This document shows, one piece after another, positions 1-64,000 of a DNA stretch of 64,000 nt (position 1 is its first letter; every line of letters begins with the position of its first letter). Source of the stretch: Antedon mediterranea. Lineage: Eukaryota; Echinodermata; Crinoidea; Comatulida; Antedonidae. The stretch lies in contig NC_092673.1 in NCBI RefSeq assembly GCF_964355755.1, positions 11,661,001-11,725,000 on the forward strand, given 5' to 3'. Position numbers and translations under genes: made by a program. Below the pieces are notes generated by a model, which was given only the letters and a program-made list of their open reading frames with translations, did no database searches and was not told where the DNA came from.

Positions 1-2042
1 TAATAAATATACTGTATCAGTTTTCAAATTTCTAATACCAACTTCAGGCCTCGGCAAATCATTTTTTGGTATAGGTTTTTCATGTAAACCCATTACAGGT
101 ATTAAAAAATATAAAATCAAATATTTTAGATTCATGTGTTTATCTAAAATAAATTAGTGTACAATATATTTCTAGCAATTAAAGGCAAATAAATGTTTGT
201 TAGCCTTTGTACAAAGCAATGTGAGAATGCATTACATTATATTCATGTACTGTATTTATCTGTTGTGACTAACATAGTAGCAATATGTATGTAGTGATTA
301 TTAATGTTAAACTTAATTACTTAAATAATCAACCTTGGCTATTTAAAACATATATTTGTTTACATAATGACATGTACTACAGTTATATATAAAAGTAGGT
401 TTAACAATTTATATTCAAGCAAATTTTTAAAAATGTGTTAATATCAAATCACAATTGCAGAGGTTGATTACACTGGCTGTTTTGTGACATGTTTTGCATA
501 GCGCTATTTCAAATAGGTTTCAATCATATGATTCCTATCCAACTGAAGTGCCAATGTATATAACAAATGTTAATCCTTTGTCCGATACCAGTCAATAAGC
601 TTAAAGTTTGGACTTAACATAAAATCTACCTCGGTAACCATGGTGAGTTTCAGCTTTGACTTCTAGGGTTAAGCTTGTAATAAATTGTACAGTATATGTT
701 TTTGTTCAAAAAATATAATTTTGAAGTATAAAATCCAAAATACTAACACAATTGTCATGCATAAGGAGTTGTCTAAAGTCTGTCAGTATTTGTCATAGAA
801 AATTTCTCTTAAATAGTTAATCATTTTTTAAATAGATATGAATAAGCTTTTTTTTTAAAATTTATTTTTAAAAGAACATCACTTTCTGAAATATATTATC
901 AATTAGAAACCCAATTCAATTTTTCTTTGTGAGTTTTGTTACTCTAGGTTATATGGTAAAGGTGTGTAAAAACATAGAGGCCACTATTACAATGAAAGCA
1001 TGGATTACAGTCCTGAGTAATGTTGACCTTATTACCTCAGTTATTTCATGGAGGTACCTCCATAATTATTTGTTCATTGCTGAAGAATTACTATGTGTAT
1101 GTATAAAGGTCAATATCCAGATTTTAAGTACAGTACAATTATTTGATTTAGGATACAGATGTACTGTAGTACTGTAGGGTTTTTTATTTTAAGTATTGTT
1201 CTCTTTCAATTATTATTCTGGTATAAATGCTATTTGTGTTTTGAATAATTCATTGTTTTAATTGTATCTAGGCCTAATTGTACTTGTAGTGTTTATTCTT
1301 CATTGTAAATAAACCTTTATATCAAATTAAGCAAAGATGATCACTGTAACTATTGACTGCATATTAATAGTAATTGTTTAATACTATCAGTTATCCTGAT
1401 GATGAAGTGATATGTTTTGATTCTTCTTCTTCTTCTTCTTCTTCTTCTTCTTCTTCTTCTTCTTCTTCTTTATGTTTGAGGTCCTGAATACTTCGGTCTG
1501 TTCGGTTTCTCGTTTTTTTTACAATAAGTAGAGTCAAACTGTTATATTACCACCAAAGAAATCCCGTATTTGAACAAAATAGGCTAGAAGAGCAAATATC
1601 AAAAGGGTATAACTTTGACCAAAATATTTTTTCTTCAGATCATATATTATGCTATTATGTTTATATTTATTATCTGGTGAAAATTGTTCAAATTGCAACG
1701 ATTCTAACTATCTCTATGTATGCTACAACTTCGAAACATTAAGCATCTGTTATTTTCTTATTTTTATTATGAAATTTTCTACAAGCAGCTTGAAGATCCA
1801 CTTGAACCTCTAAGAACAACCACAATAGTTTAATCAAATAAACAAATTGAAATATTTCTAAGCAGTATATACATGAACAATCATACATTTCATCAGTAAA
1901 TCCAAAATATTTTATAAGCCACGTTCAATAATATAATGAAAATTTCCGTTATCAGATTATTTTGTATTTGAGTTGATCTTATTGGTATCTAAAAACAATA
2001 ATTATATATAACGTATTTGTGAATGTGTATCTTCTGCCTCAT
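1..2042. other. AT-rich intergenic stretch, no gene seen
   Basis: No open frame here has recognisable protein similarity or a credible exon structure. The only structured items are a TTC microsatellite (1421-1471) and a short palindrome CATGGAGGTACCTCCAT-like at 1047-1063. The latter resembles two larger palindromes at 11.2 and 57.9 kb. The strand of any neighbouring transcription unit to the left cannot be judged. Confidence 0.6.
1421..1471. repeat. (TTC)n microsatellite
   Basis: An uninterrupted run of about 17 TTC units in intergenic sequence. Confidence 0.95.
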
Positions 2043-2490
2043 ATTGTTATTGATGATTCTATCCAGATGGTCTTCATTGAAGCATTTAATGACACTTTCC
2101 TTTCCTTAGGTAACTGACAAAAACTAAATAGAGAAACACCAGATACATACGCAGATTCCGGTGTCATTGGCCCTATTATCGTATCTTGTCCTGGCTGTCC
2201 ATCTTTATGTTGACATTCTTCAAGATCTAGTGAAAATAACTTCATGGATCGTAGAAGTATACTTCCTTCTAAAACCTTGTCGCTTTCTCCGGTATCTGTT
2301 ACAGACATTTGTGTTTACAAAGTATTTCAGTTTAGTATTGCTTCGTTTTTGGGTCTTCTGATTTGCCTCCTATCAGAATGACTCTGGTTCACTTGACCTT
2401 CATAAATAAATGACGATCTATCAAACAGTACATCGTCGTTGCCAGCTTCATTGTCACTATTTTCATCTACATCACTATTAACATTAACTT
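2043..2490 (-). pseudogene. Partial tandem duplicate of NB-ARC/TPR gene exon 3
   Basis: This stretch matches about 3525-4011, the linker part of exon 3 of the adjacent NB-ARC/TPR gene, in the same orientation. The minus-strand reading preserves recognisable blocks such as DTGESDKV, GQDTIIGPMTPESAYVSG and SFCQLPKE. It has lost roughly 40 bp relative to its source and has frameshifts, so it is not a continuation of the gene. It lies about 150 bp beyond the stop codon. Either a local segmental duplication or the relic of a tandem gene copy would explain it. No NB-ARC or TPR sequence accompanies it. Confidence in the duplication is high; the order of events is inference. Confidence 0.85.
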
Positions 2491-2634
2491 AATATTCACT
2501 TAAGAATTATAAATTAACCCATTGACGGTCTATTATTTAACATGTCATTACCTTAAAGTTTGTTTCTTATTCTTTGTCAAAACAGCAAGATCAAGTAAAA
2601 TCAATTAAGTATTGTTAGTGCTTTTTGAAAGAAA

Positions 2635-4799
2635 CTACTGTTTCCCCTTTAAGTTGAACGATTTACTTCTAGTATCAGAAGTAGTATCAAAAGTACTACT
2701 AGTAGTATAAGTGTTGGTAGTAGAAGTAGGAGAATGAGGAAACGTGTTATCAAGTATCATATCAACAACAATTTGTGAATCCCGTTGTTGTTTATCACTA
2801 AGCAACAGAACATCATCATTGAAATATACTGCCTGATTTCTTGGAAAATGTTTGAATTCATCGAAGGAAATAATTTTACCAGATCCTTGACAAATTGAGG
2901 TTTTTGTAAACCATTTGTTGCATTCTTTTATGCTTGCATCAGTTGTTTCAGTAGAAGTTTTGTTAACAAAATAATTATACTTTTCGTTTATGTGAATGCT
3001 GTCTAAAGTGGACTTATTTGAACTGCCAAGACTCTTGGAGGTACAACAGTAATTCAAGTTATTTTGAATTTCATTTTCACAATTATAATCTAGATGTTCA
3101 TTATTATTTTGTATACCAATAGCTTCTTGTTTTATTTGCTCAAATTCTTCCCGACGCATGATACGTCCACTAGGTAACATAGGTGTGGCCATTGTAAGAC
3201 ATTCCTCTATGCACGCTTGTCTATAGATCCGATTGTGTTGAGTATGTGTATTGCTTTTTGCCACACCATGTAAATCTTCTTCTTCTACCTGATTATCGGG
3301 TAGTAAAGTTGGATTGCATGTTTGAGTAGTAGATTCCACTATTTTAAGAATTTGGACTGGTTTCTCATTTTCATTTATATGTAAAACCATACGTTCTTCA
3401 GCAGATCTGGCTGTCAAATCAGAATGACTATCTAGTTGTGTTGTATCTTCTGTATCAAATTTTATTTTTATTTCAATACTAGTTAGATTCTTTCCTTTTG
3501 CTCTGTTTAAAAACGGTCGAATTTTGTTTTTGATGATTCTATCCAGATGGTCTTCATTGAAGCCTTCATTAATGGCATATAGTGACACTTCCGTTTCCTT
3601 AGGTAACTGACAAAAACTAGATAGAGAAACACCACCAGATACATACGCAGATTCCGGTGTCATTGGCCCTATTATCGTATCTTGTCCTGGCGGTCCATCT
3701 TTATGTTGACGTTCTTCAAGATCTTGTGAACATAACTTCATGGAACGTAGAAAAGTACTTCCTTTAAAAACCCTGTCGCTTTCTCCGGTATCAGTGTTAC
3801 AGACATTTGTGTTTACAAAGTAGTTCAGTTTAGTAGCGTCTTGAGTTTGTTCATTTTTTCCTTCGTTTTTGGGTCTTCTGATTTGCCTCCTATCAGAATG
3901 ACTCTGGTTCACTTGACCTTCTTGAATAATTGACGATCCATTAAATACTTGTACACTGTCATCGCCACCATTTTCATTGTCACTGTTTTCATCTACATCA
4001 CTATCAAGATTGTTAATGGCTGTAAATGGCAAATCTTGTAGTTTTCTGCGAATCCTTTCAACATTTTTACCCATTTCCTTTGCCTTGCTATCGTTATCTT
4101 GAATTTCGAAAAATGCTTTTAATCGGTTAAACTCCTCAAGTGCTTCCATGAAATATTTATGTGCATCACTAAACTCATTTCGTTTTTCGTGAACTGTACC
4201 AAGACTCTCCATGATCTCACCCAGCTCTGTGTTTTGTGGAATTCCACTTTTACGTATTTCATAGCACTTGTAGAATAACTCAAGTGCGTCTTCTAATTGA
4301 TTAAATTTCAGCTTTAAAGAAGCTAAATAAAATAATGAATTTGCTGTAGACTTGTGCTGAGGTTGTAGTTTTTCTCTAATGTGGACTGCTTGTTGGTAGC
4401 ATACCATTGCTTCACTATAATTCTTCTGGTATTCGTATACTCGTCCCCGATTGTTAGCTATGAGAGCTGTGTCCACATGATTTAGACCAAGAGATTCCCT
4501 CATTTCAAATGACTGATTGAGCAGCCTGTGAGCTTTATTGGGATTATCTTCATAAAAACATGTGTTAATTGCAACATTGTTTAACGAAACTATGATGTCG
4601 TTAGCCGGTTCGTGATTAAAGCGCATCTTTGTATCTAGTCCTTTCTGACAATATTCTATCGCTTTATTTTGGTCTCCCATTCTCATATAGGCCAGACTCA
4701 TGTTGTTGTACGTTCCTCCAATTGACGGGTGATCGCCCCAAAGTTTTCTTCGCATCTTTAAAGTCTTCTCATGATATCGAATACCACGTTTGGGTGAAT
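2635..4799 (-). CDS. NB-ARC/TPR gene, terminal exon
   Basis: The acceptor CTTTAACAG precedes the exon, which opens in the codon for Asp of DSPKRGIRYHEK. It encodes the remaining TPRs and the long disordered tail, ending at TAG (2637-2635). The open frame runs 25 nt further upstream, but that part is intron. Confidence 0.85.
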
Positions 4800-6881
4800 C
4801 TGTTAAAGTAAAGATTTGAGTCAAAATGATATAGGTTATGCTGTATTTTAAAAGAAAAAGTGGGATTTAAAGCAATAACATAACATACATAACATAATAG
4901 CATAATTACATACCAAGAACAACATATGAAATTCCTATACACGACCAGACTGCTGCAATTATTCTCTCCCATCGGGTTTCCAATTTTCTTTCAATTTCAC
5001 TCATTCTCAACAAAGTTTCTTCGGCATCTTTAAAATATCTATTGATTATTTAATATAGAGTTTTAAAAACTATAATGGACATATAAATCTTATATATAAT
5101 TGGCGAATGGTTCTTCTTCCATCCAATTAATCCATAACAATTAACTAAACAATTAATATTAAAAATCAGTATAAGCTTTTAAATTGTGATTTAGATAATA
5201 AAAATCCCTGTTTTTGTTCCATGACATCCGTGCCATCCCAGCAAAAATAGTTCACCCCATAAATACAAAAATATTGTAACAATGACAATGCCTTTTTGAA
5301 TGACAGCTTAATTAGACATATACTGAACATTTAGAATGTTTATTACCTTAAAGCGACTTTGGAAGAGCCTTGCATGAGCAAGTTCCACCCAATATGGTTT
5401 AACAACCATGCCATGTCAACAGTATCACCATATGAAGCTAGAATGTCAACTGCCTTCTTGTACTGCTCTTGTGCCAATTTCCAATTTGATGCAGTGAAGT
5501 TTAATGCTTGACCATAGGATGACAACATTACACCGAGATGTTTCTTCTGATTTCGGCTTTCAGCAGCTCTTACACAAGCCGCATAAAATTCAACAGATTC
5601 TTTTCTTGGCAGAAAATTAATAATAAGATATTCTGCCTTGCAAGCAACGTCAAGAAAGAGATCGTAGTCTTCCGAAGGACACAGCGCTGCCTCTTGCAGA
5701 AGTTTCTGTATGTTTATTAACTCTATACTAAATAGTGGGAGTTTTTTACACGAGTCTTCTTCAACGATTGGCGCCAACGATTGAAGCAATTTTCCGTAAA
5801 ATGAACAATAACGATTGCGCAGGACAATTGACTGTTCTGACGAAAGTAAAGATAATTCATTAGATAAAAATTCCCTTAAAAAGTCATGAATATCGAAACG
5901 ATCATTTAATGTATCTCTGGCAACAAGGGACCGTGTTGTTAATGGAATTAAGACACGTTGTTTAGCAGAAACTACTGGTTTTTCGTTGCTTAATTCAAGA
6001 ATGTCAGCAACTGCTTTAGCAGTAAATGAAGAAGGAATATAGGAAAGCCTTATGTAATCATTTCTTATTGACTTTAACTTGTTGACGGATGATTTAATGA
6101 CAACCGAAACCTTTTCTGTTTCACTGTAATTGGCAGAACTTAATGTTTCCAAGCGATTCTCTTCTAGCAACGCAAAGAGTTCATGTGGAGTGTATGTATT
6201 ATTTTTAAGTTCAGTTGCAGCGATTACTAAAGCATGCGGAATTCCGGCGCAATATTTAGATATCTTCTTATCAATACCATCTACAAATACAACATTTTCC
6301 GCAACAGATGTTAACAACTTAATAGAATCTTCAATACTTAATGGTTTTAAACGATGGTGGTACACATTAACATGAATTGACAGCAACCTGTATTTAAACC
6401 TGGAGTTTATTAGAAGCAACACTTTTGAGTTATTGACAAGTCGTGTACAAAAGTCTAGAAATTGAGTCTGCAACTCATTAGATGTATCAACAGACAAGTG
6501 TTCTGCCGAATCAAAAATCAGTAGACAAAGACGTTTGAGCCGCATGAAATGCTTTATAAGTGCATTTTCAGAACACGGTGGAAGTCCTAATGCTGCAGAT
6601 ATCTTGACAAGGACTCTGTTGAAATCTGTTACTTGACGTAGTTTAATGCAATACACATCTAATTGCTTATCCAAAAGTTGGAAATCACTTACCAGTCGGT
6701 TACCAATTTCTTTTGATAGACGTGTTTTGCCGACCATTGGTTCTCCTGTAATTATTATCACTCGTCGTATTTCTGATTTCGGTGACAATACAGCATCGAA
6801 AAATAGTTCTTGTAAATGTTGCGTTTCCTTTTCTCGCCCAATGAACATTGTATTGTCCACTGTGTACTCATTGTTATCCAT
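2635..6881 (-). CDS. NB-ARC ATPase with TPR tail (STAND/NLR-like), three exons
   Basis: The joined exons 6881-5347, 5038-4914 and 4799-2635 give 1,274 residues in one frame with GT-AG introns. Residues 1-20 lead directly into the ATPase (FIGREKE motif), with no Death, CARD or TIR domain in front. The P-loop GEPMVGKT is at 46-53, the Walker B-like strand LCLLIFDSAEHL at about 119-130, the sensor-like LLLINSR at 155-161 and the GLPL-type CAGIPHALVIAA at 211-222. A winged-helix-like region follows to about 370. TPR-like helical pairs run from about 480 to 800 (for example HPSIGGTYNNMSLAYMRMGD), resembling the kinesin-light-chain/nephrocystin-3 type. The last ~470 residues are acidic, low in complexity and rich in Asn/Ser/Thr, and are probably disordered. 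An in-frame TAA lies 9 nt before the ATG, fixing the start. Such proteins act as nucleotide-switched scaffolds; a role in immunity or signalling is inference. The exact family name is unsettled. Confidence 0.85.
4914..5038 (-). CDS. NB-ARC/TPR gene, coding exon 2
   Basis: A 125-nt exon. Using the acceptor AATCAATAG, rather than the AAG 10 nt further in, restores the frame and gives VALRYFKDAEETLLRM across the junction, a typical TPR helix pair. It ends at CTTG|GTATGT in phase 1. Confidence 0.8.
5347..6881 (-). CDS. NB-ARC/TPR gene, coding exon 1
   Basis: This exon encodes the whole NB-ARC ATPase, the following helical region and the first half of a TPR. It starts at the ATG at 6881-6879 and ends in codon phase 2 at AAG|GTAAT. 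A TTTCAG about 13 nt upstream of the ATG could be a 3' splice site for a 5' UTR intron. Confidence 0.85.
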
Positions 6882-7015
6882 TTTGCTTTAATTTCTGAAA
6901 GTGATAATATCTGCAGCGTTACTGGTAATATTATGCATATTATTATGTCTACATCACCGATCTCTCATTATCTGTAGGCCTACGTTTTTAAAAATGTCCA
7001 TGACTAATTTTTAGA

Positions 7016-7518
7016 GAGGTTTCGCAATCTTACGAATATGATAACGAAAACAGATACGTCACGCACACATATTCGTTTTTGTAAGCCAGTAAAAATCTGT
7101 TTTGCATGGCAACAAAATATTGAGGGCGCCGTCCAAAATATGACTACGGTAAATTTGAGCGAAGCGCATGTACGTGTTGCTTGGTGGTTGGCTGCCTAGG
7201 CCTAGCGTAACATCAAAGCGAGTGAGGACTTTAAAAACTGCTATTTATCAAAATTCGCCTGGCATTTTAGTAAATTACTTTAGTAAATTACTTTCAATAA
7301 ATATATAATTATATTATAATCCTGAATCGTTCCTGATTCAAATGCAAAATGTGCAAAATAGATCAAAAACTATACGCGTTTTGTAGTTACGAATATGACT
7401 GGTGATACTCGTCAACACGAATACGCTTTACGAATATAAAATGGGGATCAGCTCAAAAGTTTTACAAATGTGTGATGTATCCGTTTTCGTTATCGTATTC
7501 GTAAGGTTGCGAAACCTC
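7016..7518. mobile_element. MITE-like inverted-repeat element upstream of the NB-ARC gene
   Basis: The left end GAGGTTTCGCAATCTTACGA and right end TCGTAAGGTTGCGAAACCTC are inverted copies. Similarity continues to about 40 bp through ATGATAACGAAAACRGATAC. The interior (~420 bp) has no open frame of note, so this is a non-autonomous element. It sits about 130 bp upstream of the NB-ARC/TPR start codon and may overlap its promoter. No convincing target duplication was found. Confidence 0.75.
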
Positions 7519-9260
7519 CCTATTCATGATGTTATGGTAAATAATCACAGCCAATTTGGTACCATCGAACATAATTATGTTGCTCTTAATTTGAAATCTC
7601 AATAAATTCCAGGATTTGGATATGCCTATTAATCTCAGTAAATTTAACAAAAAAACTACTGAACTTGAAGTCTGAAATCTTAAGAAACTCACTTGCTCGC
7701 TTTCACTCCAATTTAAGTGACTCAATTGAAAGCCTAGAAACAAAATTTGTGATGATAAAAAAACTACTGGGGTATACAATGTTTATATTCATTTTATGAA
7801 ATATTACAAATTAAATTAAATAAAACTTGTAAACTTAATAGCAGCTGAGCTAAATTTTTCTAAAATTTGTTTTATCAAATATCTTATTATATATTTCGTT
7901 TTTATCCATAAAGTGCAATTTTGGGGACCTAGCATCTCTATTAAAAAAACAAGGCCATATACATGGTTGCATCCAACATAGTGAGTGGAGTCATTTTCAT
8001 GAGATCCGTGACTAATTTTAGGATACCTTTTTTTGACTATGGATTTAGTGAAATGAACCAATTTAGAAAAAATATAGCTCCTATACACCTCCCCAAAATC
8101 GTGGCAAAGTGTATTTTAGAGGGCGTTTTCAAAATGGCCGCCTATAAGATTGGGCTCTTGTATCTTTGTAACCACTCATGATAGAGACTTCATTTTGAAA
8201 AATTTAAATTGTTCACAATATGCATGTTTATATTCGCTCTAATGAAAAATTTTGCCGTAAAATGACCGGAAATGCTATTTTTGGACCATTTGACCTTTGA
8301 CCTCAAGTTGTCGTATCTCAATATGTACTGGTCCTAAAAGCTTGAAATTTGGCACATAGTGTTCAGCAGAATATGAATATATTTGTCCTAATGAACTTTT
8401 TTGTCAAATATTGACCAGAAGTGCCATTTGTGACCTTTGACACTACACATGTATTAAATGACTGTGTTAACATTGGTTCCGACATCTGCCTGGGTGCAGA
8501 ACGGTTAATATACACATTTGCGGGAAAAAAGTATAGTAAAATCTTTTTTCGGTTTTTCTGATAGAGTATACCATATAGAATTTCAGAAAATAAATTAAAA
8601 TGCATTAAAAACAACTTTTATTTTGTTAAGATATAGCATGCAATCGGGGAAAAGTTTTGTCTTTGCACCCCAGAAGTCCTGTTACAACGGTTCAAGTTTT
8701 GTTTTTTTTTCTCGCAGTTACAATTTTTCGCGCACCACTCCTCTCAGGGGCAATAAGCAGATGCCTGTTCCCCAAGTAGAGTAATCCTGCTACCTAGTTT
8801 CTCATCTCCTATTAAAAATAAGGTATTTTATTCTGGTCCTCAAGCTTAACTGTTACTGCGACATTCGGATTAGACCCTCCATGGCTTACAGCAGCCAGCA
8901 TCTACTACCAGTTTTTGTACAGTATTTAACCAATTTTATTTGTGCTCCACAGAAGTCTAAAATCATTTAAAAACTTACGAATAAACAATTTCATAGCCTA
9001 GGCCTATGCCTTCTTTAATCCTTGTTGACAGGTAAATCTGGTAACTGGAAATTTGAGGTACAACTCGTGAATGATTTGAATTTCCTCATTGTCATTACAA
9101 TAACATTAACTGACAAACAAACTAACCAAAATAGAAATACTGTCTGTTATTATTCTTGATGGTTGAATTGATGCATAAGCGAACTAAGCTAGTGCGAAAT
9201 TTCCAACAAGAATATTTTTTCATCATCCGGAAATACCCGGCTATAATTAGAATATGACTC
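7519..9260. other. Intergenic, low-complexity and old repeat sequence
   Basis: No gene is recognisable. The part around 7960-8460 has the composition of non-coding dispersed repeats, with phrases such as AAAATGGCCGCC and CTTTGACCTCAAG. Similar wording recurs near 13.1-13.4 kb and 22.2-23.1 kb. Nothing further can be supported. Confidence 0.5.
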
Positions 9261-9779
9261 TTGGAAGTTGATAAAAATAGAGTTTTGCGGTGTTGACGTC
9301 ACGGCGGTAGGTGGCGCTGCATGTTTGCTAGCCACAGAGCCATATATAAAGAGAAATAATAATAATTTATTGAAACTACACCTTTACAACGGTGGCACCA
9401 GTGGTGGCACCCGTTCATACACGGTGCGTTTCTATACAGATAGACATTCAACAGATACAAATAATAAAAACAAACAGATACAAAATAAAACTAGTCAACC
9501 GCCGACTCGATCGCTGTCGTAGTCGTTACGTCACTTATACAATATACAATGAATTAAAAAGAAATGAAATACAAACGATTTTTTAAACTAGTACAGTAAT
9601 AATAACTGAAAAATATTGTACCAAAATTTAGAAATAGTAATATTAAAAACTCAAAATAAAAAGATGTCTATACCGCAACAAACCAAAAACATTACATGCT
9701 ATCTACGAGTTGTATAAGATTGTTTCGTATTTTCCATCTTGTTAGGTATAGGCCTACTTTAAAACATTTGTCAAGACAC

Positions 9780-10160
9780 AATAGAACATTATTACTGAGG
9801 GGAAGTGTATCCTTCCCCCCAGAACATATAACATTTTTCGTTGTTACTGGTGCAGAATGTTTCCCAAACACCTAACTCGTTATGATAAATTAAGTCTTGT
9901 TTAAGTATATTTAGCTGTTCTTCTCTTACACATTGTAATGCATCACAACTAAATAAAAAGTGAGATATGTCCTCTATATTTCCAGAGTTACATAATGAAC
10001 AGAGACCATCATTCTCCACGGTCCATTAAGTTAATTTAAAATTTAAAGGTAGAGTATTGAAACGGGCTTGAAATTTAAGACGGGCACCATTAAAATTTGT
10101 TTTATCAAATAAAAACTTTTCAAGATCCGGTTTTGATTTTAACTTTGGATTAAAGTCACG
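9780..10160 (-). pseudogene. 3' fragment of a LINE ORF2 (C-terminal zinc-finger-like region)
   Basis: On the minus strand, codons give ARLKFQARFNTLPLNFKL, a stop, then DGLCSLCNSGNIEDISHFLF and a Cys. The CxLC...EDxxHFLxxC pattern is typical of the C-terminal end of LINE reverse-transcriptase polyproteins. No upstream reverse transcriptase motifs are present, so this is a 5'-truncated, degraded copy. The preceding ~400 bp (9350-9780) may be its 3' tail, but I cannot show that. Confidence 0.65.
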
Positions 10161-10388
10161 TGATATGCAGATCAAATAGTGTCGAACTTGTCTCCATTAA
10201 TTGCATGTAAAGTATAGGTTTCGATAAAGTATATGAAAACAAAAAAAATTAAATTCTGCTGACCAACCATTGGTGTATGATCATAGCCCAATTTTAATAT
10301 CTTTAACCAAATCTGACTTGACATAATTATCTTGATGGATGGCGTTGAAATAGGCCTACCCAGAGATGTTCCAGAAGAAAACTTTAAA

Positions 10389-10492
10389 AACACAATGGTC
10401 ATGCACTATAGGATGCAGTAAACATGGTGACTATGCAAAACACAATGGTCATGCACTATAGGATGCTGTAAACATTTGGTGACTATGCAAGT
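10389..10492. repeat. Two-copy tandem duplication (~50 bp unit)
   Basis: The phrase CACAATGGTCATGCACTATA followed by GGATGC(A/T)GTAAACAT and GGTGACTATGCAA occurs twice in a row with two small differences. Confidence 0.9.
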
Positions 10493-10568
10493 ATTTATGC
10501 ACGTTACCTAGATATTTTGTCATTTTTGTTGTATTTGACCAATACATTGGAAAGGGGTTGTCCCGGGG

Positions 10569-11522
10569 GCGATTTTTTTTTTCGTACATAAGTTGGGGAC
10601 CCCCTCATGAAACGTCACAAAATAAACATGAATAATTCATCAGTTAAATTTTCTTGTTCCGTGTGCACCCAAGCGTATAGCAACAAGAAGTGAGCACACA
10701 AGTGCGGTACGATTCTAGGCCTATCTCCGCTGTTGTTGCGGCGTGCGATTTCATAGAAGATAGCGGCGTTTTGTGTGGATTGTCGAAATAATCAGCCTTT
10801 AGTTTATGGTGTTTTTAATATAATTTATTACTAAAGAATTACGTGTTAAAATTATAGTTTCTATTTTAATACTATTAGGCCTAATTATTAGTCTCTAAAC
10901 CCATGTGTGTCTATTCTAGTAGTAGCTGTGTGGGGGTGTGTGTGACGTGTGTGTGTTAAGTTTATGACCAAAGATAGTTATCTTTGGTATGACACAATCC
11001 GAGTAATAAGTCAGCAAAATTAAACATTACACAAAAATACATTTTTTATTCTCGTGGGTCAAATCTTCCCATCTCATGTGTTCATATACGGGAATTTTTA
11101 AAGTTCCTTTGAGTACATGCATATTGTTTGATAATAAAATAGCAGAATTAAAAAAATACAGTACACAAATTATATACACATTCTTTATTCTTGTGGCTCT
11201 AAGCTTTCTTTGGGCTATGTCCAATGAATTACTACTTAGTTTAATCATGGAGGTATAAAAATATATACCTCCATGGTTTTGTCTTGACTAGCCTCGACTC
11301 GACACATTTTGTGTGAAGAAGAGTGCGCGAAGGCAATCACGTGAATTGACTTATAATCCTAGGCCTACTGTAGAAAGTATCGTATCGCAGTTGTGTAATC
11401 ACTTCTTGTTGCTATACGCTTGGGTGCACACGGAACAACAAATTTAACTGATGAATTATTCATGTTTATTTTGTGACGTTTCATGAGGGGGTCCCCAACT
11501 TATGTACGAAAAAAAAAATCGC
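10569..11522. mobile_element. Non-autonomous TIR element (~950 bp)
   Basis: Left terminus GCGATTTTTTTTTTCGTACA and the matching right terminus TGTACGAAAAAAAAAATCGC are inverted. Similarity extends about 150 bp inward through CCCCCTCATGAAACGTCACA and CGCTTGGGTGCACACGGAAC-like blocks. The interior has no transposase frame. It contains a small perfect palindrome at 11246-11275 and a GTGTGTGT tract near 10930. Immediately right lies a poly-G run (11535-11551). Confidence 0.8.
11246..11275. repeat. Small palindrome CATGGAGGTATA / TATACCTCCATG
   Basis: Inverted arms CATGGAGGTATA and TATACCTCCATG are separated by a few A/T bases. A longer version occurs at 57947-57988 and a minimal one at 1047-1063. 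Confidence 0.85.
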
Positions 11523-11551
11523 GTCCCGCGAAGGGGGGGGGGGGGGGGGTT

Positions 11552-13089
11552 TAAAAGCAGTGACACGATTGAAAGGATAGTTTCAATGTACTAATCTGTA
11601 CCATATGTGTTTTAGGTCACATTCATCTGTTTGGAGAAGAAACAAGTTTTCAGGCATTCTTTCATTCAATCACAAAAATGCTTATGCAATTATACATGAA
11701 GGTTGATGTATAATGATATGTACTTTGTAACTCCAATAGCAACCGTACTAAAGTATGGACGATGTCTGGTATAGTGAACAATAAAGTGGTTGAAAACCTA
11801 TTAAGAATAATCTAATCAGCTTTCATGCCTTTACAGGTTGCAGCACGTCAATATTTGCTGGTTATAGGAAGAAGTCATACTGGAAATCGTTCGTAACACA
11901 TCCACTCCTTGTAAATGGAATTGATTAAGATTAAGAATTTGCACGTACAGTGTACAGTAAAGTTTAATTGCCAAATATATGGTACTCTTGAGCAGATAAC
12001 TGTATAAAAACAGATTACTCTTTGGAGGGTCTTGAAATGCTACCTCCATCTAGACTCATTGACCCTATACCATTAACACTAGTGATATATTTCCCTTAAA
12101 TATTAAGTATTTCACTTTACTCAATACACATTTAAGTACTGTATTTCCCTTAAATTGGGAAACACTTAACATTTTAAAAACTCACCTATGGGGAATACAG
12201 ACATCACAGAACATACGGGCCAACTATCAGGCAGAGATCAGTATGTGGCCTAAATAAATCGGGTCGTTTGGAAGCCCTTAACCCAGTTGTCAGTTTGGAA
12301 CTTGTTACATGTGTATGTAAACTAAAGAGCCAGATGAAGTTGTTACCGAAAGCATGCATGTGTGGTTGTGATTCGATTGTTTGCTGTTACCCAGATGGCC
12401 AGTAGGCATTCTATCAGTGCTGAAAGAAATACTCACCTCAGAGCGTTTTACCTCCTTCCATCCCAGAAAAATTCCGGATATTGACATGGGCCCATTACTC
12501 CCAACCCACAAAGCCTCTGTGACCGTTTTTAAATGAAATTAAAGACATTCCAGTAGGCCTCCAATTTCGGTTATTTTGATACTCTTGGACTCATCCTCTC
12601 CATTCCTTGAACACCTTCCAGGAGTGATTCAAAAATTTTGAAATAGGATTATTATAACATAGTCATACTAGTAACGGTTCACTTTGATTTGAAGCAAGAA
12701 ACGGAATCTAGTTTTAAAGTGAAATATTGCAAGAGTTTAAATTTGGTATTATAGCATAATGATTTGGGCAGTCTATGTGTTTGAAGCATAACTTAATTTC
12801 TGGTCAACTATAGGTCCAATTTTCAAAATATCCTTACTCAATCCCAAAGATGGGGACTGAGGTTGAGAATCCCTCCTAATCGTCACCTCTTCCACTGAAA
12901 ACCATCATCCGTGACAGAGCGGTGTATTTGAAATTTAATACACATAGATAATGGTAATTGGTTGGTTCATCAAATTCGAATCCCTCTATAAAAAAACTAG
13001 TTTACGAGCCTGGAGTAGCTTACCGTATGGTGTATCGTGAGCAACGGTTAAACATATTATTCATTCATAGTACAGTATCTTGACACCAA
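11552..13089. other. Intergenic, nothing recognised
   Basis: AT-rich sequence without frames, TIRs or tandem repeats that I can support. Short open frames at 11831-12049 and 12305-12511 (minus) show no family resemblance. Confidence 0.5.
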
Positions 13090-13409
13090 AACTATCACTT
13101 TGTGATCTGGTTACTAAATATTTCTATGGCCATTTTCTTGATCAGTGGTCATGATATGTCTTTTGGCACTTGTTCATTAGGGTGATATTAATATGAGTGT
13201 ATTTGGATATTAAGCAAAGACAACATTCGCTGTTATTAAAAATGTAAGTGTGCTCCACGCAAAAATGTTTGTACCAGCTATACGTTTAATTTCAAAATAA
13301 GGTGTCTTTCTAACATTTTGTGTATTTCTGTTGTATTAGAGCAAATATAAATATATATTTTGCGAGTAATTTTAGACTAAAATTACAACTTTCTGTCTAG
13401 TGGTTGCTG
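13090..13409. repeat. Dispersed repeat unit flanking the large element, left copy
   Basis: Shares wording with 22205-22540: a TGGCCATTTTCTTGA-type block, then CAAAAATGTTTGTACC, CAAATATAAA, TTTTGCGAGTAATTT and finally AGTGGTTGCT. The large element at 13410-22204 begins directly after AGTGGTTGCTG. It therefore appears inserted within or between units of this repeat. Confidence 0.7.
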
Positions 13410-13446
13410 CCCAGTGGGCAAAAATTGGTTGAATTAACGTTAATTC

Positions 13447-14125
13447 AACGTTATCTGCAAACGTTGAAATAACGTTGAAAAAGTGGTTGAAAATGAAAGT
13501 TTGCCTCAACGTAAATGTCAACGTTGAATCAACATAGAAATTATCAACGTTGAAACAACGTTAAAATAAGTAACGTTGAAATAACGTTGAAAAAATGGTT
13601 GAAAATGAAAGTTTGCCTCAACGTAAATGTCAACGTTGAATCAACATAGAAATTATCAACGTTGAAACAACGTTAAAATAAGTAACGTTGAAATAACGTT
13701 GAAAAAATGGTTGAAAATGAAAGTTTGCCTCAACTTAAATGTCAACGTTGAATCAACATAGAAATTATCAACGTTGAATCAACGTTAAAATAGGTAACGT
13801 TGAAATAACGTTGAAAAAATGGTTGAAAATGAAAGTTTGCCTCAACGTAAATGTCAACGTTGAATCAACATAGAAATTATCAACGTTGAAACAACGTTAA
13901 AATAGGTAACGTTGAAATAAGGTTGAAAAAATGGTTGAAAATGAAAGTTTGCCTCAACGTAAATGTCAACGTTGAATCAACATAGAAATTATCAACGTTG
14001 AAACAACGTTAAAATAAGTAACGTTGAAATAACGTTGAAAAAATGGTTGAAAATGAAAGTTTGCCTCAACAAAAATGTCAACGTTGATTCAACATAGATT
14101 ATCAACGTTGAAACAACGTAAAAAT
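13447..14125. repeat. 112-bp tandem array, about six units
   Basis: The landmark AAATGAAAGTTTGCCTCAAC recurs at 13491, 13603, 13715, 13827, 13939 and 14051, exactly 112 bp apart each time. Each unit contains several copies of CAACGTTGAAAT-like palindromic words. A more degenerate tail continues to about 14285. Confidence 0.95.
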
Positions 14126-14827
14126 GTCTACGTTGAAATTATCAATGTTGATTCAATGTTGAAATTATTAACGTTGAAACAACGTAATAATTAAGTTAAA
14201 ATGAAAATTTGTATCAACGTAAATTTAAACATAGATTTAACGTTGAAATTTGATTTGTTGAATTACTATATCCAATTTGAATCAACGGTTTTAAAGTAGT
14301 TAGTAGTAAAGGTACTGTTACGTCGCAGAATCCATCAATAGAGACATTTTATAAATACTGTATATCTTACTAATCTTTAATTTCTATAAAAACATAAAAT
14401 AACATTTAATCAGGTGTTATCAAATCATCAGGCAAAATCCAAGCAACAATCAAATAATGTACATCCTCACTGACAGTTCTCAGGTACCAATGTTAAGTAT
14501 AAAAAATATACAAATAACCAGTTTTTAATATGTTTGCCAACTAACATGATTGAATAACTATAAATATTGGCTGATTACAGTAAAATACAATAAATACAAC
14601 ACACGTCACAGGTGCCTTGTGCTAATGTTGCAGAAGTCCAAATGATGGCAATAACACAATACTGTAATTGCATTGTTCCGATTAGTCAATAAACAGTTGC
14701 TTCGATTCCTGTGTTGACATTGTCCTATGCTTTCCAAAAGTGTGGCAATATTATTTTTCCAAACCTGAAACAAATTCAATCAAGTTACTGTAGTTTTAAA
14801 CAAAAATAATACAGTAAAAAATTAATT

Positions 14828-15153
14828 GTTGAAAGATTTATTGTCCCCAAAAAACATGAACAATGAAGATTAATACAATCATACTTTGAATACCTTGCCA
14901 TTTTGCAATTTTAACAATTTAGATATTCACTTGCCGTAGAAAATAAACAAAAACAATAAAGATTTCACTTAACAAAAATACAAAATAAACAGTACATTTA
15001 ACCAAAAACCAATTGTTTGTTTAAATTGTCCCCCTTTTAAGGTACAAATGCATTTTTAAAAATCTAATTTTTGGTCAAAGTGAACAACTCTATAGTGACG
15101 GCATATTCAACAAAACATTTTTAAAAAAATTGTTCAGTTCAATTATATCTTTA
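14828..15153. mobile_element. MITE copy A of the ATATTGTCCC family
   Basis: Starts with GAAAGATTTATTGTCCCC and ends with an inverted-like AATTATATCTTTAAC. The interior shares blocks (TTTGAATACCTTGCCATTTTG, TTTTTGGTCAAAGTGAA) with the better preserved copy at 39660-40012. Confidence 0.65.
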
Positions 15154-15958
15154 ACACATTGTTAAAAAATCATACTGTACATAAACAAAAATTCAATTCA
15201 GAACATCATTTCACACTTACACGTAACATATGCAATCAATTCAATTTATGCAAATAATATTGCAACACTGTATTAATATTTACGCCGTGGTTAGGATTCC
15301 GGCACCGAAACTCAACTGCCCAGCGTTAGGGAATCCGACACGCTATTGGGTCATTCCATCTCAGATCACCCAATGAGTTAAACCCTACCTCTTCCAATTT
15401 TGATGAAATTTGGTATATGGGTGATTCATAGCAATTAAAGCCAAAATTTCAAATTTTAACCTTATCGGACCAACGGTTTTCAAGATATCGCAATTTCAAT
15501 TTTCGGTTTTTACGCAAAAAAGGGCGCGTCCGCCACGTTTCAAAGAGCTGTATCTCGGGAACTATAGGTTCGATTTTAAAAGCAAAGGTATTTTTGTAAA
15601 GGGGAGACCATAAGGAATCTAAATATACTAATTGTGTGTGTTTTATGTTAATTTTAAGTTGAATAAAACTTTGACATATATTTTGACCTTGAAATTGACC
15701 CCGTGGAACACGCCCGTTTTGTTGGTGACTATCATGAAAAATGTAGCCCTACGTGTCAACTACAACATATAAAAAAATTGGAGGGGTTTTTTTCTTTGTT
15801 TCCATGAAATTACAATTTGAAGTTGACATACCTCTTCCTTTTAGTGTATTTTTGGTGTCTGTCCATGCATTACTTCAATGTCAATTTGATGTATTCCAAA
15901 ATTAATTTTATTACAAACTAAATATTATTATAATGTTACAATTGTCTATGTCTGGCCT

Positions 15959-17190
15959 TTACTCATTTTGGGAAATACTGTAATTCCTAGTCGAAGAGGA
16001 TTTTATAAACGGAGAGGCTATAATACAATGTACATTTGATTCAGGAATCCAACAACAGTCTTCTTTGGAGGGCCAATAAAAGGTTTTCGCTGACCCATGA
16101 GGATGCATAAATTTAATTTGAAAATCCCCAAACTCTTCTGAGAGTGAGACATCCACCACCAAACCAATCCATGGGACACCATCATAACTACAGCACACAA
16201 AATTCTGAAGTCTAATAATGGTGGGTTGTGTATCAGCAACAATTTCATTTTCATCACTGAAAGATTCTTGAATCACTACCACATCCGGAGGGTTTATCTG
16301 GGTACTAAGTTTGTAGACCTGCATCTGTGCCAGAGAAACGGGAACAAAGCGATGATATTGTAATGTACCCTTGATGGTCTGGGCGAGGTTGAATCTCAGC
16401 TTTATTTCTTTTTCCACAGTAGATACCTCATCTATTCCCTCATGAAAAAAGTTGATGCCTGGAATGTCCATATGAGCGAGTCATATGGCCGAGCGGTTAA
16501 GGCAGGGGCGCCGTTTACCGTACCTAAAAGAGCCAACAACAACATCGGCAAGGGTTCGAGGCCGACTCGCTCCTAGTTCTGGTGGTGGAACAAGTCTTCT
16601 CGGATAAGGACTATAAACCGTAGGTCCAGTGTACACAGTTATAACATGTGTGTACTTTAAAGAACCCAGTTCATTATTTGAAAAAGAGTAGGGGGTTACC
16701 CCGGTGAACTGGTTCACACAATAGCCCCTGTATCAGGGGGATTACCACCTATCTGATAGGACAGTGATTAATTCACTATTGGTAATCCTTGGCCACATTG
16801 CCTAAAGACATAAAATAAAAATAAAAAATTACACAGTAGTCGAACATACTGAGAGATGTGATAATATGACATTCAGTCAAACGCTGTAAGCTTCTCATAG
16901 TGACAAGCCTCTTAACGGTTCCACCTATGCCATCACACGCACGTCTTGCCATGTGATGTAGCAAAAAAATTCCACTCGGCGTCTAAACCAAAATCTTCCT
17001 GGTGGTGGCAAAGGTTAATAAAGTTATATTTGTTTTTGTATTGGCCGCCACATCCATCTGTGAAATAATGAACTTTTTTCATGGTTGGTAGTTTTGTTTT
17101 TCTATAGGGGATGACAACCTTTAAAAAGGCATATACAGTAACTGTTGTATGTTCTCTGCAATCACTTATTATGCATATGTTAATGTGCAT
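15959..17190 (-). pseudogene. Decayed transposase-like gene of the GCGGQYKN family
   Basis: The minus strand encodes first FTDGCGGQYKNKYNFINLCH, then FFATSHGKT. A frameshift follows, then ACDGIGGTVKRLV and, after a SINE insertion, a 170-codon frame. That frame contains CCSYDGVPWIGLVVDVS, FMHPHGSAKTFYWP and CCWIP. I recall these motifs together, in this order, in a widespread animal family of transposon-borne proteins of uncertain superfamily. The N-terminal half is missing. The breaks are a frameshift near 16945, the SINE at 16474-16827 and a stop after the DGIGG block. Whether the 170-codon part was once a separate exon is unknown. Confidence 0.65.
16474..16827 (+). mobile_element. tRNA-derived SINE with class II tRNA head
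   Basis: The head (16474-16572) begins GAGCGAG and ends CTCGCTC, a perfect 7-bp acceptor-like stem. Inside are an A-box-like TGGCCGAGCGGTTAAGG and a B-box-like GGTTCGAGGCC, the arrangement of Leu/Ser-type tRNAs. The anticodon region is not tRNA-like, so this is a SINE, not a tRNA gene. A body with TTCTCGGATAAGGACTATAA follows, then an A-rich tail near 16815-16827. It interrupts the transposase relic. Confidence 0.8.
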
Positions 17191-17932
17191 AATAACATAG
17201 TAAGGACACTAAACTATGTGTCAAAATTGATTTTAAAAGTATGTGAGTTACCCAGTATTTCTCATATCAAAATATATCTACTGTTTAAGTGGGCCTGATG
17301 AGAAAGCGTAACAATAAGACACCTTAACAGTTAGTGTTCACACTGTGTATAAGTATAACAACACCAAAAATACACTAAAAGGAAGAGGTATGTCAACTTC
17401 AAATTGTAATTTCATGGAAACAAAGAAAAAAACCCCTCCAATTTTTTTATATGTTGTAGTTGACACGTAGGGCTACATTTTTCGTGATAGTCACCAACAA
17501 ATTGGGCGTGTTCCACGGGGTCAATTTCAAGGTCAAAATATATGTCAAAGTTTTATTCAACTTAAAATTAACATAAAACACACACAATTAGTATATTTAG
17601 GTTCCTTATGGTCTCCCCTTTACAAAAATACCTTTGTTTTTAAAATCGAACCTATAGTTCCCGAGATACAGCTCTTTGAAACGTGGCGGCCGCGCGCTTT
17701 TTTGCGTAAAAACCGAAAATTGAAATTGCGATATCTCGAAAACCGTTGGTCCGATAAGGTTAAAATTTGAAAATTTGGTTTTAATTGCTATGAATCACCC
17801 ATATACCAAATTTCATCAAAATTGGAAGAGGTAGGGTTTAAAATTCCATTTTTTTTGGGTGAACTGAGATGGAATGACCCTATTGCGCATGCCCAGAGCA
17901 AGGTAATCGGCGATTTTTGTCTACAACAGACC

Positions 17933-18115
17933 AAAGCGTGGTTCCCACTAGCGACGCAACACAAGGACGTAACGCAACGCAAGTAAATTGACCAATCACA
18001 AGCGATGGCTTATTCGCTTGTGATTGCTAACTGTCTATAACTTCGCTTGTCATTGGTTAAAACGCTTGCGTTGCGTTTACGTCCTTGCGTTACGTTCTAG
18101 TGGGAACCAAGCTTT
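17933..18115. mobile_element. MITE of the GGTTCCCACTAG family, copy 1
   Basis: A foldback element whose ends read AAAGCGTGGTTCCCACTAG and CTAGTGGGAACCAAGCTTT, and which folds back along most of its ~183 bp. It is almost identical, in opposite orientation, to 37538-37719. It lies inside the 15283-18803 element. Confidence 0.9.
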
Positions 18116-18815
18116 ACAGCGATGTATCATTTTAATAGCTGCGCCACGGCAAACTAGCCGGCCTACATGCCTACTAATACTAGTAGGCCTACCAGCTAGA
18201 TGTGACCATTGGGCCTATTTATTTCGTAATTAAATTTGCTTCATTCATATATAAGCTTTATATATTTATGAATTATAATAATTGCATGACTAGTTTTATT
18301 TTTTATGATTTTTCAAGTACAAAATAAAAGATTTCATATAACGCATTTATACTGTACATAACATCATGCAATAGTATACAAGTTGATTTGTTGACAGCAG
18401 CCGCCGTGCGGATGTGAAAAAAAAAAACAGAACTGTTCGGGAGAAGTCGGTGTTGCAACGCTACGCTATTAATTTTCGTACATTTCTTGAAATACGCAAG
18501 CTGATTCTTATCAATATCATAATAATTATTTTAACGCGTGGCGTAATTATTAATTCATGTATGGCCTAGACCAAGTTTCATCCATCGCTCTCTCCCCCGC
18601 GCGCCGACTAACTAGGCCACAGCAAAGATATCTTTGGCTACACAGTACATCCCTAGTTAACACTCCGACTCTCGGGTAACGTGGTGCGCGGTCTGTGGCA
18701 CTAGTGCAAGCTATAATTACTTCGCTCTGGGCATGCGCAATAGCGTGTCGGATTCCCTAACGATGGGAAGTTGAGTTGCGGTGCCGGAATCCTAACCACG
18801 GCGTAATATTTATTC

Positions 18816-19830
18816 AATTCAATATTAAAGTTAAGAACTATAAATACCAACCTTTTGTATATAAAAATATTGATCATCCATTAGATTTTTCTCGTTTGAT
18901 TCACATAGAAAAGATTATAGGCCTACATGTACTTCATTATTTTGTACTCTAGCTAGGCATAGGCCAGGGCCTTAGCTAGGCCTACAATCTGAAATAAAGA
19001 AAGCGAGTAAGTTTAACAAATAGCCGTCCTAGGCTAGCAGCATGTGTTTGTATATTAACACTAATAATAGCATTAGCAGCTACTGTAGACAGCCTAGCAG
19101 AAAGCTAGCTAGGCCAACTAATTATATATTATTATAATGTTATATTTATGTATACTTTTGGATAAATAAAGAAAGTATTGAACTAAAACTTAAAGGCCTA
19201 ATACATACCATTTTATAACCATAATAAGTACAGTACTGTAGTTATCCTTGGCAAGGCAAATGTTTGCCCTTGACATGCATAATAATAAATGCTTCCACTA
19301 GGCCTAGTGAGTGAATTCAGTTCATCAGTTTGGCAGCCTGCCTAGCCTACTAGCCTAGCCTCTAGGCCTAGCCTACCAGGCTATAGCCTAGCTATGCATG
19401 TGTGGCCTACTAGACTAGAGGCTAGCTATTGATAAGGGTAAAATAGTCAAGCTCAAAACTTATAAATTAGTAGCTTACAAATAAAAAAGATTGTTTTCCT
19501 ACCTCAAAACATACTTATTTGACAATTTCAATGATGAGCCTTTTTTTTCTACACACCACTTAGGCCTAGCCTACGTCGAAGTAACTGAAATTACTAACAC
19601 CAGTTTCAAAAATTTTATCAAAACGAAACTAAACCAATGACAAGCTCGTATCTTATGAAATTTGATCTTGCATGAAAGGATCATTCAATTTTCAACACAA
19701 CTTCTAGAACATTTTTGTATTATACAGAGACAATAATATTTGCCAATCTAAAATTCCTAAATAACCAATAATCATTTGTTTTACAATAAAGAATGATAAA
19801 ATAAACCGCCAACTGAAATCTAATGTTAAT
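18816..19830. other. Core of large element, no gene
   Basis: Non-coding interior sequence of the 13410-22204 element, rich in TAGGCCTA words (for example 19300-19400). No frames or RNA genes are supported. Confidence 0.5.
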
Positions 19831-20039
19831 TTAACGTTGAAACATCAATGGCAACGCACTTAGTATTACAAAATTTAAGTATTAAATAGAATTTATCTTT
19901 AATTTAACGTTTAAAATAATAATTGTTTGAAAAAACAACATAATTTCAAGAGTTTTTCAACGTTGAAAACATGTCATTTGAAAATGGCAACTGGATTTCA
20001 ACGTTAAAATAACGTTGGAATAACATTGAAAAACAAAAA

Positions 20040-22010
20040 TAATAATTGTTTGAAAAAAATTATTAGTTAGAAATACAATGTTATTTCAACGTTGGATCAA
20101 CATTGATAAATTAACGTCAATTACTAGTTAGAAAGACAATGTTATTTCAACGTTGGAGCAACATTGATAAATTAACGTAAATTTCTTGTTAAAAATACAA
20201 TGTTATTTCAACGTTGGATCAACATTGATAAATTAACGTAAATTTCTAGTTAAAAATACAATGTTATTGCAACGTTGGATCAACATTGATAAATTAATGT
20301 AAATTTCTTGTTAAAAATACAATGTTATTTCAACGTTGGATCAACATTGATAAATTAACGTAAATTTCTAGATATAAAGACAATGTTATTTCAACGTTGT
20401 ATCAACATTGATAAATTAACGTAAATTACTAGTTAGAAAGACAATGTTATTTCAACGTTGGATCAACATTAATAAATTAACGTAAATTTCAAGTTAAAAA
20501 TACAATGTTATTTCAACGTTGGATCAACATTGATAAATTAACGTAAATTACTAGTTAGAAATACAATGTTATTTCAACGTTGGATCAACATTGATAAATT
20601 AACGTAAATTACTAGTTAAAAATACAATGTTATTTCAACGTTGGATCAACATTGATAAATTAACGTAAATTTCTAGTTAAAAATACTATGTGATTTTAAC
20701 GTTGGATCAAAATTGATAAATTAACGTAAATTACTAGTTAGAAAGACAATGTTATTTCAACGTTGGATCAACAATGATAAATTAACTTAAATTACTAGTT
20801 AAAAAGACAATGTTATTTCAACGTTGGATTAACATTAATAAATTAACGTAAATTTCTAGTTAAAAATACAATGTTATTTCAACGTTGGATCAACATTGAT
20901 AATAAAACGAAAATTTCTAGTTAGAAATACAATGTTATTTCAACGTTGGATCAACATTGATAAATTAACGTAAATTTCTAGTTAGAAAGACAATGTTATT
21001 TCAACGTTAAATCAACATTGATAAATTAACGTAAATTACTAGTTAGAAAGACAATGTTATTTGAACGTTGGATCAACATTGATAATAAAACGTAAATTTC
21101 TAGTTAGAAATACAATGTTATTTCAACGTTGGATCAACATTGATAAATTAACGTAAATTTCTAGTTAAAAATACAAGATTATTTCAACGTTGGATCAACA
21201 TTGATAAATTAACGTAAATTTCTAGTTAAAAATACAATGTTATTTCAACGTTGGATCAACATTGACAAATTAACGTAAATTTCTAGTTAGAAATACAATG
21301 TTATTTCAACGTTGGATCAACATCGATAAATTAACGTAAATTTCTAGTTAAAAATACAAGATTATTTCAACGTTGGATCAACATTGATAAATTAACGTAA
21401 ATTTCTAGTTAAAAATACAATGTTATTTCAACGTTGGATCAACATTGACAAATTAACGTAAATTACTAGTTAGAAAGACAATGTTATTTCAACGTTAAAT
21501 CAACATTGATAAATTAACGTAAATTACTAGTTAGAAGGACAATGTTATTTTAACGTTGGATCAACATTGATAAATTAACGTAAATTTCTAGTTAAAAATA
21601 CAATGTTATTTCAACGTTGAATCAACATTTATAAATTAACGTAAATTTCTAGTTAAAAATACAAGATTATTTCAACGTTGGATCAACATTGATAAATTAA
21701 CGTAAATTTCTAGTTAAAAATACAATGTTATTTCAACGTTGGATCAACATTGACAAATTAACGTAAATTACTAGTTAGAAAGACAATGTTATTTCAACGT
21801 TAAATAAACATTGATAAATTAACGTAAATTACTAGTTAGAAGGACAATGTTATTTTAACGTTGGATCAACATTGATAAATTAACGTAAATTTCTAGTTAA
21901 AAATACAATGTTATTTCAACGTTGAATCAACATTTATAAATTAACGTAAAACATTTGTTTGAAAAACAATGTTAATTCAACGTTAAATCAACATTTATTA
22001 ATTAACACAA
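20040..22010. repeat. 61-bp tandem array, about 30 units
   Basis: The unit contains CAATGTTATTTCAACGTTGG, then ATCAACATTGATAAATTAAC and GTAAATTTCTAGTTA. Consecutive landmarks at 20211, 20272 and 20333 are 61 bp apart, and the pattern persists to about 22 kb. Some multi-unit blocks recur (compare 21340-21560 with 21650-21860), which indicates higher-order duplication. Confidence 0.95.
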
Positions 22011-22204
22011 ATTACTAGTTAAAAAGAAAATGATATTTCAACGTTGATTCAATGTTTATTACTAAACGTAAAAAAAATAGTTAGGGAAAAAATGTTATTT
22101 CAACGTTGATTCAACGTTTGAAATACGCTGACAACATGATTTCAACAAATCAACTATATTTCAACGTTGATTCAACGTTGAAATTATGTTCTGTGCCCAC
22201 TGGG

Positions 22205-22540
22205 TGATATATTGATATGGCTATTTTCTTGACCAGGTAAAAAATAAAGTTTCACGGTCATTTTTGGCAAAAGTTGTCCATTAAAGTGAATATAAATATG
22301 TATCTTCTGAATATTATGACACCAACTACGACCATATCCGCCCAACAATTTCTGTGATATGAAAAGTGTGCTCTAAGCCAAAAATGTTTGTACCGGCTAT
22401 ATGTCAAAGGTCAAAATTAGGGGTTTATTGACAGTTTTATGATTTGTATTACATTAGAACAAATATAAACATATACAGTACTTTGCGAGTAATTTGAGAT
22501 CACAATTATCACTTTCTGACCAGTGGTTGCTGAGATAATC
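22205..22540. repeat. Dispersed repeat unit flanking the large element, right copy
   Basis: Parallel to 13090-13409: TGGCTATTTTCTTGACCAG, AAAAATGTTTGTACC, CAAATATAAAC, TTTGCGAGTAATTT and AGTGGTTGCT, in the same order. Repeat-like sequence with CCAAAATGGCGGC continues to about 23.1 kb. Confidence 0.7.
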
Positions 22541-23190
22541 ATAATGGCCAATTTTTTGACCAGTGATCAGAAAGTTTCCAAGTCTTAACTTCGAACATAT
22601 TGACCTTTGGACACCTGTACTGACCAAGCATCCCAATTTTTATTCGGCCAACAGCAAAAAACAAACAATCTTCCTGATCCTATTATAAATGCATCCTCTA
22701 TCATAGTTTTCAAAACACTCTTAAAACCCCATCTTTTTTCTTTGTAATTCCTTTCTGTTCAGTGCTTTGGGACAATCTTTTGATTGTATTATTATAAAAT
22801 AGAACAACATTACATTTTGACTATGATGAATATCTGCAATCTATGTATCCATGGTTTGACCAAAATCATTGGCAAAAGCATCACATATTCGATATGTTAA
22901 TGTTTCTCTGCTATTTAATGATTCAAAACCTAAAACTTTAAAAATGTTTTAGGCCTATATAAACCAAACATTCATTCAACTGAGATAATAATGGAACGTT
23001 ATTTGTTACAGAAAATGTACCGAAATCCAAAATGGCGGCTTTCCCCTGACCAAATTTTGTGCAACCCTTCCATTTCATATTTTTGACACCCTAATGAATA
23101 ACTGTGCAAAGTTTAAAAATGTTATCACAATTTGAAGGATTTGCCTAAAATATGCACCTTAACATGCCTACTAATAGCGGCCTATCTCTT
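22541..23190. other. Repeat-derived sequence, possible LINE 3' remnant
   Basis: The stretch TTCAAAACACTCTTAAAACC near 22710, followed by GTGCTTTGGGACAATC, resembles LINE C-termini and 3' tails. It is too short to assign. No gene is seen. Confidence 0.35.
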
Positions 23191-23196
23191 ACGTAC

Positions 23197-23282
<86 letters not shown>

Positions 23283-23290
23283 AATATAAT
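23197..23290. repeat. (TAA)n microsatellite
   Basis: About 30 ATA/TAA units with rare ACT interruptions. It grades directly into an ACGT-rich palindromic tract. Confidence 0.95.
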
Positions 23291-23520
23291 ACGTACGTAC
23301 GTGTTATTTAATACGTACGTACGTGTTTAATAATATTACGTAGGCCTACGTAGGCTACATAATAATACTAATAATGCGTACGTACGTATTATTACGTAAG
23401 TACGTAGGCCTACTATAACACGTACTAATAGTGTACCTACGTACGTGTTAATATTACGTACGTACGTAATATTAAAACGTACGTACGTATTAGATAACAT
23501 GTACGAACGTGATATTAATT
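23285..23520. repeat. ACGT-palindrome tract
   Basis: Repeated TACGTACGTACGT words alternate with TTATTAATA-like spacers and TACGTAGGCCTACGTAG. Nearly every word is self-complementary, so the tract can form multiple hairpins. It lies about 250 bp upstream of the PPP6C start codon. Confidence 0.85.
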
Positions 23521-23547
23521 TTATTTTATTATTATTATTATTATTAT

Positions 23548-23645
23548 GTCCCCTCTAGGGCTTCGTACCATGCAAACCTTCAAACAATAAATCATACGTC
23601 CGCCCTTATGAGGGCGGGCATCACTCTCAGTTAGAAATTTATAAT
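23548..23645 (-). repeat. Fragment of a dispersed repeat
   Basis: The minus strand reads GATGCCCGCCCTCATAAGGG, matching the plus strand at 58537-58560 (ATGCCCGCCCTCATAAGGCG). It is flanked by a TTA microsatellite at 23525-23547. This may be a SINE or LINE 3' end. Confidence 0.55.
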
Positions 23646-23744
23646 GCAAAAATCGCAGATTACTCATATATTCTTTGGTGGTGTACTTTGTGTGTGTACG
23701 TATATATGTACGTATAAACGGTAGTAATCTTTTTTTAGGTAAAA

Positions 23745-23822
23745 ATGGCTGAACAGAGTTCGGTTGAGAGGTGGATAACTTTCGCAAAAGAATGTAAATA
23801 TCTTCCAGAAAATGATTTAAAA
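23745..23822 (+). CDS. PPP6C: PPP6C coding exon 1
   Basis: Encodes the 26-residue N-terminus, ending [11 protein letters not shown], followed by the donor GTACGT in phase 0. A TTTTTTTAG eight nt before the ATG could be an acceptor for a 5' UTR exon further upstream. Confidence 0.93.
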
Positions 23823-26800
23823 GTACGTAAATAGTTTGTTATTTTGTATATTTTATATGCTGAAGAAGACAGTATACACGAACAGATGTGTAATTACTTA
23901 CTTCCTGTCGAAGCTTGTTTTTATTATGCTAGGCCTCCCCGCCACCCGTCTTGTTTGTTCTGTGTTTGTGTTGAATTCATGCATGTCCCACAACCATACT
24001 AGCGGCTTAGTAGTCCAACCGCTGTACGTGGTCATTCTGGCCCAATTTGTGAGGATGATGAGACATATTAATAAAATGTCTCATCGTCCTCATATTATTA
24101 TCCCTACATGTACTACCCCATAGTTTCTCTGAAAAGAAAAATATTATACAGATATTGACTGCTTAGACTAATTAGAGGTTAAATATAAGATTTGACATCC
24201 CTGCTGAGGGAATGATATTTTGTTAAAGGAAATATTCCCTTGAACAATATATCATTCCCAAGCAAGGGGTTGTCAAATCTTACATTTTACCGATTTAAAA
24301 GGCGATATCTGTTATATTACATAATAATAAATATATTATATTACCAACAACTGCAGGGTCGGGTGTAGCTAGGCCTCCTTTTAGTAATAAGCCTGGTTGG
24401 GCATTGCATTCACCTTACCCTGCGAAGAATAATATACAGATAATTACTAATTAATGATTCCTTGACCTTGGCAATAAAATATTCACTTAGGCCTAGGCCT
24501 AGGCTAGGTCGTTTAAATTAACAGAAGAATTTCCATCAATAAGCCTACATTAATAATAATAATAATATTAATATCAGGTAGGCTGCGCCGCGCGTAACAG
24601 GTGACAAACGGTCTTTCATCACATCTAGGGAGGACTATTAACAAATGAGGGCGCTATGTATGCATAGTTTAAATAGTTTAGTGGATTAATTTCTTCAAGC
24701 AAGTTGCGTGGCACATCGGATAAAGTGTTTTGTGATGGAGTGACAATTCATTGCGAGTTCAAGTCCCAGTAGATGTTCTTGTATATTTATCGCCAAACGC
24801 TGGTGTTGCCACACGAAAATTACACAGTCAATATCGTCATACTCGAGGATATATACGATTTACGATCCTCGCAGCGGTAGTCATGTGATGCAGTTTCAAC
24901 CAATCACATTCACGTATTTACATAGGCTATGTAATATAAAAAGATGTTTTTATACTGGGTGAAAATTATTGGTTGGGTGTTTTTTTGGTCCATCAGAAAA
25001 AAAACACCATAGCCATTCACGTTTTCCATAAAAATGGCCATTTGAGTTGTCAATTGGCAAAAAAAAAATTGATATCTTTCACAACACTGGCGAAAATAAA
25101 CTTTTGCAATTTAAACAATTGAAATCGGATTATTCATTAAAAAGTTATGGTCTGTTAAAGTGGTCAAAAAATATATGGAACCATTTTTGAAGGGTTATAA
25201 CTTTTATATTACCGTAGTTCCCCGGGTATAATCCCACCCCCCTTGTACGTGAAATTTTCCCGAATTTGGGAGGTGGGACTATACCCGGGGATTTCCCGCT
25301 GCATGAACTGAAAATGACGATATTTCTTCTAGCTACGATTTAGGCTATCTAAAAGCTATATTCCGATGTAGGCCTAGCAATTAGACGGCCAGGCCATCTA
25401 GGCCTAGGCGGCCTAATTGTTCTTACCTGTGCTATGCCTACCGTATAGATTTTCCCCGAGATTTCTACTTAAAAAATACCCTAAAATGTGATCTAGGCCT
25501 AGCTTCCTAAATCGACATGAACTCGATCATACGAGTTCTCCATCGCATGTTGTTGCATGTGACACAAACTCTAATCTGCACAAGCTGGTCGATATAGAGG
25601 GCGGTGTTTTTTTACGGTAATCAAGCATGCACAGTAGTGTAAACAACAAGAAAGAATGTACACGACGGCGAAAGGATGTACAGAACGTGACGATCGGGGC
25701 ATGCTAGCCTTAAGGTTGTATTCAACTTAACAATGTTTGATGAGTTTTAAGTCAGCCAAATTCAGAGAAATTACTCTATTTTTTTGGTGAGAAATTGACG
25801 TCGGCCTAGCTAGCTACAGTAGGCCTAGGCCCACCTCTGGCCTAATGTTAAATTATACACTGGGACTTTGCCCGAGGATATGCTTGCGTGTGAAGGTAAT
25901 CGTAAAGTCGGGGGCGGGATTATACCCGAGGTGGGATTATACCCGAGGAACTACGGTAATAATTTGAAAGTTCTTATTTTTGCCAAACCCATAAATACAA
26001 CCGAGTTTGGTGGATAACTTTTCTGTTATTTTATCGGGTGAATCGTTTATTGATGTTTCAATTTTTTTCAATTTCAACATTAACTGTATCGGTATTTTAT
26101 ATACCAATGGGTTGCTGAATACTTGGAATTCCATTTGATTGAATTGTGGATACGCTTGTGTTGTATAGCAATTGTGGCACAACCACAACAACCACAACAA
26201 CCACAGATTAACATTTTCCGACGAAGCCTTTTGGTGGATAACTTTTTCTGTTATTTTATCAGATGAATCGTTTTTTGATGTTTCTATTTTCAATTTCAAC
26301 ATTAACTGTATCGGTATTTTATATACCATTGGGTTGCTGAATTCTTGGAATTCCATTTGATTGAATTGTGGATACGTGTTGTATAGCAATGGTGGTATCA
26401 GCGCTAATACTTAATGCCAGTAGGAGTATTCGCAATAAATCCATTAAACTATCAGCCTATCTTGCCATCCACGAGGTTGATATTATTGTCACAACTTGGC
26501 ATTCCATCGCAGTACCAGATAATTCGGAAGGATAGAGTTAACAAGAAGGGAGGCGGCGTTTTAGTGGCGACGATCTCGCTCCTGTTCAAATGAACTACAA
26601 CTCTGCAATTCTATACGAAGTTATATGCTTTTCAGTAACTGTTCATAACTGTAAAATGTTATTCATTGCGTGTTATTGTCCACCAAACGTGCCTATAGCG
26701 TTTTGGAACAGTTTTAGCAATGATTTTCTTGTTTCACTTCTACCTGAGCTGCCAATGTTTGATAGCTTATTTATTGTTGGTGATCTCAATTTAAACTGGG

Positions 26801-29800
26801 ATCAACCAAACTGTAGCCCTCCATCATTCAATGATGCTATGGATTCACTTGATTGTATCCAATTAGTTAATGGTATCACTAGGCCTAACCCAAATAACCA
26901 TGTAATTGAAACCACAATTGATTTGGTATTTACAAATAGGCCCGATCAAATATCATCGCTCTGTATTATTGATAATCCAGTTGAGAGTGATCATCATGCT
27001 ATTTCCTTAAACATTTGTAAAACTAAATTTTATTCTAAACAATTAATTAATAGTTTCTTAAGACTGACGTTGATCATCTTCTACAACTTTTTCACCTAGC
27101 CCCATGGGGAATCTTCATTGACAATAATGTAGATGATTCATGGGAAGGGTTTCTTGATATATATGATGCTGTGATACGTGATTGTGTTCCACGTCGTACT
27201 AAGAAGATGAAGAAACGTCACCCCTGGGTTACTGATGATATAAAGAAAGTTATAGCAAAGAAACGTACATTGTTTCAGAAGGCTAAACGCCAAGGTACTA
27301 TACTTGCATGGGAGGAGTTTAAGCGAGTCCGTAATGATGTAAAACAATTATGCCATAAATCATATTATGATTATGTGAACCGACTGTTCACGGGGGATAA
27401 AACACGGAAAGCCTTTTGGTGTTTTGTCCGTGAACGCAAGCGTTCACCGGCCCCAACCTCGTTTGACATTAACGGATTCGTTAGTTCTACTCCATCCGTC
27501 ATAGCAGATAGCTTTAATAACCACTTTGCATCTATTTTTAATGTATCTAAACCCTCTCCGACAGACCCTCCTATATGTTCCTTCCCTGTATCTAAACCCT
27601 CTCCGACAGACCCTCCTATATGTTCCTTCCCTGTATCTAAACCCTCTCCGACAGTCCCTCCTATATGTTCCTTCCATGTATCTAAACCCTCTCCGACAGA
27701 CCCTCCTATATGTTCCTTCCCTATACCTGAACTTTCATCGGTTGATTTCGATATCAATGACATTTAATCCAGCTTAAAATAAATAAGCTTGATATTAATA
27801 AATCCCCTGGTCCTGATGCCATACACCTGTATATTCTTAAAACGGCATCATATATGTTAGCTCCGCCACTTCATAATATATTTAAATTAACTTTGAAGAA
27901 AGGTAAAATACCATCTTCCTGGTGTATTTCCCATGTAACTCCAGTTTTCAAAACTGGAAACAAAGCAACTATCTCAAATTATCGACCAGTATCACTTACA
28001 CCAATATGTTGTAAAATACTTGAGAAATATATTCAGTCTGCTATATTTGAACATGTTACTTCAAATTGCCTTATCACTGACGTCCAACATGGGTTTTTCC
28101 CATCCCGCTCATGTGTTACGCAGCTAACTAACCTTCTCCATAATTGGGCATCGTCGCTGGACAAACCACGCCCACCTAGAATTGATGTTATATTTTTAGA
28201 TTACTCTAAAGCCTTTGATAAATTACCCCACCAAATTGTCCTAAATAAACTCGCTACACAGTTTAACATTAGAGGTCAAATATGGAAATGGATCCAATCT
28301 TTTCTATCTAATCTAATTCAGAAGGTTATATTCCAGGGATCTCTCAGTAGCTCACGCTCTGTGACATCTGGAATACCCCAAGGTAGTGTGTTGGGACCCA
28401 CAATATTTAACTTATTTATCAATGACCTACCATCTTGTGCCCTATTCGCCGACGATACGATCATTTATAGGGATATACAGTACACAGTGTTGATGATGAA
28501 CTTTTAATTAGTTCAACGTGATCTAAATACGCTCTCCACATGGTGCAACTTAAAGAAATGCAATTAAATTCAAATAAAACCTGTATTCTATACATCACCA
28601 GATCTAAAAAGGCATACCGTCCAAATTACTACCTTAATGATTCCCCAATACAATCGGATACTCATTCTCACCTTGGCGTTACCATTAATCATACTTTGAC
28701 TTGGGATAACCATGTACAAAATGTTACTGCAACAAGGGCAAATAGGATGATTGGTTATATTGCGAGTATTGCTGGGGGCACCTCGTCAGCAGCTGTATTT
28801 GCATGATACCGAGCTCTTATCATTCCCATACTCGAATATGTGATTCCCGCATGGCTTCCCCAGAGAGTAAAATTGATTGATAAGATCGAATCTGTTCAAC
28901 GTAGAGCCACATGGCTAGCATTGAAACAGAGAAGAGGAGATATGGAGTATGATGTTAGATTAAAACAACTCAATTGGCCCCGTATATCGAGCCGAAGAAG
29001 CTATCTTTTAACATCATTTGTATGTAAAACACTAATAGGTTCTATTGATTGTAAAACTGTTTGCATTGCTCAGTTATCCATGTCTTCCCGCGACTGTGGG
29101 AAGATATCCATGATGAAGTGAAAGATTCCCTGCTATTGGATTATTTCCCTACATTCCTTGCTAAACTTAAAATAAATTTGTTCTCCGATAATAATTAGGC
29201 CTATGTATATAATTTAAAATACTTTTTATATTTATTAAATGATTTAAACTTAGCTTTGGAATCTTGATATATTATATTTTAAGATGGTATAATCATTGCT
29301 TGTGAAACTGGGTGAGTGGGGAACACAGGCTTTAAGTCATAGTGATTAGGTTCGCTTTTGTGTCCCATGCCAGCTCACTCAGTTGGTTCTATTGTTTTTT
29401 TTTTGTATGTCGTGTTTTTCATGTTTTATATTTTGCAATATAAGAATAAGAACAAGACTATTTTTTTTAAGGTAGTCCTTGACATTTTTTTTTTAGCTAT
29501 CACCCTCCAAAATTTGTCCCAATGTCTCAAAAATGCCCAAAAAGTTCCCGTCTTTAAATGATTTGTAACTTTTGAACCAGTGTGAGATTTGACTTCTTTT
29601 TTTTGCATTGCATAGAATGTAATATGTATTTTAGTACGATTATTTATATTGGCAGTTAGATAGTTGTATTTCTGAAATACAACATAAAATATATATTGTG
29701 ACTGTGTTAAAAAACTGTGTGGGTATTGTTTCTTTTCATTAAATATTATTTTTTGTAAGTATACATTTGTAAGTGACCTACTTAATTTCATATGCAGTAT

Positions 29801-32800
29801 ATTTCAATGTGTTATAGCTCCTCAGAATGAAAAGTGACCCGCATGATTAAAACTTATTATGGAAGCTGTTGAATTGTATGAATTTCTATAAAAATGTTGT
29901 CTATCTGATGTCATGACGTCATCATATGGCCAGTTGAATTAAAAAAGTCAGATTTTCATCTCAAAGTGACGAGTTCAAATCTAGTTGTAACTTTTTTTTT
30001 CTTTTTTGTAAATATTTTTCTAAATATAATAATGAGTGATATAAAATTCAATTTAAATTAATACAGGTTAAATAAACATTTAGTTGGAATTTTATCACAT
30101 TTATTAATTAAGTTAAATTAAACAATTTAAGCACATTTAAAACATTTTTATGTTAAGCACATTAAATAAACATTTACCGTAGATTAAATATTTAAAAATA
30201 GTTAAAATTTAAACATTTTACAATTTTATAAACATTAGTCAAATCTACTCTCGTTGATGTCTTTGTTTAAATTTAATCTGTCTGCGTGCAGAATCAATAG
30301 ACTTAAGGCATTCCTTCAATCGGAGATCGATTTCTCCAACAGGGACAGTAGCTAAGTTACTTCGGTCTTGACGATTAAGTCAATTCTGGTCGTGTTGAGT
30401 CGAGCAGCGCCATTTCGTTCTGACGTGTTGTAATTGCGTCTTTCTTCCTTGGTGAAGTAGTATTTTGTCAATAGTCATGCCATATTTAGTCGGTCGTTGG
30501 TAAAGTTGTGTAGTCGTCGCTGTAAGTGTAAGTCCTGTGGAATTTGATTGGGGTCATTGTTCAATGGTGGTTATTGGTTTTGTGCTGCTTATGGCTGCTG
30601 TTGTCTGATGGTAGTTTGTTGTTGAAGTGTTGCCATAATGTCAGATACCTGTTGGTGCAGTGTTTGTTTTTGTCCTTTGTGTCTTTCAGTTGGTCTTCCA
30701 CACGTCCCAGTCTAAGTTCAAGTCGGTCTTGGAAATGTCATTTCCTTGTCGTAGTCATTGGTCAATTCGGCTAGTGTCTGGTCTGCGTTGTGGAGGTCAA
30801 TGTTGTCGGTATCATAGATCATAAATCGGTTCTTAAATTCTTCAGTCAGCAGTTAGTTGTATTGTGTATATTATGGATTGCAATAAATATTACAAACAAA
30901 AAACAAACAAGGTTATTGTATCTCAAAAAGTTAACCTTTTCGCATTATAACCTAGAAATAGGTATCCCAATGTAAAAATTCAAATTAATGATGGTACTTT
31001 TTCTTTCAGTTAATCAAAAGGAACTTAAAGAAAATAAACATTTGCAATTTAAATGATAGAAATCGGATTATCAATTCAAAAGTTATCGTCCGTTGAAGTT
31101 GCCAAAAAACGACGATATTCATAAACTCTGAAAGAGAAATCACTACATGTCAAACTTAAAAACTTTAGAGCCAATTTTGTAATACATGCCTATGTTTATT
31201 ATAGCTTTTCAGAATTAAATGCAAAAACAATACTTCTTATTCAACTTTTAGTCAGTTGTGTATGGCTTGGTGGTCTGTGCTCGCGTCTATAGCATTCAAG
31301 GTACCGAAATCGAGTCTCACCTTGGGAAACAAAAGGAAATAAGTTTTTGAATATCCGTATTGTCAATTTTATTTCTTAGTGTATAGATTATACGCATGAT
31401 TTATAATGAAATCTAGGACAAATGTAACTTATATCTTTATTATTATATAACAAAGGGGGTTTATGACATTATACCCAGAGAGATCTTTGATCAGATTGTG
31501 ATACCGGCTATTGTATTTGCTAGATCCTATCTTTCATAAATTATAAATAATTAAAGATTCCTGAAAATGGTTCTTGTAAAAATCAATGCATATAACTATA
31601 ATTCGTCATAGTGACGAATTAAATCTAGTTTATTATTGATATTGTGCCAAAGATTTGTAAATGTGAAAATTATCTTTAATAAGGGAGCGTGCCCAAATGT
31701 TTCAACTTTGTTAATCGTGTTGATCAACAATGCTCTATTTATGCAAGCTGATTTACATACGTTTCTACAGCGTTAGGTTAGTGTAGTGATGCGAACAGTA
31801 TTTCAATAAACCAGCGGAGTTCCCCCTGAAAGCATTGTGACGTATTGTGTGTTTGGCAGATCCTGCTAGCGACGTAAAGCTATATTTATCGCATCAGACA
31901 TGATTATGAATATGAATATACTTACTAGTTACTTATATTTTAACTGAACTGATTTACGATTTTGATGATGTTCTTATCAACAAACAAACAAAATATTTAT
32001 TTTAAATAATCGATTTCTCTGACTTCAACTTAATGAAGTTCAAGTTAAGAAATATATCGCTGACCAGCCTGGTACTAGACATAAAATTATTAATAATAAT
32101 TACTGTATCCTACTGTACCAACCAGGCTACCACCTTACAATGTAGCAACCAGGCTACCACCTTACAATGTAGCAACCAGGCTACCACCTTACAATGTAGC
32201 AACCAGGCTACCATCTTACAATGTAGCAACCAGACTACCACCTTACAATGTAGCAACCAGGCTACCACCTTACAAAGTAGCAACCAGGCTACCACCTTAC
32301 AATGTACCAACCAGGCTACCACCTTACAATGTACCAACCAGGCTACCACCTTACAATGTACCAACCAGGCTACCACCTTACAATGTACCAACCAGGCTAC
32401 CACCTTACAATGTACCAACCAGGCTACCACCTTACAATGTACCAACCAGGCTACCACCTTACAATGTACCAACCAGGCTACCACCTTACAATGTACCAAC
32501 CAGGCTACCACCTTACAATGTACCAACCAGGCTACCACCTTACAATGTACCAACCAGGCTACCACCTTACAATGTACCAACCAGGCTACCACCTTACAAT
32601 GTACCAACCAGGCTACCACCTTACAATGTACCAACCAGGCTACCACCTTACTTATCAACATTATAAATATTATTAGAGTCAAAGTTATCGACCAGGTCGA
32701 GGGGAAAATTGAACCGAAAAAACATGCGGCCCCTCTTCGGTGTAGGCTAATACACAACGTTCAGCGAGGCAAAAAAATGCAAACGCGCGTGCCGCTCTAA

Positions 32801-35800
32801 AGGCCTACCTGGATACACACAACCTGAAACAGAACAACTCGCATTCTTATCATGTAACAGGGACCATGTTGTTATGGTCATCCTAGGGCCTGTTTCTGCT
32901 GCAACTGCTCAAAATACGGTATAAAAATACGGTATAAAATACGGTATTTTTTATACCGTATTTTTTAGTACCCCGTTTCTGCTAACAATACTTCTTGGGT
33001 GGTCGTGTTAAATTTCATCTTTTTTACCCAAATTGCCATTCATTTATTTGATCGATAATTAAAAGTCGCAATAAAGGAAATTTTACGTCTCACTTTCAAC
33101 AGCCTAGCCCTAGTGATAGAGATGTTGTGAGAGCACAGAAAACATCGTAATGGGGACAATTAATTCGTTCCCTCCCCGAGTTATTGTATTTTACAATGTT
33201 GTACTACTTTCGCAGGCTCTTCAGCTTTGAGTTTACTTGCTTTGGAGACAAGTCTATTCCATACTCCTGCTTTATTTTTTTAGAAATGTCTTTATAAATG
33301 TGGTTGTCCCTTTTATTACCTTTTAGTTGGCCAGACATTTTAGCTTCCCCACACACATTTATTTAGTAAAACTGTGACGTCTTCGCTCCACATTTTCGCC
33401 GAATATATCTATACACGTGTGTAAAGCAGCTGACAGCGACAGAAAATAAAAACACAAATGTTAACCTTTTGTCATGTAAAAAAAAAATACGGTATTTTTT
33501 ATTGGCAGCAGAAACGGGTACAAAAAATACGGTATAAATTTGTAAATACCGTATTTTATCCACAAATTTTGTGGGGAAAATACGGTATACAAAATACGGT
33601 ATATTTTTTATGAGCGCAGTTTCTGCTGCCAAAAATATACCGTATATATACGGTATTCAAAAAATACCGTATAATATACGGTATTTAGTTGGCAGCAGAA
33701 ACAGGGCCCTAGTCAATCTATTGACTATGCTCTCATGTTTAAACAGTGTGTACTGTTATATCTTTACACCAGTACACACTTGTCTGGCTGTGTTCCTTTG
33801 TTCGAATCGGTTGATCGATATAATAATATATATTCTGTGGCAATATCAAAAACAACTTTTTTTTTGTGCAATAAATTTTTATATAATTATAAAATACATT
33901 TGAGTTAAAAAATGTTTCATATTTATAAAAACATGAGTTTTTTTTTAACTCATTTTCAGCTATGAAAGCCAAAGCAAAGGTTTTTTTTTCAATTTTGATA
34001 ATGAACAATATTTAACACTTTTTATAGTTTTAAAAATGTAATACAGTTTAGTAAATGAATGACATGCACGCCCTATAGTAGTATGTAATATTAACAACAT
34101 AACAATAGCGATATTCTACTCTGTTAATAGAATAATATGCAAAGTGTACCGAAATGAAAATGTTTTTTAGAGAAAACTATGTAAAGAGATAATGGCTTAT
34201 GTATGGAAATAAAAAATACACCTAAAGAAAAAAACAGTAACACATAGACTCACAGTTTTTAAACAAATATTTTAAAGTTTTTATTTAAATTTATTTGCCA
34301 ATTTGGTTACCCATTGACTTTAGACATGCCTGAGAAATTCCCAATTTTATTCTGATTTTTTTTTTATTTTCGTAGAAATTATGTGAACATGTATGTGAGC
34401 TGCTTCTGGAAGAGTCCAATGTGCAGCCAGTTAGCACACCAGTTACAGTTTGTGGTGACATTCATGGACAGGTATAAAAGTCTGTTTTACACAAAATACT
34501 CACTCACTCATTATTGAAGTTCTCTAACAATTGTAGTACTGTAGCTTGCTTGTTCAGTTAACCTTTGCTAGAGGATGTTTGACCTGTATCTACGCACGCT
34601 AGCCGTTCTCAAAGTCACAAATGGCGCCTGAAAGTCTCATTTGGCGAAAACAAAAGTAGGCATAATTCGCCAGATGACGAAGCTGAGCTTTATATATTGT
34701 TTTTTCCATACGTAATAGAATCATTAGATTAATATAAATTGCCAACGAGCGAAAATGTACAGTGACTCCACGATCTAGTCTCTCACCTCAGGGAAATTCC
34801 ACTTCTTCAGCATCATCGATCAAAGTGCGCTGATTGTTTAAGTGGCAGATTATTCGTTAAAAGACACAAAATTTACAAATATCAAATTTGATCAATGTTT
34901 ACTTTCAGTTTTATGATTTAGAAGAATTATTCAGAACAGGTGGCCAGGTTCCTGATACTAATTATGTATTCATGGTAGGTCTGACATTCTGTTTAAAAAA
35001 CATAGGTTTACACACAACTTTACTTTTGAGTATGTTAATTTTATCCATGAAAAATCAGTGGAGTTGCTCTGTATTTGAACACATCAGTTTTTTCTCTGCG
35101 GATTATAATATAATTTGACCTTGAGAGTAATGTCGTAAGCTAATACTCTACAAAGGCCAATTTACACAGACGAGTGGTAACGGTAAGTGGAAAACCAGTG
35201 TGGCGCAGGGTGTTGGACTACTGATCGTGAGATCGAGGTTCGAACCCAACTCTCGCCGCATTTTTTGTATCCTTTTAGGCAAGATACTTTACTTACGTTT
35301 GCCTCTCTCCACCCAGGTGTATAAATATCAATTTTCAAAAATTATCTATTGTATCTCAAGTCTCAATAATTGTGTATCTGTATTCTCAGGGTGACTTTGT
35401 AGATCGTGGATATTACAGTTTAGAAACATTAACTCGTTTATTGACAATCAAAGCCAAATGGCCTGACAGAATCACACTTCTAAGGGGTAACCATGAAAGT
35501 CGTCAAATAACACAAGTTTATGGTTTTTATGGTAAGTTTTGTATATAATTTATTTCTTGAATATTACAAAACAGTACATAATAGGTAGTTACATTTGTAG
35601 GCTGCTTGTTGGATTTGTAACCACAATAAACAACAACAACAACATAACCAAGATGATAGACAACACTATGATTTTCTTTGTAAGTGTGTGAAAAGAGTTA
35701 ATTTCAACTATTGATTACTTGAAGAAACATAAAATTGTCCCAAGAATATTTAATACAATACAATTTAATTGTATTGTATTAAATATTCTTGGGACAATTT

Positions 35801-38800
35801 TTAGGTTAAATACAATGTTTTTAATCGTTTAGTTTCTGTTGTGTTATGTATTCAATAGCAAAATAAATTTTCTACTGGGGAACCTTAAAAAAACTAGGCC
35901 AATTTCAACAATATAGTATGGTGGTGGTTTATCGAAGAAAAAGAAGTTTGTTGATCATATCACTGAGGCTTTACTTACTGTATAGTACCATTATAAAAAT
36001 AATTAATTGTACTTTATTACTTTAATTTTGTAGATGAATGTCAGACAAAATATGGAAATGCAAATGCATGGAGATACTGCACCAAAGTTTTTGATCTTCT
36101 TACAGTAGCTGCAGTAAGTGTTGTAGTTCTACAGTACACAATCTTGTATACTAGAGTTTCCCACAATATGTGCCATGTCAAAAGCAGTGCTGAGTCGCAA
36201 CCCTGACTTTTGATATACAATGTGAAGAATGAGATTTGAAAAATGCATCACATCAACCTATATCAGCAGTATTCCAGTCAATGGAATTTAGTTTGATTAG
36301 TTTTGATTCCCAGTAGAAAAAAAATCCTGCCACAAAAAAACACAAAAGATGCCCATCACAAGTGTGGAATCTAAAAAGGAACCCTGGGCTAGTACTTATA
36401 AAACTTGGATGGAGTTTGATGTTGGTACCTTTCACACCAAAACAGTGGTGTGTTCCCACAGTTCACCCTCTGGAGAACGTTCAGCTGTTCAACCCCGCTG
36501 TTTTAAACACCAGAGTTGTGTGATTTTACCTTTTACACCAAAACAACTCCGGAGTATCTCCACAGTTTTGAAAGGGGTTTAAAGACACATCCCTAAAAAA
36601 AATAAAATATCGTTATTTATCTAGAGTTCTTTAACAGACTTACTATTTATTTTGGCAAACATAATCCAATATGGATTTAGAAAAACTAATTTGGCACTAG
36701 TTGACCTTTGTGACAGAGTATTTAGTTCCATAAGCAAAAATGAGTTTACAGTTGGCGTCTTCCTTGATCTGAGTAAGTATTGTGTCTCCATGGCCTTCCG
36801 CTACAATTGATCAAAAGTTACTTTTAAAGGTCAACAATTCACAACATTCTCCTCTTTTGACTCTACCTATTCAAATATTATTTGTGTTGTGCTCTTAGGC
36901 CCTCTCCTCTTGTTTGTCTATGTGTTTGATTTGCCAAACTCTTCTAAACGCCTTTATTTTATTCTCTTTGCCGGCGATTCGAACATCCTTCATTCCCATC
37001 AAAATATTAATGTTCTTTTTGAACAAATAAATTTGGAACTCAAACCGGTATCAAATTGGTTTAAACCCAACAAACTGTCATTAAATATTTCCGAAACCAA
37101 CTTCATAATCTTCTTACGCAAAAATACTAAATCAACTCATTCAAAACACAAAATTGTTGTTGACGCACTGAAATTACACGAGTTCAAGAAACTAAATTTT
37201 TAGGAGTAACCATAGACTCCACATTGTCATGGAAATCACACATTAATAATATATGTAATGTCAAGAAATATTGGTGTAATTGAAACATTATCTTCCTATT
37301 AATATACTCTTTATTTTATACAATGCATTAGTACTTTCTACAATGCATTAGTACTTTCTACAATGCATTAGTACTTTCTACATTTCTTACTGTAATATTG
37401 CCTGGTCCGGTTCACTAAAAAAGTTTGGAAACTTATGCCCCTGGACAAGCTTCGAAACCACTCATATTTACGGTTTATTTAAATTACAAAAAAGTGTAAT
37501 TTGCATCTGTTTAAGGGTTAGTCTTAACTCTCATTCTAAAAGTTGGTTCCCACTAGAACGTAACGCAAGGATGTAAACGCAACGCAAGCGTTTTAACCAA
37601 TGACAAGCGAAGTTATAGACAGTTAGCAATCACAAGCGAATAAGCCATCGCTTGTGATTGGTCAATTCACTTGCGTTGCATTATGTCCTTGCGTTGCGTC
37701 GCTAGTGGGAACCACACTTAAGGCGTTATTTTATAACCTAAAGGTCCTAAATATTTTTGATATCAAATACAAACTACTATCTTTATGTTTCAATCCCAAA
37801 ACTCTCTTCCAACTCATATCACTTCCCTATTTAGCAAACCATCCATTTTATCACTTGATGCGTTTTTCATCATCTAATTTTCACTCAAAATTTCGTCCCT
37901 CACAAATTACCAGAAACTCTATTATTATATCTTAAGTACCAATTCATCTAAAATCAAAGAAATCAGTAGCCAGCTTCAAAATCACTTATAAAAGAAATCA
38001 ATAATTAACGACTACATTTCCTAATTTATCTATTTTAAAAAAATCTGTTTTGTTAATAATAATAATCTTGTATTAGTAAGTTTGAAAACTTGAAAATAAA
38101 TAAATGAAATTTAAAAAAAAAGATGTATTTCCCTCTGAAAAATAATTTTTTACAATTTTGTTGTTGAATATGCCATTTTAACGTCGCATAATAGTTATTT
38201 ACTTTTACCAAAAATTGGATCTGAAAAAAAATTATTTACCTGAAAAACTGTAATTTAAAGCAAAAAAATAGTAAAAGGGTTTTGGTTGGATTTTGTTTGT
38301 TTGTTTCTTTATTTCCATTCACAACAAAAAACATAAACATACATAAAAATTCATTGCCTATTGTATGCAAATGGATAAAAGGCACATGCCCAACCATGGC
38401 TTTACCTAATAATAAAGAACGAGACAATTAATCCTTTAGTCTTTTTTTAAATATTGCCTATACCGTGCTGGAAAGAAGAAGAAAAGAGATCATGCAGGAA
38501 TTAACATTAGAATTGCACTTAAAATCATTTTTATAATGTAGGCGGCCTACATAAATTTAGAATACTATAGTATTATTGCGCCTACTTTGCAAAAATAACA
38601 ATAGGCCTATACCCACCACACGGGGGGCCAGCAATCTTTGTGTATAATACCATTCCAATCGTTACGTTTATAAATGAAATAATATCAGTCGTTGACAAAT
38701 CTTCTCATAAATAGTATAACATTAATGCAAAAATGCCTTGAAAACTAGGCAGGAACAGGTTGCCGTTTCTAGGCCTTACCTAAAAGCCTTAGCCCTAGCC

Positions 38801-40934
38801 AACAATGAGCGAGGCGCACCCTTAATTGTCGAAAGTTAGACTTATACACTGAAATATATGGTAGGCCTAGTCTAGACGTCCTTACATAATACAAGGCCTA
38901 TTTCTGGAACATTAATAGTCTAGGTTAGGCCTATTTGACCAATGCAAACAAAAATAAAAGTTTTTTCTTTTTTTTTTGTAACGATATCACTAGAGTTGAA
39001 CTGGATTTTACTCGTGTGATTGTCAATGATACAACTTGTTCATTGTCAGTAATTGAAATGTACTTTTTCTTGTAAATTGTTAACATTTTGCAATTTAACG
39101 TTGCGATATCACAAAAAGTGAAAACTATTCAAACTCTAATTTGTCATTTCAGATTATCGATGAACAGATTTTGTGTGTTCATGGCGGACTATCACCTGAT
39201 GTAAAAACTTTGGATCAAATACGAACCATAGAGCGTGCTCAAGAAATTCCTCATAAAGGGGCTTTTTGTGATATCCTTTGTTATTGTTACCAACTCTTTA
39301 TGTTAAAATGTTTAAGAAAGAATATTTTACATCTGAAATCAAAATTTGCATTTTTTCCTCACTTTGTAGTATAATTAAACTTGATTGAGCATATAGTTCT
39401 TTTGTCTCTTTTTGACCAAGTTGTATTTTGATAACAAAAAAACAATAGACCACACAAGTTAATTTTTCTTTAACTTATAAAAATTACATCTTGTTTGGTC
39501 AGATCCTGAGGATGTTGATACCTGGGCAATTAGTCCACGTGGAGCTGGATGGCTGTTTGGGGCGAAGGTCACAAATGAGGTCAGTTACATAAACACTCTA
39601 CCACATCATCATTATTTTCTTATTATCTAGTATTCTCTTCTTTGCCTTTCAAAGTAACCTTAAAGATGTATTGTCCCCCAAAATCATGAAAAATAAAGAT
39701 TTTGAAAATCGGACTTTGAATAGGCCATTTTGCAGTTTTAATGAAGTTGTTCACTTCCATAAGAAAAAAAATGGGGGAAAAAAATTATTTCACCTATAAA
39801 AAGACAAAATAAACAGTTAAATTACTCAAAAACTCATTGTCTTCCAGACAATTTGACCATTTTTTGCTTTAAATTACATTTTTCTCAGGTAAATAAAAAT
39901 TTTTCAGACCCAATTTTTTGTGAGAGTGAATAACTATTATGTGACATTAAAATAACATATTCAACAAAAAAATTTAAACAAAATTTTTTTTAGAGGGACA
40001 ATATATCTTTAATGTAATGTTGAATTTTATGCACATATTTGTCATCATTTTAAATCAGGATGGTATGTTATAAGCATTTTTTCCAGTGGATGTTAAGTTA
40101 TGTCAATTTCAACCATTGAAGTTGAAGAGAGTTTAACTTTCACAATATGATTGTTAAAACTGACCAATCAAATGGTTTTACAAAGTATGTTATAGTTTGT
40201 GTACGCGCTGATAATTCTTCCAATTCAATGATGTTTTTCACCTTCTTTGCATACTTTTAAGTTAAGATATTTCAAAATAACAAGTGTAAGTAAAACTAAA
40301 TTTGAATACCAATGCAATTTAATTTAATTTTTGTCTTTATTAATAAACATAAACATGTCTCAGACTAGAGTGCAGTATCAAGAACCCAAATGTTTGCAAT
40401 TTTCCCACGGAGCTGACTGCGCATGCATGTCCCAATAATGCTCGATAGAAACAGCAAATATATAAATATGTAAATATTAGCTTTTTGGCTCGATGATCAT
40501 CATTGTTATTTATTCAACACAATATCGACTGGAAAACAGGCTTTACTTATAGAATATGTATTATATACTTGATTGGCACATTGAGTAATTAAACTTGGTA
40601 CTTGAGTACTTGAGTAATTAAACTTTTTAGACACAAATAATGTAAATGTTTTACTTTGTGGATTTCTTTTTTTAATTTTTTTTAGTTTGTCCACATCAAC
40701 AATCTAAAGTTAATCTGTAGAGCACATCAGCTTGTTCATGAAGGTTACAAATACATGTTTGACGAGAAGCTTGTGACAGTTTGGAGCGCCCCCAACTATT
40801 GTTATCGATGTGGCAATATAGCATCGATAATGGCCTTTCGTGATACCAATAGTAAAGAACCAAAACTATTTCGTGCTGTACCGGACAATGAAAGGGTTAT
40901 ACCAACAAGAACCACAACTCCTTATTTTTTGTAA
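23745..40934 (+). CDS. PPP6C: Serine/threonine protein phosphatase 6 catalytic subunit, 8 exons
   Basis: Joined exons (23745-23822, 34376-34471, 34909-34974, 35390-35531, 36034-36113, 39153-39270, 39488-39579, 40686-40934) give 306 residues in one frame; the human protein has 305. The PPP-family metal and phosphate motifs are all present: GDIHGQ at 53-58, GDFVDRG at 81-87, RGNHE at 112-116, HGGLSPD in exon 6, and the YxFL-type terminus TTTPYFL, where PP2A-like enzymes are carboxymethylated. PP6-specific wording such as [15 protein letters not shown] and KYLPENDLK separates it from PP2A and PP4. PP6 dephosphorylates targets including Aurora A and NF-kB pathway components, acting with SAPS and ankyrin subunits (family knowledge). 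All introns are GT-AG except intron 6, which is AT-AC. Intron 1 (10.5 kb) hosts a LINE and MITEs. Confidence 0.97.
24051..24093. repeat. Hairpin in PPP6C intron 1
   Basis: GAGGATGATGAGACAT and ATGTCTCATCGTCCTC are inverted arms with one mismatch and a short AT loop. Confidence 0.8.
24150..24950 (+). mobile_element. Dispersed ~0.8-kb repeat, copy 1
   Basis: Collinear with 47806-48680. Shared blocks in order: GATATTGACTGCTTAG, ATATAAGATTTGACATCCCT, GTCAAATCTTA, AAAAGGCGAT, CGAAGAATAATATACAGATA, AATTACTAATTAATGATTCC, ACAAATGAGGGCGCTATGTA and a tRNA-like segment near 24705-24775 (GTGGCACATCGGATAAAGTG; GAGTTCAAGTCCC). A CTCATGTGATGCA-like block closes it. No protein is encoded. The tRNA-like part hints at a SINE component within a composite repeat. 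Confidence 0.8.
25212..25956. mobile_element. MITE with TA target duplication (Tc1/mariner-type, tentative)
   Basis: Ends CCGTAGTTCCCCGGGTATAA and TTATACCCGAGGAACTACGG are inverted, flanked on both sides by TA. A second internal copy of GGTGGGATTATACCCGAGG-like sequence lies just inside each end. The interior (~700 bp) is rich in TAGGCCTA and has no transposase frame. TA duplication and this kind of end fit Tc1/mariner/pogo derivatives; this is inference. Confidence 0.8.
26009..26395 (-). repeat. Two-copy tandem repeat with conserved open frame
   Basis: Two ~170-200-bp units (about 26009-26165 and 26228-26395) are near-identical, separated by an ACAACCACA microsatellite. On the minus strand each unit encodes [10 protein letters not shown](E/V)FSNP(M/L)VYK and [10 protein letters not shown], in one uninterrupted 150-codon frame. 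The protein is not recognised. The LINE begins immediately to the right, so the repeat may be transposon 5' sequence instead of a gene. Confidence 0.6.
26404..29460 (+). mobile_element. Degraded LINE (APE endonuclease plus reverse transcriptase)
   Basis: Plus-strand pieces in several frames. Near 26410, [20 protein letters not shown]; at 26590-27060 the endonuclease block with [21 protein letters not shown] and [10 protein letters not shown]. At 27171-27767 is a linker with a 45-bp tandem repeat; at 27854-28507 the reverse transcriptase with [48 protein letters not shown] and LFADDT. At 28540-29121 lies the thumb/C-terminal region. Several frameshifts and stops make it inactive. The domain order fits the CR1/Jockey-like group of non-LTR elements; the exact clade is not certain. 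It lies sense-oriented in PPP6C intron 1. The 3' tail runs to AATAAGAACAAG. Confidence 0.85.
27543..27722 (+). repeat. 45-bp tandem repeat inside the LINE frame, four copies
   Basis: Encodes [15 protein letters not shown] four times with minor changes (TVPP, FHVS). The unit length is a multiple of three, so the frame stays open. Confidence 0.95.
29461..32100. other. PPP6C intron 1, mixed repeat remnants
   Basis: AT-rich intron. 30236-30450 on the minus strand reads [20 protein letters not shown] then [14 protein letters not shown], a coding-like relic I cannot name. 31030-31105 repeats wording at 25090-25170 (AATCGGATTAT, AAAAGTTAT). 31255-31320 has a weak tRNA-like A/B-box pair (TGGCTTGGTGGTCTGTG; CGAAATCGAGTCTCACC), possibly an old SINE head. 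Confidence 0.4.
32110..32652. repeat. 27-bp minisatellite, about 20 copies
   Basis: The unit is CAACCAGGCTACCACCTTAC followed by AATGTAC or AATGTAG. The first ~7 copies carry mostly GTAGCAACC and the rest GTACCAACC, showing that one variant has spread through the right part. Because 27 is divisible by three, frames stay open on both strands, but no host-gene context supports coding. Confidence 0.95.
32887..33707. mobile_element. TIR element with 5-bp duplication and ATACGGTAT clusters
   Basis: Ends GGCCTGTTTCTGCTGC and GGCAGCAGAAACAGGGC are inverted with one mismatch. They are flanked by CCTAG at 32882-32886 and 33708-33712. Both subterminal regions are packed with ATACGGTAT and AAATACCGTATTTT palindromes, and further TTTCTGCTGCC copies lie inside. 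The interior carries a Myb/SANT-like relic on the minus strand. The superfamily is unassigned. Confidence 0.85.
33190..33340 (-). pseudogene. Myb/SANT-like DNA-binding domain relic
   Basis: The minus strand reads [20 protein letters not shown], then [24 protein letters not shown], a stop, [10 protein letters not shown]. The spacing of hydrophobic residues and [14 protein letters not shown] resemble the Myb/SANT-like domain of transposon-encoded accessory proteins. It has one in-frame TAG and no other domain, and is enclosed by the TIRs of the 32887-33707 element. Confidence 0.6.
33713..34375. other. PPP6C intron 1, 3' part
   Basis: AT-rich intron with many T runs and no repeat or gene that I recognise. 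Confidence 0.6.
34376..34471 (+). CDS. PPP6C: PPP6C coding exon 2
   Basis: 32 codons from [10 protein letters not shown] to GDIHGQ, between TTTTCGTAG and GTATAA. Contains the first metal-binding motif. Confidence 0.95.
34909..34974 (+). CDS. PPP6C: PPP6C coding exon 3
   Basis: 22 codons ([20 protein letters not shown] then FM), between TTTACTTTCAG and GTAGGT, phase 0 on both sides. Confidence 0.95.
35190..35330 (+). mobile_element. tRNA-derived SINE in PPP6C intron 3
   Basis: The head has an A-box-like TGTGGCGCAGGGTGTTGGAC and B-box-like GAGGTTCGAACCC. The body TTTTAGGCAAGATACTTTAC then CTCTCCACCCAGGTGTATAA resembles conserved SINE central domains. The anticodon arm is not intact, so it is not called a tRNA gene. 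The copy ends about 60 bp before exon 4. Confidence 0.75.
35390..35531 (+). CDS. PPP6C: PPP6C coding exon 4
   Basis: 142 nt from [10 protein letters not shown] to the first base of an Asp codon. Carries the GDxVDRG and RGNHE active-site motifs. Acceptor TATTCTCAG, donor GTAAGT. Confidence 0.95.
35731..35801. repeat. Perfect 35-bp-arm palindrome in PPP6C intron 4
   Basis: Arms 35731-35765 and 35767-35801 are exact inverted copies with a single T between them. The left arm begins AAAATTGTCCCAAGAATATT. No mismatch was found on manual comparison. Confidence 0.95.
36034..36113 (+). CDS. PPP6C: PPP6C coding exon 5
   Basis: 80 nt completing the Asp codon and running [20 protein letters not shown] to VAA. 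Acceptor AATTTTGTAG, donor GTAAGT. Confidence 0.95.
37320..37382. repeat. 20-bp unit in three tandem copies
   Basis: CAATGCATTAGTACTTTCTA occurs three times in a row inside the degraded LINE. Confidence 0.95.
37538..37719. mobile_element. MITE of the GGTTCCCACTAG family, copy 2
   Basis: Nearly identical to 17933-18115 in opposite orientation, including CAATCACAAGCGAATAAGCC. It is inserted in the LINE relic of PPP6C intron 5. Confidence 0.9.
38118..38262. mobile_element. Fragment of the ATATTGTCCC MITE family (inverted)
   Basis: Contains GATGTATTTCCCTCTGAAAA, GAATATGCCATTTTAACGTC and CAAAAATTGGATCTG. These are the reverse-complement counterparts of blocks in the copy at 39660-40012. Confidence 0.6.
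39153..39270 (+). CDS. PPP6C: PPP6C coding exon 6
   Basis: 118 nt, [16 protein letters not shown] to GAFC plus the first base of Asp. Acceptor GTCATTTCAG. The exon ends at TTTTGTG|ATATCCTTTG, an AT-AC U12-type donor. Confidence 0.95.
39271..39487 (+). promoter_or_regulatory. PPP6C: AT-AC (U12-type) intron of PPP6C
   Basis: The 217-bp intron starts ATATCCTTTG, matching the AT-AC minor-spliceosome donor consensus. It ends in AC. A branch-site-like TTCTTTAAC (39466-39474, one mismatch to TTCCTTAAC) lies with its A about 14 nt from the end, and there is no pyrimidine tract between. Removing exactly this segment restores the conserved [16 protein letters not shown] found no GT-AG pair that does so. 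Confidence 0.9.
39488..39579 (+). CDS. PPP6C: PPP6C coding exon 7
   Basis: 92 nt completing Asp and giving [20 protein letters not shown] to KVTNE. Preceded by AAAAATTAC (AC acceptor), followed by donor GTCAGT. Confidence 0.95.
39660..40012. mobile_element. MITE copy B of the ATATTGTCCC family, in PPP6C intron 7
   Basis: Ends TTAAAGATGTATTGTCCCCC and GAGGGACAATATATCTTTAA are inverted. It is about 350 bp with no coding content. This is the best-preserved copy of a family also seen at 14828, 38118, 51433, 55000 and 56290. Confidence 0.85.
40686..40934 (+). CDS. PPP6C: PPP6C terminal coding exon
   Basis: 82 codons from [20 protein letters not shown] to TTTPYFL and TAA. Includes [11 protein letters not shown], the conserved PPP C-terminal metal-site region. 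Acceptor TTTTTTTTTAG. Confidence 0.96.
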
Positions 40935-43090
40935 TAGTTTTTAAAAGCAATTATGATAAAGGTATTATGGGATAGGTTAAGTGAAAATCAGGCTTGTATA
41001 AATGGAACACGTTCTGTGTTTGGTACTGTATACAACTTATTTATATTCATTGTCAGGCTTTCAACGAATGAATACAAAATTGTTCTATAGCAAACTTAAT
41101 GTTCTAAAGTAACTTTCATTCAATTAAGCCGTTTACTCAAATATCAAAAGGCTATCAAAATATTTGCAAAATGCAACAGAATTTATGGAAACCAACATCA
41201 GATTTAAGGACACTTTTGCAATCCAATTTACAAACTGCTTTCTATATGTGCCTATTGCAATAATTGTTTAGAAATTTGAACAGCCGGCTATAAATACCAG
41301 CATGCGGATTGATATTTTCGTTTTGTTTCTGTGATTCATCCACTTTCGATCGAGTCATTAGATTCTGCCAAAAAAGTAAGACAATTACAGTAATTCAGCA
41401 ACTAGACAATGGCGGGCTAGGTCTGTAGCTAGCAACTAGACAATGGCGGGCTAGGTCTGTAGCTAGCATATAATGTTTCTTTGTTGTTTACCAGCTAGGC
41501 TGGGCATAATTAACCATAATATATGCATTAGTTTTACAAAATGTCAACAATCGCAGGGAAAGTGTCTTTAACATGAAATTATCATTATTGCAATCATTTT
41601 TCTTTTAGCAACTGTAAAATAAACATAGACAATGTTATTTCAATTCATTCAATTATCTTGTTCTATGAATCCTTTAATTGATTTAAAAATCTCAAACAAG
41701 CATGGCAGATATTAAAACTGCTTTCACATCATAGATTTTAATCCATAATTCAGAAAGATAGATCAAGAGGCCATTAAAAATTGTACGATTTTTTTCTTTT
41801 GACCAGTAAACAGTGAGCATGAATGACCTTGCTTGACACCAAATAACTGAATTCGTGCCTGATGTGAAAGCACGCTCAAATCTTGTGATATTTACTCAGG
41901 ACACTGGAGCGATTCCGGGTGTGATGTGAAAGCAGTTTATACTGTAATTTATTTATTTATACTGTTATTATTACAATTTATTAACTGATATAAAATAATC
42001 CATTGTATTACTATTGTAAATAAGCATGTTAATTCATATTTAGTGTATGATTTGTTCTATGAAAGCAGTTTGTGTCTTAAAATGATTTTATTTAATTTCT
42101 ATGTAAAGCAAATACAACATTTAAGATATTACTGTATGTTCATTTGTCATGAATGTTATTCCAATAATCCATGCGAGTGTAGCCTCAAATGAATTTAGTA
42201 ACTGACCCTTTTGCAATGATCATAATATTCACTCATTACTACTGAGCGCATAGTAATAACAATTTTGTATTTATTTTTTTATCAACATAATTTTCTGTGT
42301 TTTTTTTAGAGCCTAAAGACATAGGTTTATTTATGTCATTTGTATAATTTGAGTAAGATTTGATTTGGTGATATCATTAGCATGGAGGACAATCATAATA
42401 TTTTGATCCAGTCAAAATAAAGAAGAAATAAAGACACTAGACCTATGTTTTTTTACCTAATTAAAGGTCACCCACTACATTAAAATTGTGAAAAATAAAT
42501 TGACTAATAATTTTAGCGGAAATCCCAACATACATCGTGTGTTGGGATTTCCAAACAAAAGAACTGTAACTTTTCAGCGAAAATACCAGGTGTTCCTCAA
42601 TTAGTATTAAACGGATTCTTCCAAAAAAGGAAAGAGAATTAATTCAGCAACTAGAAAATGTCAGGCTTGGCCTATAACTAGCATACAATTTTCATATGTT
42701 AGTAGAAACGTCTATGAGATAACTTTTGACGCGACCTACTTAGGTAGTGCATCGTTTTTCTCTTGTTATCATAATTAACCTTAGAACACACATTGAAGAA
42801 AAGAAATGACCTGGTTTAATGTTTTTATAGAGTTATATATTTGCAGGTCTAGTTTCTTTAACAAAATTACTAGTTATTTTATGTATACAGTACCAGTGTT
42901 ACAGTAAACTATTGTATTGTATGATAGCAATTTGTTTACATTTTGTCTATCATAAATGTAAATATATAAGATATGCTTGCATTGAAAGATATAAACTGTG
43001 TTATTTATACTGTAAAATGTATATTTACAAAGTGCCACCATATTTTCAAATAAAAATTAATAAGTGGGATGTGTGAAATAAAGTTACAAT
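40935..43090 (+). other. PPP6C: PPP6C 3' UTR and downstream sequence
   Basis: No further coding sequence. Candidate AATAAA signals lie at 42417-42430 and 43050-43090, so the 3' UTR could be long; RNA data would be needed to place its end. Two tandem copies of AGACAATGGCGGGCTAGGTC (41404-41465), a related diverged segment near 42640, and a 13-bp hairpin at 42518-42554 are present. Confidence 0.5.
42518..42554. repeat. Hairpin GGAAATCCCAACA / TGTTGGGATTTCC
   Basis: Exact 13-bp inverted arms with an 11-nt loop, about 1.6 kb after the PPP6C stop. If it lies in the 3' UTR it would form an RNA stem-loop. Confidence 0.8.
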
Positions 43091-43174
43091 AAATAATTCC
43101 TCTCCCCACCCAATCCTTGCGCTATTGATTATTCAGACTTCTATCACACGCTCTTGTGAACTAGCACAACATGA

Positions 43175-43235
43175 CAACCCACCTCCTTATCCTAAAAGAC
43201 TTGTTTTACCACCAGAACGATGTAGTCAGCTAATG
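43175..43235 (-). mobile_element. SINE fragment (antisense) related to 16474-16827
   Basis: The plus strand reads CTTATCCTAAAAGACTTGTT then TTACCACCAGAACGA, matching the complement of the SINE body (CTTATCCGAGAAGACTTGTT, CCACCACCAGAAC). Only about 60 bp is recognisable. Confidence 0.6.
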
Positions 43236-43239
43236 AAAC

Positions 43240-45443
43240 TATGGTGTCCCTGCCTAAATTGCTTGGCCATTTCCTGCTTGTGTGGCTGCATCCTTATGCT
43301 GGTCTAATAAGGTTTTACAGAAATGTTGATATTCCAAATGGGTTTCGATGGTAAAAAAGAATTTGAGACTAGATAATGTTATGGCTAACATTAAAGATAT
43401 ACATAATACAAGCCAACTAGGCTTCTTTTCAAGATAGAAACATCATTATTCCAGAAGATACTAGTTGTAGCATAACAACCAAACTGTCTATTCCAGAACA
43501 CATGATGTCATGTAATGCTTTACTACTTTCCTTTACACAAATATTTCATAAAAATATTAAAAACCAAAACCACATTTTTTACTTATTTATTTATTTATTC
43601 ATATTTACAAATGTCTTTTACTAAGCAACATCTAACATTCCTAATAATTATACAGTAGTTAATAATTGTTAATGAAAAATATTAATAATCCTAACAAAAA
43701 TTTTTAAAGTATTATTACAGTATTTTTAATACAGGTTTCATTACGATATGCTATTATCAAAAGCATTTTACTTTCTTCACCATGCAAACTTTATTTGATT
43801 GAGATTCATAATTAACCAAAGATATGCCATTTCAATCCCTTTTTATCATCAATGTTTGAACTTATTTTAGGGCCGTAGCGTACTAAACAACTTTGTGTTT
43901 ATTTAAAATATGTTTTTCTTTATAAATGTAGGTGGAATAAGGTTATTCTAGGTTCATTAAGAAATAATGTACATATCCCAATAATTATAATAATCTTTCC
44001 ATTAAAGTAATCTTTATTGAAATACTACATGTTAAAACCAAGATTTCCAATACAACTGTTAAGCTTGGTCACCACAAGGACCAAACATAAAGTAAACTGC
44101 AATGCAAACAAATTTACCAACCACAAGCGACAGTTTAAATCAATCGCTTTTGATTGACCAATTTGCTTGCATTGCTGCTTATGTCCTTGTGTTGCATCTA
44201 ATCAAGCTTTACCTATAGAAAGAAAATACATCATCATAAATTGTTATTTAATTACAAATTAAAGCACCGTAACATTATTTGGCAAAATAAAAATGTTCTA
44301 ATCTATTGATATACTGTACTGTAAACTACAGTCTTTCATTAGCCTGGAGATCCCTTAGTTTACATAGGCCATTATATTATTATAAGTCCCCATAAACATA
44401 CTGGATTTACATGAAAAATTCGAGCCACTGCTGCCACATGGTTGTGGTGAAGCGAAATTTAGGTAAATGACATTCTCATAAAATTCATGATAAATAGCAT
44501 CACAGTAAACACTACAACAGCCAGCAAGAAATAGTTTGAAAATTTTTGAAATAGTGCAGTTACAAAAACAATTAGATGGCATGAAACTTTGTAAAATACA
44601 ATTAGTCTGTACATTTTACATTTTATAATACAATGTCATTTAAATGTAATTCAGTATTTAGAAATTAAATTCATTCACAACACACAATAGCACACAAAAT
44701 GCGAGTCTTATAACATGTACAGTATTTGAGAGTGCTTTAAACAGGCCAAATACGAAAATTTATTTTATTTGACATCACAGACTCGCTTCAAAATGTCATT
44801 CACAATGCACTACAGTATTAATATACAAATAATGCACAAGTCAGAGTGCACTAGAGGGTATTTAAAATGAGGCCTAGCCGAGTGCATGTTCAACTATATT
44901 GAGAGTACGAATTTAGAATTGTGCATTATTTGTTTTTGCATTGGTCTAACTATTTTCACCTACCTTTTTGGATGAATACACCTAGGCCTAGCCTAGAAAG
45001 AAGCCAGCAAAACACGGCAAGCACCACTTCTCGGCAACCAAATTACCGCCTAGTCTAGGCTTAGCAAAACATGTGTGTAGCAAGATACACAAGTCGTGTG
45101 TGTGTTTTTTTTTTTAATTGGGGCAGCGAGACTAGCGCGATCGTTATTCTGCAATACGATTTACACACAGAGTGCATGTCTGATTGGCTACATCATTGAA
45201 CCTATGTAAGTAATAAACTTGATAAAATTGCATTAGCTTAGCCTTCTCCTAGAATGTTTGACAATGTACAGAATTATCTGCAATAATAGTAGTCAATTTG
45301 TATTTCTATATTGCTTTTTTAGCACTAGCCTAAATTCTATACTTGTAAACAAAAATGTCTTCAGACTGTTTTGCAGCCATAATTGAAATGCTGGATAAAA
45401 CTGCATTGTAGAAATTTAAAATGTACACAACAGTATCTAAACT
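43240..45443. other. Intergenic between convergent PPP6C and Ro60 genes
   Basis: No frames of note. It includes the degenerate MITE at 44061-44210. A minus-strand AATAAA (TTTATT at 44759-44770) could be a Ro60 polyadenylation signal, giving a 3' UTR of about 680 nt; this is a guess. Confidence 0.45.
44061..44210. mobile_element. MITE of the GGTTCCCACTAG family, diverged copy 3
   Basis: Ends AAGCTTGGTCACCACAAGGA and CCTTGTGTTGCATCTAATCA then AGCTT keep the family outline, as does the central CAACCACAAGCGAC / CAATCGCTTTTGATTG. It is older than copies 1 and 2. Confidence 0.7.
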
Positions 45444-45779
45444 TTAATCTTCACCGCATATATTACCAAGAGCAAACTCGTTCATAATTGTGGGAGCATT
45501 TGAATCGAACCCGACGATGTCCAGCATCCCAGGGTCAGTAGGGTCAGCGATCGTGAAACCATTGGATGTCATTGCGACCACAATTAGCTTGGCTTTCAAC
45601 AGGGTTGGGTCATTCTTAAACATACACAATTTGTGTCGGTAGTTTTGAAGAGCCTGGCAAGGATGTACATTACCAACACATGTTTCACTGTCTGTATAAA
45701 TGATGAAAACATCTACAGGAATGTTGTGTAGCATCGCATACTCCATCGGTTGTGCACAATCCGTGCTTCCCATACCAAT
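45444..45779 (-). CDS. RO60: Ro60 terminal coding exon
   Basis: 111 codons from IGMGSTDCAQPMEY to LGNICGED and TAA. Completes the vWA domain. Acceptor TCTCTTAAAG. Confidence 0.95.
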   Translation of the reverse strand: MGMGSTDCAQPMEYAMLHNIPVDVFIIYTDSETCVGNVHPCQALQNYRHKLCMFKNDPTLLKAKLIVVAMTSNGFTIADPTDPGMLDIVGFDSNAPTIMNEFALGNICGED

Positions 45780-48700
45780 CTTTAAGAGAACAATGAGATG
45801 TGAACACTAAACTAAACTTGATAGTTTGATTCAGTTCACTTTTGGAAATCCTGTCACTCTCTATTATTTGTTTTTTTTATATTCAAGACAAAATAAATGA
45901 AATGAAATGAAACTACTACACCTACTGTATGTGACTTGCACTTAGTAGTGTAGCGATTCCCGATAGTTAGGGAAATGTTAAATACTTACCGACTTCATTG
46001 TTTTAATGACTTCATCTAATCTTGAATGAGATCGTACTTGATCTTTGATGTCTATAAACTCATTTGAGAATGCCATTACTTCATAATTCAACTCTGTTTT
46101 CATTGTTACCATCATCATTGCAGCTGCAGCTTCAATAGCAGTCATGTTAGCTGAACCATTGATACCGCTAAAAGACATTGAATCACTGACATCGATTGAA
46201 AGCATGTACCTCTTCTTAGTGGGTTCAACTGCCTAAATAATTGTACAAAAATAGTACAAATATCAATGAACGAGAGCATCAATGATGTAATATACCACTC
46301 ATGTATAAACATTCTCGAATATCTAACCCCCAGAAATTTACAGAAAATTAAACTACTCTACTCTCATTCAATACAAAATGCATTTCACTAAATTTCCATA
46401 AAACCGAAGCAATGATTATTGATTATATTCAAAGTCAGATTAATTATGGGAGCTGAATTGGTATGAAAATTCAAAAACACTTTTGAACTTATTTATATTA
46501 TACAAAATAAAATGTACTGTACATTTTAAGTGATGTGACTGAATGTGTTGTCGGCTAAATCTAGAAACCACCAAACCTGTGTTGAGGTGAGGCAATATTT
46601 CCACATTAATGAAATAACATTAAACATACTTTTCAAGATTCAAGAAATGTCATTGGTCAAAGTTGAAAGATGTTTGCAATAAGCAGATTGTATAGTGAAA
46701 TAAAGTGCTTATTTTTCATTACCATGTAATTTTACATTGTTGTATTTACTCTGTGTGTTCTATCTCTGTTAAATTGTATGTTTTAATTTTAGTGCAAGTT
46801 TGCAAGTTTGACGGCACCACTATTATAGTGTACTGCCATTGATTTAAAAGTAATTGTCAGTCTATTTATTTATATAGTGTCACATTCTTCTTAACATAAA
46901 GCTCTAAGCAGATTTTGAACAAAACAGTAAACAAATTTCAATACCCAAGTCATTTTTCAGCTATTTACAGGTATTAGACCCAGTAAGGCAAAAAACTACC
47001 TTATGTTAATGTAATGCGACCAACCTTTAAAATACACTCTATCCTAGACATTTAAATTTATTTTAAAGAAAAAAAATAATCAAGAATTGGCTTGGTTTTC
47101 CCATGGAGTAAAGATTTTTATCCAAAATCAAGACGATTTAACATATTAAAAAATTGAGTGGCTGCTTACCTAAACTAGATTTTTGGGTCTGTTGGCATTA
47201 TGCCAACATAACTATTTTTTTAGCCTAATTATTAACAGTATTACTCTACAAATTTAAAATTATTTTAGTTCACTACTTTTCATTATAAAATATTTAACAA
47301 TAATACGTCATTTTTGTCAGTAACAAAAATACTAAACAAGTTACATTTGAATACAAATACTATATTAATAGACTGGTGCCTAATGAATGTTATTTGGTAT
47401 TTTTCAAAAACAAATAGTTACAAATACAAACAGTATTGTAAAAAACAGCTAAATTGTAGTAGGTTTTTAGATTACCTTAAAAGAAAGATAAAAGGCTGTT
47501 TCCAATTCGTCCAAAATCCTTGAATTTGGTAGCCATGTTAACTTGCCCTTTTCACCTTTTCCACTTTTGTATGTTTTAAGGGCAAGTAGCGCCATGAATG
47601 GATGGAGTCTGGATTCTTTTAACAATTCCAAATTCCTCAGTTTCTCAATTACAATTAATGCCTCTTCAGAATTGGCTGAAAACATGCCAATAGCCGTCAT
47701 TCTTCCCAGATTACGTATCATTGCTGTCATAGGCATGTCCTTTAATAATGCTGTCCATACCTTATACATAATATACATTTTAATTAAAGTAACTTGAGCA
47801 TTTCGATATAATACAGATACTGACTGCTTAGAGGTTAAATATAAGATTTGACATCCCTGAGGGAATGACATTATGTTTGAGGGAATATACTGTATATATA
47901 ATTCCCCGAGAACATAATATAATTCCTGAGGGATGTCAAATCTTATATTTTACTGATATAAAAGGCGATTATATTACATAGCCAACAACAAGTAAAATAT
48001 CTGCTGGGTCGGGTAGCTAGGATAGGCCTCCTTTTTGTATTGTATGTAAACAAGCCTGCCTAGACACCTTACCTTGCGAAGAATAATATACAGATAATTA
48101 CTAATTAATGATTCCTTGGCAATAAAATATTAACTAGCCTAGGTCGTTTAAATAATGATCACCAATAAGCCTACATTAATAATAATAATATTATTATCAG
48201 GTAGGCCGAATCACCGGATGTTCGGTGCATTGTGCGCAGACCAAGTTACTACTGTTATTATTAATCAATCACAAACGGTCTTTTATCCCATCTAGAGAGG
48301 ACTAATAACAAATGAGGGTGCTATGTATGCATAGTTTAATTGATTAACTTCTTCAAGCAAGTTCCGTGGCGTAGCGGATGAAGCGTTGTCTTGTGATGGA
48401 GTGTTCAAGTTGAAGTTCAAGTCCCAGTAGATGACTTTTGTTTATTTATCGACAAACGTGAGTGTTGCCACACGAAAATTACACAGTCAATATCATCGTA
48501 CTCGAGAACTGGCTGGAATTTGTTTAATGACAGGGACACGATAATTACTTGAAAATTACTCAGTCAATATCATCGTACGTGAGGATATATATGATTTACG
48601 ATCCTCACAGCGGTAGTCATGTGATGCAATTTCAACCAATCACGTTCACGTATTTACTATGGCTATGTAACATAAAATAATCTTTAATTGAAACAGAGGC

Positions 48701-51202
48701 TATTATTTTTATATAAATTCAATCTAATCTAATATTTTAGCTTATACAGTTTTGGGCAGTACTACTGTAAATTAAAGGTTACTACACACTACAGTTGGTA
48801 GGACGATAACATTTATGTTTATCTACAGATAAACATAAATTTTTCTTACATAACAAAAGAAATTAGAAAAGTTTTCATTCTAGAACTAAAATAATCATGT
48901 ATGCTGTCTTTTATAAAAATAGTATTGTTAAAAATCCAATCAAATGACGTCATCTTATAAATTGTGTACAATATTAGTACTGGTTACATGTGTATTATAT
49001 GTAGTTTCATGTAAAGATATTTTATTTTGTGTCGTTACATTTTTTAAAAACAAAAATCATGCAAACAACAAGTGAATGAGCCCACGCCAGCAAGAAAGAG
49101 ATGTGCGATAATCAGTATTCAACATTTAATCAGGTAAGTACCACAATTGTATGCTGCGCTTATTTATGATAATGATATGACAATTAAATAATGGTGCAGA
49201 TTTCTGTAAACATTTCAAAACTTTTTTCCATGCGACGTTGACTGATCGTGTTCCTAAATCAACTGTTTTACTCTGCGTCTAAAGTTGGAGCACATTTTTT
49301 TAATGGCCTAGTTTCCCAGCACACATATTTGGATAGTTTTAAAAAAACTTAGAAGAAAATTTGGAAAAAATTTACAATCATTATAGAGAAGCATCTCATA
49401 GAAATGAAATAAAAATGGAATGAAATATTAAAAGCATTTATATGGGACTTGTCATCTGAACACTTCTACATGCAACAGGTGTAGATAACAAACCACCATC
49501 AATAAGAAAATCTACAAATTTAATAAAAATAAATCTATTGAAAATGGGGGTAATTTTAATGTATGTAACCTATGTTTGTAAGATGACCACATGTCATAAG
49601 CCATACAAAAGTAACATGGTAAGCAAAATCGTGTAAAACGCATCTGTACAGATTAAATCTGATGGATATAGAGTAGGTCAAGTTTTACAACATTCGTAAA
49701 GCTAGTTACTTATTCGCCATAGAGGACGTAGATGCAAATGGTAAAGTAGGCAAGAGTCATCGATCCCTACCAAAAAAAAATAGGTACGCTAATGACCGAT
49801 AGAGATATGGCAACCTTTACCTGTTGTATTACTAATTTGCATACTTTCAAGGGAAGTAATACTTCAAAATCAATGGACGTAAATAGTTTTATTCTTGACA
49901 ATTTTTTTTTTATAAATAATTTGTCAGAGTACGGGCTAGTTAAATTAATTTAGGAAATACAGTCTCATAATGAATCCAACAATTTTATTACATTTGCTTG
50001 TAGTTTGAGAAGTGTGTTTATTCCACTTGAAATCTGAAAACATTGTGACTTTCCGTTACACTTTCAAGTATTTTATTATTTATTTTTAATTGGAAATAAT
50101 TTTTTTCTTTTCATCTTATTGATCAACATAACTTCACATCTATTATTTAAAGACAAATTATTATTATACCTGTACAGATTTTAGGAGTTGTGTGGGTATA
50201 TGCTCTCGAACCAGCTTGTTTTCTTCAATAAGAACTGCCACTTGTGTCTCATCTTCAGATTTTCTAACACACTCAACTGCCTCTAAAAACTCAACAACTT
50301 TCTTGACTTCTGAGATCTCACAATCATTGTAAAGCTTTTTCACTTCAGCAATTCCTTTGAATATGTATTTAAATACAGCATCAACACCTGAAAGAAACAA
50401 TTGAATATTTAACGTTTATTATTATAAATACTGCATATTATAGTAATGAGTAACAATTACTATTAATAGAACAATGCATACAGTAGGTTTGAGAATGTGA
50501 TCAACACAACTTGATGAACAGTTGGAAAGAACCAACCGGATTGAGGCCAAGCACTTTTAATACCCAAGACAGGACCCTAAACCTCTCTATCTACTGGAAT
50601 ACTAAAGTTGGTGTTACTGTACCTTGTTGGGCTGAAGGATTTACATGACAAAGTCGAAGAACATCTTTATGAGACCAGCCATCTCGCTTTTTATACTTTG
50701 TTACAAGGTAAGCTAACCTCCGAGGGTCTTTGTCTAGGTACCAGGCTTTAACAGCACGTCGATGGGCTCTTCCCCAGCCGCTCGACTCTCCACTTACACG
50801 TTCACAATAGTCAATAAATTTAAATAGATGTGTTGGTATACGACATACTTTTGAGAGAGCTTTATAAGCAGCAGTTTTCGTTTTTAAGTCTGAACAACGT
50901 GCACATAATGCGAGTACAATTAACAGTGGGTTTTGCTTTGAAACTCTGCCCTCATCGCTGTATTTCACAACTTCTTTAACAACATTCAAACCTTTACCAG
51001 ACGCTACAAGATCAGCAACAGCTGTAACACTTTCTTCCCCAAGTGTTTCTTCTTGTACGTAATAAGTTCCTTGAGAAGATCCAAGACAGAGAAATCTTCT
51101 AAGACGGTCAATATCTTTAACATTCCATACATAGCTTTCTGCCGAATTCTGTACTTGAGAATCGTGCAACTTTTGTGTTTGCTCCACACTCTCTTGCGTC
51201 AT
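45444..51202 (-). CDS. RO60: 60-kDa Ro/SS-A ribonucleoprotein (TROVE module plus vWA), 5 exons
   Basis: Joined exons 51202-50623, 50387-50170, 47760-47476, 46232-45990 and 45779-45444 give 553 residues in one frame; the human protein has 538. All introns are GT-AG. The N-terminal TROVE/HEAT ring includes LRRFLCLGSSQGTYYVQE, ALCARCSD, RRAVKAWY and WSHKDVLRLCHVNPSA; exon 3 has MPMTAMIRNLGRMT and RLHPFMALLALKTY. The C-terminal vWA domain has a complete MIDAS-type DVSDS at 375-379, GSTDCAQPM in exon 5, FIIYTDSET near 468-475 and MTSNGFTIADP. Ro60 binds Y RNAs and misfolded small RNAs, in RNA surveillance (family knowledge). An in-frame TAA precedes the ATG, and a TTTTTCAG about 45 nt upstream suggests a 5' UTR intron. 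Confidence 0.97.
45990..46232 (-). CDS. RO60: Ro60 coding exon 4
   Basis: 81 codons, AVEPTKKRYMLSIDVSDSMS to IKTMKS. Contains the MIDAS DxSxS. Acceptor CAATTATTTAG, donor GTAAGT. Confidence 0.95.
47476..47760 (-). CDS. RO60: Ro60 coding exon 3
   Basis: 95 codons, VWTALLKDMPMTAMIRNLGR to ETAFYLSFK. The acceptor TATAAG lacks a strong pyrimidine tract. A dispersed repeat begins about 45 bp upstream of it. Donor GTAATC. Confidence 0.93.
47806..48680 (+). mobile_element. Dispersed ~0.85-kb repeat, copy 2, in Ro60 intron 2
   Basis: Collinear with 24150-24950 (see blocks listed there), including a tRNA-like part near 48361-48435 (CCGTGGCGTAGCGGATGAAG; GAAGTTCAAGTCCC). Inverted phrases ATATAAGATTTGACATCCCT and AGGGATGTCAAATCTTATAT near its left end make a stem. 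Relative to copy 1 it has an extra ~90 bp near 48510-48580. Confidence 0.8.
48810..48839. repeat. Hairpin in Ro60 intron 2
   Basis: ATTTATGTTTATCT and AGATAAACATAAAT are exact inverted arms around AC. Confidence 0.85.
50170..50387 (-). CDS. RO60: Ro60 coding exon 2
   Basis: 218 nt from GVDAVFKYIFKGI to LLKSVQ. Acceptor TTTCTTTCAG, donor GTATAA. Confidence 0.95.
50623..51202 (-). CDS. RO60: Ro60 coding exon 1
   Basis: 193 codons plus one base; from MTQESVEQTQ to CHVNPSAQQ, then donor G|GTACAG. Holds the first half of the TROVE ring. Confidence 0.95.
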
Positions 51203-51432
51203 TTCACAATACTCTAATTAATTGATTTGAATGACGAAATAAACACCTGAAAAAGCAAATTGTTTGAATCAAATATTCATGTGCATTAAAGTAGCTTATA
51301 TTTATAACAATCTATAAAGTGATAAGAAGTGTTACAGTATGTTATAGTATCATTATCAATATCAGCTTATTAACATGGTTTTACAGTACTTGTACAATGC
51401 AGTGCAGGGAAACATAACCAACAGAACTAAAT

Positions 51433-51462
51433 CATTTTTGGGGGACAATATATCTTTAACAT
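51433..51462. mobile_element. Terminal fragment of the ATATTGTCCC MITE family
   Basis: TTTTTGGGGGACAATATATC then TTTAAC matches the right end of the copy at 39660-40012. The rest is absent. Confidence 0.55.
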
Positions 51463-51614
51463 GGTATCCTGAAATCCCCTAAAACACTGTCATTGTTTGA
51501 TATCAATCAAAAATGTCTTTCGTTTCGTAAAAAAGGTGTATAATATTAAATTATAAACCAATATACTAAACACAAATTAAATGAAAGCCTAAAAGGCTAT
51601 CTATAGTAAAAACG

Positions 51615-52456
51615 GCATTTGGTGCCAGGTGCAGAAAATGTGACAGGAATGGTCATTTTGTCAAATTTGGTCATCTACTATGTCAAAGGAGAACAGCAAA
51701 TCGGCAGTCCAAGCTACTCGCGTTAGAAAAACGTTCAATAAATCAGCCAATTGCCTGAAATTGACGAGTGTGATTATGAAATGGAACAAATTAACCAAGT
51801 AATTTAAATCGACCCACTCAATAAGGTAAATTTAAAATTAGACACAGGTGCAAAGTGTATTGTCTTACCATATCTCATGATACAAGGTATTGGACAATAA
51901 GCTGCAAAGAGCTTTCGGTGGTACAATTATTCATACAATGGGACAAATAAACCTACCAATAACTGTCGCTAGTGAAACATAAAACACAATAGTGTTTCTA
52001 CATAGTGAAAGAAAACTGCTTACCCCTTCTAGGACTTGACGACTCACTGAAACTGAACCTCAACGATGATTTTGTACATGAGCTAGCCAATTCTGAGGCT
52101 CCTAAGATTACAAAGTTTCCAGAAGTGTTTGATGGCAAATTAGGAAAACTGCCTTTAAAATACCAATACCAAACCCATAGAAGAAAAAGTAAAAACTAAG
52201 TTTAAGAGAATGACAGATCTTGGTGTCATAACACCAGTAGAAGAAGCCACCGATTGGGTTTCTTCAATGGTTGCAACCAAAAAGAAAAACACTGATGACA
52301 TAAGATTATGTATCGATCCCCATGATCTAAATAAAGCCTTAAAACAGCCACACCACTCCATGCGTACAATAGAACACTGTAAGGTTTTTACTGTGCTTGA
52401 TGCTAAAAACTACTTTTGGCAGATTCCAATTAGACAAAGTTTTAACTATATGTAGA
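51615..52456 (+). pseudogene. Ty3/gypsy-like retrotransposon remnant (zinc knuckle, protease, RT start)
   Basis: Plus-strand pieces in retroelement order. They are a CRKCDRNGHFVK...LLC zinc-knuckle-like segment near 51625, LDTGAKCIVLPY (aspartic protease DTG) near 51838, LPLLGLDDSLKLN and FPEVFDGKLGKLPLKY near 52020-52160. Next come GVITPVEEATDWVSSMVATKK and RLCIDPHDLNKALKQPH at 52210-52350, then FTVLDAKNYFWQIPI. It breaks off before the catalytic YxDD. Stops and frameshifts separate the pieces, and no LTR was seen. It lies just upstream of the Ro60 5' end on the opposite strand. Confidence 0.85.
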
Positions 52457-55140
52457 ATATAGATGTGCACTTTTTAAAATGTGATGAACTATGACGCAAA
52501 ATATGAACATTTCAAGATTTTTTTTAAATTTTTACAATGTTCAACTTGTTAGCAATCTTAACCTGTTTAATATCAAACTAAAGCTAATGTTATATTATGT
52601 ACTTTCAGGATATTTAAGTGAAAATGTTGAGATATATACAGACATATTTCCATTTAAAATAATGATATTTATAAAACTTAAAAAATGAAACAATATGGGG
52701 TTTACTTAAATCCTAACAGACATCTGAATTCCAATTTATATGTCATTTCTTTTTAGAATTAAAGAACTATAAATAAATTCTTTGAGATTTTGTTCCAAAA
52801 TACAACATTTTTTTTTTAATTTAAGAAACATGCACCTTCTTGACAATGTTAATACAGTATAATAAGCTATAACCAGCATTTTCACAGTAAAGTTTATTTC
52901 AATATGCTTTATAATTAATAATCAAAATATATAACAAAAGACAAGCTTCCTGGGAATGGTAGATTTTGGCGACGCCTTAAAAAACAATAAGGGAAATAAT
53001 AGTGATTTGAATAATAATACAACAACACTAATTCTTATTGATCTAATACATCATGTGACTGTTTATAGGTGATTATTAATTAGTCAGTAACATTTGCCCA
53101 CTTTTCACCTGAATGTCAGAATTTATCTAGTTATGCTAAGTAATTATACATTACTGTATGCTATCAACACCTAAGGAAAAGATGGCGCATTATCGACAAC
53201 TCTTGAAGGAGGAAGGAAAATGTGATCAGGTGAAAGAGCGAGAGATCAAACGAAAAGAGAAAGAATAACAAATCTGAATCAGGGAGCAAAAGAAGTATTT
53301 AAAAACTGAAAGAGAGTATAAGAGGAAGGGTTGAGTAATAAGAGCAAAGGCTGCCGAGAATATAGGTGACAAATGGAGAAACGGACTGAAATAACTTTAC
53401 CCTTCCTAAACGAAGAAGTAGATATGTGAGAAGACTTTCAAATTGATGATGATGGACACCGACCAGAATTTCATGGAAATATCATTCTAGATGTTGCAGT
53501 TAAAACTGTTATAGATCTCTACATAAAATATGACATATCTTAGCAAAGTGCTATCAAGCATTAATGAATGAGAATGCCACCTGCGTCGTAGTCATTTTAA
53601 CTAATACGTTTTTAAACATTTGAGCATACCTTGTTTATATGATCATTCCAGTTTAATTGCGGATCAAATTCAAATCACCCCTAAGATATTTAAAAGAGTC
53701 AACTCATTCAATAATATCACCTTAAGATATAGAAATATTAAAATTATATTAAAGAAATATGAAAATCTGACTTGTATGTAGTTTTTGAAATATATGGTCT
53801 AAAACATCGTTGAAAATTATTTATAATTTTTAGCCAAAAAATTTATTATTAGTTTTTAGCTATGAACGGCGTAAACAAGTTGCACCATCAGTCGGCAATT
53901 GTATGAACTACGTCATTTATCGATATAATAATTACATAAAATTATGGTTTTTAGTAATATATTTTGTATATCAACATAAAATTCAATAAAATATAATATT
54001 ATTACATGTTTATTAATTAAAAAGTAGTGTTTATTTAATCTCAAGAATTTCAATAGATTATTTTCCTGTGTAAATTGGACAGTCCTGAGAGACAACGTTA
54101 AACACACGCAAGAAAATTCTTCTGCAGTGTATTTGATTCGCGTCAACTAATGAAAGGGCGAGAATCCTAAATTATTCAATCGCGAGTCAAGGGGATCGGT
54201 CAAAAACAGAGGTCTGAATAGCTTACGATGATGAGCCCCTCAGAATTAAAAAAAATTATATAAAAATGTACAAAATGGATATTTTTCAGGGTACTGTATA
54301 TGGGTTGTTACTATGAAATATTCTAAACGTAAAGGCCTCATTGTAGTGTTTATGTGTACTCTTTGCTGTCTGTGTTCGCGTGACGCCCACTGAGGTTTGA
54401 ATGTAAAGTATTACAGTTTGGGATTTGGCTGTCCCGATTTAGAACTTGACGGGTTCTAAAGTTTATTAAACAAGCGTGCAATGTATTAGCACAAATACAT
54501 TACACTCATATCGGGATGATAAAACTCTTTTTTAGCACTTAAAATTAATATTTTTCTTAGTAACAAGCACATGGTATGTGGAACTATATTATCTTGGTGT
54601 AGGAATAAAAAACATTTTGAGGTCATAAGAGGCTCAACTACAAAAATTAGGTTGAAAGTGGTAGGTTATTGAGCCATTCATTCAAGGATTTTTGTAGTAA
54701 ACAAAAGCTATATACACCAGACGATAATGATCTTTTAACCACATTATTCACGTTTTTGGTTGACTGAAATGGAATAAAAAATACTTGATCTTATACTATA
54801 GAATAGTTAAATAAATATTCACTCCAATAAATATTTTCTTAATTAATTTATTTTCAGAATAATGATCTAAAAAAAACTCTTTACCAATGTATAAAAACAC
54901 AGCGCCAATGGCACTGCTTGCATAGTATCTTGCGTGCTATTTATTTGTGGTAATGAAAATGGAGTCAACTCTCAGTATCCCTATCGTAAAGCCACAGCAT
55001 TAATTTTTACTTTAAATTATGATTTTCTCATGTAAATAATTTTTTTTCCAATCAAATTTTTGGTCAAAATGAATTCAACAAAATATTTAAAAAAATTATT
55101 TTTTCAGATGGACAATATAACTGAAATTACGTAATATGAG
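52457..55140. other. Intergenic, little recognisable
   Basis: AT-rich. 53170-53420 (plus) reads PKEKMAHYRQLLKEEGKCDQ, VKEREIKRKEKE, a stop, then KTEREYKRKG. This Lys/Glu/Arg-rich relic recalls the basic N-termini of transposon-encoded proteins but cannot be assigned. 55000-55122 holds a fragment of the ATATTGTCCC MITE family (TTTTTGGTCAAAATGAA, GGACAATATAACT). Confidence 0.4.
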
Positions 55141-56690
55141 ATATTGAGGTGCGAAAGTGAAATAGCAGGTAAACCGACGATCAGGGCTATGGATGATTGG
55201 GCCAAACATACAAGACGATCATGCCCATAAAGAAATGGGCCCGATCATTTCTATGATGGGCTGAACCGTCTTAGGCATTGGTCTCGATAGTCTTAATCGT
55301 TGGGCCCGACCAATAGTCTTAACATTGAATAACACCTAAATGTGTCCCTGTCTCTTAATATATCCACTTGTTCCATGGGAAAGTGTCCCCTGAATTGAAT
55401 AAGGGTGTCCCAAAGAAGAGATTATATCTGTATGTGCACGCTTTAGCTCTACATTACATGAATTTGAACAAACTCAGCCCATCAACTTGTGGTCTTCACT
55501 AAGGCCGCTAGAAATACATTACATGGTTCTCATCAGCGCCCGCTCGCGATTTTTGGCCCCGCACCCAAAAAGTTCATCTTTGTGTATTGTTAAGAAAAAA
55601 CAGGGGTAAATATAAGAAAAGTACAAATTTTGTTTTCATGAAAATCCGACTCACCTCCCGTCGATCGTGAACGCACAAACCATTGTGTATGTGATCGCAC
55701 GATTTCGCAACATAAAGTGTGTATCTTAATCGTCGCGAACCGCCATCAATCCGTATTTTGAGCCTCATTCTGAAACCAAGTATTCTAGTCCAGGTGGTGA
55801 GCGTGTGTTTAAGTCGGGTGCAGGTCAACTCGGCCAAAGTCAAGTCGGCCCCAAGTCAACTCGGCCTTACGTCAACTCGGCCTCAAGTCAACTCGGCCAA
55901 AAACTCATCCGTCAACTCGGCCTCTAAAAAGTATGGAACGCAAAAAGTGCTAATATAGTAGTTCATTTATTACAATGGCAGGATATAGTACGGTTAGGCC
56001 TACATAATAGACGAAATAAAACGGAAATTTCAATGTAAATTATAACACACTGGGCCTGATCGTTTTTCGCCTAGTATTTATTTATATTGTTGGTTGGTTA
56101 GTCTCAGTAAGAACCCTCAGTAATGTGTTTGTTAGATCTATTTTTTGATACAACGTGGATGTTCCCAGAAATAATCGAAATATTCTTAGAAGGCCTATAT
56201 ATTATATAGATATTATTAGATTAATACAGTAAAATAAAACTGTTTTTTTTTTGTGTATATATTCTCTCTCAAATTATTAGCAATATGTTACGGTCAAAGT
56301 GAATAACTATATGTGACATTAAAATGGTATATTACAGTAACAAAATCTTTCACAAATTAATTTTTTCGGGGTACAATAACGATGTCAATCAAACTACCGA
56401 AGAGATTATGTTAACAAATTCGGAATGTTCTGTCATGTTAAAGTTCTATTGCAATTGTGCGCTATTCAAATTGTTTTTATTACTTTTGTGATTTGATAAT
56501 AATGGAGAATCCAATGAATACATTTTATGTATGGAAAATTAATCTAAAACACACTGAAGAAATCATCATGAAAAAATGGCGTATTTTTATTTTGTCAAGC
56601 AAAACCTAAACAACATAATATAGCCTTAGCATTTTCATCTGTTTTTTAACACCCACCGCGCCCTGTATTGTTCAATAAAATTGATCACCT

Positions 56691-57060
56691 AAAGGGGCAT
56701 TCCCACGGTCCGTACCTGTTCCGTTTCGTGGAACGGAAGACGGCTCTGTTTTTTCAACGTGACGTGCGCCAGTTCACCGTTCTGTTTTAAACATTCACAC
56801 CTGTTCCGTTTTGTGACGTATTCCTTGACAACGGGCAAACAATAAAATGACAGCCGTTTCTGGATGGTCATCGGATGATAGTGAGGAAGAAATTATTCTT
56901 TTTAGAATGACACTTCACCAATATGGTCATCTTGTCAGTTTAATTAAAGATAATATTACAAAACGGGACACAAGATTCCCGATGATAGTAACAACACACA
57001 CCATGACAAATTCCATGAATCCATAATTTAATACAATAAAATCACAATCACATCCCCATG
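56691..57060 (+). pseudogene. PIF/Harbinger-like transposase N-terminal remnant
   Basis: 56847-56994 reads MTAVSGWSSDDSEEEIILFR, MTLHQYGHLVSLIKDNITK then RDTRFP. The FRMTxxQxxxLxxLIxxxIxxxDTxFR outline is typical of the N-terminal helical part of Harbinger transposases. A possible terminus, AGGGGCATTCCCACGGTCCG, lies about 150 bp upstream. The catalytic DDE part is absent. Confidence 0.6.
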
Positions 57061-57592
57061 GAAGCAAATTTCTCTCTTCCCATGGTGTACTGAATAATTA
57101 TGAAGTAGAAACGAAATGAAAATAAAAATGTCATACAAAAAAACCGTAAGGCCAATTTGAAAATGTCTGGGTGTGTGTGCATGTAACCTATACCCATAAT
57201 GCTTATGCAATTTGTATTCTTGCCCTTTGATTTGTTATGATTTTAATGTTATACATATTGTATTTATATTGATGTATATATACAGTTGTAGACCGAAGTA
57301 TTATATTGTTTAAATATTATTCATTAAAATGTCTTCTTCGACAGTTATTCCTGTATACAAAATGTGAAGAAATATTTATTTATTTCAAACAATATAAATA
57401 AATACTACCTATCAATTAAACGAAAAACGATCAGGCCCAGTGTGTTATAATTTATATTGAATTTTCCGTTTTATTTTGTCTATTATGTAGGCCCTAGTCC
57501 AACCGTACTCTGTGACGTTTATCCTGCCATTATAATATTAACTACTATATTAGCACTTTTTGCGTTCCATAGTTTTTAGAGGCCGAGTTGAC

Positions 57593-57640
57593 GTAAAGCA
57601 TAGAGATATTATAGTGAACTATAATATCTCTATGCGTAAA
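57593..57640. repeat. Perfect 18-bp hairpin flanked by GTAAA direct repeats
   Basis: Arms GCATAGAGATATTATAGT and ACTATAATATCTCTATGC enclose GA. GTAAA stands on both sides (57593-57597 and 57636-57640). It interrupts the TCGGCC array of the surrounding element. Confidence 0.9.
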
Positions 57641-57946
57641 GCCGAGTTGACGTGGGGCCGAGTTGAATTAGGGCCGACTTGACTTTGGCCGAGACGGTTT
57701 AGGGCCGAGTTGGATCGAATTCGTTCATATCCACACGTGATATCCACCTTGCATCAGAACGAGGTCTACCGCAGGTTTTTTGGTCTGCTGCTCTCGTATA
57801 TTTCGCGATCGATCGTGCATAGCTACCTGTCTGCCTACAGCATTATTGCATTCAAGGTTTATTTCACTTAATTAAAATACTGTGGTGAAAGATGAACGTT
57901 GACAAAAATCCCTCTGACGAGAACGATGTAGGCCTAGCTAGGCCAT

Positions 57947-57988
57947 GGAGGTATAAAATATTTAATAAATTTATTTATACCTCCATGG
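57947..57988. repeat. Palindrome CCATGGAGGTATAAA / TTTATACCTCCATGG
   Basis: Exact inverted arms of 15 bp around a short AT core. Same terminal sequence as 11246-11275. Confidence 0.9.
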
Positions 57989-58599
57989 CAGCTGGCTAGC
58001 CTAGGCTAGGCCTAATGTATTTCCAGCGGCCTAAAAATAACATTAATATTTGTATGTATAGACCATGAACACTCTTTACATAGTACATAGTTTATTACAT
58101 TTGTATCACGAACTCAGATCATAGAAAAAACAATTATAAATCCAATTCGTTTTCGTGGACCCGATCGTCTAATTATGTTGGGCCCGAATGTCCACACGCG
58201 TTTGTACCCGATCGTCTTGGAATAAGCCCGATCATCTGTCATTCCAGAGGCCTAACCTAACTCGGTTTAAGTTAAGCACACATGACTTACAAGTTACGAT
58301 TGAAATAATGGATGATCAGAAAAAATCGAAAGCCTAATTTCTTACTTTCTTTACTTACTTCGAAGGCATTTACAAACGGTACACCAGCAGCAGCCGTTGG
58401 TTTTGGTTGTGTTTATGGTGCTTTTAATTTTGTCGGGGGTGGGGGGAAGATTATAACTATGCGGCCTTTATATACGACGTACGTACCAGTAATTGAGTAA
58501 TCCGCGATTTTTGACATTAGAAATCTGTAACAGAGATTGATGCCCGCCCTCATAAGGCGGATGTATACAGACTAAAGAAGACTTGATAATAGATATTAT

Positions 58600-59040
58600 T
58601 CATTCATTCATTCAATCTTTTATTTCGGAATCTCTGGTCCATAGAAAGTAAAAATTACATGAAATAAAATAAACAAGACTAATTACTACTACTCATCTCA
58701 GGATGGCATTCCACCTGGAGAGCATCTTGACTTAACTATAAGACGTTGCTTATAATCGTTGAGACTAAAACATTTTCGCTTGCATTTAGTCTACCCATCA
58801 GGCCATAGGCCTATATTGATTTTCTTAAGAATTCATAAAAAGAAGGAATTATACATTCCGTAAACATAAGGCTGGCACTGCAATGTCGAGGCCTTTGTGG
58901 CAACATTCTTAAACCATTATTGTAACATACCTGGAGAGATCGCAAGGTACCCTGATTATAGTTGCACCAGTACAGTACAGTTTCGTTCCTCCCACTGATG
59001 CCAGTCGCATCCAAGAGGCAGTCTTCTCTAGCATCCAAAT
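58600..59040 (-). pseudogene. LINE C-terminal fragment
   Basis: The minus strand reads LDATGISGRNETVLYWCNYN, SLQVCYNNGLRMLPQRPRHC and SASLMFTECIIPSFYEFLRK. This is the thumb/C-terminal pattern of animal non-LTR retrotransposons. The 3' tail lies to the left (AATAAAATAAA-rich). More coding-like sequence upstream (59090-59230, CREPNNSLTKRMLFAQARKP) is also recognisable on the minus strand but broken. Confidence 0.75.
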
Positions 59041-59461
59041 ATATGCTGGGTCCGACTGTTGAAGGGCTTCCCTAACTGGGATAGGTTCATAACTTGACTA
59101 GGATCGCACTAAAGGAGATTGCCTAATTTAATCCAAAGGTCACGATAGTATGGTTTTCGGGCTTGTGCAAAGAGCATTCGTTTTGTTAATGAGTTATTTG
59201 GTTCTCGGCAGATATGGGCTATGTAGGCTACTTCAGGTAGTAAACATGTATATAGTCTTTTAGTGGAGTTGCACCGACAATATTTTCAACATCTTTATTT
59301 GAAACAGGAGACTGAAAATTCCATCTTCCGTAGATTGCTCTTGGTGCCCTGTAACCTTCGCTTCTTTACATTTATATCCTCCTCTTATCATCTGTCTCAT
59401 GAGCGAGTACCAACATGTCTCCAATTTCTTTATTTCAGAAATTATTTATTTCCATTGTAGC

Positions 59462-61000
59462 CAGTGGTGGCGCCAGGATTTCCCCGACGAGGGGGCCGAA
59501 TTCCCCGACGGGGGGGGCCGAATTCCCCCACAGGGGCCGTACGCGCGAAAAATAGATGCTTACACACTGTTTAATAGGCTAGAGCAACTGTTTCCATTAC
59601 ATATAATAACAATGTCACATAATAATGTAAATCTAAATAAATCTTTCCTAAATACTCTAATACGGATCTTTTTCGACGAACTAATAATAAACTTTGATCC
59701 GAAAATGCCTCGATAGTGCATGTGATTAGTGTACGACTGTGCTTTTGTGGTCTGTTAACCTCAGATATATACCCTCTAGCCGGGTGAATAACTCAATGTA
59801 ATTTAGTACCGTATACAATGATGATTGCCGTAATCGCCGTGTCTATAACACAAATCAATAAAATGCCGTTTTTTCGGCCGTGTACATAGAACAAGACATT
59901 TCATGTTTATGTTATGCCTATGAAATAATAATAAAAGAACATCATGTTTATCGTTTTTTTTATCGTTTATACTGCATACCATTATATAAAAAACATTCAT
60001 ACGCGAGAAAAAAGTTCACAATATTACACTCTACTCTGTACAGGTGTGTAAATATACAGGTCCACGCTAACGCTTGCACACGGACCAGGGCGGAAAATGG
60101 TGTATTTTTGGAGAGTGATGACGTCAGCATTCACACGAGGAGCGAGCTAAGACAACGTGATGCTGGTAGTGGGAGTGCATGTGTTTTGAAAATAACTCAG
60201 TTGTGGGTATTTTCCGAAGATTTTAAATTGCGTTTTCTTTTTAAACTCTTGAATTCATAAATAGTTCTCTCACTATGTAGGCCTATTTACACAACTATAG
60301 CTCTAGCCTACTCTTCTTAATTAAAAGAGTCAAGTGCGTCGAATCCGCGTCTAGCGACGGTCACGGGTTTGGTGCATCTTTTTTTTCCCTTTAGAATTAA
60401 GGGAGGTGGCTAGCCACCCTATTCACCCACCTACCCTAGATCGAGATTTATGCGCGAAAAGAAACGTGACCAGACCCTGTTTTATGGTTCGGGCCAACCG
60501 CTTCCTTTTCCCAATCGAACCCCCACCCAAACCCCTTTAATCGACAGCGAACATATACGCGGTACACCAAGGGTTATTGGTAAATTGAAACAATTCGTAA
60601 ACTCAACCGTGAAAACATAACTCGTACCTTTATCCCTGTATGAACGTACGTCGATGCGTAGTTGTAAATGAATTTTCAATTTTCGCCTGGAATCTGAAAA
60701 ATACACATTTTGGTCCCTGGATGTAATATGATACAGCCCAGATATGTCGACGCGTATACCGCAGTGAGCCATGAAAGATTCGTACAAAGAGACACCGCCA
60801 GACAAATGCGTACCACATCATACTGTTTACTTCGCTGTCAGTATATCGTACGTACGTCAAAAATGGAATGCCGCAGTTACTTAAAATATATAGTAGTACA
60901 CTTGATGATCATATTTTTCTCCCCGACAAATATGGCCAATACTCCCCGACGGGGGGGCCAGCTTTCCCCGACGGGGGGGGGGGGCCTTTCTAAAAAAACA
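59462..61000. mobile_element. GC-rich-ended element remnant (CAGTGGTGGCGCCAGGATTT)
   Basis: A transposon-like left edge CAGTGGTGGCGCCAGGATTT is followed by CCCCGACGGGGGG words, which recur at 60935-60990. The interior is otherwise AT-rich and shows no transposase. Proper inverted ends could not be paired, so the limits are approximate. Confidence 0.4.
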
Positions 61001-61910
61001 TTAATTTTGAATGAATATAATGACCAGTTAAAGACTTTCAGTTGGTGGTTAAAACTTACCTGACCAAAATTGTGTAGTTCGCTAAATCAGTTATTGTTAA
61101 AAAACTAAAGAATTACTTGCTTTTTCTCGCTGAAATTTTCTCAACACGTATATTATGAAGACTGTAATAAAGTATGTAGACATAACCTCCTCTACTCTGT
61201 TGCCTTCGAAATACAGCCATGTCCCATCCTGCCCATTGTCCCATTATTGTATAGTATATTTTGCAATTATAAAACATCTTATAAAACATAGTTAATAACA
61301 AACTAGTGTACATTCACTTCTACAGAATTATTACCACCATGCTAAATTAGTTCACAAAGAAAGGCCGAACAGCAACAACAAAGAGTTTTTCGGAACTAGA
61401 GATAGATGACATGTTGCGTCTGAAGAAGTGGGCTACATGTACGTTAGATGTTAGATGTTGTGCCGCACAATAATTAAAAGTTGAAGGTGCTCGCAAAAAT
61501 GACCAGGTACAATTACTTTGGCTAAATGTAGTGTTTGTTGAAGGCATGGTAAAGAGATTTTAATGTAGGCCTACTGGTACATGTCTTGAACTGTTTTGAT
61601 GTTGCACATACTTTTGTGTTATGTTCCTGTGCTTGAAGGATGACTGTTGTTGATGAATGATTCTGGTGGTGAGCGAATGCATGCTTTACCCATATTCGGC
61701 TGGTTATTCGTTTTTTTACAAAAAAAATTGCATGAAACGAACAATTAAACATCCAAACAACATTTAACTTAATGGAGGCATGTAGTTAATAACATTTTAT
61801 TTATCATGAACACTACCGGTGATCCATGCTTAGATTAGTATGAGCGTCACAAAACGTTGTATACATCCTGACTTATGGCGGCAATCAGAGCCATATATAA
61901 AATATGATGG
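61001..61910. other. Intergenic, possible transposase trace
   Basis: The minus-strand segment KKRITSRIWVKHAFAHHQNH (about 61660-61720) faintly resembles a Harbinger N-terminus (RRxWVxPxxxRR), but the match is too weak to call. Nothing else is seen. Confidence 0.3.
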
Positions 61911-62165
61911 GTCTAGGACAACTACCACCCGGACAACTACCCTCGTAGGACAATTACCCCCTAGGACAACTACTTTCTAGGACTACCCCCTAGGACAACT
62001 ACCTTCTAGGACAACTACCCTCTAGGACAACTAACCCCTAGGACAACTACCCCTAGGACAATTACCCTATAGGACAATTACCTTCTAGAACAACTACCTC
62101 CTAGAACAACTACCCGTACTCATAGGGAAACTAGGTTACTTCCTAGGACAACTACCCCTGGGTAG
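61911..62165. repeat. ~17-bp minisatellite (CTAGGACAACTACCCC)n
   Basis: About 14 imperfect copies of TAGGACAACTACC(C/T)(C/T), some shortened (TAGGACTACCCCC) or with AATTACC. Irregular spacing suggests an older array. Confidence 0.9.
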
Positions 62166-64000
62166 GTAACTGTCAAACCAATATATTTACTGGACTTGCA
62201 GTAAATGCATAATGTCATTAAACAGCATGACATAAGCTCCTATGGAAAAGAAAAAGAATGAACAAAATCAGGCAAATTGTATCGATAGTAAGGGGCTGTT
62301 AAAATAAATGTTTATATGATTTTCGATGACTGGTGCAACTTGGTAAACTGTGTTCCTAGATTTCTAAACGGTATCTTACATGTCAAATGTAATTTATTAT
62401 TATTTAAAAAAGCAAAATAAATGAAATTAAATGAAAAGACTAAAATGTAGGTGTCATGAGATTAGTTACTCTAGTTGTTCATTGTGTGTTGGTTGTTGAG
62501 AGAGGTAGTTTTCCAAGGGGAATATTCAATTCAATTTATTCCGGATTTTACTGGGGGACTCATCTCTTTCGATGGTACGTCCCATCCCAAATTTACAAAT
62601 TTAATATAATTAAATAGAATGGTCAATGGCGTCATATATGGCTCAACACGAGCGATGTCTACATAACACGAGCGAGGTCAACTTGAGATAGTTATGTCCC
62701 GTCCTGGCGTGCCATACAAATTTCATAAGAGCCAGACACACCTCACATCCACTTTTTGGAGTACACACCTTACCGACACTTCATCAGAAGCAAATCTACA
62801 GCCCGGGCTACAGCCACATCTCACTTACAGCAACATTCATCCTCTGTTCCTGTGTGTTTGTACTTTAAACCTCACACATATTAAATTATGTATTTTAAAA
62901 AACGAAACTTTCCTCCTGCAATGTGTGAGTCCCCTTATGGGTCTCAAGTAAATTCGATTAACCAATTATAAATGGAACTATTAGATTTGGCGATATCGCT
63001 TTGCTAAATTCTATTATTTGTTGTCCAAATATTTATTTATACTTGCTAACTACGTTACCGCATTGTTACAATCTAAAATTAATTTTGGAAAGATTCAAGA
63101 AAATTTTTTTATGCTTTTTTTTTGTGTGTATTGTTTCCAACTTTGTTTGCTTTTTGTATTTTAAAAAATATATGAAATATGCCAAAAAAGAATAAGAAAA
63201 GACTACTTGCCAATAATAATAATATAGGCCTACATTTTCAGTATTTATACAAACACCGTATAACTTTCATCTACACATAAATGTCGCGACACTGAATTGC
63301 TTTGTATACAAGTTCAATAGGGCCTCCACTTTTGTCACAACTCATCATACTAAAATATGAATTTATATATATTGCGAGCCATTAATTGTATTTCTACGGT
63401 CAGTCGTCATCCAATATAGCATATCAAGGTCAGGGGTAAAAAATGGCGGTTCCGGTCATTTTTTGTCCAATGTTTAATTGGAGTAAATATTTTCAGTATT
63501 TAGGCTACATAGGCTAGTGGGCCTATAGGCCTACACAGTCTTTTGCAGTGTTAGGACGTCATACGTTCACTGGTACTCATGTCTAGACCGAACGCCAAAA
63601 TGCCACTAACACTTGCCAGTCGACGTGCCAGTCGCCTAGCGCATGCGCATATCATAAAATGACGTAACAGAGTAGCAGTCGACATCAGTCGATGTGAAAA
63701 TCTAAAAGTCGCTAATGATCTTACTAATTATGATTATGTCGTCATTTGACTGGACGTGTGGAAATTATTTTCATTTCATTTTCATGTTTATGTGTACGTA
63801 AATGGGCCTTACACGTGATAACCTTATTTATCCTAAAAAATCTAATACAATTTTCGAACAGCATTTATTTAAGTATAATGTTTTAAGGCAATGATAACCA
63901 ATATTATGATAGGCATAGGCCTAATGTAATAGGTCACACACAAATTTACAGAATCATTTCGAATGATATAATTGTCCTTATTTTCACTATATGAAATTTC
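62166..64000. other. Intergenic, nothing recognised
   Basis: No supported gene, TIR or array. Short open frames near 62694 and 63001 lack similarity to known families. Confidence 0.5.

Follow-up and report, generated by a model that had tools for sequence, protein, structure and literature searches.

The PPP6C gene of Antedon mediterranea very probably contains, as judged from its DNA, a functional U12-type AT-AC intron at 39271-39487 of the window, the whole 64,000-nucleotide stretch of DNA that was analysed. The features of the gene and of this intron are as follows.

23745-40934, + strand: PPP6C gene model, 8 exons, 306 aa, single terminal stop
23745-23822, + strand: exon 1, coding part, with a presumed start ATG
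34376-34471, + strand: exon 2
34909-34974, + strand: exon 3
35390-35531, + strand: exon 4
36034-36113, + strand: exon 5
39153-39270, + strand: exon 6; its last base is the first base of an Asp codon (phase 1)
39271-39487, + strand: intron 6, probable U12-type AT-AC, 217 bp, phase 1; exon 6 ends at 39270 and exon 7 starts at 39488
39271-39280, + strand: putative U12 5′ splice site ATATCCTTTG, predicted to pair with the U11 and U6atac of this genome
39372-39374, + strand: in-frame TAG that would be reached on intron 6 retention, after 227 aa
39466-39474, + strand: putative U12 branch site TTCTTTAAC, presumed branch A at 39473
39486-39487, + strand: 3′ splice site AC
39488-39579, + strand: exon 7
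40686-40934, + strand: exon 8, coding part including TAA

U12-type AT-AC introns have the donor consensus ATATCCTTT and the branch consensus TTCCTTAAC, the latter lying roughly 10-16 nt before the 3′ end. The three such signals that a sequence-only reading had described in 39271-39487 were all found at exactly those coordinates. Scored as match counts against the consensus strings, the donor agreed at 9/9 positions and the branch site TTCTTTAAC, an imperfect match, at 8/9, the distance to the 3′ end being 15 nt for its first A and 14 nt for its second, and the intron closed with AC. In the 8-exon model the remaining six introns are all GT-AG, as that reading also had it, and reach 3-6 of the 9 donor matches in comparison with 9/9 in intron 6. 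Moving the junction by +1 or +2 leaves the mRNA unchanged, but the intron ends then become TA...CA or AT...AT; only the unshifted junction places ATATCCTTT at the intron start and AC at its end. The donor word has a single + strand occurrence in the window and none on the − strand, close to the expectation of 0.69 per strand, so that alone it is unremarkable. A genome search for a second, introner-like copy of intron 6 returned only the intron itself.

The host is the sole PPP6C gene found in the genome. Its product is identical to human PP6C at 271 of 305 residues (88.9%) and is 58.1% identical to PP2A-C, and is thus closer to PP6C than to PP2A-C. A genome search with the protein gave 30 matches, of which 8 lay inside the gene, with identity up to 99%, and the remaining 22 had at most 72% identity; no intronless PPP6C retrocopy was seen among these 22 matches outside the gene. 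Separate loci that we take, from their motifs, to be PP2A-like and PP4-like are also present. If the gene were a non-functional copy, its intron would be of no importance. No finding spoke for a non-functional copy. Against it stand the 306-codon frame, which stays open across all 8 exons, the identity to human PP6C, and the gap between the gene-internal matches and all others, and we regard it as extremely unlikely.

Exact removal of the intron had been claimed to restore an invariant stretch of 15 residues, and this property proved unique. Among the 36 nearby junction pairs that are in frame and stop-free (11 GT-AG, 3 GC-AG and the rest of other types), 39270/39488 was the only one yielding the conserved stretch. 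The real intron might instead be one of the GT-AG pairs and the AT-AC match fortuitous, a view for which the 14 GT-AG or GC-AG pairs provide the material, among them the in-frame pair 39268/39502, the GT-AG pair nearest to the AT-AC ends. However, none of these 14 gives the conserved stretch, and the PPP6C protein aligns with PP2A-C without a gap through the junction region. Use of 39268/39502 would delete CDLVWSD and leave GAFYPEDVD, and its donor, TTT/GTGATA, looks weak. In addition, the joint probability of the donor at the frame-restoring boundary, the branch site and the AC is about 1e-9 per given intron in a first-order Markov model, with the 8/9 branch threshold set after the site was known. 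A nearby GT-AG intron therefore has practically no chance of being the real one.

The absence of U11, U12, U4atac and U6atac from this genome had been named as evidence that would speak against minor splicing. All four minor snRNAs were found, each above its Rfam cut-off, with scores of 125.7 bits for U12, 136.6 for U6atac, 88.6 and 82.9 for U11, and 97.6 for U4atac. The intron 6 donor can pair with these snRNAs, at 6/6 positions from +4 to +9 with U11 (one G-U) and at 5/5 positions from +4 to +8 with U6atac, and TTCTTTAAC can pair at 8/8 positions with U12 (one G-U), with one A left out. A homologue of the CCDC84/CENATAC family was also located, with five matches at a single place. The zf-U11-48K domain was rejected as a marker of the minor spliceosome and given no weight; it gave three matches above the cut-off, but its 25-position model is unspecific and also matched two prokaryote controls, one of them above the cut-off.

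The class of an intron is not settled by its terminal dinucleotides alone, as PMC2831892 states, and intron 6 might be spliced by the major (U2) spliceosome like some AT-AC introns of sodium-channel genes. In the same paper, however, the sodium-channel U2-type AT-AC introns have G at +5, where intron 6 has C, and the full 9/9 U12 donor with a U12 branch-like site also opposes a major-spliceosome route, which we consider very improbable. That paper lists PHB2 and KCMF1 as U12 AT-AC hosts in fly and human. In the genome studied here, the PHB2 intron reads ATATCCTTTC...TTGTAC, with two tied 7/9 branch-like sites 13 and 19 nt from its end, and the KCMF1 intron reads ATATCCTTTT...TTTAC, with the branch-like TTTCTTAAC (8/9) 13 nt from its end. 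As in PPP6C intron 6, the ATATCCTTT donor of both lies exactly at the exon end and removal up to the terminal AC restores the protein. These are different genes, and they have fly and human reports behind them, whereas none was found for PPP6C: a search of the main text of papers returned no report of a U12-type or minor intron in PPP6C, and the one paper that names both PPP6C and U12 deals, by its title, with sheep genomics. The snRNAs, the frame test and the similar signals in PHB2 and KCMF1 thus support the assignment of intron 6 to the minor spliceosome, as a further example of a known intron class. AT-AC introns make up 24% of human minor introns in PMC8280824 and about 26% in PMC10639083.

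The mechanism of minor splicing itself is established biology, and its order of steps, from U11/U12 to U4atac/U6atac.U5, is textbook knowledge. In intron 6, U11 would pair with ATATCCTTT and U12 with TTCTTTAAC, one branch A being left unpaired. U4atac/U6atac.U5 would join next, U6atac would then take the place of U11 at TCCTT, and the intron would be cut out from its AT to its AC, so that the Asp codon in GAFCDLVWSD is re-formed. The sequence signals, the reading frame, the snRNA genes able to pair with the sites and the CENATAC homologue are observed, whereas splicing of intron 6 in the cell, its speed and any influence on regulation are inferred. Intron 6 shares both its AT-AC ends and its U12 donor with the A-type (AT-AN) introns that depend on CENATAC in human cells, as described in PMC8280824; the genome likewise carries a CENATAC homologue, and PPP6C acts in cell division. 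CENATAC dependence is reported there for the human introns and is only presumed for intron 6, and PPP6C is not mentioned in the searched text of that paper.

As an A-type minor intron, intron 6 would probably need CENATAC and be spliced more slowly than its neighbours. Its retention would expose the premature TAG, which lies 205 nt before the final exon junction, and unspliced PPP6C transcripts carrying this stop would be expected to be held back in the nucleus or degraded, so that the capacity of the minor spliceosome could limit PP6 output. Control of PP6 dosage through this intron is a plausible hypothesis. On the dosage question alone, there is an even chance that intron 6, though a genuine U12 intron, is neutral, spliced constitutively and of no effect on PP6 levels. 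PMC10639083 argues that much of minor-intron evolution may be neutral. Against neutrality stand the relatively high basal retention of AT-AN minor introns in human cells (PMC8280824) and the premature stop on retention, neither of which is evidence that the intron is regulated in this species. Exons 6-7 are also enclosed by inverted repeats, a possible circular-RNA layout.

Comparison with other phosphatase genes of the PPP family, whose names we assign from their motifs, covered 8 loci, of which 7 span the intron 6 site and one (L021) was excluded as not covering it. At the homologous phase-1 position none of the 7 is interrupted by an intron, and an intron 6 common to the paralogues was rejected. 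A single exon runs across the site in three loci (L016, L017, L020); an exon starts 12 nt upstream of it in two (L018, L019) and 7 nt upstream in another (L022), as read in these three from the acceptor AG alone. In the presumed PP2A-C locus (L015), where both intron ends were seen, a GT-AG intron at HE/GPMCD interrupts the stretch homologous to the intron 6 region. It differs from intron 6 in being phase 0, GT-AG and 13 nt upstream, and is a separate intron.

Human PPP6C has 7 exons in all, which would fit an absence of intron 6 in human, the count itself not giving the identity of the missing intron. According to PMC6544075, c.237+1 of human PPP6C belongs to the exon 3 donor and c.171, where a change is described, to the exon 2 donor; these two positions, the ones compared, fit introns 3 and 2 of the present gene. 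A melanoma panel in PMC7737361 names human exons 2 and 4-7, which gives at least 7 exons in comparison with 8 here. The papers searched on minor-intron gain offered no phosphatase lead. A tentative and rather unlikely proposal is that the PPP6C of vertebrates lacks intron 6 and that this lineage acquired it, either as a new intron or by conversion of a U2-type one. If true, the intron would join the recent U12 gains, of which metazoa have very few, and CENATAC-sensitive control would extend to a mitotic phosphatase; slow minor splicing together with the inverted repeats could then channel transcripts into a circle of exons 6-7.

With three U12 signals in a genome that has the four minor snRNAs, intron 6 adds a PP2A-family phosphatase to the probable hosts of AT-AC introns. 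If vertebrates are without it, PPP6C would be a clean case for dating the loss or gain of a minor intron, and if its splicing is slow, the activity of the minor spliceosome would be linked to a mitotic phosphatase.

The eight-exon gene on the + strand was modelled as follows.

PPP6C gene model built here
23745-23822, + strand, exon 1
34376-34471, + strand, exon 2
34909-34974, + strand, exon 3
35390-35531, + strand, exon 4
36034-36113, + strand, exon 5
39153-39270, + strand, exon 6
39488-39579, + strand, exon 7
40686-40934, + strand, exon 8

The model comprises 306 codons, open throughout with a single stop at the end. Its protein is 88.9% identical (271/305) to human PP6C and 58.1% (175/301) to PP2A-C, and loci read as PP2A-like and PP4-like are separate from this one in the A. 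mediterranea genome (354 Mb, 18 contigs). In PMC6544075, the human exon 3 donor is c.237+1 and the exon 2 donor is weakened by a c.171 change; introns 3 and 2 here agree with both positions, given one additional N-terminal residue. On the basis of the identities, the separate loci and the fit at these two introns, the gene is taken as PPP6C.

Intron 6 (39271-39487; 217 bp, phase 1) carries the three U12 signals claimed by the sequence-only reading: the donor ATATCCTTT matches the U12 consensus at 9/9 positions, the branch candidate TTCTTTAAC (39466-39474) at 8/9, placing the presumed branch A 14 nt before the intron end, and the 3' terminus is AC. The six remaining introns are all GT-AG in the model, as had also been claimed, and match the U12 donor consensus at 3-6/9. 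Moving the intron 6 junction by 1 or 2 bases leaves the mRNA unchanged and abolishes the AT-AC ends. ATATCCTTT occurs once in the window, at this donor, and says little by itself because 0.69 occurrences per strand are expected. In a first-order model, the chance for a given intron that it falls exactly there in combination with a branch site and AC is about 1e-9; the branch threshold was picked after the site was seen.

Alternative junctions were scanned among GT-AG, GC-AG, AT-AC and AT-AG pairs, taking donors from 39230-39329 and 3' intron boundaries from 39440-39544. Thirty-six pairs were in-frame and stop-free (11, 3, 9 and 13, respectively), and 39271/39487 alone produced the conserved 15-residue motif across exons 6 and 7, bearing out the claim that exact removal restores it. 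This motif was derived from the gene model itself and so is not independent; independent support came from the PP2A-C alignment, which is ungapped through the junction. The GT-AG pair nearest to the AT-AC ends, 39268/39502, loses CDLVWSD and leaves GAFYPEDVD. The observation of intron 6 and its assignment to the U12-type AT-AC class are right.

Rfam models detected U12 (125.7 bits), U6atac (136.6), U4atac (97.6) and two U11 genes (88.6 and 82.9) in the genome, each scoring above its curated cut-off, so absence of the minor snRNAs, which would have counted against this class, does not apply. Own U11 is predicted to pair with donor +4..+9 at 6/6 positions (one G-U), U6atac with +4..+8 at 5/5, and U12 with the branch site at 8/8 if one A is omitted (one G-U). 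Five CCDC84/CENATAC family matches all fell at a single place. The U11 genes (L004 and L005) lie on separate contigs and share an identical 5' end, AAAAAGGGCTTTT, diverging downstream of it. A second U6atac-like locus (L003 1501-1602; G000:C7:8523554-8523655) scored weakly, 33.7 bits against a cut-off of 33, with an altered 5'-splice-site pairing region, and is probably a decayed copy.

PHB2 and KCMF1, whose AT-AC introns PMC2831892 lists as U12-type in both fly and human, were the only AT-AC hosts from that source used as positive controls. The A. mediterranea junctions were ATCATG|ATATCCTTTC and TTGTAC|CTGGGA in PHB2, and GATCTT|ATATCCTTTT and TTTAC|GATGAG in KCMF1; both give back the protein sequence expected from human. 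Each gene has an alternative AC 12 nt upstream, also in-frame, adding four residues. KCMF1 has a branch-like site of 8/9, 13 nt before the intron end, and PHB2 has two of 7/9, at 13 and 19 nt. As read from its sequence, this genome thus has AT-AC introns of the intron 6 form at sites where they are already known, and PPP6C intron 6 resembles them.

Eight PPP paralogous loci were fetched, and none of the seven covering the homologous site has an intron there, giving no sign that intron 6 predates the split of PP6 from its relatives; in four of the seven, an exon starts 7-13 nt upstream. The intron sequence matched only itself in the genome, so there is no sign of a repeat origin. PMC2831892 and PMC10639083 describe U12 loss as common and gain as rare: no gain was seen in vertebrates and one U2-to-U12 conversion in flies (PMC2831892), and large gain is considered extremely rare, though some is allowed in chelicerates (PMC10639083). 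This published asymmetry favours an intron that is old and has disappeared from some lineages. Human PPP6C has seven exons; the exon numbering of a panel in PMC7737361, which runs up to 7, is consistent with that count.

Two 147-nt arms of an inverted repeat, complementary at 78%, lie at 38130-38276 (intron 5) and 39852-39998 (intron 7) and flank exons 6-7 together with intron 6. The isolated arms have a predicted duplex energy of -134.0 kcal/mol versus -24.9 on average over 100 mononucleotide shuffles, and such a layout can favour a putative exon 6-7 circular RNA. The arm at 39852 is one of a dispersed family with at least 40 places; those scored, 40 of 1818 candidates, were all at least 95% identical. 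Intron 1 holds a reverse-transcriptase fragment (27761-28504; RVT_1, E 2.7e-25) and a tandem array (32114-32651; period 27, 19.9 copies, 98% matches, several frames open). In intron 5, 36811-37203 looks RT-like by eye and had no Pfam match at E 0.001. On the - strand, two ORFs with Pfam TROVE over cut-off (47467-51217, downstream of PPP6C) are probably exons of an RO60-like gene. Two large ORFs at 2635-6887, also on the - strand, possibly form a TPR-NTPase gene: one matches AAA_22 over its cut-off, as well as NB-ARC and NACHT at scores under their cut-offs, and the other carries TPR repeats.

Among the papers searched, none was found to link PPP6C to U12 splicing. U12-type AT-AC introns are a well-known kind, of which intron 6 is a further example. 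That the minor spliceosome removes it from PPP6C transcripts is a well-supported prediction. If it were retained, translation is computed to stop after 227 residues; because this stop would lie 205 nt upstream of the last exon junction, retained-intron transcripts would be expected to be degraded. When CENATAC was depleted in human cells, 92% of A-type minor introns and 24% of G-type ones were affected, and in a reporter AT-AC sites lost out to minor sites of the GT-AG type (PMC8280824). PP6 restrains Aurora A activity toward NDC80 during mitosis, according to PMC10041653. A regulatory importance of intron 6 is conjecture; by analogy, PP6 output in this animal may depend on minor-spliceosome capacity.
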